Positions 1-64,000 of a stretch of 64,000 nucleotides of DNA are shown here, piece by piece. The stretch is from Torymus aiolomorphi (taxonomy: Eukaryota > Arthropoda > Insecta > Hymenoptera > Torymidae): contig CM070877.1 in the NCBI GenBank assembly GCA_036365515.1, positions 85,534,522 through 85,598,521 of the forward strand. The letters are read 5' to 3'. Made by a program: the position numbers and the translations under genes. Numbering within the stretch: position 1 is the first letter of the stretch; each line of letters starts with the position of its first letter. The notes beneath the pieces were generated by a model that saw only the letters and a program-made list of their open reading frames with translations, was not told where the DNA came from and did not search any database.

Positions 1-3000
1 TATTTGTATTTCTCACATAAATAATTGAATCTGCATCATAATATAGAGTGCGTTCTCCTAGGGGTTCCAAGTAACTGAAAAGTTTCAACCGGGCCTGTGC
101 TGTGGTATAAGCAGCAACAACAACGTTAGTAGTATGTGATGTTTCCATTGCTTCTTCAGTGTATTGCCAGCAGACGTACAGGGTGTAATCATTAACGGGT
201 AAATACGCCATAATTTCGACTTCAGAGTTGGTTAACATTTCTACAAGTCTTTGAGGATCTGTCACTATTTCTGTTTTTGGCATATTCTCTCTTTGTCCAA
301 ATTTACCCCATAAAGAATTAAGACAAAGTTTTGCTACAGACCTTTTCCCAGGATTAAGATTTATCTGGCTCTTGTCCAGTTTTATACCCTCCGCTCGTTC
401 AAAGTCTTGAATATACTGTGTTATTGCCTCTGGATCATTGTTACATTCCGCAGGAAATCCAGATGCATGGGTTTTCTGTTTAAAAAATTCATCGATGTAA
501 TCTGTAAATAATCCACCTTGATCAGTAGCAGGATCATATTGTGTAATTTTATATTGCCAAATTTCAAAAATTTTTCTAATTCTGTAGCCAATTTCAACAG
601 CTTTTTTTACCTCCTCAGATACCCATGTACCAATAAATACTCTGTCTTCTTCATTTTCGTGCATACAATCTTCTTGCACTTTATCTTCTACGCACTTTCG
701 ACATAGTGGGAAAATTAATTTACGATGCATTTTTACAGGTAAAACCGGGTGATATAAATTACGTGGAGGTAATATGGTACACATAATAAGTCCATCGATT
801 TTATGAATATTATTTACATTACCAATGAATTGAAGACACTCTTCTTCGCCAACATATACTTTTGGGTGACCAACAGGGTATTTGCCTCGTTTACATATGT
901 ACGGATAAAGTGAACAAACATCAACGTATTTAATTTTTTGGTTATCCTGTGCGTCATAAACTTTAACTGTATTGCCTGTTCTTCCACCAAAGAAAACATT
1001 TCTAGTATTTAAGGGTTCATACATTTTAAGTTTAGCCTGTTGTACAAACTGACTCATATTTTCATTTTCCAAACACTCTTTCTCATATTCACACTCCCAT
1101 TTTTCTATAAGATAATAATTATATGATCTAATTTTTTCAGAAATTTTGCAGGTTCTTTCATACCTATCATCCAATGTTTCCTTACCCACTACCAAACGCG
1201 TGTCTCTGTTAATTCGGTAACATCTTGGACACCCGTGCCAGTAGCACCCGTGAAACTATAATACTATACCCTTACTATGAGTGTTATTTTGATAAGGTGA
1301 TAGAAAACCATCAACTATTGGCCCCTCCGGAAGTCGTTTTTCATGAGAACGATCAGCATGTTGTATTTCACAATTCATAACCTTTTCCATCCATTTTAAC
1401 CATAATAATGCTTTAAGTGATTGATTATTCGCTCGCCTGTATCCATCTTGAGGTATAATGTCAATAGTTTTTGGTTTTAAAAAGTTTTTTCTATACACAC
1501 GAAGACAAGACGATGCAATTGTAGGTGCTTCAGTAAAAGGATCAACTTTAAAACAATTTAAAAAAGTTTCTCGAAAAGCCAAACATGCTAGCCTTAAAAT
1601 TTTAACATCTTGTTTACAATATTTCAAAATTTCTTTCTGAAAATCGAAGACGTAATGCTGTTCTTTCTTATCGTTATACCACTCTAATAAATTCCCTCTC
1701 TCAATAACACTCATAGTATCTGGTGAATAGGATGAAAGAGGTGGTAATTCACCAATATAATTTTGATTTTCTGGCGTGTTGAATAAATGTGGAAACGTGC
1801 CTTTCTCAATCGGTATTAAACCATAAGCCTTAGGTAAAGCACTAAGAGGCATATGAAGATAATTCAAACTATCTAAAAATTTAACATTCATAAGCTACAT
1901 TAAAATTATTTTTGTACCGTTTAATATAATAAATGGTTTAACACGAATGTCATCCCGCTCAGCAATATATTTTAGAATAAACTGTCCATCAAAACCTTGT
2001 GCATTGTGCGCTATACAAACAGTCTGCTTAAACGCTCTTCTTTTCGCAAACACTAAATCTGTAAATTGTTTGATAGGCTCACGATCAAATACATATTCCC
2101 GAATACCACAATATGTACACGATGTCGAAATGTCTGTATTTTTATCACAAAAACTACAAACTTGTTGTACAACACATAAGTTTGGTACATGTATTCTAAT
2201 TTTGTCATCACCATCTACTCTTTCACATTGTTGTATCTCAAAATCATAAAAGAAAAATAAAGTTTTTAAAATTTTACTTGATTCAATTGGTTTTACGTAA
2301 CAAAAATGATCTGTAGGTAATATTTCATTACAAACTTTACAAAATGTTTTTCCACACTCATGTTTTTCTTCTTTTACTCTAACTGTTTTATTACACATTG
2401 TACAAATTCTTATACTCTGGCAGATTGACAGTTTTTTGTCAAAAGATTTTGGTTTTTGATGATTTTTATAACAAATATTACCGAAAAAATCTCTAGCACA
2501 AAATCTACACTTAATTTTAACATTTTCAGTATCACAAGGATGTTTCTGAAAACACTTGCTACATTTTTGTGAGCATTTATGATTTTCTTCACACGTCAAA
2601 ATTTTATTACATGGTATGCAGTAACCTCTACTACCGACAGCAGGAACCAAATTTAATATTGGTTGATAATGATGTGATGCTTCGTAATATATAATCCTTA
2701 GAGTATGTTTAATTATATTATTCGTATCGAGAACAAATTTTGAACCGTCATACAATGGTTTATCACCACGTCCAAATCTTTGAAATGAGTAGATAACGAT
2801 GGCAATACCTATTCTAGCAAAAAATGTCTGAAATGTGTGAATTTCATCTAATCCACACCCTCCTTCGGGTATAATTACACCAACATCGTTTACAAGATTT
2901 TGTGCACATTCAGTTTGATACTTTCGACGACTTTTTCTAATTTTTTCCTACTCTTTTTGAAGTACTCCTGAACGTATTTGCCCCCGTATCGTATGCACAT

Positions 3001-3360
3001 ATGCAACTACTAAAGATCTTGGTAAACATAAATTATCATCGTTTTTTATTTTTAATATAGAACGCTTAAAAACACTTTCATGAGTTAAAGCTACGCGACC
3101 ACGACCTACATAAAATCTTCGGGTGTTGCTGTACCATATAATTTTCCATACAATTCCTGCATTGCACTCTCGAGCCACTCATAAACATTGACTCCAGAAG
3201 GTGGTGGTCGAATTTGAACACGCATTTCTCTACCTTCAATACCAAAGCGCCGATAATGTCTTGTAGTCTCGTCTGTTATTACGATGTGTGGCTCTTCTAC
3301 ATTGTCTTCTCTATTTTCTTCTTCGTCTACGATATGCTCATTCCCTCTTCCGCTCTGCAA
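1..3360 (-). pseudogene. Polinton/Maverick protein-primed DNA polymerase B, broken and cut by window edge
   Basis: Replicative polymerase of a Polinton/Maverick DNA transposon. Reading 3360 to 1: an acidic N-terminal stretch; the family signature RSILKIKNDDNLCLPRSLVV (about 3070-3010); Cys-rich clusters (2640-2290); exonuclease motifs FYDFE (about 2250), AHNAQGFDGQFILKY (about 2010) and YCKQDVKIL (about 1620); GCYWHGCPRC (about 1235); motif A DVCSLYP (about 925); motif B NSLWGKFGQR (about 310); motif C YYDADS (about 40). The thumb lies beyond position 1. Lesions: in-frame TAG at 2948-2950, 1895-1897 and 1256-1258, and a frame change near 3106-3120. From 1255 to 1 the frame is fully open. All catalytic motifs survive, so the copy is recent or under-sampled. 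No integrase, capsid or packaging ATPase is visible on this side. Confidence 0.92.
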
Positions 3361-3408
3361 ATTTTTAATTATATGTACAAATAAAAAATGTTATCAAGTA
3401 CTCATATA

Positions 3409-4348
3409 TTAAATATATTTACTGTTTTTATCCGAACCAGTATTCATATCTGATGAATTACACGTACTACTTCTGCTACTAGTACTTCTATTGCTAGTGC
3501 TACTGATACTACTGGTGCTACTACTACTACTACTACTGCTTCTGCTACTGGTTCTGCTATTGTTTCTGCTACTGCTTCTGCTACTGCTTCTGTTACTGCT
3601 TCTGCTACGGCTTCTGCTGTTGCTTCTGTTGGTACTTCTACTATGAGAATTTATCTTCAAATTCAATACAGGCTGTTTCTCATAGGTATTATCTAAACGA
3701 AAAATATTATTAAATATTATATAAGTATATGATAATAAAGTTTATGCTTAATTATGTGTACCTCTTAATGAACTAGTTGAAGGTCCAGCCTCGGGATCAA
3801 ATATAACGTCTGTAGCATTATCTGTATTATCTGAAAAACGAATTATTAAATAAGATTAGTATATATGGCGTTAATAGAAAATAAAAAGACATCACTTATC
3901 GTACCAGACGTGATATTTTCGAAGAGCGCATCGTCTCCATCATCATCATTATAAAAACTATCAAGTTCTGTAAAATTTTGAATATTTATTTTAAGTAAGT
4001 AAATAATATTAATAAGTTCGAAATTTACTTACGTTTAAAGTGGTTGTACTGTCGCATGATATCGGTAGTAAATGGTGAATTGTGTAAATTTCGTGATTTG
4101 AAGTGTTCAGCAAGTATAAAGATTGTTTTCTTGTTATTTAAAATACCTCGTTTATAAATGTATAAAATGGTTCGTAACGAACAAAGACTAATAATAAACC
4201 GTAGTTTTCTAATCAATGTTTCTTCAGAAAATGTTTTTAAATTTTTAAGCCATTGATTGTCACAAAATGTTCTAATAATGTTATGCCTTACGATTGCAAT
4301 ATGATAAATAACCCTTATAATTCTTAATAATTCTCCACGTGAATCCAT
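3409..4348 (-). CDS. Four-exon gene of unknown function, N-terminal helical domain and C-terminal Arg/Ser tail
   Basis: Exons 4348-4033, 3967-3905, 3830-3762 and 3692-3409 give one 243-residue frame. Donors are GTAAGT (4032), GTACGA and GTACAC; acceptors end ttttacag, tttttcag and cgtttag. All three introns (65, 74 and 69 nt) are phase 1, and the acidic exons 2-3 are only 63 and 69 nt. Residues 1-105 are basic, hydrophobic and probably helical; residues 106-150 are acidic (DDDGDD); the tail is an RS-rich low-complexity stretch. I do not recognise the family. It lies 49 bp upstream of the PolB pseudogene in the same orientation, and a further acceptor (ttgcag near 3360) leaves open that the last exon splices on into the polymerase frame. 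Confidence 0.62.
3466..3640. repeat. TTCTGCTAC-type imperfect microsatellite encoding the RS tail
   Basis: Imperfect tandem copies of CTGCTACTGCTT-like units. On the minus strand they encode the Arg-Ser run of the four-exon gene. Replication slippage alone could have produced this tail. Confidence 0.85.
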
Positions 4349-4974
4349 TGTAGTATAAGTGCTAGTGATGTCTGTATCTACGAAAAATTATTTAAATTGT
4401 AAGAATATGTAAAAATACTCTAATCATTTCCATGTAATTTTATTAAAATATGAATCGCTTAATAAGATACTTTTCATTTATAATTTAACTTGAAACAATA
4501 TCAATACTTTAAAAACTTATCTTGGCGTATGTATATGCTGGTATTGAAATCTACGAGGCCTCGAATTATATTTTATAAGTATTTTATATGTATCTTACTA
4601 GACTACTGATTCAACTAATCTTTGGTCGTTTTCGAAGAGTGCAGACAGAGTGAACTGTTATGTACGTGGTACCATAGGTGCTTATATACCCGCCAAAGAG
4701 CTTTGAAACCACGTAAATCGGTGACAGTGGTGGGATGAAAGAATGCACTACAAAATAACATCTTTTGAAGTGATAGACACTTTTTAGTATTTCAAGAGCA
4801 TACAAGAATAATCACAACTCAGCATTTTATAATGGAACAGCTTCGTAAAATATTTTATGAAACATAGAATTACAAAAACCAAACGAAAATCCATAAATAA
4901 TATTTTATAAGCAAATTATAAAATACACCTGGTAGAAGAATATATTGTGTAGTAAAAACTATGTTACTCTTGAC
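4349..4974. other. AT-rich spacer, no gene seen
   Basis: Short ORFs only, including a 64-codon minus-strand frame at 4611-4805 without recognisable features. This could hold the promoter of the four-exon gene, but I see no decisive element. Confidence 0.5.
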
Positions 4975-6440
4975 TAATACGAAAATTGATTGAGTCGATC
5001 AATACATCGATAACGAGATCGATCGACCTGTGAGGTTCCAAAATACCTCCAATAAAAAGAGGATATTGTACTTAACAATAAAGTACAATACCGCGAATTA
5101 ATCTGAATGTAACTTTTCGAGATATCTGTACCAATACCTTACTAATAGCGAATTAATAACAAAATTAATTGGTTAATGAACGTTATAAATATGCGGAACG
5201 GTTAGAGGGTAAAGTAGATAGTAAAAAAGTATGATACCGCGAGCTGATATAATCATCGATTAGACTGATCAATGTATCGATAACGAAATCGATCAAGCAA
5301 TGAGGTTCCAAAACATCTTCATTTAAAAGAAGATATGGTACCTTATAAAAAAGTCTAATACCGCGAATCGATCTGACTATAATTACCAGTGGAAAATCAT
5401 AGCAATATCGAGCCAATACGTTGATCAGTTTACTAAACTCTCTCTATTTTCTCATCCTGTATTGAGGTTTACATGAAGGGGTGATTTGTGTGTTTGATAA
5501 TAACAATAAATTAATTTTTATTGTAGATTTTCGTAGCATGTATCAGGAACATATAAGCTAAGAAGGTGTCACATATGTAATAGTCATAAGTAGGGCATTA
5601 TACTATCTGATCAGATGACTATTATAACGAACTACTAGTCATACAAGTGATAATGTCTCACCCCTTGTACTTGTCATAAGAAACAAACAGCGAAAAGAGT
5701 TTAAGTAGTTGTAATGATTATCGATTGGTTCAATCGATATATCGATAACGAAATCAATCGATCTGTGAAGTACCAAAATACCTCCAATAAAAAGAGAATG
5801 TTGCACCTAACAATAAAGCACAATACCGCGAATTAATGTGTATGTAAATTTTCAAGATATCTGTATCAATACCTTACTAATACCGAATCAATAACAAAAT
5901 TAATTGTTAATGAAAGTTATAAATATGCGGAACGGTTAGAGGGTAAAGTAAGTAGTAAAAAAGTATAATGCCGCGAGCTGATATAACCATCGATTAGACT
6001 GATCAATGTATCGATAACGAAATCGATCAAGCAATGAGGTTCCAAAACATCTTCATTTAAAAGAAGATATGGTACCTTATAAAAAAGTCTAATACCGTGA
6101 ATCGATCTGACCGTAATTTCCGGTAGTAAATCGGACCAATACGGTACCAATACGCCGATCAGTGTACTAAACTCTCTCTATTTTCTCATCCTGCCTTGAG
6201 GTTTATGTAAAGGGAAGTTTGTGTACTTGGAAATCATAATAAATGAATTTTTATTGCAGTTTTTTCGCAGCATGTATCAGGAACATAAGTTAAGAAAGTG
6301 GCACATGTGTGTAGTCATAAATAGACCATTACATCGGCTGGTCAGTTCGCCATTATGACTGCCTGCTTGGCATAGAAACGACGACACCTCATTCGTTGCA
6401 CTTATGATAAGAGTCAACCAACGAAAAAACTTCAAGGCAA
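4975..6440. repeat. 734-bp tandem duplication, each unit holding two diverged sub-repeats
   Basis: Unit 1 (about 4975-5705) and unit 2 (about 5709-6440) align at a constant offset of 734: GCGGAACGGTTAGAGGGTAA occurs near 5193 and 5927, and GCATGTATCAGGAACATA near 5537 and 6271. Each unit contains two related modules of about 125 bp sharing ATCGATAACGA, AGGTTCCAAAA and AATACCGCGAAT (near 4993, 5262, 5727 and 5996), so the structure is A1-B1-A2-B2. A 77-codon minus-strand ORF is kept in both units (5183-5416 and 5917-6150), mostly identical beyond the first dozen residues. Whether it is translated is unknown. Confidence 0.8.
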
Positions 6441-7105
6441 TGCACATAAAGTAGGTGTAGCTTAATGCGTGCTAGTGGGATAGTCCTAATGCAGTGGCTA
6501 TCATTCTATTTTTCGTAGCTTTTTAATAAACCTACTCGCTCAGATGTTTCTCTGCTAACTTGGGCCGATTTAATTGTGTATTAATATTAACTTTTTATGT
6601 ATAATTAATAAATAAACACTTACTCAGCATAATTTTATAATAAATAAACAATAATGAACATAAAATAATAATTTAGAATATTTCTCGGTAAAATGCTGTA
6701 CAAGCGCTGAAACAGTCCTTATATAAACTTTTCTCAAATTATTTATAAATTATTTAGATAATATAGTAGACAAATGTCTCTGGTATTGGCTGAGATTGAA
6801 AGTTTTCGTGAGAAAAAAATTTTAGAGTATTCGCCAGACGTAATAAGAGTAAACCGAGGGTTTTGTTCCATCTCTTATTATCGTATGATTTTAGAATTTA
6901 CTTGAAAAATAATTCCTACTTCCTCCGCCATGTGTAATATGAATGCAAAATCCAATTTTCTGCAAGTTTCTACACACTCTCAATGTAATAAGAGTGTAGC
7001 TTATCATCAGTTTTCGCTAACTTTTGAAAAAACGATGGCTAGAGCACCCAGCTGTCCACCAATCTGCTGTAAGATTTTATTGAGGCAACACCTCTCTCTC
7101 TCATC
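6441..7105. other. AT-rich upstream region of the zinc-binding-protein gene
   Basis: No gene seen. A TATA-like TTATATAAA near 6719 lies about 390 bp upstream of the ATG at 7106 and could be its promoter; this is inference. The 84-codon ORF at 6930-7184 overlaps the real start out of frame and is not supported. Confidence 0.4.
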
Positions 7106-7885
7106 ATGGACGAAATGGCTAATTTGCCATCACCATCACCATTGCCGCTTGAAGAGTTTCAAGGCATCCCCATCGACGAGCTGATACCTGAGGAGGTCAT
7201 GCAGGTGTTCCTCCAAAATCAGGACATCCTTCTACGACAACAGCGTGAAGAAGAAGAGCGCCGCATCCAGGTTGAAGAGGAACAGCGCATCCAAATGGAA
7301 GAGGAAAGGCGCATTCAAATTCAGGAGGACGCCGCACTTGCTGACCTCCTGCAAGACGACTTCGAAGATGAAGTTGAATCTGGCTACGAGTCAGATATGT
7401 CGAGCGAGCACGGAGAAATAGTGGAACAACAACAACAGCAAGAAATTGTGGACTCCGACATGGAAACGGTCGACAACAATCACGATGGTGGTGGTGATAT
7501 TGATGGTGACGGTGATCGGGAGTATGTGCCGGAATACCCCGCGCAGATGAATGAAGTGGCGCTAAGACGCGCCATCAATGTTCGGCGACACTTTCACAGA
7601 AACCTCGGCACTGTGTTTAGAGAAGCGCAGGACAACGAAATAATGTTGCTGCGTGAGCAACTACGGCTAGTACAGCAAGCAGCACGCCGACAACGCCGCC
7701 AAGAATTAGCTGATGTGCCGCGTCGGAACTTCGATTTTTGTTTCGGCTGTGCTAAACGATTCTGGTACCAAAGAAACCGGCAGTGGAGGCGTTGTGATGC
7801 GTGCGGGTTCTGGCTCTGCCCAGATTGTAATGAAAATCCTGTTCATTGTCAGAATTTTCAACTAGAAGGAAGCATTTCGGAATAA
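7106..7885 (+). CDS. 259-aa acidic coiled-coil protein with C-terminal eight-ligand zinc-binding domain
   Basis: Intact single-exon ORF starting ATGG. Residues 1-45 are Pro-rich; residues about 48-85 form a charged helix with repeated ERRIQ/EQRIQ units; residues about 86-150 are strongly acidic with a poly-Gln stretch and a GDIDGDGD patch; residues about 155-205 form a second coiled coil with an Arg-rich segment. The C-terminus carries FCFGC, then RRCDACGFWLCPDC, then VHC: a C-x2-C...C-x2-C-x4-C-x2-C-x5-H-C cluster, PHD/RING-like in ligand count. The C..C...LC..C..H layout also resembles the cysteine-rich tail of piggyBac transposases, so a domesticated or orphaned transposon domain is possible. 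Codon use is more GC-rich than the surroundings. AATAAA overlaps the stop region (7882). Confidence 0.72.
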   Translation: MDEMANLPSPSPLPLEEFQGIPIDELIPEEVMQVFLQNQDILLRQQREEEERRIQVEEEQRIQMEEERRIQIQEDAALADLLQDDFEDEVESGYESDMSSEHGEIVEQQQQQEIVDSDMETVDNNHDGGGDIDGDGDREYVPEYPAQMNEVALRRAINVRRHFHRNLGTVFREAQDNEIMLLREQLRLVQQAARRQRRQELADVPRRNFDFCFGCAKRFWYQRNRQWRRCDACGFWLCPDCNENPVHCQNFQLEGSISE

Positions 7886-8340
7886 AAATAATAGCACCAT
7901 TGGAAAGAGCAGGAAAAAATCTATCGATGTATGTCCTTAGTTCTTTTTTCAGAGACATGGTACACGATTATTAGCGAATTGAATAGAGCGTGCACTTAAA
8001 CGTGCCGTACGCACGGGCGCGAGGGGCTTGCGCGGACCCTCGGCGCTGTCTTTTTCATGTTGTTACTTTTAAACCCTTTATTTCTCCAACTTCTCCAAGA
8101 TAGGGTTTTGAAGCTTAAGAGTTGTACTTTCCGATGGTGTAGTTTATTTTGAAAAAAAACATGATATACTTTGAGAGAAATGGCTTTCAATATTCAACTC
8201 GAGATTTCGTCCGGAAGAAAGTGTTTCGCAATAAAAACAATGGCATCATTGGAAAGAGCAGGAAAAAATCTATCGATATAGGTCCTTGGTTTTTTTTTCA
8301 AAGACGCAGCATACGATTATGAACGAGTTAAACAGAGCGC
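7862..8340. repeat. Duplicated 3' segment of the preceding gene
   Basis: About 125 bp from the end of the zinc-protein ORF into its 3' flank (7862-7988) recurs at 8216-8342. Shared blocks include ATTGGAAAGAGCAGGAAAAA and ATCTATCGAT. The second copy has lost the ORF. The interval between them carries nothing recognisable. Confidence 0.8.
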
Positions 8341-8342
8341 CT

Positions 8343-8985
8343 TTTACGCGAAAAAAGGCACCGCGCGCGCTCGGTGGCCCGTTTCTGCTGGACGCTCCCA
8401 TATAAAAAAAAAACTTTTGTGTAATGTATGAGCTATAAATGTTGTAATATGGTAAATTTCAATGCATAAAGAATGCAATGTTCTAGCTGACTCAGTCTTA
8501 CAGCATGTAGAAAACTATTAAATAGGCAAGTCTCACTGGGTAGAAGTCAGCGAAATACATAATGATGTATTTTAATACAACAGATACCCTGAAGCGAGTT
8601 CTTACACCCTGACTAAACTTAGAAATTAAATAGACGAGCTAATATTACCAGGGACAACTACCTATCCTTATCGCATTTAACAACACACACAGCACTTATA
8701 TAATATTTCCCAGTTCCTATTACCTATCCCCTCACACTTTAAAGCACTAACACTCGAAGATCACTTAGAGCTGCAGAAGTTGCAAAATAGGACTGGACGG
8801 TCTAGGCTGGCACTTCTCCATGGATGCCAGTCTGCTGAGAATCATCTAACAGCGATCCACTGTGTCAGTAACCACACCACCTAGGAGGAAAGTACTGACA
8901 GAGACCGTCAATTGTGTTTCAATGTCAGGGACTGCCTCAGCCTAGGGATCAGCAAAGCGCATGAACAGCAGATCAGTCCCTATTC
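8343..8985. other. Spacer without recognised gene
   Basis: Mixed-composition DNA with only short ORFs. Part of 8640-8980 looks like old repeat sequence but I cannot assign it. Confidence 0.4.
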
Positions 8986-8995
8986 TGGGGGACAA

Positions 8996-9400
8996 GCGAG
9001 GAGAGTTGAGCACCTAAAAACCACATATGACTAATAAATAGATGATTAAAAAAAAACATACCATACAAAAGAAAAGTCTGCAGCAATGGCTGTTGTTCAC
9101 TCACTGTACCAGCTTCCTGTAACAACTAGAGGGGAAGAACTAGTGGAGACCTTAAACCGTTTTTCACTGAAGACGCTGAAGACACAAGCAGCGGCTTAAC
9201 TGTACACATAGTCGCTAGTGTAAGAGCCAAACAAGGAAAGTTGAACACCTAAAAACCACATATAACTAATAAATAGATGACTCAGACAACATTTACACAC
9301 CCAAGAAACAGTCGGCAGCAGTGCCCGTCGTTTACACTACTCTCGCTGCCACAGATACCTGCAACAAGCGAAAGTACCATCAGCTCACCCATCAGAGAGG
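8996..9400. repeat. Diverged tandem pair, offset about 235 bp
   Basis: GTTGAGCACCTAAAAACCAC (about 9006) is matched by GTTGAACACCTAAAAACCAC (about 9241), followed in both by a shared ACTAATAAATAGATGA block and a weaker match through the CAGCAGTG/CAGCAATG region. This is an old local duplication. Confidence 0.7.
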
Positions 9401-10138
9401 TTAGGAACGAGAAAATGCTTACTAAATCTGCTCTCGCCGCTGACACACTACCTTACCATCTCCGACGAATCATCGACAATCGACGAACACGATGAAAGGG
9501 CGAACACGATTCACCAGGGCGGCATACCACAGCAGCCACAGTCATCACTGGGGACGCCGGGAGCCAGACGATTCGATTGTTGACAACACACACCATGGAC
9601 ACATGTGCGCCACGGCTGATGGCACGTCGCACTACTCAGCAGTAGCAGAAAGCGCGCGCGATCATATATACAGATATATCTTATACCTCGCGGTCGCACG
9701 AGTTGCATATGTTTTTCCGCTGTTCTTGGTGTGCGAACGCAGCCTAGCCGAGGCACGGTAGTAATAGGTCCGGAAAGTGTGTACGACCGTCAGCCGAGAT
9801 ACCTAGCGTAGCCGTTACGACTGCTGCAGTATATAAGTATTCATCCACGCAGGTCGCAGGGCTAAGCCAGATTGCCGTTGCCGAATGCATCAGTATTGAG
9901 CATTCTCCTTCTGTATGCATAAGTGCGGAAGTATTTTTTTGTAATTGAGATTGTCTAGGTATATGTAGTTAGGAACACCCGTGATACGTGAGCAGCTAGT
10001 TTTTTATTATTATTATACATTTAATTTTCTTTTTATTATAAATATCGGAAGTATTGCAATTTTCGCTTTTATAAAAATACAAGGTTCTCCTGAGTATTGC
10101 GGTCGTGCCTATTATGTAGAAACAAAGTTTTTACATAG

Positions 10139-10234
10139 TGAGGGGGCGGGCGACGAGCGAAGCGAGAAGCAGGTGTGTGTGGGGGCGGGGGGGATGGCGT
10201 GCCGAAGGCACGCTGGGGGGCGCAGCCCCCCTAG
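10139..10234 (+). mobile_element. Probable Helitron 3' terminus
   Basis: GC-rich block in AT-rich DNA: a GCGAGCGAAGCGAG-like run, two perfect adjacent hairpins (GCGTGCC-gaa-GGCACGC and GGGGGGC-gca-GCCCCCC) and then CTAG|T at 10231-10235. Helitrons end in CTRR preceded by a short hairpin and insert 5' of T. The 5' TC end and any Rep/helicase are not identified, so it is probably non-autonomous, perhaps covering part of 7900-10234. The G runs could also form a quadruplex. Confidence 0.5.
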
Positions 10235-10357
10235 TTTTATTTGCAATATTAATAGCTGTTCTTTCATTATCCTTATTAGCTTTATATTGTGGTAACATTA
10301 CAGATTCATCATTCATTTGTTCATCAATATTCACATTCCCATTATCATTAATATAAA
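10235..10357 (-). other. Short open fragment interrupted by the LTR element
   Basis: On the minus strand about 40 codons are open (for example NIYINDNGNVNIDEQMND), between the Helitron-like end and the LTR insertion point. This could be an exon remnant of an unknown gene; no family recognised. Confidence 0.3.
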
Positions 10358-10586
10358 TGTTACGTGACAACTTTTTGGCTTTACCTTTTTCTTTAATTGG
10401 TTAAAATTATAATGAGTACAATGATTTTCATTGGAACATATATTTTCCCCGCAGTAAAATTTTAAAATTTGTATACGCGATCCTAGTTAAGAGCTTATCG
10501 CCCAAAGCTGCAACAAGTTGCGTCCACGCAGCACTCTCCCCTCATAGCCGAAAATCGCATTCCTACACGCGCCGAGTAATAAGACA

Positions 10587-10638
10587 CCCCTTAGCGGCGA
10601 TAAGCGTCGCACAGCGGTGCGACATTGTCGTCAAGGGG
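10587..10638 (+). promoter_or_regulatory. U3/R structured inverted repeat
   Basis: CCCCTT (10587-10592) pairs with AAGGGG (10633-10638), enclosing a perfect hairpin GTCGCAC-AGCG-GTGCGAC (10606-10623). The same structure occurs in the 3' LTR near 24838-24889. Function unknown; could be a protein-binding site in U3 or an RNA element if transcribed. Confidence 0.5.
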
Positions 10639-11050
10639 CATATGGTGCGTGGGTGCGAGAGAGAAAGCGAGGACAATTAGGGGGCAAGGCGACGGGCAGC
10701 TCGACGATGCCACGCCAACTCGGCAGTGAGAAATTAGCAGCCTTCACGCTTAGACTAAGCGAAGTCTACGAGAACCAGTTACATATATACGTTGAAAGAG
10801 TCGCAGTGGCCAAAATTATTTTTTTACAGTTTTCTTTTTATTCGCACATGTTTCTACATTATTAAAAAACCCGGATCATCAGTTTTGTTTTAAAAATTCC
10901 ACCATAGTATAACGCATTATAATACGGCGAACATTACTACACGCAAATACAAATCGCACGCAGATCCTACCGAACTCGGACTATCAACGATAATAATCAA
11001 ATAATTTGCAACCACAGTAGAGAACCAGCACTAGAGTGATTCACCATTTA

Positions 11051-11064
11051 CACAAAGTAAGTTG
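11051..11064 (+). promoter_or_regulatory. Candidate major 5' splice donor
   Basis: CAAA|GTAAGTTG, donor GT at 11057-11058, upstream of the LTR poly(A) signal. It has the consensus GTAAGT and could supply the leader for the spliced downstream ORFs. An alternative donor, ATG|GTAACC, overlaps the gag start at 13993-14001. Confidence 0.45.
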
Positions 11065-11179
11065 CCTTTCGTATCATATTACTGTTTCCTTAAGGTATAG
11101 ACTTCTCCGAACAAAATTGTGAACTAGCGCGCGGTAGAGATTTGTGTATGTGTGTAGGCCGCGAGTGTTACCCTTGCCG

Positions 11180-11198
11180 CAATAAAAGGGTTTTATTG
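11180..11198 (+). terminator. Poly(A) signal sequestered in a hairpin
   Basis: AATAAA (11181-11186) lies inside a perfect 8-bp stem CAATAAAA-GGG-TTTTATTG. The 3' LTR copy (about 25433-25452) has one extra A. A poly(A) hairpin in R is a known retroviral way to damp premature 5'-LTR polyadenylation; the functional reading here is inference. Confidence 0.6.
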
Positions 11199-12234
11199 AG
11201 GAATCCCGAGTCCTTGAAGCGAGAATAACTAACTAGTCCTCAGATCAGAGTTGTTGGTTCCTAGTTTCATCCGTCAGTTGGTTAAAGAATATAAGGCTGT
11301 TAGTTGTTCCATTCCAGGGCTCGTACCAGCTACCAAAGGCGATTCATTGCACTCGGTAGTGCTATTCGACAGGAGAAGCACCTCCACCAGATCACTTTTT
11401 GTAGTAGAAGCTCCTTCGAGTAGGTCGCTGGGGAGCTTGTGACGGAGCCCTCTCTACGTCTCCTTTTTTTCTTTTCCCTTTTCCTCTTCTCTAGTTGTAC
11501 CCCTAGAATCAATAGAATAATAAATAAACAAATAAGACTTAGGATCATCCACCCGGCATAAGTGCAAAAATTTCCCTTTTCCTTTTTTTTTTTTCACTTT
11601 TCTTTTACTTTTTATTATTATATATTTTTTTTACTTTTTATTATTTATATTATTATAAAGTTCATCATAAATATCGATATCTCGCTTATCAATATACTAC
11701 CTTGTATGTACGTCAAATAAACCTCAGCTCTAAGTCGCATAGAAAAATAGTCATTACATGCATATACCATCAGTGAGAGGTATACCATGCATGTACTCAT
11801 AAGTGCGTAGGTACTCGTGAACTGATGTTAGCCGCTTGTACCCATACAATTAATATCCAGCTTTTCTTTTTTTGACTCACCCCCCTGCAATAAGCAGGGA
11901 ATTGCGGTCTTGCTCCCTGTAGTAGTGGACGAAGGCCAGGTGACATCCTCAACTGTCCTGCTTCCCCTTGTACCTTCTCTTTCCTCGCCCTATAGGAGTT
12001 CAGATTCTTCGACAAGAGTCGAAGCTTGAAGGAGTGTCAGTCAACCCTTCGCCTTTCCTTAATCGACACCTAGCATCATCCCTCCGCAGATACTGGTGAG
12101 TGTAGCACGACAGCGGAGCACATGGGAACATCATAGCAACGCAGCCTGATCCGATGGAGCCACACAGGTCTTAAACACACAGTGCAGTGAAGCATCAAGT
12201 AGATTAGAATCTAGATGCATATATCCACACTCAC

Positions 12235-12273
<39 letters not shown>

Positions 12274-13492
12274 ACAGCAGTACGCCTCACTATGCATACC
12301 CATATGTAGGCGCATAAATACAAATACACTACAGCTGAAGCAATACACTGGGTGGAAGGAGTCCTCTGGCCTTGACCCGCACCTTCAGATTTCCTCTCTG
12401 CTGTAACTAGAAGAAATCAAAGGAAAAACAACATCACACAGAGTACTCAGTCCTTCTGGTTGGGATTTTCAACTAATAAATAACCATCAAAAAGGAGGCA
12501 CTTAACTGACATCGGAGATATCTTCGCCGCAGGGATCCACTCAGCCAGGTATGGAATATCTTGCGGTTTTCCACCTCCTTTCCGTTCCCTCGGACAACAC
12601 CCTCCTCGTGCCACCCGGGTGTCCAGCGTCGTCGTTCGGCTGCCGCGGGGAGCGAGACGGCTGTTCTGCTGCTTTTGCCTGCGACTATAGCTACAGAGAA
12701 GGCCGCGCGCCACCCGCGACACATGCGACTCTACAACGGTGCTGCGCCGCCTCTCCGACATCAAGGTGCGTTCACATAGGGACATAGTATTAGGGTCGCG
12801 CTTGGTCTAATTTATAGTAGTTAACGTTTAGACAGTCTAGTTCATACTTCACGCCACGAGACAGGCTCTTATATATCCACGCTTACACAAATAAGTAATA
12901 ACGGGTATCATCACACTTCGTGATTCTCTACTGCGGTGTCCCCAATAGGGGGGGTTAACGTATCATCATTTCTGCAACGGGGCTTTAGTGTATTTCAGAA
13001 GACGGATCCCGGGATATAATCATTAGTTAAGTATACTCTCCGCGCTCCCGCGTTTTCTCGAACCTTAAGGCGCGTTTACATAGGCGTAAGACGGGAATTG
13101 CCGAACTCCTTTAAGGAATTAGGGTTTAGTTTTAGTTATCATTTTTGGATTGTATAAATGATTATAATAAAGGGATAAGAACTTGAAATAATTTCACAGG
13201 TCTATTAATTTTTATTGTTCAGTCGAGTAGCCCTACAATCATACCCTAATCCTTCTAATCTTCGGAATTTTGTTGGACGCAATCGTTTCACTGAACTATC
13301 CCCTATATCGCACGCTTGTGGGGGCGTGTGACGAATAAGCTGAGAACGAGAGGTCCTCGTGAGAGCAAGGCGGACGGATGCCTTGTGAACGTCATCCAAT
13401 CAGAAACTCACTTTGACGCAGGTAGCAGAACAAGAAGTTAGTAGGTCAAAGGAAGTGTTACGATATGAGATCCGTTTATATCGTAACAAAAA

Positions 13493-13508
13493 TGGTAGCA
13501 GAGCGTGG
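13493..13508 (+). other. Primer-binding site, initiator Met tRNA
   Basis: TGGTAGCAGAGC starts 4 nt after the 5' LTR. It complements the 3' end of initiator methionine tRNA including CCA (tRNA 3' ...GCTCTGCTACCA), giving a 12-nt match. Confidence 0.85.
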
Positions 13509-13930
13509 TTTGACGCTCTAACCTCTTGCGCTTATCTTTTGGGGAATTTTCGAGTTGATCGAAATAATTCAGCGTTATCAGACAATTAATAGTCCAATAA
13601 AAATTAAGAGTGCGCAAACACACATGCGCGCGCCTATACACATACATAGATAAACCCGTTATAATTATAATATTTATATAACCTATTTTACTATAAAAAA
13701 AAAAAAAAAAAAACCCATAGCATTGTGTGCTTCCCGCATGATTGTTTCTCGTTTCCGTTCGATTAAACGGTTGCAAACCCACTCCCCTTTTTCGAATTGA
13801 CCATCGTGGGTTCAACCAGGATCATTGCTAAATTTTATTCGCAACTCGAGTGTTTCTGACTTCTCTTCCACAACGAGTAATATCCAAGGCAGCGAACCCG
13901 GGGACTAAGAGGAAACCGAACGCAGTTAAC

Positions 13931-13993
13931 ATGGCAGGGGGTGACGATACTACAACCGCGGGGGGGGTACGAGCGCCGAATGTTCTCAACTAA
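13931..13993 (+). CDS. 20-codon upstream ORF overlapping the gag start (TAATG)
   Basis: ATGG start and a TAA stop that shares its last base with the gag ATG at 13993. Contains a run of eight G. It may be a real uORF permitting reinitiation, or the true gag N-terminus displaced by a run-length error. Confidence 0.4.
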   Translation: MAGGDDTTTAGGVRAPNVLN

Positions 13994-15282
13994 TGGTAAC
14001 CATGGCAGGAACAATGGCGATGCAAGCCGCCGTTTCTGGCATCCCATCATTTGACGGATCGAATCTGCCCCTCAAGGATTTCCTACAAGACGTGCGGAAT
14101 GCTGCAACCGATGTGCCTGCGGAGAAGATCGGTGGGTTTCTTAAAAAGGTGTTAGGAAAATTAAGGGGTTCTGCTAGGAACTCTACGTATGGAGTGACCT
14201 TCAATAGTGTAGACGACCTTGTGAAGCATCTCAAGCGGAGATTCGCACCCGGGAAGACCTTTACGTATTATAACGCTCAAATAAATGGAATCCGGATGTT
14301 ACAACAGGAAACGGTCGGCGATTTTCGGGACCGCCTCAACATCCTGTTGATGGGGGCTGAAAACGCGCTGAGAGAGGAAAAGGGCGCGGCATACGTAGAC
14401 GCCATGATGGCACCTATGAAAGACGCTTCCATAGACATCTTTATTCGAGGACTGCCATACACCATCAGCGCCGCTGTGGACGCCTGCCATCCGAAAACTC
14501 TTGATGAAGCCTACCTAGAGGGAGTGCGGATCGAATCTCGAATCAAATCCCGAATACTCTCGGACTCGCGCATGCCAGGCGCCTCTCAATACAACGAAGC
14601 CCACGAGGTATCACAGAATTTTCGACGATCCGGAAATTATGCGGCGCCGTTCCAGAATCATCACGCGGAGGGAGTACACAAGGCCCCTGCTTACATTGGA
14701 TACATGGAAAATGGTGATGCTGCTCAGCTGCCGGAGTGCCCGACCATCCAACCTCAGGAGGAGCTGGAAAACCCCTATGTCGGATACTTCTACACGGGGC
14801 CGGCAGAACCATCGCCCAATGGAGGCGCTCCCGGTGGCGATCGACCCCCCTTCGCGCAATACAATCGAGGTAGAGGGGGATATCGAGGTCGAGGTCGAGG
14901 TTACCCGCAAGGAACCCCTCGACCTAAAGAACCAATAGACCCTAGGTTGTACTACCCAAACAATCAACAAACTCAGTCGGGTTTTACCCTTGGCCTTCCT
15001 CCATCCCATGGCCCACCGACCTCATACCCTTCGCCGCAGGCGTCTTTAAACTCCCAGAGGGCTCGCCCGGAACTTTCGGAGGCGAGCCCTGTTCACTCAG
15101 CACCGACCGTTCAGCCGATGGCTCGCGAGCAACCGCCGGTAAGTCAACTCACCCCGCAAGCCAGTCAAACCAGCCCGACGCCACGGGTGTTTCTAGCAAG
15201 AGCCCCGATGACACAGCCGTCCGGATTGGTTCCTGTTCATCAGTTGGCCGAGAGGATGCGAGAGAGGATGAGCCTACAGTAG
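13993..15282 (+). CDS. gag: Gag polyprotein (Ty3/gypsy-type capsid, RGG-rich C-terminus)
   Basis: 429 residues, intact. Residues about 15-190 match the retrotransposon Gag capsid fold: FDGSNLPLKDFLQDV near the start, then the conserved helices including LVKHLKRRFAPGKTF and a QETVGDFRDRL region. There is no CCHC zinc knuckle; nucleic-acid binding is probably supplied by the basic RGG box RGRGGYRGRGRG (about residues 293-305). The last 80 residues are Pro/Ser/Gln-rich and overlap pol in the -1 frame. Start: 13993 (ATGGTAACCATGG), or the in-frame ATG at 14002 with better context. Confidence 0.9.
   Translation: MVTMAGTMAMQAAVSGIPSFDGSNLPLKDFLQDVRNAATDVPAEKIGGFLKKVLGKLRGSARNSTYGVTFNSVDDLVKHLKRRFAPGKTFTYYNAQINGIRMLQQETVGDFRDRLNILLMGAENALREEKGAAYVDAMMAPMKDASIDIFIRGLPYTISAAVDACHPKTLDEAYLEGVRIESRIKSRILSDSRMPGASQYNEAHEVSQNFRRSGNYAAPFQNHHAEGVHKAPAYIGYMENGDAAQLPECPTIQPQEELENPYVGYFYTGPAEPSPNGGAPGGDRPPFAQYNRGRGGYRGRGRGYPQGTPRPKEPIDPRLYYPNNQQTQSGFTLGLPPSHGPPTSYPSPQASLNSQRARPELSEASPVHSAPTVQPMAREQPPVSQLTPQASQTSPTPRVFLARAPMTQPSGLVPVHQLAERMRERMSLQ
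15045..15089 (+). promoter_or_regulatory. -1 ribosomal frameshift signal between gag and pol
   Basis: Heptamer TTTAAAC at 15045-15051, phased T_TTA_AAC in the gag frame (TTA is codon 352). A 7-nt spacer (15052-15058) precedes a perfect 9-bp stem GGGCTCGCC/GGCGAGCCC (15059-15067 with 15081-15089, 13-nt loop). After a -1 shift the frame stays open into pol. Slippery sequence, phase, spacer and stem fit the classical eukaryotic -1 frameshift rule. Confidence 0.85.
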
Positions 15283-17800
15283 TACGCGTAAGGGTTCCCG
15301 AGGGTCGCAAGGACGGACTCTTATTTATGGTTGACAACGGTGCCACCGTCAACCTAGTTAAGGTTGGAGCCTTGGATCCCAACGCACTGGTGGACACGAA
15401 CCAAGCCATCCCTTTGATCGGTATTAGCGATCAAACGGTAGAAACCTTAGGCACTGTCTCCCTTACCATCCGGGAGAAGCCTGTCACGTTTTTAGTCACT
15501 TACGATGACTTTCCTATCGATCAAGACGGGGTCCTAGGTAGAAATTACCTTAAGCAAGAAAAGGCTGTCATCTCGTACCATTATAATACGTTGATGATTG
15601 GGAGCGACGTCATGCACCCAATTCCTTTCATCGATCCGCCCGCCGCGCCCAAACCAATAAATATTTGCGACACCGCCACCTGCAAGCAACCAGAGGGCGA
15701 GGAGGCAGACTCCACCGTTCCACGCCCTGAAACGACTAGCAATAAAAACCTACAGGGACCGCCTACTGACTCGCCCCACAAACCTGCCCCCATTCGGTAC
15801 ACTATCCCCCGCCGGTCGCGCAGGGTGCTTAAAATTAACCTCGCCAGGACGGATTTGAAGGAAGGTTACCTACCTCTTCTGGACGTCGGGTACGACGACG
15901 TCTACGTGGGAGAAGGAATTGTAAGGGTGGAAAACAACAGCTGCCATGTGATGGCCATCAACACTCGTGAGGACGATGTCACCATCGAAGTACAACCGGG
16001 AGAACTCATTCCTTTCGAATACGCAGCTATGGACTTCGAACCAGGATCGGAGGATGATATCGAGGTCGCAGCCAACAACCCCATCATGGAAAGCTCCAAA
16101 AGGATGCAAGAACTTAAAACGATTATCCCCACCGATCATCTGAACGATCAAGAAAAGGCCTATGTAGATAAATTGATCCACGATTACACTAATGTTTTCC
16201 TATTACCAGGAGATCCCTTGCCATGTACGGACGCTGTGGAACATTTTATCCCTACGGATACCAACAAGCCTGTTACTGCAAAACAATATCGACATCCCGT
16301 GGCACACAAGGAATTCATACAAAGAGACATCGAAAAGAAACTTAAGGAGGGAATCATCGAGCCTTCCAATAGCCCTAGCAGCTCCCCGATATGGATCGTC
16401 CCTAAGAGGCCGGACCCACAAGGGAAGCCTAGATGGCGCATGGTCGTGGATTTTCGAGAATTAAATCAACGCACTGTTGGAGACGCATACCCCCTCCCGA
16501 ACATAGCCGAGCTTCTAGATCAATTGGGAGGCGCCGTGTATTTTTCGGTGTTCGATTTAGCTTCCGGTTTTCATCAAATTCAAATGGCTCCAGAGGACAA
16601 ATGGAAAACCGCGTTCTCCACGCCGGAAGGACACTATGAATTCAATCGTATGCCAATGGGACTCAAAAACGCCCCGGCTACATTCCAAAGACTAATGGAT
16701 CAAATTAAGCGCGGGATCGATTGTAAAGAGCTGCTGGTGTACATGGATGACGTAATCATCCACGCTAAAACCCTCGAAGAACATGACCGCCGAGTAAGGA
16801 AGTTCTTCGACCGGTTAACAGAAACCAAGCTCGTCCTACAACCTGAAAAGGTGCACTTTCTGGGCAAGGAAGTAGCCTTTTTAGGGCATATTGTCAGCGC
16901 CAAGGGCGTTGAACCGGATCCAGGAAAAATTCATGCTGTAAAGAATTTCCCTCGACCCAAGACGGTACGGAATGTGAGAGAGTTCACTGGGCTCACCGGG
17001 TACTATCGCCGGTTTATCAAGGATTACTCCAAGATCGCTAAGCCACTGTACGAACTCCAGAAAAAGGATAAAGACTTCCTGTGGGGTCCCGATCAGGAGG
17101 AAGCGTTCGAAATCTTGAAGGACAAATTGTGTAACTATCCAATTCTGGCGTTCCCTGATTTTAATAAACCTTTCACTCTGACAACTGACGCATCTGATGG
17201 AGCCATAGGAGCCGTACTAAGTCAAGAGAGGGACAAATTTGATCACCCCATAAATTACCTATCGAGGACCTGAATAAAGCCGAACGCAACTATAGTACTA
17301 CCGAAAAGGAATGCCTAGCCGTCCTATATGCTCTCAGCCAGTTCAGAGCCTACTTGTTAGGCCGTAAGTTTACCTTAGTAGCCGATCACGAGCCCCTTAA
17401 TTGGATGCACAGTCGGAAGGATCCGGGACAAAGACTCATGCGTTGGATGTTCAAATTCACCGGGTACGAGTACACATTCAAGTACAAACCCGGAAAATTG
17501 AACTGCAACGCCGACGCGTTATCCAGGAACCCCGCAGATCAACCTGACGAAGACGAGATTAACACAAAGCTCCCGCGGCTGAAGATCATGGTTCTGAAGG
17601 ATCGAAAGGACGCAGGCAAGCCCACGGGAAACGGGGGTGATAGACCCCTTACACCGACGCCCGCCCTTGGTGCAGCCGGTCCGTCCGGGACTCAATCGCT
17701 GGCGTCTCGCTCAAAGGCCGTGTTTAACCCCGTCCGAGGTAGAGGGCGCCCCTTGGGTACTCTAAAGAAAAGACCGCGCCTGTGTTGGAACACAGCGTGA
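15045..17800 (+). CDS. pol: Pol, first half: protease, reverse transcriptase, RNase H (frame break near 17270)
   Basis: Gypsy-type Pol in the -1 frame relative to gag. Protease active site is DNGAT (about 15330), with Asn in place of the usual Ser/Thr. RT: VDFRELNQRT (about 16447), MPMGLKNAPATFQR (about 16650), YMDD (about 16740), then FLGHIVSAKGV and GLTGYYRRFIK. RNase H starts LTTDASDGAIGAVLSQ (about 17180). The frame changes at about 17270, and RNase H continues in a second frame through KECLAVLYAL, VADHEPLNW and NADALSRNP (about 17515) to a stop at 17800. The order PR-RT-RH is standard. The break lies beside a CC pair in otherwise perfect sequence. Confidence 0.9.
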
Positions 17801-20399
17801 TAGCCCAGCGGACACGGCTGAGGAAAAGAATAGGTTCTGCAGGGAACAAGGATTCAGACAAACGATCGCCTGCCCCTCCCTCGCAATCGTCGACACCGAA
17901 AGGACTTCCGGCCCCATCACAGGAGGGTAGTTGTCGCCCTGTGGATGTCTCTATAGGACCCCAGTTTAGCCGGCACTCATCGATCATTTCCTCCTCAGGA
18001 GGGGGGAATCCGGCGAAATCGACGAACCAAAAACCCCGATCTATGATCCTCGAAGAAGCGGGATCAGGCTTAACGACGAGAAAGGAGAGGAACCAAGAGA
18101 AACCACCAATGAATTATCCGAAACGGACGCCACTGCGGATACTTCTGCACCAGTCGACGAGCAGGTGGAGATCCAAGCTACAGCACCAGAACAGAGCGCC
18201 TCTGAAGTGGATGACGATCTCTCTCCCGGACAAGTCACCATCAGTCCTGAGGAAGTCGCGGAATCTGCCCGCAAGTTTGAGGAGAGCCTCCGAATTCTGG
18301 CGGAGAAAACGAGAACAGAGGAAGAGGGCGATGAGATCCCTCCTCTCGAGCTCCCGTCCCACTTATCCGAAGGGGACGTTGTTGACGATCACACACGCAG
18401 CGTATTGGACCAGTTGGATCTATATGATGGGCAGAACGACGATGCTCTATCCCAAAGGATCACTGAATTGGTGCAACGGGCCGCGGCCGCGACCGAACCC
18501 GAATCGGCTACTTCCTCGAACCCAGACACAGCCCCAGAAAAACCCAACCGAGAGCGCGACGGTTCTATGATCAGCCAACCCGTGCAGCGCGCCATATCGG
18601 TAACTCCCCAAGTAAGAGCAGGCCTTCCAACGGCCAGAAGCACTCCCAACCCCCCTGGGAGTTTTAAACCTATTCCCCGTTTCCCTCAGCTGGATATCCG
18701 AGAAGAAGCGGAGGGGTCTAAACCCGTACACTTAGAATTCCCTCAACCGCCGATCGACACCTTGGGATTGTTCATGTCTATGCTCGGGCAATACCAGCCT
18801 CTGAACCAATACGTCGATCCGGACTGCAGCAACGGAAGGAAATTGCCACCCTCCGAAGGCCCTAGCGAATCAGAGGAGCAACGACCAGCCATACCACTAC
18901 CTCTTAAGAACAACGTCATTATCTCACGGCAGTGTCTCACTTATAAGAGAGACAATTACGCCCACTTTTTGGCCAAGGATTGCGAAACAAATAACCCCGT
19001 TGCTCGCTTATTGTCTGACATCGGGGCTCTAGACCTCAAGAATCTCAAATCAAAAAAGGCCAAACTGGGGCAAATTATTACTACTCCTTATAAGAACCAT
19101 AATATCTTCTCTCTCGTAATCAAAGAGAGATATTATGACCCTATTGACATAAAATGTTTAAAACGCAGTTTGAAGAACCTACGAGACCTCTTGTTGAAGA
19201 AAAACCTACCCAGCATCAGGATATCCCGGAGAGGAGACTTCACCGACACCTTAGACCCTGGACTCCTCACCGAGACCCTCGTGGAGATTTTCAGCGGAAC
19301 ACCGATTAAAGTCGTGATGTGTTACGGAAAGGTGGAGTTGCCTGACAAGGAAGAACGACAGCGGATCATCGAAACCTTGCACGACAGCCTGGTAGGAGGA
19401 CACAAGGGTATCAACCAAACGTACCAGAAGATCCGAGAGCGATATTATTGGCCGGGGATGCGCAATGATGTTCTAGATCACGTACGTCGGTGCCCAAGTT
19501 GTCAAGAAAGGAAAATAGAACGGATCAAAACGCGAGAACCTATGATCATCACCGACACCCCGATCGAAGCCTTCGACAAAATCTCCATTGACACCGTGGG
19601 GAAACTCAGGATCACTCCGCGCGGGAATTGCCACATCTTAACTATCCAGTGTAATCTCACTAAATATCTGATCGCAATACCCCTGCCAAATATCAAGGCC
19701 CTAACCATCGCGGACACTCTAGCCAAACATCTCATCTGCAAATTCGGCGCCCCCCGAGCTATATTGTCCGATAGAGGAACCAGTTTCCTCTCCGAAATTT
19801 TTGACAGCCTAATGAGGATCTTCAAAATACATCACCTCACTACATCGGGGTACCACCCTCAGACTAATGGATCGCTGGAGCGTAGTCACGCCCCTTTGGT
19901 CGACTTTATTCGAACGTATTCCGAAAAGTACGACGACTGGGACAACCTCGCACCGTTTGCCACGTTCACCTACAATACTAGTGTACACTCAGCAACAAAT
20001 TTTACCCCGTTCGAGCTCGTTTTTGGCAAACTGGCTAGGTTCCCTATGCGCATACCTAACGACGAGAAGTTGCGCACTTACAATGTGTATCTGCAGGACC
20101 TTGTGACCAGGTTGGGTGAACTGAAGCGGGTAGCGGGTGAGACGCAGATCGCGAACAAAATACGGAGCAAGGATCGGTATGATCTCAAAATTAAAAACCT
20201 TAAGGGAAAGATCGGTGATTACGTGTGGGTATTAAAGGAACCCCGTACCTCAAAATTCGACAGTTTTTATAATAAGCCACTGAAAATCGTAGAAATTCTC
20301 GGACGAAACAACGTGATCCTCGAACTCCCAAATGGGAAGAGAATTCGGAAACACACGGATAAATTAAAAGTCGTCCCCCCTACTGACTCCTCTGACTAA
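17801..20399 (+). CDS. pol: Pol, second half: long linker, macro-like module, integrase
   Basis: Between RNase H and integrase lies an unusually long linker of over 500 codons. It is Pro/Ser-rich, then strongly acidic, with two frame changes near 17775 and in a G6 run near 18003; from 18165 to 20399 it is open. The linker ends in the macro-like module. Integrase follows: zinc-binding HDSLVGGHKG and CPSC (about 19380-19500), catalytic D in ISIDTVGK (about 19588), D in LSDRGTSF (about 19769) and E in GSLERSH (about 19880), with 35 residues between the last two (D,D35E). The C-terminus has a GPY/F-like barrel, IGDYVWVLKE to HTDKLKV. Confidence 0.88.
18908..19330 (+). other. Macrodomain-like module inside Pol
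   Basis: About 140 residues just before the integrase zinc domain: NVIISRQCLTY, YAHFLAKDCETNNPVARLL, QIITTPYKNHNIFSLVIKER, a helix LKRSLKNLRDLLL, SIRISRRGDF..TLD and EIFSGTPIKVVMCYG. Element order and spacing fit a TARG1/OARD1-type macrodomain, which binds ADP-ribose. The usual GCG-containing ligand loop before the LD is replaced, so hydrolase activity is doubtful. Assignment is from pattern memory only. Confidence 0.45.
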
Positions 20400-20404
20400 T
20401 CACC

Positions 20405-20419
20405 TTGCATGAATTTCAG
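20405..20419 (+). promoter_or_regulatory. 3' splice acceptor for env
   Basis: TTGCATGAATTTCAG, cut after 20419, 30 nt upstream of the env ATG at 20450 and 20 nt after the pol stop. Confidence 0.55.
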
Positions 20420-20449
20420 GTAGTACGCTTTTGCGCTTTTTCCCTCACT

Positions 20450-22393
20450 ATGCACCTACTGCTTGCTGCAATCCTCTTCCTAGGGGTGGGGACTTTGGCC
20501 ATTGCGGACCCTTATTACGATGTCACCCCGATTCGAACCAATCCCGGGATCTATTATGAACGGACCCGAGCCGTGCGGATACGAAAAAACGACTGGAAGA
20601 TCGTTATCTATCTGGACATACCGGCCTTCATCAATACCCACCGACCCTCTAACAGTTACGCAGCCAACCTCAAGAGGTGCGAAGCATATTTTCCCGCATA
20701 GATGTCATACCATCCTCAGCAAAGAACTAATGGACGTAAAACACCAAACGCTCCTGAACTTGCATGACGAGATTCGGATCCTAGCGGAAAGCATGAACGT
20801 CAGGGAACCTAACACGCCCCCCTCTTAGAGACATGCGATTCAGGAGGATGGCCCCTTTAGGAATAATCGGAAGTATGAGCAAAGGACTATTCGGACTCGT
20901 CACGGAGGAGGACGCGGACTTGATCAACAAAAACATCGACCAACTCTTCCAGGATCAAACCAAACTTGCGAAACTCACCGAGGACAAAACACACATCTTA
21001 GCGGCAGGGCTGGAAGAGCTTTATAACATGACAGCATCTCATCAAGCCCTAGTAAAAGCAATGGAAGTCCAGATGCGAGACAAGGTGAATAACCTCACTA
21101 GAGATTTCGAGAAGAACCAGTTCTTATGGGAACTAAACGCGTTCGCACGACAAACCGAGGCCAAGATGGACCATCTCATTTATTGCAACCGAGAATTGTT
21201 AGCCATCCTTAACAACCTGATGGAACGAAGAATACATCCCCGGCTGTTAAGGAGGGACACTATTCAGAGTATCGCGAGCGATATTCGGCAATTAGACGAC
21301 AATCTGGATCTCCCAATCCCTACTCAACACATCCGAGCCGAGGAAATCGCTCGAATTGCCTCCATAGATGCTATATACCACTCAGGGAGGGTTCTGGCAA
21401 GGTTAAGCCTCCCGCTCACGGATAGGACTTCTTATGATTTATACAGACTACACCCCGTCGCCATACCTCAAAACGTTCCGGGGCATCCTCTAGGGTCCGC
21501 CTGTATCGTCCCCGAATATGAGTATATGATTCTTAGCAAAGATCAAAGGACCTACCTCAAGATCCATCAACATCAGCTGAAGGACTGCCTCGACTCTCAC
21601 TATGGGTACATGTGCCCCACTCAAGGAGCCGTCTACACCGCCGGGGGCATAAGGAATGCGAGATCGAAATGTTAACTAATCCCACGAAGGCATCCCTCTC
21701 CTTGTGCAACATCGTCATGAGACCGGAAACCACGACGCAATGGCGCTATCTAGAAACCGACGGCACCTGGTTATTTTCCACCATCGAGACTGAGACCATA
21801 CAGGTCTCGTGTCCAGGGGAAGTCTACAAAAATGTTAACCTCCAGGGGTGGGGATACTAAGACTGGCCGAGGGATGCATGGGACGTACTCCGCACCTGAC
21901 CTTAATTCCTAATAGCGTCAGGACCTCCAGGACCCAATATATATACGACCCAGATTTTGGACTGAACGTGACGGACCTCCTACCGAATTTTCAGTTACGG
22001 GACAATTCCTCCACCAGCGAGGCAACACTAACCCAAGAAGCCTTAAGTCATCTACCGTCTTGGGGCGACAGAAAGGAATCATTGAGAAGCATCATGGCAC
22101 AACTCCAAGAAGTTGGCCGACACAAGCGGGCTACTTCCTTCACCAACAACTTGATCTATAGCGGGCTGGGAGTCCAGGGAGTTTTCATAATCTGCGCCGT
22201 TTTGTACCTCGTCGCACGAATTTTTCCCTTCAAGCGGAACCGGCGCTCCACGTCCAAACCTATTATCCGGGGTATGACATCGAGATGCAGGGATCCGGAA
22301 CGGGACAACGTTCCGCAGAAAACCTTAAGAGCCCCGTCCCAATATCCATCTCCTCATGTCCCATCACAACCATCGACACCGAATAAATACTAA
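20450..22393 (+). pseudogene. env: Env-like glycoprotein gene (errantivirus/baculovirus-F-like), broken into five frames
   Basis: Starts ATG 20450 with a signal peptide (LLLAAILFLGVGTLAIADP). About residue 130 there is a basic cleavage-like RFRR followed by the hydrophobic GIIGSMSKGLFGL stretch (near 20860), the arrangement seen in F-type fusion proteins. Next come coiled-coil-rich sequence, Cys pairs near 21590-21710, and a C-terminal membrane segment VFIICAVLYLVARIF (about 22185-22230) with a basic cytoplasmic tail. Frame changes occur near 20693, 20820 (C6 run), 21640 (G5 run) and 21845 (G runs). As written no single frame is functional, although the pieces are collinear. Expected to act at the cell or particle surface. 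Confidence 0.78.
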
Positions 22394-22433
22394 TCATCCC
22401 GGTTCCCCTCGGTTACAGAGCACTCCATAGTGG

Positions 22434-22447
22434 ACTTTCCTCTCTAG
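22434..22447 (+). promoter_or_regulatory. 3' splice acceptor for ORF-A
   Basis: CTTTCCTCTCTAG ends at 22447; the ORF-A ATG begins at 22449. A strong polypyrimidine tract. Confidence 0.6.
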
Positions 22448-22448
22448 C

Positions 22449-23069
22449 ATGGATTCAGTTCTGAATACGGTCTTGATCCAACTACAACGGATGGAAAAAA
22501 CTATCTCCACTCGAATAAAAAACGAGGTCACCGAAACCCTCTCTGACCCTGGCAAGAACACACCCATTGTACTTGCAACCGAAGACATTGAAGAAACGTC
22601 ACGACACGGGAGCCCTGACCCGAAAATGCGATCCGAAGTCCGGAAGGTTCCGAACAAGAAAGACAACCTTAAATTCGATAAGAATCGAATATTCTGTCAG
22701 CTACCATGGGATCGACGAGTCAGGCAAGGGACAGAAAGAAATCAGGGTGAAAAGAAGATCGAACGCCGTTTCTTTTCTCATTTTGCGAAATTCGGCACCA
22801 TGGAATACTGTTATACGAGAAGGGACCATCTCGACAGGTTGTCCCATGGATTCGTGAAGTACCACCACCAGGCAGATGCTAACCATGCCCTTCGCTCGAG
22901 CGATGCACGTTACCGAGCTCGACCCGCCCTACGCCAGTACACCATCACCAATAGAATCACGGAAAGGACCCACCGAACCTGTGGATTTCCTATTGACACC
23001 AGAAACTGGGTTATGCACTTGCCCACATGCTCGCGACAGCGAGCCCTAGAACAATTACGAAAACAATAA
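22449..23069 (+). CDS. ORF-A: accessory protein with RRM and H-C-H-C zinc finger
   Basis: 206 residues, intact, ATGG start two bases after a splice acceptor. Residues 1-70 are a charged, helical N-terminus. Residues about 79-160 form an RRM: beta-1/RNP2-like IFCQLP (81-86), helix KKIERRFFSHFAKFG, RNP1-like LSHGFVKY (131-138) and helix ADANHAL (142-148), close to ELAV/Hu-type RRMs. The C-terminus has H175-x2-C178-x11-H190-x3-C194 with Trp187 at the position where C2H2 fingers carry Leu. This is an RNA-binding architecture. It is a paralogue of ORF-B. Likely role: regulation, splicing, export or packaging of element RNA (inference). I know no standard gypsy-type counterpart. Confidence 0.85.
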   Translation: MDSVLNTVLIQLQRMEKTISTRIKNEVTETLSDPGKNTPIVLATEDIEETSRHGSPDPKMRSEVRKVPNKKDNLKFDKNRIFCQLPWDRRVRQGTERNQGEKKIERRFFSHFAKFGTMEYCYTRRDHLDRLSHGFVKYHHQADANHALRSSDARYRARPALRQYTITNRITERTHRTCGFPIDTRNWVMHLPTCSRQRALEQLRKQ

Positions 23070-23160
23070 GGACTTCTGTAATAACGCTCACCATTGTCTC
23101 TATCCCATAAAAACATATATATTGCCTTGCCATTTTCTTATCTACCCCATCCCAAGCTTA

Positions 23161-23197
23161 AATAAAACCCCAATTAACTTGTCATTGTCTGTTACAG
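23161..23197 (+). promoter_or_regulatory. 3' splice acceptor for ORF-B
   Basis: TTGTCTGTTACAG ends at 23197, with the ORF-B ATG at 23200. An upstream AATAAA at 23161 would have to be ignored for ORF-B mRNA. Confidence 0.6.
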
Positions 23198-23199
23198 CC

Positions 23200-24267
23200 A
23201 TGTCTCAATCACTATCAACCCAAGAGGACAACGCGTCAGGTACAGGAGCAGCACTGGGAGGCTTACCAGTTGCCCTTCAAAGGATAGCCGAGATATGGAG
23301 GGCTCGACGCGAACCTTCTCCTTCCTGTGTCCCCACTGACGAGGAACAAACCAGCCAAGAAGATAAGGATCAGGAAATCGAGAACGCGATCGGACTACGG
23401 TTGATATCCATATACGGGAATCCGGAAGAGCCAACAACGGGGACTTTTGAGTACATGGACTGTCGATCCACTACCCTGCTAATGCAGATGTTGAGGAAAG
23501 ACGGGGCACTCCATTTCACGGGGCCGGATCAAAAAGAGAAACGCGGGCGTACCAGCTATACACTGAACGCAGAGTTCAGTAGCTTCGACGAATGTTTGAA
23601 GGCATTCCATAAATACAGCCTGTGGGCGTATGATGACGTGACGTCCGAAGAGGATCAGGACGAGGAGGACTCTGCCTCCCAAGATGATCCGAATGATCAA
23701 CCGCCCACGCAGCAAGAGGAACGCCCAGCGGAACCGAAAGAATCGCCGAGAATGCTGAAGGCCCCCGAAACGGGAGCAGAAAGGTTCGCGCGAATATTAC
23801 GGGAGCGGACCCCCAAAATGATCAGCATGAGTGAGCATGTTGCGGGGCTTAGGATCACTATCGTGATCACCCCGGTCGATGAGGAACTAGAAGTCGTCAA
23901 ACAATTCGGCAGATATGGGCGGATAGATTACTTTTTCTCCCACCCCATCGGAGACAGGGGGATCATCCAGACCTATATCAAATATTTCAACCTACAAGAC
24001 GCAGAGACAGCCCTGAACCGTGCGCCGCCAAAATATGGGGCGCACCCGACGATTCCCCCCATAATCTCTGCACGAGAGAAGGAGCGCCTAACTATTTACC
24101 ACCCGATGTGCGGGCGTGATGTGATCCGAAAGCACATCTTCAATCATCAAGCCATTTGCGATCTCCAAGCAGGATTGGAGATAATCAAACACCATGGTTG
24201 TGGATTTAGAATGACGCGGCGTAGCCTAAAAGGGCACCTCAGGATGTGTAAACGAGGGACTTACTAA
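23200..24267 (+). CDS. ORF-B: accessory protein with RRM(s), acidic linker and two H-C-H-C zinc fingers
   Basis: 355 residues from ATG 23200, chosen because the acceptor ends at 23197; the frame is open upstream to 23122. Residues about 66-140 (LRLISIYG to FDECLKAFHKY) may be a first, degenerate RRM. Residues 145-182 are an acidic linker. Residues about 217-278 are an RRM aligning with ORF-A: LRITIVIT, VVKQFGRYGRIDYFF, IIQTYIKYF, LQDAETAL, then PPKYGAHP matching ARYRARPA. Two fingers follow: H301-x2-C304-x11-H316-x3-C320 and H331-x2-C334-x11-H346-x3-C350. The spacing is identical to ORF-A's finger. Intact in an element whose pol and env are interrupted. Predicted RNA- or DNA-binding. Confidence 0.85.
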   Translation: MSQSLSTQEDNASGTGAALGGLPVALQRIAEIWRARREPSPSCVPTDEEQTSQEDKDQEIENAIGLRLISIYGNPEEPTTGTFEYMDCRSTTLLMQMLRKDGALHFTGPDQKEKRGRTSYTLNAEFSSFDECLKAFHKYSLWAYDDVTSEEDQDEEDSASQDDPNDQPPTQQEERPAEPKESPRMLKAPETGAERFARILRERTPKMISMSEHVAGLRITIVITPVDEELEVVKQFGRYGRIDYFFSHPIGDRGIIQTYIKYFNLQDAETALNRAPPKYGAHPTIPPIISAREKERLTIYHPMCGRDVIRKHIFNHQAICDLQAGLEIIKHHGCGFRMTRRSLKGHLRMCKRGTY

Positions 24268-24269
24268 GC

Positions 24270-24271
<2 letters not shown>

Positions 24272-24312
<41 letters not shown>

Positions 24313-24442
24313 GGATCCTCAATGGGTCCACAATGCACTTATACTCTACTCTTATTCCACACTAATGACGGACTTAATATTTTTGCAATAAAACAAAAAC
24401 AAAAAAACAAAAAAAAAAAAAAAAACAAAAAAAAAAAAAAAA
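24272..24442. repeat. (AT)n tract and A-rich tract before the 3' LTR
   Basis: (AT)n at about 24272-24309 and an AAAAC/A-rich run at about 24391-24440. Between and after them, up to the polypurine tract, I see no coding potential. Confidence 0.85.
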
Positions 24443-24608
24443 TTTTTCGGACTTCAAAAATATTTTTTATCTTTCTCCAAAACCAAGTAGGACTTTCCAG
24501 ACTCTCCTTCTTCTTCGAGACACGACCAGGCGCAGCGCTTCCAGTGGATCAGCATTTTTCCTATGACTCAAGTTCTCCGTGGGCGGCAAACGTTCCACAA
24601 GGGGAGGG

Positions 24609-27600
24609 TGTTACGTGACAACTTTTTGGCTTTACCTTTTTCTTTAATTGGTTAAAATTATAATGAGTACAATGATTTTCATTGGAACATATATTTTCCC
24701 CGCAGTAAAATTTTAAAATTTGTATACGCGATCCTAGTTAAGAGCTTATCGCCCAAAGCTGCAACAAGTTGCGTCCACGCAGCACTCTCCCCTCGTAGCC
24801 GAAAATCGCATTCCTACACGCGCCGAGTAATAAGACACCCCTTAGCGGCGATAAGCGTCGCACAGCGGTGCGACATTGTCGTCAAGGGGCATATGGTGCG
24901 TGGGTGCGAGAGAGAAAGCGAGGACAATTAGGGGGCAAGGCGACGGGCAGCTCGACGATGCCACGCCAACTCGGCAGTGAGAAATTAGCAGCCTTCACGC
25001 TTAGACTAAGCGAAGTCTACGAGAACCAGTTACATATATACGTTGAAAGAGTCGCAGTGGCCAAAATTATTTTTTTTTACAGTTTTCTTTTTATTCGCAC
25101 ATGTTTCTACATTATTAAAAAACCCGGATCATCAGTTTTGTTTTAAAAATTCCACCATAGTATAACGCATTATAATACGGCGAACATTACTACACGCAAA
25201 TACAAATCGCACGCAGATCCTACCGAACTCGGACTATCAACGATAATAATCAAATAATTTGCAACCACAGTAGAGAACCAGCACTAGAGTGATTCACCAT
25301 TTACACAAAGTAAGTTGCCTTTCGTATCATATTACTGTTTCCTTAAGGTATAGACTTCTCCGAACAAAATTGTGAACTAGCGCGCGGTAGAGATTTGTGT
25401 ATGTGTGTAGGCCGCGAGTGTTACCCTTGCCGCAATAAAAAGGGTTTTATTGAGGAATCCCGAGTCCTTGAAGCGAGAATAACTAACTAGTCCTCAGATC
25501 AGAGTTGTTGGTTCCTAGTTTCATCCGTCAGTTGGTTAAAGAATATAAGGCTGTTAGTTGTTCCATTCCAGGGCTCGTACCAGCTACCAAAGGCGATTCA
25601 TTGCACTCGGTAGTGCTATTCGACAGGAGAAGCACCTCCACCAGATCACTTTTTGTAGTAGAAGCTCCTTCGAGTAGGTCGCTGGGGAGCTTGTGACGGA
25701 GCCCTCTCTACGTCTCCTTTTTTTCTTTTCCTTTTCCTCTTCTCTAGTTGTACCCCTAGAATCAATAGAATAATAAATAAACAAATAAGACTTAGGATCA
25801 TCCACCCGGCATAAGTGCAAAAATTTCCCTTTTCCTTTTTTTTTTTTCACTTTTCTTTTACTTTTTATTATTATATATTTTTTTTTTTACTTTTTATTAT
25901 TTATATTATTATAAAGTTCATCATAAATATCGATATCTCGCTTATCAATATACTACCTTGTATGTACGTCAAATAAACCTCAGCTCTAAGTCGCATAGAA
26001 AAATAGTCATTACATGCATATACCATCAGTGAGAGGTATACCATGCATGTACTCATAAGTGCGTAGGTACTCGTGAACTGATGTTAGCCGCTTGTACCCA
26101 TACAATTAATATCCAGCTTTTCTTTTTTTTGACTCACCCCCCTGCAATAAGCAGGGAATTGCGGTCTTGCTCCCTGTAGTAGTGGACGAAGGCCAGGTGA
26201 CATCCTCAACTGTCCTGCTTCCCCTTGTACCTTCTCTTTCCTCGCCCTATAGGAGTTCAGATTCTTCGACAAGAGTCGAAGCTTGAAGGAGTGTCAGTCA
26301 ACCCTTCGCCTTTCCTTAATCGACACCTAGCATCATCCCCTCCGCAGATACTGGTGAGTGTAGCACGACAGCGGAGCACATGGGAACATCATAGCAACGC
26401 AGCCTGATCCGATGGAGCCACACAGGTCTTAAACACACAGTGCAGTGAAGCATCAAGTAGATTAGAATCTAGATGCATATATCCACACTCACATTATATA
26501 TATATATATATATATATATAAACACAGCAGTACGCCTCACTATGCATACCCATATGTAGGCGCATAAATACAAATACACTACAGCTGAAGCAATACACTG
26601 GGTGGAAGGAGTCCTCTGGCCTTGACCCGCACCTTCAGATTTCCTCTCTGCTGTAACTAGAAGAAATCAAAGGAAAAACAACATCACACAGAGTACTCAG
26701 TCCTTCTGGTTGGGATTTTCAACTAATAAATAACCATCAAAAAGGAGGCACTTAACTGACATCGGAGATATCTTCGCCGCAGGGATCCACTCAGCCAGGT
26801 ATGGAATATCTTGCGGTTTTCCACCTCCTTTCCGTTCCCTCGGACAACACCCTCCTCGTGCCACCCGGGTGTCCAGCGTCGTCGTTCGGCTGCCGCGGGG
26901 AGCGAGACGGCTGTTCTGCTGCTTTTGCCTGCGACTATAGCTCTACAGAGAAGGCCGCGCGCCACCCGCGACACATGCGACTCTACAACGGTGCTGCGCC
27001 GCCTCTCCGACATCAAGGTGCGTTCACATAGGGACATAGTATTAGGGTCGCGCTTGGTCTAATTTATAGTAGTTAACGTTTAGACAGTCTAGTTCATACT
27101 TCACGCCACGAGACAGGCTCTTATATATCCACGCTTACACAAATAAGTAATAACGGGTATCATCACACTTCGTGATTCTCTACTGCGGTGTCCCCAATAG
27201 GGGGGGTTAACGTATCATCATTTCTGCAACGGGGCTTTAGTGTATTTCAGAAGACGGATCCCGGGATATAATCATTAGTTAAGTATACTCTCCGCGCTCC
27301 CGCGTTTTCTCGAACCTTAAGGCGCGTTTACATAGGCGTAAGACGGGAATTGCCGAACTCCTTTGAGGAATTAGGGTTTAGTTTTAGTTATCATTTTTGG
27401 ATTGTATAAATGATTATAATAAAGGGATAAGAACTTGAAATAATTTCACAGGTCTATTAATTTTTATTGTTCAGTCGAGTAGCCCTACAATCATACCCTA
27501 ATCCTTCTAATCTTCGGAATTTTGTTGGACGCAATCGTTTCACTGAACTATCCCCTATATCGCACGCTTGTGGGGGCGTGTGACGAATAAGCTGAGAACG

Positions 27601-27740
27601 AGAGGTCCTCGTGAGAGCAAGGCGGACGGATGCCTTGTGAACGTCATCCAATCAGAAACTCACTTTGACGCAGGTAGCAGAACAAGAAGTTAGTAGGTCA
27701 AAGGAAGTGTTACGATATGAGATCCGTTTATATCGTAACA
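24609..27740 (+). repeat. 3' LTR, 3132 bp
   Basis: Near-identical to the 5' LTR. Differences seen by eye include A10544/G24795, AAGGAATT versus GAGGAATT near 13113/27365, an inserted CT near 26942, a shorter (AT)n tract and several single-base run-length changes. Preceded by the polypurine tract at 24599-24608. Confidence 0.95.
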
Positions 27741-27745
27741 ATAAA

Positions 27746-28760
27746 ATTTTAAATTAAAATTTGAATTCCCTCTCTCAGTCACAGTTTTCTAAATTAATCA
27801 CCTGCAAAGCAAAAGTTTATTACATACACCCCTGGTGAAAAAAAATCACGTGATTGATCATATGATTTATCACTTGAACAATACACACATAAAAAATATT
27901 ATATAATGCTAATTTGTTAATGAAACTTGTTTCCTTAACGAATATCAATTACATTATAGCAGAAAAAAAGATAAAAAATATTTGCTACCTAACCGAGAAT
28001 CGAACTCGCGAACTTTGAGTTACTGCGCACGCACGCTATCCATTACGCTGTCACTCGCTTGAAAGACTTAGGTGATTTTCACCTACATAAGCTGCATCCT
28101 CCATATTTATTACTATTTAAGATTGATTATATATCTAAAATATCAAAGATATTTAATAATTATGTATTTATACACTATTTTAATAAAATAAGTAACTTAC
28201 GTTAAAAAATTAATTAATTAAAATCGAATAACTTAAAAATGCAGTGTCGGTAAAGTAGAAATCAGATCAGTTCAAAAGTCATTTTCTTATTACATAAACA
28301 AAATACCGAATTATTTTTGTAAAATGTTATGTATATAAAATTGTAAATAATGATCATAACATTTTTAAAAATTTTCATTAGTTTCGAAAAAGTTATTCTA
28401 ATTTTATTAATTGATGTTCTAATGTAAGTTATTCATTTTCTTTAAATAGTGTAAAAATAAATAATTATTAGAAATCTTTGATATTTTTGATAAAAATCGT
28501 TCATCATGTTTATTTAATTGCTGTTCAATTTTTATTATTCAATTTGCTATTTAGTTTTGATTATTTTGAAAATAAATAATTTATATTGGGATATTAAACA
28601 ATTAAATTTGAATAACATTTTTTAATGTTTAATAATATAAGTTTAATAATTATTAGAAATCTTTGATATTTTTGATAAAAATCGTTCATCATGTTTATTT
28701 AATTGCTGTTCAATTTTTATTATTCAATTTGCTATTTAGTTTTGATTATTTCATAATAAT
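27746..28760. repeat. AT-rich repeat family with tRNA-Arg-like head and internal direct repeat
   Basis: On the minus strand 28060-27989 is tRNA-like: GCGTAATGGATAGCGTG (box A region, tRNA-Arg-like) and GAGTTCGATTCTC (box B region), so it is probably a SINE head. A copy of about 106 bp at 28463-28570 recurs almost exactly at 28649-28755 (TTAGAAATCTTTGATATTTT onward). The AT-rich body at 28290-28620 is related to 49060-49340. CACGTGAT-type palindromes lie near 27846. No gene. Confidence 0.7.
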
Positions 28761-28954
28761 AAGTAAATGCAATTACAATAGTATTTTATCTTTATCTTTA
28801 GAAACATAAATTTTATAAAATAAATATTATATGTAAAATTATTGGATAACTATAAATTTACTTTCAAATTGACTTCTGTCACATCCAAAACTTGCAATAC
28901 CTTAGGTTGAAGGTTTTCATTAGATGCAATAAAGGAAGATGAGATAAAGGAATC

Positions 28955-31900
28955 TTGTTAATTGTAGCTAGTGGCCAAAATTACTACCAAAGTTTGTCGT
29001 GAGAAGGTGGCAAATAACAACAATAGTTTTTTAACGACGTTTCGGACATCCTTTATTGATTATGTCCCTCTTCAGGCAGCTAGTAACAAAGTACAAAATA
29101 CAACTTTTAACAACAACGTATATTAACTTAATTATGAACACATAATTTTACAAGTAACAATTAACACTTACAAAGTCTGTATTTTTTCCTGAGTATTACG
29201 GAGAACTATCCGTTCGTCAATGTAACGAGCATCACAAAATTTTCCTACTTATACCTATCATTAGTGTATTAGTGTGAGTGTAAGTAAGAACGCAACATGT
29301 ACTGGCTTAATTGTGTAGAGCTTTTTGGGTGTGTACACACAAGATACGACCTTCCATAACCTACTCTCCTGATATCTATTCCACTATTGTATGTGATATT
29401 TTTTGATACTAGGAAGGAGATAGAAATTCAAAATTATTAATCATAGTGTTATATTCTTTTGGAAGTTTATTAATTTCAAATTGCTTGTTCATAAATTTCT
29501 TTTGTGTGTGTACATATAATGCTTCGGAAAATAGTCTTTTTTCTTTATTTCTTTCATGATCTAATATATTAACAGTGTTGAAATTTATATTATGATTATT
29601 TTCTATCCTATGTATGTGTAGTGACGAATTTTCATCTTCTTCCATGTATTTTTTATGGTGTTCTTTGATTCTCACACCTAAGCGCCGACAAGTTTGGCCA
29701 ACATAGGACGCATTACAATGATTACAATTGATTTTATACACAACGTTAGACTTTTCTAATTTTACATTCTTGTCTTTTCCTAGTACTATAATATTGTTCA
29801 TTTTGTTTTGTGTACTAAATATAACATTAGTATTTAATCGTTTAAAAAAGTTCTTTGTAAAACCTTCGATTTCTTTCACATATGGTAGACAAATGAAATT
29901 CTTGTTCTCATTATTTGAATTTTGTTGAGTACTTCTTGTGCAATAGATCTTCTTTAATCGTTTTTTTATATAAAACTCGATAAAATCAAGAAGATAATCA
30001 TTTTTTGTTAAAACTTTCTTGATAAAGGCAATATTATTTCTATGGAAAGAACTATGTAATAACTTTATGGCTCGATCGATAAGGCAATAAATTATGGCTA
30101 TTTTGTTGCTAATCGGATGATGTGAATTGAAGTTCAAATATCTACCTGAGAAAGTCGGTTTTCTGTACCAATCTGTTATAATTTTCTTTTGTTCAGTAAT
30201 AATAATCTTAACATCTAGAAAACTAATACTATTATTCTGTACTTTTTCGATTGTAAATTGAAGATTTTTATCGCAATTATTGAAAATGCGTAATGTTTCA
30301 TCTATGTGGTTTTGTGTATACATAATAATACATCATCAACATATCGAAAATAAAATAACGGTTTTGAGATTAAAAGGTTTATACAATGCGACTCTAGGTC
30401 TTCCATGACAATGTCTGATAAAACTGGACTGATAGGATTGCCCATTGCTGATCCGAAAATTTGTTTGTAAAATTTTTGGTTGGATTGAAAATAATTATTA
30501 TTTAAGATAAACTTAATAACCTTACAAAATTCCGACAAATTTAAATTTGTCTTGTGTACTTGATGCCATCTTTTTTCTATTGCTTTTAGTACTAAATATT
30601 CTGGCACATTTGTGAATAAACTCACAACATCAAAACTGACAAGTTTTTTTTAGTTTTGAGCTGTTATCGATATGTGACCTAGGTATTTTTATGTTTTTTT
30701 GTAGGAAATTGGCAAAAAATTTTGATAATTCATATGTAGGTGAGTTTATAGTTGAAATAATCGGTCTTACCGGGAAGTCAGTTTTATGAATTTTAACTAA
30801 TCCATAAGCTTTAGAAATGTTAAATTTGTTTACAACAGGTTCTAGTTTTTTGCCTGCAGCCGAAAAGTCAATTTTATTTAACCACTTAATTAATTCATTT
30901 GTTTCTCTTTCTAATTTGGGTAACGGATTAGATTTTATTTTTTGATAGTATTTTATATCTGCAAACAAACTATTAAGTTTTTGGTTATAAGTGGCTTTAT
31001 TTATGATGACAGTAGTATTTCCTTTGTCGGCTCTGGTGATTAAGATATCACAATTGTTTTTTATAAATTGTTTTGTTTTTTGTAAGTCCATTTTTAATCT
31101 ATTGTCAAAATATGAATGTGTAGACAAATCCTTATTATAAACTCTTTTGATAGTATTTAAAAACGTTCCTATTATTTTTGGAATATCAGGAGGTATCGGA
31201 TACCTTTTCGCAAAAACTTCAAAGTTTTTTACATAAGTTGTTGCTAGCTTATTGTCAAATTTATTGTTAAAATTAAACTTTTCGCCAAGTTTTAAAGTAT
31301 CGTTGACATATTTTGGGAGTTCAACGTCCGTAAGATTAACACACCATTTGTCATCTTCCTTGATAGAATCATCGAGGTCAATCACCTGTGTGTTATTATT
31401 TCGGGTGTTGAACTCTGTATTTCCCAACAGATTGGCACTGTATCTATCTTTTTCCAAAACATGCTTATATTTTTGAAAGTAAATCCTGTGGAGTTTATTT
31501 TCAAGGTTTGTCTTTAATTTTTCTGTACTAAACTTTAGTTTTGTGTTATAATAATCCATAAATAACGTGATTAAATCTACTCCAACTAGTTTTTCTAAAT
31601 GTGAAAACGCTTTTTTGACTTTTTTTTCTGATAGTTAATTTTTGTATGCAAATCCATAATTTCTATATTCAATAATCGTGACATTGTGTGGTTTATAATT
31701 TTTTGTTGTTTTAACTTTCCGGTATTTGAAAACATCTGATTGTTTTTTATGTTTTTTGTGATAAAATTAAGGTGATTAGGAACAATATGATAATACCGGC
31801 ATTTAGTTAAAAATTTGCATTGTTCTTTTGAATATATGTTGTTGAACATCAATTTAGTCACACGGTAAAATTTCTTTTTTGTGTCAAAACCAAAAATTTG

Positions 31901-32603
31901 AAATAAAAGATTTATGATAACATTGAGTTTAACATCTCTTCGTTTTTTTAGAAAATGAAATAATAATTTTGTTTTTTCTATTCGATGGTTTAACGTACGT
32001 GTTGCATCTGGTACCTCCATGGTGATAGAGTGGTGAGTTGACATACGCGTTGTATCTTGTTGATTTTGTGTCGTTTGCTCCTCCATGATGATAGAGCGAT
32101 GGATTATGTGTGCTGATAGTATGCACTTGACAACGTATATTAGGCCAAACGTTGTAAGAAGTTATTGGTGAAAGCAGCTTGTGTATACACACCCAAAAAG
32201 CTCTATACAATTAAGCCAGTACATGTTGCGTTCTTACTTACACTCACACTAATACACTAATGATAGGTATAAATAGGAAAATTTTATCATGCTCGTTACA
32301 TTGACGAACGGATAGTTCTCCGTAATACTCAGGAAAACATACAGACTTTGTAAGTGTTAATTGTTACTTGTAAAATTATGTGTTCATAATTAAGTTAATA
32401 TACGTTGTTGTTAAAAGTTGTATTTTGTACTTTGTTACTAGCTGCCTGAAGAGGGACATAATCAATAAAGGATGTCCGAAACGTCGTAAAAAAACTATTG
32501 TTGTTATTTGCCACCTTCTCACGACAAACTTTGGTAGTAATTTTGGCCACTAGCTACAATTAACAAGATTATTAGACCACTACCATTAGCTGCTTTCACC
32601 AAT
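28955..32603 (-). mobile_element. Penelope-like element inserted in a pogo-like gene
   Basis: 13-bp target duplication AGATAAAGGAATC at 28942-28954 and 32604-32616. Sequences of about 390 bp near the two ends (28955-29345 and about 32177-32570) are inverted copies, consistent with the partial-repeat (pLTR) termini of Penelope-like elements; a short ATTGGTGAAAGCAGC inverted pair (about 32163 and 32587) adds to the complex end. Coding strand is minus. Confidence 0.9.
29409..32086 (-). pseudogene. Penelope-type reverse transcriptase with GIY-YIG endonuclease, frameshifted
   Basis: Four collinear pieces: N-terminal domain (32086-31595), RT (31559-30630 and 30625-30302) and endonuclease (30323-29409). 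RT motifs: ADKGNTTVI, KIHKTDFPVRPIISTINSP, FGSAMGNPISPVLSDIVMED and YVDDVLLCIHK. Endonuclease: CNHCNASYVGQTCRRLGVRI, the GIY-YIG variant, with a CxxC upstream as usual in Penelope-like elements. Frame changes lie near 31600 (A-rich), 30640 (A8/T8 run) and 30310. The protein would nick the target and prime reverse transcription from it. Confidence 0.9.
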
Positions 32604-32616
32604 AGATAAAGGAATC

Positions 32617-34500
32617 ATGATCCATATCTTGCTCCGGAATTAAACAAGCTGGCTGTAAAGGGGCACTATATAGCTTGTTCGACACCCCCATCCAGTTGCT
32701 CAATAGTCATGCTTGTATGATCATCGGTAGTTAAAGTAAATGATGCATCAATCATATGTTGCTCCGGAACCAAACAAGCTGGCTGTAAAAGGGCACTAGC
32801 CTGTTCGCAACCCCCATCCAATGGCTCAACAGTCACATCCATTATTGTATGGTCATCGATAATCGAAGTAGATGTTACATTAATCATAGGTGTAGCTGTA
32901 GTAGTAACCTCCTTTAGTCTTGATCCAAAAATTGTGCTTGACTATAAAAATAATATTGTGATTATTATTCATAACCTTAAATATAAGATCAAATTTTACA
33001 TTAGATATATTAAGCAAATAATTGCATTTTAACTACAATATTAGTTTTTGAAAATATTTTATCGCACACAAATAATAAAGTAAATACTAACCTTGCTAGA
33101 ATTAATACTATTAGATATATTTTTCCAAATATTGTATAGGGCTTTCTGATCATTCGAAACAGTACATTCCAATGTCTCTGGTTCGATAAGCTGCTCCATA
33201 GTTTGTATTTTAATTACTAAATTATTGCTACGAAGATTACTGGTGATTGTATTCTCAGAAATACTGTTATTGGCAGTTGTAGGAAGCTCGTTTTCTTTCT
33301 GCCTGATAAATACCTTTGAAAAATCAACTTCTTTTGAAGAACAGGGGTGTATAAACCACAGACGCGGAACCCATTTGCTGAAATTCTCACCAAGTCCATA
33401 TCTTTGTATACCCTTTCAAGTAAAGATACAAAGTCTTCTTTTGACACACTCAAAACTTAATTCTCATTTCTGTATAGGTTTACAAATATTTTGTAATGAG
33501 ATTTTAATGGAGCGAACATACTCACATCCATAGGCTGCATAAAGTGTGTTGTGTTTGGAGGTAAGGCGATCAGAATAATTCCATTTTCATAACAAAACTT
33601 AGATAAATGTTGTGTCAGATGCGATACATGTCTGTCCATGAACAAAATTACTGGAAATTCAATTTTGCTTCTTTTTAGCCATGGTAAAAATGTATTACTT
33701 ATATATTCAAAAAATAAAGATGCTGTCATCCAGCCACTGTTAGATACTCCTGCATAAAAATCTTTTGGCATCTTAGAGAAAATGTTACTTGGAACACGTT
33801 TGTACTCATAAACAATCATTGTGGGCGCCAGTTGTCCTGCTGCGTTTCTAGTGTCTAATGTTGTAAGATTTGCCTTTTCATTATTTCCAACTGTGTTATA
33901 AAAATTTCTAGTACCTTTTTTAGCAAGCACTGATCCTCCTTTTGAATTAAATATCAGAGCAGTTTCATCTGTATTAAAAACTCTTGAACCAGCAATATTC
34001 GTTAAATTCTTTTCCTGCAAAAATTCTTCCACTTCTTTAAACCAATTTTTCACGTACTGTTCACTAACTAAAGCTCTTGACAAATTGACATTTTCAGTCA
34101 TCTTACACTCAAAACTGGATGACGACGAAGAAAACCTTCGTACCAGTGTCTACCTGGTCTTCCATCAATGAAAGGATTTTGCCTTGGATTTTTTTTTATG
34201 ATTAAAGCGACGCTCTTTATCAGCTGATCCTTTATAATTGACCGTCCAAAAGAGGAGCAATTTACGACCCAATCGACAAGTGCACTTTCCTCTGACGTAG
34301 TTAGCACTGTACTAGGTCCAGTTCTATCTTTAGTGTACTTATTCACTATTTTCTGTGAAATGACGAACGTGGCACATCGTATTTTCTACTTGCTGCATTT
34401 ATTGGCATCCCAGCTTTCAGTTCTTCTATTGCTTTCTGCATTGCCTCTGTATTATACAGCACACGTTTTTTTAGTACCAATACTCATGTTCAGTAAAATG
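32617..34500 (-). pseudogene. Pogo/Tigger-like transposase gene, interrupted by the Penelope-like element
   Basis: Reading down the minus strand: HTH_psq-like start MQKAIEELKAGMPINAASRK (about 34440-34380); CENP-B-type HTH with DGRPGRHWYEGFLRRHP (about 34170-34110); DDE catalytic core with FNTDETALIF (about 33980), VILFMDRHVSH (about 33650) and a QPMDVSMFAPLK segment (about 33520); then the family tail FRVCGLYTP (about 33360). Frame changes near 34360 and 34105 and an in-frame TAA near 33457 inactivate it. The C-terminal extension holds an internal repeat (32666-32887, LDGG.EQA...QPACL.PEQ). Its frame continues across the target duplication into 28941-28870, showing the Penelope-like element landed inside this gene. 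Confidence 0.85.
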
Positions 34501-34549
34501 TTCAAAATCTTGCACAAGAAGAAAAACGTGTAGCGTGCACGCTACCGTG

Positions 34550-35272
34550 TGCTTACCGCGTCTGCTTCTTCTAACGCATAAAATGAGGTTAGAATGTAAA
34601 GCTTCCGGAGCTTCGCGGCACACACTAATGCGGACAAGCCTTATTATCGCGCGGTATTAATAAACTCTCTTCTCAATAATTAAAAAAGAAACAAATATGA
34701 TTTATCGAGTGGTTTTTAGTTAAATTAGAGTAATTTTTTATACATTATACATTTATATATTATTTAAATGCCAAAAAAATTAGTTTTATTCGTATTCCAA
34801 AATAGGTGCAGTTCTTATGGTTTTCTGCAAGAAGCACGAAAAAATCATCGACATGAGAGCATACACAAGTCTAAAGCATATTAATGGTATTTTATTAACT
34901 ATTATGAGAATTCTTTGTATTTCTAGAATTGATATAATATCTTTTTAGAAAAAATTTAATTATTATTTATTTAACGTAGTTTGCTTTTAACACGCATTTG
35001 AAAGGAAACACACACAAACTAGGTCAGGCACACAAACTGGAACATCTACCCTATCATAAAAGTATCGAAATTATAACTCTGATGCCAACACCCGTTTTAG
35101 AGTAATGGCTAAGGCGCTGGACTAGTAAGCTGAGGACTCAGGTTGGAATCCCGATGACATCGAAAAATTTTTAATTACTTTATTTACAATTTCAGGCTTT
35201 CTATAATTTAATATTCTTATAAATTATGTTATAAATTAAAAATAATTAATTTCAATCACAATATATCAATTA
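34550..35272. other. AT-rich spacer with a tRNA-Thr-like fragment
   Basis: 35097-35162 (plus) reads GTAATGGCTAAGGCG...GGACTAGTAAGC...GGTTGGAATCC, with tRNA box A and box B features and an AGT-like anticodon loop, but imperfect stems. Probably a SINE head or tRNA pseudogene. Otherwise nothing seen. Confidence 0.5.
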
Positions 35273-37255
35273 TTAAGAGGGTCAGACACCTTTACAATTT
35301 TCTGCATAAAATGACCTGAAAAAAATAAATTACATTAATTACATACATGTAGAAGTAATATTATAAAAATATATTTAATTTGTGATAAAATTACACCTGA
35401 AAAAAAATTTTTGATGGATTTTATCCTAAGATATGGCCATTTCAAAATTTTTCCTCTGCCGTCTTAAATTTTAGTGAAATTCAGATTTTTTTGCAATTTT
35501 GGGCCGTAAAAAAATATTTAATCAAATAAATTCAAGTCATACAACTCTTCAGTCAATAGTCATACAAAATACCAAGATTATAGGACCTGTCCCATCAAAA
35601 TATATGCAGTTCCTGAATTTGAAGTCGACGGCAGAGCCAAGATTTTACATTATGTAGAAAAACAGCTTTAAAGATAAAATTATCAAAATATATCTTTCCT
35701 TCTTCTGTAACACCTTCTCTGGCCTAAAATATAAAAAAGTATTCTTTTTAGCTTAAAATCTTTTAGGATTGGAACAAATAAATTGCTTACCATTATTTTA
35801 CTCCCATCCATGTATAGTAGATGAAAAACATAACCTTGACCTCCCTGAGCTGTCATAATTACAGAGGCTGCACTGCTGTTCTAAATTTTTTTAAGTTGGC
35901 GCTAATATTCTATTTTTTAAAATTAAGTTTAAAAAATAGAATTAAAATATGGCATTTAACAGTTACTTGGAGCTCTTTCATCTGAAAAGTGCAATAAAGA
36001 GTCTGAGTGATTTTTGTATAACTAAAATTCTTAATAATTCAAGAAAACTTGATAAATTATTTAAATATTGTTTTTTCTTAACTTATTTTAAATAAATAGT
36101 TTTTTGAAATATAATAAAATCTTAATAGCTAGTGTGAGAGAAAAAAAATCAAAAAGATTTTCTCACTATGGAGAATAGGAAATCACGTACTGGACACAGT
36201 GAAAGGAAATCTGGTTACTCCACTAAATCCAGAAAAAGAAAAGCTTGGAATAGAGGAGTCCACAGAAGTACAGTCAAGAAAGATCAAGTAACATCTACTT
36301 CTAAATTAAAAGATCAAGATTATCCGCAGTCGAGTTTTCAAGGTTATAGAATTTTTAATTTAGAATTATTGGCACAAGTGATAAATGATTCAACTTGCTG
36401 TAAGCTGTGTGGAAGCGAAATGGTGCTTGAAGAAATAAAAATCTGGACTTGGTAGTGACTACACTTTATCGTGTCAAGGGTGTCAGTTTGTTCAAACATT
36501 TTCAAACTGCACCAAGATTGGAAGAAAAAGGAATGGCTATGAACTTAATCAATGAGCTGTTCTCGCCTCTAGAATAACTGGCAACGGATATGGTACTCTG
36601 AGAAGTTTTTGTGGAATTATGGACTTGCCACCACCAGTAAACAATAGTGGTTTTATGAAACTTCAGCACACAGTTTTGAAAGCTGCTACTGATGAGGCTG
36701 AGGCAAGTATGCAAAGCGGTGTCCAACAAGAAGTAGAGTGGAGTAAGGACCCGGAAAAGGACAATGACGAAGACAATATCCCAATCAAAATCAAAGGCGA
36801 TGTAACTTGGCAAAGACGAGGTTTTCAGTCTTTGAATGGAGCAGTGACCGTTATTGGTACTGATACTGAAAAAGTACTCGACCATGAAGTGCTAAGTTCC
36901 TATTGCCAAGCATGTACTAAATGGCAAGAGAAAAATGGTTTACCCAAAGGAGAAAAGTGGGAAGATTGGTATGCTACCCATAAACTTGTGTGTACCAAGA
37001 ATTACACTGGAACATCTGGAGGAATGGAGAGTGTCGGAATGATCAAAATTTTCAAAAGATCTGAAGACAGACACAATGTTCAATACACATCATATATTGG
37101 AGATGGCGACTCGAAAACATACTTGAATATTACAAAAGCGGAGCCATACGGGCATGATGTCAAAATTGAAAAGCTTGAGTGTATTGGACATGTGGGGAAG
37201 CGCTTTGGCTATCAAATGAGGAGACTGAAAATATCCATGAGAGAAAAAAAACTAA

Positions 37256-39746
37256 CAAGGAAGGTACCCCAAGTGTAAGTCGCCGATTTGGACGATATTG
37301 CAATATGTTGTAGTACATTAAGAAATAAGAGACACGTATTTTCTTTTACGTGCTGATAGACACTTTAAGGGGGTGAAATCTATCCCTAAAGTTCACCCTC
37401 AAAAACAGTTTTTTTTCAAATATTTCAAAAACGAATAAAGCTAGCTTAATGAAACCGACGCCAAAAGTTGTAGAATAAAAAAGCCTTCAAAACAGCATTA
37501 CTTTCAATTTTAAGGGTAGCAACCCCTATTTTTTTTCAAGAAAACTAAGCTTTTTTCATCAATTTTCAGCTATAAATATTACAATAAATTATATATCGCC
37601 TCAAAACTGATTCCATTTAAAAGAAAATTAAAAAATAAAGTTGACCGGTCTCGTGGTTTTGGCCAAAATTATTTTTTAGGGGGTAACTACCCCTTATTTA
37701 TATTTTGTTCATTATTTCAGAAATAAATAAAGATACCTTAATAAAACCAATGCTAAAAATTTTAAAATAAGAAAGGCTTCAAAACAGCATTACTTTCAAT
37801 TTTAAGGGTAGCAACCCCTATTCTTTTTTTCAAGAAAACTAAGCTTTTTTCATCAATTTTCAGCTATAAAAATTACAATACATTATATATCGCCTTAAAA
37901 CTGATTCCATTTAAAAGAAAATTAAAAAAATAAAGTTGACCTGTCCTGTGGTTTTAACCAAAATTATTTTTTAAAAGCCACAAATCTGTATCACTTTCAA
38001 TTTTAAGGGTAGGAGCCCCTATTTTTTCTTTTTAAGGAAATTAAGAGACTTTATTAACTTCAATGGTGAAACTTATCGATTTTTATCGACTTCTACTAAC
38101 TTTTTCTAGCAGGGAGGGTAAATGTGTTTATTATTATTTTCTGAAAAAATTGCGTAAATAATCAAAATTTAGTGAGATTAATTTTTTTCAAAAAAATAAT
38201 AAAAATTAAAGTTACGTGTTGCAGAAAAATACAAAATGAAATGATAACTAATGTAAATACCCGAATATTTAAATATATTTTCATATCGTGGAGATGAAAA
38301 TTGGTTAGGAACCAAAGACTGTAATTTAATTATATTATTTTTCAAATGTAAATTTAAGTCTTCGTCTATGAGCAAAACATGGTCTGAAAAATGTTTAACA
38401 TAGTTCTTCCATGTGCGGAATCCATATACATCTAATGGCTGTATGTTTCCAGTCGTTCCTGTAGGTATCATTTTGAGATGTAGTGTTTTATCGTGTGGTG
38501 TAACTTCCTGTACAATCGTTGGACAATCACCACTCCACGAATCAATTAGCAGCATGCTTGTAGGTCCAACTTGAGGAAAATATACCTCTTTTAACCACGC
38601 CTTAAAGAGTTCTACAAATTTTGATTTTATTTAAATGTGTCTTCCGAAATAATTAACGTTTTATTTTTAGAAATTAATAGAAGCCCTCGCTTCGCTCGTG
38701 CAGCAATTCTCTCGCGGGCGTACATAGCCTACTTTACTCCCTAGGTATATAATCTACTATTTTTCCTACAATTCTGACTTAATATAAGGTTAGTCTTCCC
38801 TTAAATTGAACGTAGTCAACCCTTAAATTCAAGATATTGTAATCTTTATAGCTGAAAATTGATAAAAAACTTAATTTCCTTTAAAAAAATAGGGGTTGCT
38901 ACCCTTAAAATTGAAAGTTATGCAGATTTATGGCCTTTTTAATTTTAAGATTTTTAGTGTTAGTTTTATTAAGGTATCTTTATTTATTTCTGAAATAATG
39001 AACAAAATAAAAATAAGGGGTAGTTACCCCTAAAAAATAATTTTGGTTAAAACCACGGGGCAGGTGAACTTTATTTTTTAATTTTCTTTTAAATGGAATC
39101 AGTTTTAAGGCGATATATAATTTATTATAATTTTTATAGCTGAAAAATGATGAAAAAAGCTTAGTTGTCTTGAAAAAAAAATAGGGGTTGCTACCCTTAA
39201 AATTGAGAATAATGCTGTTTTGAAGCCTTTCTTATTTTAAAATTTTTAGCGTTGGTTTTATTAAGATGTCTTTATTTATTTCTGAAATAATGAACATAAT
39301 ATAAATAAGGGGTAGTTACCCCCTAAAAAATAATTTTGGCCAAAACCACGAGACAGGTCAGCTTTATTTTTTAATTTTCTTTTAAATGAAATCAGTTTTG
39401 AGGCGATATATAATTTATTGTAATTTTTATAGCTGAAAATTGATGAGAAAAGCTTAGTTTTCTTGAAAAAAAAATAGCGGTTGCTACCCTTAAAATTGAA
39501 AGTAATGCTGTTTTGAAAGCTTTTTTATTCTACAACTTTTGGCGTCGGTTTCATTAAACTAGCTTTATTCGTTTTTGAAATATTTGAAAAAACTGTTTTT
39601 GAGGGTGAACTTTAGGGGTAGATTTCACCCCCCTTAAAGTGTCTATCAGCACGTAAAAAAAAATACGTGTCTCTTATTTTTTAATCTACTACAACATATT
39701 GCAATATCATCCAAATCGGCGACTTACACTTGAGGTACCTTCCTTG
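37256..39746. mobile_element. 2.5-kb element with very long inverted repeats nested in the Kolobok-like gene
   Basis: Target duplication TAA (37253-37255 and 39747-39749). Left arm CAAGGAAGGTACCCCAAGTG onward is mirrored by the right arm for several hundred bp, including an internal ladder of repeats around GGGTAGCAACCCCTA-type sequence in both arms. TAA would fit PIF/Harbinger-type elements, but the only coding remnant is a DDE fragment of another type, so the class is open. Confidence 0.8.
38178..38640 (-). pseudogene. Fragment of a DDE transposase inside the long-TIR element
   Basis: LLIDSWSGDCPTIVQE and IPTGTTGNIQPLDVYGFRTW are the second and third catalytic-Asp regions of an IS630/pogo-like DDE endonuclease, preceded by KAWLKEVYFPQVGPTS in the same frame (up to about 38640). 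N-terminal half and DNA-binding domain are absent. The tail of the ORF (about 38300-38178) is AT-rich read-through. Confidence 0.65.
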
Positions 39747-41121
39747 TAAGTGATGGGAAAGGACTTTTTGGCAAAGGACGCTTGACTCTGAAGTTGATTA
39801 CAAGTATGCAGACTTACTACACAGGAGCTATCCGCAACAATCCAACATCTCTCTGTGAAATGATTCGAGCAATCTGGGCAATCTGGTATCACATGAGTTC
39901 CACAGATGATCAGCCACAACATCAATTCTGTCCAATTCGCAGGAACTCCTGGTGTAAATACCAACGTGCTGCAGCTTTCAGTCAGGACTTCCATCATGAC
40001 AAAGTTATTCCTGGGTCAGTTATGGATGTCATAAAGCCTGTATTCGTCAACATGACATCTGTTTCTCTTCTCAAGCGTTGTCTTGGAGGGCAAACACAAA
40101 ACTCGAATGAGAGTTTCAACAGCATACTTTGGAAGGTGTGTCCAAAAAACATCTTTGTGCGCCTTGACACACTGAAGCTTGGAGCAGAGATTGCCACAGT
40201 CCTTTTCAATAATGGAATGTGTGGTATCCTAAAGATAATGATTCGACTTGACACCACTCCAGGAGTTAATGCCATTTCTGCTGGAAAGAAAAGAGATAGA
40301 GAAAGGTTAGAGAAAGCTGAAAGAAGCAAAATTGAAGACAACAAAAGGAAAAGGCTTATTTATAGAAAATTGAGACTTGACTTACACGAAGATTATGTCA
40401 ATCAAGATGGACAAGACTATGAAGCTGGAGCATTTTAATTTTTCATTTCAGGTACACTTTCTTACACTTTTTGCACAATTTATCTCCATAGCCTCAATTT
40501 ACATGCTTTACTGTATAGACAAAAATACGTGAACTAAAATCAGCTGACACGGCGATTGCAGCGATGTTTCAGCGGCCGCTTACGGCGGCTTTATGGTGAG
40601 AGCAGGGAAGTGGCGCGGCGCACAATTTGAATATAAGTATTCATTTTTCTGTTAGCTATTTTTTATTTATTTATTTCATATTAGTTAAATTATATATTTT
40701 TATTTTTATTATAATTATTCAATGCATCATTTAATTTATTTAGCCAAACAATACATCAACCAAAATTCAGGCGAAGTAGAGGGAACGACTTTTGGTGGGT
40801 TTTAGTGAATCAACACACTTTCGGGGCGTGACGGGATCCTACTCTGACGACGACCCCTCCATTTTTTAGCACCTACGGAGGGGATTTCACCACCTATTTT
40901 GGTCCCGCAAAAGAAAAAAAAAATGATTATAGTCGAAAAACTAAAAAAATCGACTTTTTCTATAAAAAAAAACAAGGTTTAAGTTTTGAGCCATAGTTTT
41001 TGAAATATTTCGAATGTCGATGTCACACAAGTTTTATTTGGTTCAGTATAACATATTGAACCGAAAAATACAAAAAACCCAAAATCGATTTTTTTGAAAT
41101 TTAAGTGTCTGACCCCCTTAA

Positions 41122-42174
41122 CAAACATTTAAATAAACATTAAATTGGGCATGACGTTAATATTTCCATAATTATGCGCGAAAATCAGGATAATTTTTTT
41201 TTTCTGTATCCCTAATATTATTTATTAACAACTATTATTTATTAAAAAATAATTATTTATGATTTATTATTTATTATTTATTAATAAATAATCGTTATTA
41301 ATATAAATATAAATTTAATTTAAACAAATAACGATTTTTTGTTTCGTGAGAAATTAATTAACAGCACTAAATAAATATTTATGTAGGTTTCCCTACACGG
41401 GGCTTATTTCATGACAGTTCCGAACGGTTCCACGGTTAATAATAGCCAGAAAGATGGTGGTTCATTAAAGTCCTGAATTGATCGTAATAATTCATTATAC
41501 TTCAACCAGGTTCGAAACGAACCAACCAATCCTGACAAAATATACCAAATTATTTCGTAACAAATCTTAATAGATCAGAAAGGTTCTAAAGAGATCATCA
41601 ACATTCTTAACAATTTACCTCCATGACAGTTCGGAAGAGTTCGGAAGAAATTAGTTCCAAAAACCGGAAAGGATCGGAAAGGTTCCCTAGATCCGGGCAT
41701 TTCCGAACCTTGAAGATCATTTTTACCAGGGCAAATTTGAATACATTTCTGAGAACAGTGATACAGTTCTTTCGGAGAGTTGTTTGCATTACTTGACTAT
41801 CGGTAATTGATTTCACAACTTTCGTTTGTTTGATTTACAATGAACAATTTGAATGTACTTACGTAATATTATGTAATTGAAATAATGTTTGCCCACACGG
41901 ACGTAAAGTGCGTAGGTTCTATAAAGATTTGTAGGAGTACGGGAGCTAGTATGCCTCTTGGGCATTAAGTGGTACTTTATGCCCGCTGGATGAATATGTT
42001 TGAGTAGGTACGAAAAGTTGTATTATGTCAGTCAAGTTAACTTATGGGTAGTTGACTACAATAAATTGATTTCAGTACTTTCTTGTGTTTAATTTGTATA
42101 GAAAGATAAACAAATTTGAATACATTTCTGAGAACAGTCATACAGTAGTTTTCGAGAGTTGTTTGCATTACTTG
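41122..42174. repeat. AT-rich DNA with a diverged duplicated segment
   Basis: 41735-41835 is repeated at about 42115-42174 plus 42876-42935 (ACATTTCTGAGAACAGT, GAGAGTTGTTTGCATTACTT, TGATTTCACA.CTTTCGTTTG), the second copy being split by the MITE. Scattered TTCCGAAC/GTTCGGAA palindromic words lie at 41410-41705. No gene. Confidence 0.7.
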
Positions 42175-42873
42175 CCCAGATAACACAAGACGTTTTTTAA
42201 ACGTCATTATGACGTCAAGCTTGAGACATCGTGACGTCAAAAACAAAAGTTGATGAAATGTCATAATGACGTCAGTAAAACGTTGAAAATGTCTGAAGAA
42301 TTATTTGTCCTGTAATATTAATTACTTTAGACGTCATAAAAACGTCATAAAAACATCATAAAAACGTCATTAAGACGTTATACTCATATATTTTTCGAAA
42401 TCTTGGGAATTAATCAATCTTTTTTTCTCGCTAGGTGGCGTCGAACAATCTCAAAGTAGAAAAATGAGGTTCAGTCTATAAGAGCAAGTATTGAAAGAGA
42501 CGGTGGGTGGTGGACTTCTTCATACATAAGTATTATACGCCTGCTTAGACATATGTATAAAGATGTAATGTATGAATGACGTTGTTATGATGTTTCTTAT
42601 GACGTTTTTATCACGTTTTATATGACGTTTCTATGACGTTTCTACAACGTTTATTGTATGTTCTTCCAACATTTTTCTAACGTCCTTCTAACAGATTTTT
42701 AATCTTTTTATGACGTCAAAAAAATGAGAAGAAATATCGGTAAAAAGATACTGCGGACATTTTCAACGTCTTACTGACGTTATTATGACGTTTGAGCAAC
42801 TTATATTTCTGACGTCGCGAGGTTTAAAATTTGACGTCATAATGACGTTTAAAAACATCTTGTGTTATCCGGG
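42175..42873. mobile_element. 699-bp MITE rich in TGACGTCA motifs
   Basis: Inverted termini CCCAGATAACACAAGACGTT (42175) and AACATCTTGTGTTATCCGGG (ending 42873); the inversion extends over about 45 bp. A 2-bp TG target duplication is read directly from the empty paralogous site near 41800 (TTACTTGACTAT). The interior is an array of ACGTCAT/TGACGT words with no ORF. Confidence 0.85.
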
Positions 42874-43342
42874 TGACTATCGATAATTGATTTCACACCT
42901 TTCGTTTGTCTGATTTGCAGTGAACAATTTGAATGCACTTACTTACTTATAATTTGTTCAGCATACAATGACTCAAAGAAGTAAAAGACTTTCACTGGTA
43001 TTTATTTGATTTCATTTACAAAATTATAAATATTATTATTTTATAGATAGATATTATACAAAAAAAGCGTCTATACTTGCCTTATTTTATGTCTATGTCT
43101 ATGTCTATGTGTTGAGGCGGGCGAGCTGCTCTTTTCAGAGACGTGCTGCCCAGCACTCAGGCGTACGCCCATTGTGCTGTAACTCTTGGCTTTAATTTTC
43201 TCTAATTTCCGCTGCGCTGAAGCCTTCTGCCCATCCGCTCTGTAACTTGGCAGATGGACTGAAGGCTCTGTTCTCTTAAAGTTTCAGGCTGAAGGAAGCA
43301 TTCCCCTCACATCCCCCGCCTACTACCCACAAAGGCCGGGTA

Positions 43343-43834
43343 CTAGCAGAGGAGATGGAAGGTTGACTCCTCCGGCCCTCCACACCATCTGCAGTTTCCA
43401 TCGTTTAAAATTGTGCGTTTGTAGAGATAGTATCTGACCCACCAGTGACCCGTGAGCCAGCACACTACCCTTCTTAGCCTAGGCTTACTCAGCCTGCTTA
43501 TGTCTTGAAGCCATTGTTCTAGCGGGGAGTCACTTAAGATTCTTTTGGCTTGCCTTAAACCTGGCGACTCCCGCCATTTCTTGAGTATTTTCTCCCTCAT
43601 TAAGAGTGAGGTTCTTTTCTTAATTTCACTCGGTGGAACGCCTACCGAGCACTGAGTCGCTCTGACCCGACGAGCGCCTCTTCCCGCCAGGCGATCCTCC
43701 TTCTCGTTGCCATGGATCCCCACATGCCCCGGCACCCAAATCAGGGTGACCGCGTTATTGCGGGCCAGGACCGTGAGGATCTCTATGCAATGTAATACTT
43801 CCTTGGAGTAAATGCTGATGCAGCTGAAGGTCAT
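43343..43834 (-). pseudogene. LINE RNase H and C-terminal CCHC-like domain
   Basis: LIWVPGHVGIHGNEKEDRLA (about 43740-43680) is the last RNase H motif; the C-terminus has CRWCGGPEESTFHLLC, a C-x2-C-x8-H-x3-C motif typical of I/R1-group ORF2. The 43835-44142 interval encodes the N-terminal RNase H in shifted frames. Confidence 0.85.
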
Positions 43835-44142
43835 CAGTGCAGCTTTGCTGTCTGAGCAGATGGTGATGGGGCAATCTCAGTTGTCCCTAGTTAGTTTTAC
43901 TGCAGTACACTCCGCTATGGCTCTTACTTCTGCCTGGAACACCGATGCGTGAGAGTCAAGTGTGTACACCAGCTCCGTAGAGCTGCCTTGCTCCCAGGCA
44001 CCCGCTCCCACACCATTCTCATTTTTGGAGTCATCTGTGAACCACACTACGTCCGATTGGGTGTAGGGGTGGGTACCATTGGCCCACTCTTCTCTGTCGG
44101 AGATGTGAACTTTGTAGGGTTTCCGGAATATAATTCTTCGCC

Positions 44143-45144
44143 CTATTTTGTCACACCCCGATGCTTCGATATCAGGGGGTAGGACCTGACCAAGTTCTTG
44201 GTCAAGCCCTGCCCAATGACATCTCTAATGCGCCACCATCTCTTGCTTGCTTCACCTTTGATAAAAGTTTGTGGTGGTGGTATTCCTAGTATTAGTTCAA
44301 GGGCTGCAAGGGGCGTAGTGCTCGGAGAGCCCGTTATGCCCCCTATTGCCAGTCTTTGTTCTTTGTCTAGAGAGCTCTGGTGAGTTTTTAGTGAGCATTT
44401 CTGCCACCATACCAGCGCTCCGTACGTTAATCTGGGCCTGATGATAGCTTCATACATCCACCTTACGTTGTCTGGCGACAGACCCCAGGTGTTACCAAAA
44501 GCTCTCCTGCAGGCCCAGAAGGTATTGGTAGCTTTCTCGCATATATACTTTATGTGTTTTCCCCAGTTAAGTTTGGAATCTAACGTCACTCCCAGATACT
44601 TAGCTTCATTTACCAGTTTCAGGGGTTTGCCGCTCAGATGCACACCCCCGATAGGTTTGACCTTGTACCTGGTAGTGAACAATATCATGTTAACTTTATC
44701 TGGATTCACTGACAGCCTGACGGACTCACACCAAGCTTGCGCTATGCCTAACGCATGTTGCATTAGTCCTGCAAGTACGTGTTCATCGTCGGCTTTCACT
44801 AGTATAAGGATGTCGTCCCCATAGGCTTGGGTAAAGAAGCCTGCCTCATTCAGTAGTCTGATGAGTTCATCAATCACCAAGCACCACATTGTAGGAGACA
44901 GCACTCCTCCTTGCGGACAGCCCTTTCCTACTTTTCTTTCTTCTGAGTGCGAGTCCCAGTGGGCCTTCACTCTTCTGCAGCTAAACATGCGCCAAAGCCA
45001 TCTGCTAACAGTGTTGGGTACCAGATGGTCCTTGGCGCCCTTCACAATGCTTTCCTTCGTGGTATGGTTAAAGACTCCGTCCACGTCAAGTAGACTAGCC
45101 AAAACCAATCCTGTGTTCTTCATCCACTTTTTCACGAAAGTCAC
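44143..45144 (-). pseudogene. LINE reverse transcriptase, C-terminal part
   Basis: 334 open codons with VGKGCPQGGVLSPTMW (about 44925), AYGDDILILV (about 44820; Gly replaces the usual Ala/Val of [FY]xDD), KYLGVTLDSKLNW (about 44600) and the thumb region ending IGQGLTKNLVRSYPL. Fingers and endonuclease are missing through 5' truncation. Stop at 44143. Confidence 0.9.
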
Positions 45145-45177
45145 CGCCTCAGCCAGAGCGGTATTGCCTTATTTTAT

Positions 45178-46740
45178 ACTTTCATAGAAAGTTTTATATT
45201 AACAATATTATTATTTGTACAGTCATGAAAAAAAATTATTACCATTTGTAAAGAGTGCTTATTTAATAGATGAGACCAGAAGAATTAAAAGGACTAGACA
45301 AATTATGTTGTAAGAACGTACTTATAAAAAATTATCTTTTAAAAAATGTGTTAATTGTTTAAAAAAAATATTTAAGCTCTCATTAAAGTTTTTGGTACTC
45401 AGTTTGACGGATGTTGAGAGAGTGGGCGAGGGAGAGGGGGAGGGATGAGGAAGAGGAGGAGAGAGAGAGAGAGATTCTCAATACTTGGAATTGTTGAAAT
45501 TATCACTTGCTTCACATCTTATAAAATTAAAAACAAAAGTTTATAAACTAAGAATCATTGTGAGAAAAAATCTTTCTCGATATTCTTTTATATTAGATAT
45601 AACTTCTTGAAATTATTATTGATTGAAAATACTTAAATTAATAACTCATACATAGTCTTGTAAATTAAAATCACAACAAGTTTATGAACTAAGAATCACT
45701 AAGAATAAAAGCTTTCTTGACATTCTTGTATGGATATAACTTTTTGATATAAAATACTCGAGCATGATGTAATTCTAAGTAAATTCTGAGAAAATCTTAC
45801 ATCTTACTATTTCTGGATTTTAATAATGCTAGTTTACCTTTAGAAATCATAGGGCCAGTAAAGCATCGATAATTAAAACACCTAAAGTAGAACAAGGCTC
45901 TGCTAGACAAATATCTGCAGCAGTATTTCTTTTTGTTTTTACTATAGGAGGTTGCATGTTTTTACAGACTTTAACATAATCTTTTGGTGGCCTCAATGGA
46001 TAATAATGATTGATACACACCATCACATGTACAACTCATATAAAAAAAATAACTTAAACCACAAACAAAGTTATCTATGAAAATAAGATACAGTCTAAAT
46101 AGTTTGCGCGTTGTTTTCTCAAAATAATGAACCATCACTTAAAGTATTAAAATACTTGATAATTGATTCTTTGATGCATTGATATGCAATAAACTTCGTC
46201 AATTTTTAGTTTGTTTGTTTTTATGTTAATATCTTCTTTTATGTTAATATAGCTGTAATTCTCATATAGATATAACTTTTTGAAATTATTATCTGAATCT
46301 TGTGTAAAAAAATATTTACTGATGACTCCTCTGAATCATGTTGATGTTTATTACACAAATATCCATAGCAGTGTTTTGTAAAAGTCGCAAACATATGTTA
46401 TACTGCATATTTTTATCGTACTGTACAGTCCATTTGAATTCAAAATTTCCTTGTAAAAAAAAGCTGTCAAGATTCACTGATATTATTGCTTACTGAGACA
46501 ATTCATCAATTTATTTTGAAATACGTTTTTTAATAAATTCACTTATTTTACCACTTATTTTATTTTAGCCATATATGCTCTGTATTAAACAACACTTTTA
46601 TCTAAATATGCAAAATGATCTGTGTTGCTTCCTCCTAGAGAAAGCTTTGTAACAGTAAATTTTTGAGTTGTTGTAAAAACATGTTATAATTGTGTTCCGA
46701 GGTGTTAGGAATCAAAATACATGGTTTTTGAAAAATGTCT
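45178..46740. other. AT-rich region with diverged repeats, a purine tract and an unassigned coding remnant
   Basis: Polypurine tract about 45410-45472 (GA-rich). Sequence at 45530-45740 (TTTATGAACTAAGAATCA, TTCTTGTATGGATATAACTT) is related to 61280-61740. On the minus strand 46030-45842 is open for about 60 codons (YYPLRPPKDYVKVCKNMQPP); I do not recognise it. Confidence 0.5.
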
Positions 46741-46741
46741 G

Positions 46742-46815
46742 TATGGATGTGTGTGTGTGTGTGTGTGTATGTGTGTGTGTGTGTGTGTGCGTGTGCGCGT
46801 GTGTGTGTGTGTGTA
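46742..46815. repeat. (TG)n microsatellite
   Basis: Interrupted TG/GC-containing dinucleotide repeat; the overlapping ORFs are artefacts. Confidence 0.97.
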
Positions 46816-47985
46816 CGCCTGGATCTCAGCTTCTACTCGGTCGATTTTGACTGGACAGGTCTCATTTTTTTGTTTTATTTTTTTTGCGTGATGGCGGGTC
46901 AAAAATCCGTTGTTTGATTGGGGCGATGCGTTTTTGTTTTTTCAAATTTTTCTGAAAACTGTTTTTTGATTTTTTTTAATGATATGATCGAGTTATTCGA
47001 ATCTGATGGGCAGCGTTCGAAAGAGAATTAAAATACCTATATTTTCTAAAAAAAAGTTTCTAGCTATCACGGTTCTTTTGTTATTAACAAAAACGTGTTT
47101 TTTTTTAGAAGCTTATAACTCCTAAACTTAACGGTCAATTTTTTTGAGAAAAATCATGATAATACAGAATATAAATAGCTATAACCTGTTGAAATTTGAA
47201 TACATTCTGTAGGCTAGATTTTGAGTAAAAAATTGAAAAATGAAAAAAATCAGTTTTGTATGTCCAACGATTGCAAGAGTAAAATTGACTTAATGGCTTC
47301 AAAATTCCTTTTAGAGGTAGATTTTTTATAGTTCTCGGTCGAGTTCTTTGGACAAAATGATTGGTCCATAAATTTCAGAGATATTTGAGGTTAAAAATTT
47401 TTTGACATTTTTTTAAAATCGTAATTTCTCGAGAACGGCTCTATGTATCTGAATGGGGTGCATGACATTCGAAAGAGAATTAAAATACTTATATTTTCTA
47501 AAAAAAATTAATTTTCTATCTATCATGGTTCTTTAGTTATCATCAAAAACAAAATCGTGTTTTTTTTTAAAACTCATAACTCCAATGATGTGTAACAAAA
47601 TTAATTAAAATGTTTAAAAATTATATCTATTATAATCTATTATAATTATTAATTATGCATTATGAATGCATTATATTCTGCATTATTATAATTTATTTGT
47701 GAGTTATGAATTTAAAAAAAAAAAACACGTTTTTGTTAATAACAAAAGAACAATGATAGCTATAAATTTTTTTTTTCTTAAAAAATATGAATTATGAAAT
47801 ATAAAAAAAAACACGTTTTTGTTAATAACAAAACAACCGTGATAGCTATTTGTTTTATTTTAAAATATAGATATTTTACTTCTATTTCAAATGATAACTT
47901 TATTTATCAGCTCAAGATTTATATAAATTTGATATAAATAAATAATAAATAAATAAATAAATTTAAAAATTAACAATTTTTAATA
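46816..47985. repeat. Diverged repeat family adjoining the microsatellite
   Basis: CGAAAGAGAATTAAAATAC occurs near 47018 and 47470, each followed by a poly-T/A module with TTTAGTTAT or TTTTGTTATTAACAAAAAC (about 47085, 47530); inverted copies CGTTTTTGTTAATAACAAAA lie near 47730 and 47812. No coding capacity. Probably a SINE- or MITE-type family mobilising its own tail. Confidence 0.65.
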
Positions 47986-49046
47986 TTGTAACGGGGTGAA
48001 TTTACAAGAGGGTATGAATCCCTCCCTGGGGTGCGCGAAGGTATTATGCGGGCGTCTACTACGCCCGGGGCAGCTAGGGGTTTTCTAGTATCGAAAGCTT
48101 AGGCCGCCTTCTACTAGACCCGGCGCTGCGCTCTGCCGCTACCGCTACCTTCGGCGCACAATTCACCGTCTGCTAGATATGCACTAGCTTTACTTACTCT
48201 CGCCGGTGTTCCCGTACAACGCCGCTCAGGTTAACCTGAGCGACTCTCACTTACAAATTCCCCGTTGACGTTGCTCCTCTAGGAGGTGATGCCTCCGACT
48301 AGCTGCAGCTGCTGAAAAGGTAGAGGGCGGTATTCGGGGAGATAGGGAACGGTTACTCGCGAAATGACAGACTCGACACGAACGACGAAAAAGTAAAATA
48401 AAGAAGGTTTATTGTCCAAACAAAAAAAAGGATCGCGCTAAGGGGCGCGAAGCCCGAACATCACCTACAAAATCGAACGCGCAGGCCGAGACTTACGCGG
48501 AGCCGGCCGGTCGCACGGCCGGCGTCACCGCGCCGCGAGACGCCACAAAATGGCCGCCGCGCTCTCGAACACGAGGCCACTTGCCTCTACGCAGGCGGCG
48601 TCGGATAGCCGCGCAACACTACTTACGCGTGGCCGCTCGCACGCAAAACCTACGCGGCAAAAATACAAGGGAAGCGCACACTTACTTTGGCGCTGGCCAG
48701 CGCGTCGCCCGAGGTCTGTCTCTCTCTCTCTCTCTCTCATGCTCTCGCACTCTCGCCTCCTCGCTGCGAGGCGTCGGTCCTCGTGGCTGCTCGAGCCTCT
48801 GCTGCCGCCTCTTTCTCTTTTCCTCCTCTCACTCTTCCGCTGGCGGAGTGGCCCGGCCGGCGAAGGTAGCCGGCGTTGCGTCGCTGCGGGCCTGGCGGCG
48901 GATCGGAGGCGCGGAGGGCTATTCCCGCCGGGCGTGATGCGACACTCGCGGGGCACTCGGAGGCACGGCACTGGAGAGGCGGGTGAGCACGTGCGCACCT
49001 GTTGCGCTACAGGACTAGACTGCTCATCAATGGCTGCGGCCAAAAT
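47986..49046. mobile_element. GC-rich island, probable solo LTR
   Basis: Sharp switch from AT-rich to GC-rich at TGTAACGGGG (47986) and back at about 49046. AATAAA at 48404, followed by GGTTTATTG, fits an LTR poly(A) region, and possible AATAT repeats flank the block. No internal region follows, and the right terminus lacks a clean inverted GTTACA, so solo LTR is tentative. ORFs of 118-176 codons inside (48525-49080) are GC-driven. Confidence 0.4.
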
Positions 49047-49990
49047 ATCGAATTATTTACATAAAATGTTATATATGTAAAATTGTAAATAATGATCATT
49101 ACGTTCTTAAAAATTTGTATTACTTTTAAAAAAATTATTCGAATTTAATTAATTAATATTTTGATGTAAGTGACTCATTTTCTTTAAATACTGTATAAAT
49201 AAATAATTATTAGAAATCATTGATATTCTAGATAAATAATCGTCCTTCATATTTATTTAATTGCTGTTTAATTTCGATTATTCAATTTGTTACTTAATTT
49301 TGATCATTTTGAAAATAAGTAATTTATATTGAGATATTAAATAATTAAATTCGAATAACTTTTTCAAAAGCAATAGAAATTTTTAAACATGTAATGACCA
49401 TTATTGACAATTTTATATACGTAACATTTTATAAAAAGTAATTCGGTATTTTGTTTAAAAAAAAAATTAATTTTGTACTTACCTGATTTCTACTTTACCG
49501 GCTCTACATTCTTAAGTTATTCGAATTTAATGAATTAATGTTTTAATATAAGTTAAGCATTTTATTAAAATAGTGTATAAATAAATAATTTTTACAAACC
49601 ATTGATATTTTACATAAATAATCAAATTGAAATAGCAATAAATATGGAGAATGCAGCTTATGTAGGTGAAAATAATCACAATCTTTCAAGCGAGTGATAG
49701 CGTAATGGATAGCGTGCCTGCGCCGGAACCCAAAGTTCGTGAGTTCGATTCTCGGTTGGGTTGGAAATTTGATGTATCGTTTTTTTCTACGATAATGAAT
49801 TTGCTATCCATTGAGGAAACAAGTTTCATTAATGAATAAGCGTTATATATTATTTTGTTATGTTTGTATTGTCACGTGATTTTTCACGTGATTAATCACG
49901 TGAAAAATCGCGCCAAATCGTCACGTAAGAAATCAAGTGATAAATCATATGATTAATCACGTGATTTTTTCGCCAGGGATATTGCTTTAA
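49047..49990. repeat. AT-rich fold-back repeat with tRNA-Arg-like segment
   Basis: 49060-49340 and 49350-49660 are partly inverted copies of each other. 49690-49762 (plus) is the same tRNA-Arg-like head seen at 27989-28060 (minus). CACGTGAT palindromes repeat at 49875-49970. Same family as 27746-28760 with the modules rearranged. Confidence 0.65.
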
Positions 49991-50240
49991 GTAAAAAACA
50001 AAGATGAACTGAACTATATTCCGTTGACAGAAAAGCTTACAGATTTACTTCACTCGACACAAGACTTTGCAATAAAGAAAGTTTTGCAAAAAAAATGCAT
50101 ATTATCATCCCACATTATCCAATACTATCAAGACACATGATCGATATTGCCCATTGATAATCATTCAAAGATGTTTTTATTGATTCTTTTTCCAATCAAC
50201 TTGTGAGATTTTAATTATTCGAAAAAAATCTTCTTGTATA

Positions 50241-51703
50241 CAAGGTGTCCCATTTTAATCGCCCCAGGCAAATATCTTGAAAAGTATGGGAGATGGAAAA
50301 AAACTTTAAATACAAAAGTTGTAGGGTGCAAAGGGGGTCAGCTAATGGTAACAACGACTTTGACCTTGAACTCTATTTTCAAGGTTATTTCAAGGTCAAA
50401 GTGATTTTTTTGAATGAGGACCCCTACTTTCGACCCCGGAAATGGAAAGAGCAGAAAATTTTACGTTCAGAAAGGTCTGATATGTTGGGGTTTCAAGGTT
50501 AACCAGCTAATTTAATGAGGTCGACCTGGAAATACCTCTAGGAAGGACAAAATTGACCTTGACGTTCAAGGTCATTTTAAGGTAAGTTGATTTTATAAAA
50601 TGGAACCCCTTATTTTTGACCCCGGAAACGAAAAGAGCGGAAGAATTTAGGTCCAAATATGACCTTGACCTCGACCTTGACTTTAACCGTGATCTGGAAG
50701 GTTATTTTAAGGTCAAGTCGATTTTTTTAAAATCCCCTTATTTTTGACCTCGGAAATGGAAAGAGAAGAAAATTTTACGTTCAGATATGTACCGTCATAT
50801 GGTGTCAAAGTTGGCCCTCTGGGGTCAATTAAGGGTAATAATAAATAAATTAATTTTTTTCAAGTGGATTTCACTGTTTTTATGAGTTACTTAGGAATCT
50901 AAAAGTATTTTTTCTCCCTCAAATGAATCGAAAATTAGAAAGACTACCCTCGACATTAGCATTACCCAATCTGCACCGCGTGGAGGTTGCCGAAAGGATT
51001 TCGCACATCATTGGCCCTGAAAAGGGCCGATTGATTAACGGACTGTCATTTGAAGATCTAAGGCAGCAAATGCTCGATCAAGTGTCCGTTCTCTCTGAAA
51101 CACATTTGCATCCTTCTTCGGAAGCTTGCTTGAACATTCCTCAATGTTTCCACTGAAATGGATTGGAAAGCTTCCATAATTCTTCCTCTCATGTTCTCTA
51201 AGGTTGTTGGAGCATGTGCAAAAACTTTGCCTTTAACTACTCCCCACAAAAAAACGTCAAGAGGTGTGAGGTCTGCGGATCTAGGCGGCCACTCGTGTAC
51301 TTGGCTGCCGATGCCAATCCAACGATTACGATACATATCATTGAGAAAATTCTTTAACTTACCTTAAAATGACCTTGAACGTCAAGGTCAATTTTGTCCT
51401 TCCTAGAGGTATTTCCAGGTCGACCTCATTAAATTAGCTGGTTGACCTTGAAACCCCAACACATCAGACCTTTCTGAACGTAAAATTTTCTGATCTTTCC
51501 ATTTCCGGGGTCGAAAGTAGGGATTCTCATTTAAAAAAATTACTTTGACCTTGAAATAACCTTGAAAATAGAGTTCAAGGTCAAAGTCGTTGTTACCATT
51601 AGCTGATCCCCTTTGCACCCTACAACTTTTGTTTTTAAAGTTTTTTTCCATCTCTCATACTTTTCAAGATATTTGCCTGGGGCGATTAAAATGGGACACC
51701 TTG
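50241..51703. mobile_element. Tc1/mariner-type element with about 350-bp inverted repeats
   Basis: Ends CAAGGTGTCCCATTTTAATC and its inverse, flanked by TATA on both sides (50237-50240 and 51704-51707; TA duplication within). The arms contain many CAAGGTCA motifs. The centre holds a degenerate transposase tail. Confidence 0.8.
51058..51336 (-). pseudogene. Tc1/mariner-type transposase C-terminal fragment
   Basis: WPPRSADLTPLDVFLWGVVK is the last catalytic-Asp region of IS630-Tc1-mariner transposases, followed by the usual LRNV...RRRMQMCFRENGHLIEHLL tail. The upstream domain is lost. Confidence 0.8.
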
Positions 51704-52149
51704 TATATCTGTAAAAAATAGTAAAAAATTCTCACAAAGTATCAATTCTTTTATGTTTTAAAATTATTTTAACCCTTAACATTTAGCCATTTAATATACT
51801 TATCTAAACAAAATTATTTGCCCCGTTGATGCTCATAGATAAAAATTCTTTTAATCAGTCGACTTCCTGAGATCTTTGATTATTTAAATTTTAATTTCTT
51901 GATGTTGGAAGTATGCGCGCTTCCCGCGTATATGTGTGCGGGTATGTATGAGTGAGTGGAGGGAGCGCCCTCACTTCGCCCTACGTGCGGCTGTCTCCGC
52001 GAGCGCTTCACTGCTCCCAGAGCGCCGGACCGAGCGGACGTGTGCAAGCGAGAGAAAGAGAGAAAGCTATTCTTAAATAAAACACATCGTTGATTAAAAC
52101 AAGTATGACTTGGATTTTGTTCACCTCATCCTCAACCAACATCCCAACA

Positions 52150-52168
52150 GGTTATGGGCCCAGAACGC
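52150..52168 (+). other. Copia primer-binding site for the anticodon arm of initiator Met tRNA
   Basis: GGTTATGGGCCCAG complements the anticodon stem-loop of initiator methionine tRNA rather than its 3' end, the half-tRNA priming known for Drosophila copia. Confidence 0.85.
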
Positions 52169-53412
52169 TTGACTGCGCCGAGCCAGGAGATCCAGGAGGC
52201 GGCAACATGTAAAGGTATGAGAGTGATAATAACTGAGTCACGAGGAAAGGTCCTTGTCCGCGAGTGACGAAAACAATGACTGGTGCCGCGCCGTGAGTGG
52301 AAAGTCGTGTTCGGGAGAAGAAAACTGTCAAGAGTTTAAGGAATTAGATTCATATCGAATGCGGCAAAAGTATATATGAAGTGTATCATAAGTTAAATAA
52401 AAATGTCGGACGCGAGAGAAAGTAACCGTTAAAGTCTTTATTTACAACTTGTGCGAGTCGGGAATTTTTGTTTTGCTAAAGGTTGTGTATACATATAAAT
52501 GAGATGTGAAAGTTAAAAGTAAGCAAAAATCGGGAGTTATAGTTAAAATCATAAAAACAAAAGTGTTGCGAAAGATAAAATCAAGCGAAGGTCGGAAGTT
52601 ATACTCAAAAGCGTAAAATCGAAAACTAAAACATATAGAGTAAGAATAATTCGGAAATTAAAAGTGAATCATCAAACTGTCTAAAGTTCGTGGAATTTCA
52701 AATCACGGTATATTGTTTGTGTCGGCCGAGCGTGTTCGAACAGAAGTTTTCGATTGTATATACCAGTAACGGGAAGTGGACGCACTTCTCGGAACCGGCG
52801 CGTGCCGAGCGATGAGTACTCGCCGGCATGTACACACAGGCACGGTCGCGAAGGGAGGGAGCATGCGCGGCTGTGTCTGATCAACATGGTCGCGCGCCGG
52901 CTTCCCGCGCGAACATCGGAGGGAGCGAGAGACACAACGAACAGGCGCGCGCAAGCGCAAAAGGGGCCGCGAGTCAAAGCGGCAGGCGCGCGCAAGCGTA
53001 AAGTGGCCGTGAGCCACAGCGGCAAGCGCGCGCGAGTGTATAGCGGCCGAGAGAGACGAAACGACAGACGCGCAATACATTCACACCATGTCTTGCGCCG
53101 ATGCAAGCTGACGCGAGACGCTGTGCGTCGCGGAAGCTGCAGATGCTGCAAACATGGAAATGTGAAAAGGTGCCTTATGTAAACGGAAAAGAAAGATAGT
53201 GAACGGCACGAAAGGTATATATATACACATATAAATACATATACATAAGCATGCATGCATTGAAATATTAAAATCGAAAACTGACTGCGCAGTCTAAACA
53301 AATAAATTAAAAATCAAACATGCATAAAAAAATTAACGTTCTCAAACAATTTACCGATAATTATAATATATATATATATCTCGACAATTAATCTGATTAA
53401 ATATATATTCCA
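52169..53412. other. Copia leader with GC-rich triple repeat
   Basis: A 40-bp unit GGCGCGCGCAAGCG.AAA...GGCCG.GAG is repeated about three times (52942-53055). A 142-codon basic ORF (52754-53182) and two antisense ORFs overlap it; GC content explains them and I do not call a gene. A donor-like AAAG|GTATGA lies near 52215. Confidence 0.55.
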
Positions 53413-53904
53413 AAATAGATGACACTGCCCTACTCCTTTTTCTGAAGACTCAAGAGGTCATTCATGAGTTTCCAATAAAACACGCGGACGAGCGAATGTG
53501 GGTGGAAGTAACCGAAAAGGACATAATCTTTATAGCAGAAACAGGAGTGACATATAAACTTGGTACAATTAATTCTTATTCAACATGGCTTGTGTACAGC
53601 AAAAATTGAATAACAATTATAATCTAACTCTTTTATAGCAAAACATTTTATAACTGAAGAGGAAGATAAGTTGCTGAAGAACGCCATAGGCGATGGAAAA
53701 GAAAAATTGTTTTTGCCCTACTGTAGTGATAGCGAGTTAGAGTATGCCAAATTAAAAGCGAAAGAGCGTGATGAAGAGAGAGAGAAAGAGCGTGACGAAG
53801 AGAAAGCGAAAGAGCGTGATGAAGCGAAAGCGGAAGAGCGTGAAGAAGAAAAGGAGAAAGAGCGTAAGGAAGAAAATGCGAAGGATCCAGATGAACATGC
53901 ATAA
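53413..53904 (+). CDS. Two short open pieces upstream of gag, unknown, KERDEE-repeat protein
   Basis: 53413-53610 is open (DDTALLLFLKTQEVIHEF, ADERMWVEVTEKDIIFIA). After an acceptor-like CTCTTTTATAG (53639), 53642-53904 encodes HFITEEEDKLLKNAIGDGK and then charged KERDEE repeats. The two could be exons of one captured or element-encoded N-terminal protein. No family recognised. Confidence 0.35.
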
Positions 53905-53930
53905 CCGAGTGGCAGTAAAGTATAGTAGGT

Positions 53931-54740
53931 GTGTCCTCAGTGCAAGCAACTCGCGGGACACCTCTTGCTGCTCACTATCCACTAAAACTGGCAGACAATA
54001 TAGCGAAAGTAGTGGCAGTGAAAGAAAAAATAAAACTAGCGGAAGACAACACGAAACCAGCGGAAGACAACGCTTCAGCAAATGAAAGCCAGAACGAGAA
54101 AATTATCAAACAATTGGCAGGTAAACCAAAAATTAAAAATATACAAACAATAACCTCTATGAACAAAATTTTCATAAACAGACATGTAAATATAACTGAG
54201 TCTAAATTCTTTGACTCTATTTTGACAGAAATTCAACGCCAGATATCGGAAATGGACAAGCGAATGAAGCGAATGGAGGTAAACCAAAAGAAGCTGGCCG
54301 ACAAGGTTGAGGAAAACCACAACCAAGTCCTTGAGTACATGGATAAGGAGCTGAACGTTATGTGGAAGGAACTGAGCGAACAGGTGGAAAATAATGTTTC
54401 TAACGATAATGAGGGACACTTATTTAATAAACAAGCATGTTTAAATTCTACACAAATGCCCCCCGAAAATATTAATAAAACAGATATAATTCAGATAATT
54501 AAAAACGAATTGCGAAAGTTAAATAGAACGAATGATTCGAATAACGGAAGTATTCTTGATGTATCAAGAGAGATAACAGAAACTTTAAAATCTGAATTAT
54601 CACAAAAAGGATCTATCCTTAAAAGAGACTATAAATTAACTAAACAGACAAAGTTTGAATATTTCTTTGATTTCTTTACTTCAGAATTAAGAGCGAATGA
54701 TCTTTCGTATGTGATTGATGATTCGGTTAAGGGGGTGTGA
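53931..54740 (+). CDS. Coiled-coil protein upstream of copia gag
   Basis: 269 codons, Lys/Glu-rich, with a heptad-like region IQRQISEMDKRMKRMEVNQK continuing to VENNVSND (about residues 100-160), probably multimerising. Ends GV-stop beside a duplicated non-coding segment. It may be an N-terminal extension of Gag separated from it by a later insertion of that segment. Not a recognised family. Confidence 0.45.
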   Translation: MSSVQATRGTPLAAHYPLKLADNIAKVVAVKEKIKLAEDNTKPAEDNASANESQNEKIIKQLAGKPKIKNIQTITSMNKIFINRHVNITESKFFDSILTEIQRQISEMDKRMKRMEVNQKKLADKVEENHNQVLEYMDKELNVMWKELSEQVENNVSNDNEGHLFNKQACLNSTQMPPENINKTDIIQIIKNELRKLNRTNDSNNGSILDVSREITETLKSELSQKGSILKRDYKLTKQTKFEYFFDFFTSELRANDLSYVIDDSVKGV

Positions 54741-54752
54741 GTACCGACATTA

Positions 54753-55044
54753 TTTTTCGAACGAGCATAACTCACGCAAATATCGATAGAATTATCCAGA
54801 AAAAAATCTGCATATAGTATTTGCGTGTACGGAGCGCTTGACAGACGTCTTTTTCCAAAAAAATGATGAGAATTTATTGAATTAAATAAAAACCGTACTG
54901 TCGGTAAGTAGGAATCTACAATTGACCTACTTTTCAAACGAGCATAACTCACGCAAATATCAATAGAATTATCCAGAAAAAAAACTGCATATAGTGTTTG
55001 CGTGTACGGAGCGCTTGACAGCCGTCTTTTTCCAAATAAATGTT
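54753..55044. repeat. About 113-bp direct repeat between coiled-coil ORF and gag
   Basis: 54753-54865 and 54929-55044 share GAGCATAACTCACGCAAATA, ATAGAATTATCCAGAAAAA, TTGCGTGTACGGAGCGCTTG and CGTCTTTTTCCAAA. No ORF passes through. Confidence 0.85.
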
Positions 55045-55074
55045 TGAATGTTGATTTAAAAAAATATTGAAATT

Positions 55075-56075
55075 ATGGTTGCACATCCCCTTAAAGCGAA
55101 TGATAATCTAAGCGAATCAGTAAAAGAAAAACATAAATTTAGAATACGTGACATACTGATAAATCACCTAGACAGTGAATATCATGTGAAAGTAATGGAT
55201 ATTAAAGATCCAGTTCAAGTATTGAAAAAGATTAAAGAAATCAAAATAAGTGAAGTTAACATAACGTCTTCGACACTCAGAAGGCAGTTATATAACATGC
55301 ACTATAAGGCAGAGAAAGAAAAAGCAAACGAATTTATTGATAAATTTGAAGAAGTTGTTCGTAATTACAATAATCTTTCGGAAATTCAAACTTTGTCTGC
55401 CGAAGAAATTCGTGATGCATTTTATAACGCTGTAGTTGGATCAAACAACAAAATCCAAAGTGTTGACTTCGTGATGAGAAGTACAACTGATAAACCCCTC
55501 AGTTTTGATCAAACAAAGATGCTTGTATTACAGATTGAAAGCGTAAGAACTCAAGCGAAAGACCAGGCGAAAGGACAAGCTGCACGATGGCAACAAACTC
55601 TGAAGTGGACGCCACACCGATCAAGTGTTACAACTGCAACGACTTTGGGCACTTGGGAAGGAACTGCCCACATGCCGGCACAGGATTGAGAGTCGCTTTA
55701 TGTGCAAGCAACTCACCAATCACATCGCTGCCCAATGCCCTAAAACACTTGCGAGGGAAGGTCGGAAGAACTCGCAACAAAGGTACGAAAGTAGAGTTTT
55801 TCATAACTACAATAGAAACAGAAGCGAAAGTAGAGGCACTAAGCGAAAGAATGAAAGGAAATACGAAAATAGCGTTAAGAGATATAGACCAAATAATTGC
55901 GAAAACAACTATACTGACAATAGACGAGATCGATATAATTCAAACCGAGGAAGAAATGGAAAATCAAATAGAGGTAGAGGCGGACGAGGTAGAGGAGGTC
56001 AGAAACCCAAAAATTCCAATGACAACAGCAACAAAGAAAATGGTGAGTACTCATGAACAGAACATAAAGGAATAA
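55075..56075 (+). pseudogene. gag: Copia Gag with CCHC knuckle, frameshifted
   Basis: Copia-type Gag: LRRQLYNMHYKAEKEKANEF and FIDKFEEVVRNYNNLSE (about 55285-55380). The frame changes near 55590, after which CYNCNDFGHLGRNC (CCHC, about 55625) appears in a second frame; a third frame (55625-56056) carries a second, imperfect knuckle-like NHIAAQC and an RGRGGRGRGG tail. Single-base indels near 55590 and 55690 explain the switches. Confidence 0.8.
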
Positions 56076-56080
56076 AGCGA

Positions 56081-59000
56081 ATGTTAGAACTAGAGAAAAG
56101 TAGTGCTCTTAATGTCACGAATATAGATAGAAAGGAAAATGAAAATGTTTTACTGGCCGAATTTTTGGCGGATACAGGTGCTACAGAGCACTTAACAAAT
56201 TCGAAACTTATATTTAAAACTTTTAATAAACAGGGGAAAGAAATGAAATGTGCAAACAAAAACGAGTACACTAATTTAAGATCGGAGGGAGAGGGTCAAG
56301 TTCAGGGTTATTCGGAAATAGACAAATTAATTAACTTGGAAAATGTTATATGTGCTGAGAATTTGTCCGATAATTTACTGTCATTGCGAAAGTTTGCAGA
56401 TCAGGGTTTAAGTATTTATTTAGATAATAAGAAAATTGATATTTACGATCCAGTGTCGAATGAATCATTTATATCAGGTATATATAAGCGAGCGTATTGG
56501 ACAATAGAATTGAAAGTAAACGACGGAAATAGCGAAAGAGATAAATCAAATGGTAAAATTATAGCATATGTGACTACCAGTCGTATGAAAAATCAGATAA
56601 ATACAGAAACTGTGAAAGAAAACGAAAGAAATGACGAAAGTGAAAATAAGACCGAGAGTAAGAATAATAAAAATGTTGCAAACGCTGATTTTGAAAATAC
56701 TGTGTTAAACAGAAAATTAAATGATGTAAGTGAAATTGAGATAAGCGAACGAAAAGAAAACCATGATAATTTCACTGAAACCCAGAACGAACCTCTACCT
56801 ACAGCAAGGCTATGCTGTGGCACGCAAGATTGGGTCATGCTTCTCTGAATTATTTAAGGACAATGCAGCGAAAGTATCCTCACATCGAAGATTTAAGGGA
56901 AACAGTCTTTGATGATGCCATTCTTGATTGTGAAGTATGTATAATCTCAAAGATTAATCGATTACCGTTTAAACAAACACGACTTAGAGCGTCAGAGCCC
57001 TTACAAATTATACACTCGGATACAATGGGAATGATAAGTCCAGTCACTTATCCAAAGAGATACAGGTATATTTCGGTGTTTGTTGACGACTATTCTCGCC
57101 TTGCCATGGCATATCCTATGAATACAAAAGATGAAACTGCGTTCTGTTTCGAATCTTTTGTAAAAAGCGGTCGAAATATGTTAGGGAAAGATGCGAAGGT
57201 ATGTTATTTAAGATCTGATCAAGGAACAGAGTTTACTGGTAGTAAGATGTTGAAAGTTTTAAGTAATTTGGGTGCAGAGTTACAACTTGCATGTCCCGAT
57301 ACACCTCAGCACAATGGTGTAGCAGAAAGGTTTAATCAGACGATACAAAAGAAAGTGCGAACGTTGATAAGTGACTCTGGATTACCCGAAAACATGTGGG
57401 ATTTAGCTCTAGAAGCAGCCGTATACGCTTACAACAGAACTCCACATACGTCTATAGATGTAAATTCCTATTTAAGTGTTCAAGCCTGACTATAAGACTG
57501 ACTTAATGCAGATAAAACGCTTTGGATGTTTGGCATACATGAAAATACAGCGAAAGACTGAACCAAAATTCAGATCCATAGGAAAGCGAATGATTCTAGT
57601 TGGTTATAAAACCACTGGTTACGCCCTGTTCAGTCCAGATGAAGGAAAACTGTACGAAAGCAGGGATGTTAGATTTAATGAGAAATTGGTATTTGTCAAC
57701 AAATACAAGGCTTTGGAACTTGAAAACTGGGAAAAGGTTTGAACTGAAATAGATTCAGATACCTGGTTTACAGAATTCGAGAAAGAAACGGAAGATGTAG
57801 GAACGAAAGAAGAAATGAAAAGAGGAAGAGGAAGACCGCAAAAGAACAAAGCGAACGATGATATTCAAATTACAGACGATGATACGCGTGCCTTGTTGGC
57901 AAATATAAATGGTGACCCTGTTACATACAAAGAGGCTATAAATAGCCCTGACAGACTTGAATGGATAGAAGCTATAGAAAGCGAATTGGACTCATTAAAC
58001 AAAAATCAAGTCTGGAAGCTCGTTGACCGATCCTCGATAATCAGTGAGAACAGAAAACCCAACATAATCGATTCGAGGTGGGTGTTAAAACGTAAGATAG
58101 AGTCATAACAGCGTACGATACAAGGCTAGACTTGCAATAAGAGGTTTTAAGGATCCCAATGAGTATGAGCTTCAAGAGACATATGCACCAGTGTCTCGAT
58201 TACCACTTACACGAACTATACTAGCTATAGCAAACAAATGTGATTTCCATATTTTTCAAATGGACGTTAAAACAGCCTTTTTGAACGGACAACTTCAGAG
58301 AGAAGTTTACATGAAAATTCCGGAAGGAACAGAATGCTTGAATGAAGTAAGGAAGCGAAAGGTTTGTAAGTTAGAGAAAGCATTGTACGGTCTGAAAGTA
58401 AGTCCGAAATGCTGGAATGAAAAATTTAAGGAAAAGGCTGCAACAATGGGTTTGACACCCGATCCTGATGAGCCCTGCTTATTCAGTTGGAATGAAAATA
58501 ATAAAGTTTTAATACTGATTTTGTATGTTGATGACATCTTAATCACTGGAAATGATTGTGAGAAAATTCAAGAAGTCAAGCGAAAGTTAAACCAAGACTT
58601 TGAAATGAGTGATATTGGAGAGCCGAAAAATTATCTCGGATTGGAAATCGCAAGAGACAAGGAAGCGAAAGTATTAAAATTAAGTCAACAAAAATATATT
58701 GACAAAATCTTGAAAAGATTTGGTTACGAAAACAGTCACCCTCAAAGAACCCCAATGGTAACGAATCAAGTATCCAATAAAGGAAGAATAGGACGTGAGA
58801 TAGAGAACGAAAACAGCATCTTTGCGAGAGCAGAGAATCAAAATAACAGATTGTACAGAGAGATCGTAGGATCTTTGTTGTACTTAGCGAATGCCAGTAG
58901 ACCCGATATAACGTATGGAGTGAACGTTCTAAGCAGACATCAAATTGACCCTAAGGAGGAAGATTGGAAGATGTTTGATCGAATGCTTCGATATTTGAAG

Positions 59001-59316
59001 GGTACAAAGACTCACAGCATTAATTACTATGGAAACGGTAATGACATGCAAGGATATTCTGACACAAGTTTTGGTAACCGTAAAGGAGCCAAGACTACAA
59101 GCGGCTACGCAATAAAACTGTTTAACGACACGATTACTTGGCGAACGAAGAAGCAAAATTACGTTGCTCTGTCTACCTGTCAGGCAGAATACGTAGCAAT
59201 GAGCGATTGTTGTCAAGAAATGATGTCAATTCATAAATGTCTTAAAAGGGTTCTAGATTGGGATTTTACTCCCGTTGTACTATGGTGCGATAATAAAGCG
59301 GCAGAAGCGAGTGCTA
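56081..59316 (+). pseudogene. pol: Copia Pol: protease, integrase, RT, RNase H, interrupted
   Basis: Protease LADTGATEHLT (about 56170). Integrase in a second frame from 56812: HARLGH...CEVC zinc site, [24 protein letters not shown] (D,D,E), then the GKRMILVGY region. RT: ETYAPVSRLPLTRTILAI, FHIFQMDVKTAFLNG, LYVDDILITGND (about 58525). RNase H: TSGYAIKLFNDTITW, QAEYVAMSD, LWCDNKAA. Lesions: frame changes near 56815, 57475 and 58105, in-frame TGA near 57740, and the mariner at 59317. The last 60 codons resume after the mariner (60659-60832: WLASKRQIADVLTKPL). Confidence 0.9.
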
Positions 59317-60656
59317 CGAGGGTCATTTGACAAGTACCTAGCCTCACCGCCAGATGGTGCCACTATCGCACCAGAAATACACTACAGTGCAGTATCTTCC
59401 TGTAAACGGTTACAGACGAAATTTCAGCCGGATCGGAGTTGTAGTTTATTTTTGAGAGCGTGTGAAAGCAAATGTGTCCGTTGATTTTTGAAAAAATGGA
59501 GAAAGAACAATATCGGTCGGTGATTCGATTCTTGTTTTTGGAAGGGAAATCGCGCAGTGAAATTAAAGAACGCTTGGATGCAGTGTATGGGGATGCTTCT
59601 CCTTCGATGACGACCGTTAAATTTTGGTATAACGAGTTTCAACGTGGTCGTACGTCGGTTTTTGATGATCCACGCCCAGGTGCTCCGAAAACAGCCACTA
59701 CGGAGGAGAACGTGACAAAAATACACGATATCGTTTTGTCAGACCGCCGATTAAAGGTAGCTGCGATAGTAGGCATCTCAGAAGAACGCGTGTGGCATAT
59801 CCTACATGAGATAGCTGCGATAGTAGGCATCTCAGAAGAATGCGTGTGGCATATCCTACATGAGATTTTAGGCATGAGGAAGCTGTCAGCAAGGTGGGTG
59901 CCGCGTTTGCTGACTGCAGACAACAAGCGCATCCGTGTGACCAGTTCAGAGCAGTGTTTGGAGCTGTTTAATCGCAATCCAAAAGAGTTTTTGCGTCGTT
60001 ACGTGACCGTCGACGAAACATGGATTCACTACTACACTCCAGAGACCAAGGAGCAGTCAAAACAGAGGACCTTACCCGGTGAATCTGCTCCGAAGAAGGC
60101 GAAGACGGTCCCGTCGGCCGGAAAGGTGATGGCCACTGTTTTCTGGGATTCTCAAGGTGTGATTTTTATTGACTATCTGGAGAAGGACAAAACGGTCACA
60201 GGACAGTACTACGCCGAACTATTGAGCCGATTTAATGCCGTGTTAGAAGAAAAACGGCCCCATTTGTCTAAAAAGAAAGTGCTTTTCCACCACGATAATG
60301 CACCGGCTCACACTTCTGCACTCGCCACGGCTAAATTGGTCGAATTACGCTACGAACTGCTGCCCCATCCACCGTATTCTCCAGATTTGGCTCCGTACGA
60401 CTTTTTTTTTGTTTCCGAACCTAAAAAATTCGCTCGCCGGGAAGAGATTCCACTCCAATAACGAAATAATCGCCGCCACGGAGGCCTATTTTGCAAACCA
60501 AGAGAAAACATTTTTTTCAACGGGGTTAAAAAAATTGGAACACCGCTGGACCAAGTGTATTCAACTAAAAGGAGACTACATTGAAAAATAAATTTTATTT
60601 TTTGTAAAATTTTGGTGTTTTCATTTGTAGGCTAGGTACTTATCAAATGACCCTCG
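59317..60656 (+). mobile_element. Mariner inserted in copia RNase H
   Basis: Inverted termini CGAGGGTCATTTGACAAGTA and its inverse, flanked by TA (59315-59316 and 60657-60658). The copia frame is collinear across the insertion, so it is younger than the copia element. Confidence 0.95.
59472..60591 (+). pseudogene. Mariner transposase (DD34D) with in-frame 18-residue duplication, frameshift near 60410
   Basis: ORF 59472-60461, then 130 nt in a second frame to the natural stop at 60591. Two N-terminal HTH domains, then catalytic VTVDETWIHYY (about 60010), LFHHDNAPAH (about 60290) and YSPDLAPYDFF (about 60385) with 34 residues between the last two Asp. The frame changes in a T9 run near 60408; the tail (LAGKRFHSNNEIIAATEAYF to KGDYIEK) follows collinearly. 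An exact 54-bp tandem duplication (59759-59812 and 59813-59866, one C/T difference) repeats AAIVGISEE.VWHILHEI, part of the second HTH. Confidence 0.93.
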
Positions 60657-60832
60657 TAAAACGAACGGTGATAGCTGGTAAGCTCAGACATATGACTGAT
60701 ATTAAGGAGCACTATGTACGAGAATTCGTAGAGCGAAAGCTGGTGAAAGTAAATTGGTTAGCGTCAAAACGACAGATTGCGGATGTATTAACAAAACCTC
60801 TATCATTTGATCTACATACTAATTTGATGTAA

Positions 60833-60981
60833 CTAATTATGAATTTTTAATTCTATGTTTCAGGCACTAAACCATGAATACTTGAAGACACAAAACGATT
60901 AGAAATTTAAGAAGAGTATTATATTTTGTATATTAGGTTAAGTTTTTTTTGTAAAGCGAACGCGTAAAGCGCAGGAGGGAG
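60833..60981. other. Copia 3' non-coding stretch and polypurine tract
   Basis: Follows the copia pol stop; ends GCGCAGGAGGGAG just before the 3' LTR. Confidence 0.7.
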
Positions 60982-61125
60982 TGTTGGAAGTATGCGCGCT
61001 TCCCGCGTATGTGTATGCGCGTATGTATAAGTGAGTGGAGGGAGCGCCCTCACTTCGCCCTGCGTGCGGTTGTCTCCGCGAGCACTTCACTTCTCCCAGA
61101 GCGCCGGACCGAGCGGACGTGTGCA

Positions 61126-61160
<35 letters not shown>

Positions 61161-61261
61161 GAGAGAGAGAGAGCTATTCTTAAATAAAACACATCGTTGA
61201 TTAAAACAAGTGTGACTTGGATTTTGTTCACCTCATCCTCAACCAACATCCCAACACTTGA

Positions 61262-61850
61262 ACTAGACAAATGATTCTCAAACCAAGGCTGAGACCAATA
61301 TTTGAAATAAATATCATAAATATCGAAGACACAAGGGTACTAAATCTAATCACACTATTTCATCACAATCCGTCAGCAAATTAAAAAATATTATAAAAAA
61401 TTAAGAGAATCACTAAGAATCAAAACTTTCTTGATATTATCGTATAGATAAAACTTTTGACGTCTTCCACCCTGGGAAAATCATACATGAGAATAACTGA
61501 GCACTTTTATTTGTTGAAATTTTCACAATAACACATCCTTTTCGCTTTTTCCATTTTAAATAATTTTTTATGAGGTATACGTTAGATATAAGTTCTTGAA
61601 ATTATTATTGATTGAAGCTACGTAAATTATTAACTCATCATTATCCACACATAATCTTGTTAAAAAAGCACAACCAGTTTATGAACTGAGAATCAAAGCA
61701 TTCTTGATATTCTTGTATAGATAAAACTTTTGACATCTCCCACCCTGGGTAAATCATACGTGAGATTAACTGAGCACTTTTTTTGTTGAAATTTTCACAA
61801 TAACACATTCTTTTCGCTTTTTCCATTTGTCATAATCTTTTAATTGGTGC
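61262..61850. repeat. Local duplication in AT-rich DNA
   Basis: About 61410-61550 is repeated at 61680-61830: GTATAGATAAAACTTTTGAC, CACCCTGGG.AAATCATAC, TGTTGAAATTTTCACAATAA, CTTTTCGCTTTTTCCATTT. Related to 45530-45740. Origin unknown. Confidence 0.75.
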
Positions 61851-61861
61851 TTGAGTAAATA

Positions 61862-62015
61862 TGTACAACAGCATAGCACTGATATCGACTAAGCTTCTTG
61901 AAGATGATAAATGCTTTTCCATTAATAATATAACCACCAGGGTCATGAGGACAATCATTCATTTTAGCTAATTCAAAATTAATATACGTATTATGACCAC
62001 CCTCCATTATTTGAA
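61862..62015 (-). pseudogene. RNA polymerase second-largest-subunit-like fragment
   Basis: Minus-strand open stretch FELAKMNDCPHDPGGYIING resembles the conserved ..CP.DPGGYF...G segment of RPB2/RPC2-type subunits, nearest to the Pol III subunit. Only about 50 codons, no flanking match seen. Probably a pseudogene or captured exon. Confidence 0.35.
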
Positions 62016-62026
62016 ACATATAAAAA

Positions 62027-64000
62027 TTGGACGATAGGGAGGGTCAACCCTTCAAAAATACACAAAAAAAAAAAAAAAAAAAACACAACACTTCACATTC
62101 TATATTCCAACGTTTCGCTGATCCTTGTTGTCAGCCTCATCTAAAAACTAAGTTCACAAAACATAATATTTTCATCACAGTCAAAAACGTTGAAAACTGC
62201 CTAAGTATGAAAGATTTTGAACATAATAAGGAAGTTAGAGAGATCATCGTCGATAACATCTTAAAACACAAGAATAACAATAACGCTGTTTCAAAACGGG
62301 ATTTTGAATTTTCTAAGAAACTCAAAATCACGAAAAATTTCCAAAAAGAACACACTAATCTATTTTTTACATGTGCAGATAAGGGTAACGTTACGGTTTG
62401 CCTGAGCACCGATGAATACATTGAAAAAATGGAAAATATTTTCAGTGACAAAACCACCTATACTAATGTCAAGAAAAATCCTCTCAATTCTCTACAGAAA
62501 AAAGCTCATCTATTACTCTCTTATCTGAATGATAATGATTATCTACCGAAAAAATATCATAATAACAGTCTGACACAAACCAACACAGTGTTGGCAAAAG
62601 CTTATGTATTGCTCAAAATCCATAAAGACGGCGCACCGTTACGACCAATTATTTCGTCTATCAACAGCCCGGGGCATTTGCTGGCTAAGATTCTATGTAG
62701 TGATCTTTCTTCTATTTTAAAAAAGCCTAAGTCACACGTGAATAATAGTTTTCAATTGAAAGATAGGATATCAAATATAAACATTCCAACTGATTATATA
62801 TTATTGTCTCTCGATGTTACCTCGTTATTTACTAATATTCCATGCCAGATAGTCATCGATAGTCTAGATAAAAGATTTTCACAAATAAACAGTCGTTCAA
62901 AAATTCCTTATGTTCATATTATAGAGTCGGTAAAATTCTTGTTTGACAATACCTTTTTTCAGTTTAAAGATAAAATTTATAAACAAATATTTGGTAGCCC
63001 CATGGGCTCACCAATTTCTCCCATTTTCGCTGATTTAGTAATGGAAGATCTAGAAGTCCAGTGTTTAGAACAATTAAAGGACGAAATCAATTGTATCCCG
63101 TTATTTTATTTTCGGTACGTTGATGACACAATAATGTGCATAAAAAAAGAATTTTTACAACCTACTCTAGACATATTCAATAGTTGTAATTCACATTTAC
63201 AATTTACTCATGAAGTTGAAGTCAACAATAGTATTAACTTTTTAGATTTAACCCTGATAAAAAACAATAGCAAAATTATCACCAATTGGTACCAAAAGAA
63301 AACCAATTCAGGCAGAATTTAAAATTTTTCTTCAAACCATACCACACAACAGAAACGTAATATTGTGTCTAATTTGATCGACAGGGCCATTCTACTTTCG
63401 GATGTTTCATTTCACAAACAAAACATCGATATCGTAAAAAATATTTCAAGCAACAACAATTATCCTACGGATTTCACAGATTCCTGTATTTCAAGTAGAT
63501 TACATTATTATAAATTTAAAAATACAACTATTGCAAAAACTACCACTAATTCGGTTGCGCCGTCCTTGACATTAGCCTTGCCCTTCATAGAAAAATTTTA
63601 TTATACTTCTGCTAAACTACTCAAAAAATACAATATTCGTTGTGTTCCCCTCATGAACCAAAAAATGGATAACATTATAAAATTAGGCAAAGATAAAAAT
63701 TGTAAATGGAATGAGACTGGAATCATTTACAAATTTAATTGCGGTAGTTGTAGTAACGTATATATAGGTGAAAGTAAACGTTCCTTAAAAACTCGTATTC
63801 AAGAACATAAATGCCCTATGTATTAACAATAACAAATTAATGCCTGTACCCACACATATTTTTGAAAATCCCAATCATTGTTTTGATTGGGAAAATACTG
63901 TAATATTAGACAGAGAACATAATTTTAATAAAAGACGGATTTTAGAAATGTTACACATAAAAAGTAATGGGTGTACTATAAATAGACATGAGGATACAAA
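62027..64000 (+). pseudogene. Second Penelope-like RT/GIY-YIG gene, running off the window
   Basis: Collinear with the element at 28955-32603 but diverged: ADKGNVTVCL (about 62375), LKIHKDGAPLRPIISSINSP (about 62610), IFGSPMGSPISPIFADLVM (about 62990), YFRYVDDTIMCIKKE (about 63110), INFLDLTL, then the endonuclease CGSCSNVYIGESKRSLKTRI (about 63745). In-frame TAA at 63320-63322; frame change near 63820, after which the tail (FDWENTVILDREHNFNKRR) is open to the window end. The left terminus is not resolved; an A20 run near 62049 precedes the coding region. Confidence 0.88.

Follow-up and report, generated by a model that had tools for sequence, protein, structure and literature searches.

Regulatory accessory genes are usually taken as a mark of the complex vertebrate retroviruses, among which HIV and HTLV produce the RNA-binding regulators Rev and Rex from spliced mRNAs. 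Both proteins have arginine-rich motifs and lack RRMs and zinc fingers, and they can be compared with the genes described below by analogy only. The errantivirus-like elements of insects, which are env-bearing Ty3/Gypsy elements, consist of LTRs, gag, pol (RT and RNase H, then integrase) and a Baculo_F-type env. In bdelloid rotifers, LTR elements have captured genes other than env downstream of pol as extra ORF3s, which in the available sections code for esterase, exonuclease or membrane proteins (PMC5408684); the terms "RRM" and "zinc" are absent from the main text of that paper. The Caenorhabditis elegans LTR element Cer1 produces CERV, a nuclear protein translated from a spliced mRNA and needed for export of the unspliced genomic RNA, for which the available sections report a possible zinc finger, no recognized RNA-binding motif and no obvious homology outside nematodes (PMC10309623). 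In type I LINEs, the available account of ORF1 places an RRM directly upstream of zinc knuckles in an RNA-handling module (PMC4120745). The first-pass annotation started from Gypsy-type elements normally carrying gag, pol and at most env; extra genes in LTR elements do have precedents (PMC5408684, PMC10309623).

We analyzed a window of 64 kb (the whole stretch of DNA, from Torymus aiolomorphi) containing an LTR retroelement on the plus strand, on which all of its features lie. Both ends of the element are in place (10358-27740), and the gene order is gag, pol, Baculo_F-type env, ORF-A, ORF-B. It shares the LTRs, gag, pol order and env type of the errantivirus-like elements and differs from them by two further genes after env and by LTRs of approximately 3.1 kb, which is longer than usual for LTR elements. 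Accessory proteins of an LTR element that are as isolated as CERV is by description link ORF-A and ORF-B to Cer1, from which they differ in that CERV shares exons with gag and is one protein rather than 2 paralogues (PMC10309623, in part). They share with the type I LINE ORF1 the succession of an RRM and zinc fingers, whereas the LINE protein is the product of a first ORF and has CCHC knuckles, as far as it is described in the sections available, and the genes analyzed here belong to an LTR element, follow env, and encode H-x2-C-x11-H-x3-C fingers (PMC4120745). The rotifer elements, as partly covered here, have unrelated kinds of proteins in the ORF3 position, in contrast to 2 paralogues after env (PMC5408684). 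Both kinds of precedent are already known, namely LTR elements with additional genes and retroelement modules that join an RRM to fingers. Among the titles and abstract beginnings listed by full-text searches of an open-access library, several of them giving only the best 15-20 of more papers (for example, 15 of 1,829), none describes an LTR element with RRM genes or the present combination, and a paper on oomycete and plant retrotransposons contains, in the part available, one mention of an "RRM domain" (PMC5348765).

The anatomy of the element could be read directly from the computations. The 5' LTR (10358..13488) and the 3' LTR (24609..27740) are each approximately 3.13 kb long with the ends TGTTACG...CGTAACA, and each is flanked on its outer side by one copy of ATAAA (10353-10357 and 27741-27745), forming a 5-bp target-site duplication. 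The 2 LTRs are 99.3% identical (BLAST) and differ by 2 substitutions and 8 indel places. Because they differ at so few places the insertion is young, and since the indels fall mostly within short runs some of them may be sequencing or copying slips. Directly behind the 5' LTR lies TGGTAGCAGAG (13493..13503), a candidate primer-binding site that we take to be complementary to the 3' end of the initiator tRNA-Met, and a polypurine-rich stretch, CAAGGGGAGGG (24598..24608), adjoins the 3' LTR. An Rfam scan of positions 10000-28000 gave no match at the gathering scores.

The gag gene (13993..15282) encodes 429 amino acids with a weak match to Ty3_capsid (E 0.093). The CCHC zinc knuckle pattern is absent from this protein, whose sole cysteines are at positions 165 and 249; by eye, it has an Arg/Gly-rich stretch with the potential to bind RNA. 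The pol gene (15327..20399) encodes RT, RNase H and integrase, with Pfam domains in the order RVT_1, RT_RNaseH_2, and then Integrase_H2C2 and rve, and on the simplest interpretation it is broken into four frame segments. The env gene (20450..22393) is broken into at least four frame segments and encodes a Baculo_F-type fusion protein (E 3.8e-10, 39.4 bits against a Pfam cut-off of 24.1) in which a signal peptide and a C-terminal hydrophobic segment are recognizable by eye. The paired LTRs, the ATAAA copies on both sides, the RVT_1, RNase H and integrase domains and the Baculo_F match bear out the earlier description of the locus as an env-containing LTR element, and we classify it as a young env-bearing Ty3/Gypsy-type retroelement of an insect. 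When the RT part of pol was compared with the protein database, 1385 of the 7979 scored candidates were relatives, the best of them 84% identical. The best named relative was from Trichogramma kaykai (approximately 50% identity), and the named relatives among the best 120 matches were mostly from Hymenoptera, which by itself makes a hymenopteran host probable.

A second copy of the element was not found in the 64-kb window by tblastn with ORF-A, ORF-B, gag, RT, integrase and env pieces. The window holds several other mobile-element remains. Copia-type fragments occupy 54000-59330 (RVT_2, E 8.2e-57; by eye, there is also a CCHC-like stretch and a part resembling an integrase), and a Mariner-type transposase (Transposase_1, HTH_48) at 59466-60458 contains a nearly perfect 54-bp tandem duplication at 59758-59866. 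Judged by the look of their ORFs, 2 Penelope-like elements are present (29409-31634, minus strand, and 62024-63826, plus strand), with RVT_1 in 62024-63319 and only a sub-threshold DUF123 match in 29409-30323. A non-LTR-type RT fragment lies on the minus strand at 43343-45168 (RVT_1, E 7.5e-22, in 44143-45168) and by eye is followed downstream by an RNase H-like part, and Mutator-like transposase pieces (PF20700, E 5.6e-54, and one sub-threshold match) and a DDE_1 piece (E 1.3e-18) are found at 36556-40438 (plus strand) and 33457-34149 (minus strand). The region 1256-2947 (minus strand) looks by eye like a Polinton-type DNA polymerase B, and positions 1895-2944 matched no Pfam family at E up to 0.01. 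At 7073-7885 (plus strand), an ORF of 270 amino acids has tandem 24-base repeats and, by eye, a Cys-rich C-terminal end, and it likewise matched no Pfam family at this threshold.

ORF-A (22449..23069; 206 amino acids, pI 10.1) and ORF-B (23200..24267; 355 amino acids, pI 5.7) have exactly the coordinates and lengths given for them previously. In ORF-A an RRM lies within residues 75-165 and is followed by a single finger (H175-C178-H190-C194), the pI of these pieces being 10.4 and 11.3, respectively. An N-terminal helix appears in its predicted model with low confidence. In ORF-B an acidic N-terminal part and an acidic linker precede an RRM-like part within residues 205-295, which is followed by 2 fingers (301-320 and 331-350) in a basic region (pI 10.1). 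Both ORFs had been described as having an RRM core. For ORF-A this holds, since the protein scores above the gathering cut-off of Pfam RRM_1 (22.5 bits against 20.7, and 24.5 bits with the RRM piece alone), and its RRM piece gave 31 PDB matches at E up to 1, of which 28 were RRM-type by name and 3 were V-type ATPase subunits (best match HuC, E 0.0048). ORF-B alone remains below the cut-off, with a weak match to an RRM family (Nup35_RRM_2, E 0.11, 12.8 bits against 27), its RRM piece matches nothing in the PDB at E up to 1, and it qualifies only as homologous to the RRM of ORF-A. A joint profile of both proteins had 37 PDB matches at E up to 1, all of them RRM-type as judged by name; 15 were hnRNP A1 and 3 had an E below 0.01, the best being RBM45 (5.4e-4). 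Adding ORF-B to the profile improved the matches to RBM45 (from 0.1 to 5.4e-4) and HuD (from 0.008 to 0.0026) and worsened that to HuC (from 0.0048 to 0.013). Since this gain is modest and mixed, the RRM assignment of ORF-B relies mainly on its alignment with ORF-A.

That alignment extends over approximately 100 residues across the RRM and the finger with 24% identity (BLASTP E 2e-7). In shuffle tests the C-terminal parts of the 2 proteins reached a z of 11.9 and the RRM parts alone a z of 9.2, and 0 of 2000 shuffles were as good. Judged from these comparisons, ORF-A and ORF-B are distant paralogues across the RRM and the finger, in agreement with what was first proposed. Nucleotide-level similarity between the 2 genes did not exceed chance. 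Because of this, and of a protein identity of only about 24%, a dN/dS ratio between them would be saturated. The RNP1-like stretch of ORF-B looks degenerate by eye, and together with the absence of PDB matches for ORF-B alone this indicates that ORF-B may lack RNA binding. Structures predicted without an alignment had low confidence (mean pLDDT 39.7 for ORF-A and 43.2 for ORF-B), and for the low-confidence ORF-B model Foldseek returned nothing at E up to 0.001. Loose matches to export-signal patterns occurred once in ORF-A and 6 times, overlapping, in ORF-B, and each protein has one short basic cluster.

The N-terminal part of ORF-B (residues 63-144; window positions 23386-23631) models, again with low confidence, as a ferredoxin-like fold with possible domain bounds at residues 66-139. 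VIA-align comparisons of residues 63-144 gave Z values of at most 7.0, matching a general ferredoxin-like arrangement, and RRM entries made up 2 of the 50 rows listed, both of them MEC-8. That this part is a second paralogue of the RRM found no support at the sequence level (shuffle z of -0.2 and 0.2). On the strength of the model, it may be a further nucleic-acid-binding or dimerization domain.

The H-x2-C-x11-H-x3-C motif occurs at residues 175-194 of ORF-A and at residues 301-320 and 331-350 of ORF-B, confirming the earlier count of one finger in A and 2 in B. Shuffling almost never yields it: in 50,000 composition shuffles it appeared at least once in 1 for ORF-A and in 2 for ORF-B, and at least twice in ORF-B in 0. 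When the 3 fingers of this single element copy were aligned, 5 of the 26 columns were invariant, corresponding to the four ligands and one Gly, and the probability that five randomly placed invariant columns include all four ligands is 3e-4. The finger of ORF-A is 19% and 35% identical to the 2 fingers of ORF-B and aligns with the finger part of ORF-B with a z of 5.9 (0 of 2000 shuffles as good), and the 2 ORF-B fingers align with each other with a z of 4.2 (7 of 2000 shuffles as good).

The first-pass annotation had likened this finger to that of TFIIIA with the outer ligands swapped, a comparison that was not supported; the nearest weak matches are TRAF-type. The ORF-B finger pair matched zf-TRAF_2 (E 2.4e-4, 22 bits) and zf-TRAF (E 0.069, 14.3 bits), both missing the cut-offs of 27 bits each. 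In the PDB its sole match at E up to 10 was F-box only protein 30 (E 0.25, not significant), and a profile of the fingers had FLN29 as its best match (E 1.2, not significant), followed by elastases (1.4-1.6). The ORF-A finger piece alone matched no Pfam family. Classical C2H2 (TFIIIA) fingers have ligand pairs of the C-x2-4-C and H-x3-5-H types; we rejected this class, as the pairs found are H-x2-C and H-x3-C and no C2H2 family was matched. The CCHC knuckle of retroviruses and LINEs, with the pattern C-x2-C-x4-H-x4-C, was likewise rejected, neither ORF-A nor ORF-B having a Cys pair three residues apart. From its sequence the finger looks TRAF-like with His as the first ligand, yet it falls below the thresholds of both the TRAF and the C2H2 families. 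We infer that the fingers bind zinc.

ORF-A and ORF-B had also been singled out for being intact, in contrast to an interrupted pol and env. The contrast itself is real, since pol and env are spread over several frames, with three frame changes in pol by the simplest reading and at least three in env. As a sign of selection it says little, because ORF-A and ORF-B, with 1.69 kb together, would stay open by chance with a probability of 0.18-0.29 at the density of these changes (6-7 per 7.0-8.3 kb), and the indel places between the LTRs hint at sequencing or copying slips. Among 2000 Markov sequences, an ORF of 355 amino acids was reached in 0 and one of 206 amino acids in 61, indicating that the length of ORF-B is beyond chance and that the length of ORF-A alone is within it. 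Codon usage favors the right register in both genes and cannot tell the strands apart, because the score is about as high for that register on the opposite strand.

To analyze how the genes downstream of pol could be expressed, each of the 680 AGs in the internal region was scored as a splice acceptor using general splice-site frequencies as weights, not fitted to the host. An acceptor-like AG of rank 7 ends at 20419, 30 bases before the env ATG; AGs of rank 20 and 25 end at 22447 and 22418, 1 and 30 bases before the ORF-A ATG; and an AG of rank 5 ends at 23197, 2 bases before the ORF-B ATG. With a cut-off at the top 25 AGs, which was picked after the ranks were seen, or with the top 20, only 2 of the 160 ATGs of the internal region have such an AG within 3 bases, namely those of ORF-A and ORF-B, compared with 0.9% (top 25) or 0.7% (top 20) of positions. 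With the top 7 AGs alone, the ATG of ORF-B is the sole one with an AG at this distance. Within 30 bases, 10 of the 160 ATGs have a top-25 AG, those of env, ORF-A and ORF-B included. Most of the 25 best AGs (21) lie elsewhere than before these three genes, and ranks 1-4 and 6 are inside pol or env. The best putative donor-like sites, again by such general weights, are 2 of 574 and lie at 15139 in gag and at 12096 in the 5' LTR. The acceptor-like AGs before env, ORF-A and ORF-B suggest that each of these genes is expressed from a separately spliced mRNA. They also strengthen the analogy with retroviral accessory genes that had been drawn from the position of ORF-A and ORF-B after env.

Homologues of ORF-A and ORF-B were not found. 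Among approximately 5.8 billion proteins, 79 candidates shared words with ORF-A and 1644 with ORF-B, and none was a relative at E up to 1; searches of viral contigs with ORF-A, ORF-B, RT, the integrase part and an RT alignment gave no match, and genome contigs contained no relative of ORF-B. Searching the genome contigs with the RT alignment yielded 5 loci with 35-44% identity, all in metagenome-assembled microbial records on contigs under 7 kb, and these loci were left out of the analysis. The protein database includes elements with a related RT, the five closest of them on contigs of 3.5-7.8 kb, and the absence of ORF-A and ORF-B relatives is weak evidence because these contigs need not reach the corresponding genes.

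Altogether, we interpret ORF-A and ORF-B as probable diverged paralogous accessory genes that would encode proteins with an RRM and TRAF-like zinc fingers. Each would most likely be translated from its own subgenomic mRNA, in which an upstream donor is joined to an acceptor 1-30 bases from the ATG, as we propose for env too. The proteins would then most likely bind the RNA of the element itself and control its fate, above all whether the unspliced genomic RNA is exported from the nucleus or spliced. We infer RNA binding and a regulatory role from domain content, and we put the chance that the 2 proteins are regulators of the element's own RNA at about even.

A first alternative, which we consider unlikely, is that ORF-A and ORF-B counter the defense of the host by binding piRNA precursors or silencing factors, similar to viral suppressors of RNA silencing, rather than the element's own RNA. 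TRAF-like fingers are often protein-binding, and fast divergence, as reflected in the lack of detectable homologues, would suit an arms race. That env-bearing elements are under silencing pressure is indicated by somatic piRNA data, ovarian somatic piRNAs against gypsy elements being mainly antisense and enriched in the insects studied, according to the sections available (PMC13172572). Nevertheless, no sequence feature of the 2 proteins points to a silencing factor, and binding to the element's own RNA accounts at least equally well for an RRM with a basic finger. We regard as similarly improbable that the proteins, in the manner of LINE ORF1 proteins, act in trans as nucleocapsid or packaging factors and take no part in export or splicing. 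The missing zinc knuckle of gag and the domain order shared with type I LINE ORF1 in the available account (PMC4120745) fit such a function, but it would be odd for a structural protein to be made from a spliced accessory mRNA, and the Arg/Gly-rich stretch of gag could itself bind RNA. Moreover, Gypsy-type gag proteins lacking a knuckle are known to function without helper proteins of this kind. It is very unlikely that ORF-A and ORF-B are pieces of host genes captured in one copy and of no role for the element, because, although they are known here from a single copy and lack homologues in a protein database in which relatives of the RT are present, each has its own ATG, stop and acceptor-like sequence, the pair is accommodated between env and the polypurine stretch, and the 2 genes show an old homology in which the ligands are conserved, and a recent capture should resemble a host gene, of which none was found.

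Regulation of the element's own RNA by ORF-A and ORF-B thus remains our preferred reading. A wider and more tentative one, to which we give clearly less than an even chance, is that the element represents an insect complex retrovirus, that is, an env-bearing Gypsy-type lineage that has independently evolved a duplicated pair of regulators with an RRM and a His-first TRAF-like finger, which would be made from spliced mRNAs and would govern how the element's genome is exported or spliced. If true, the His-first finger, whose ligands have persisted in three diverged copies, would constitute a new variant among zinc fingers, and the plan of the complex retroviruses would have had an independent origin in a Gypsy-type element of insects. 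It would also make testable how env-bearing insect elements export their unspliced RNA and escape piRNA silencing.
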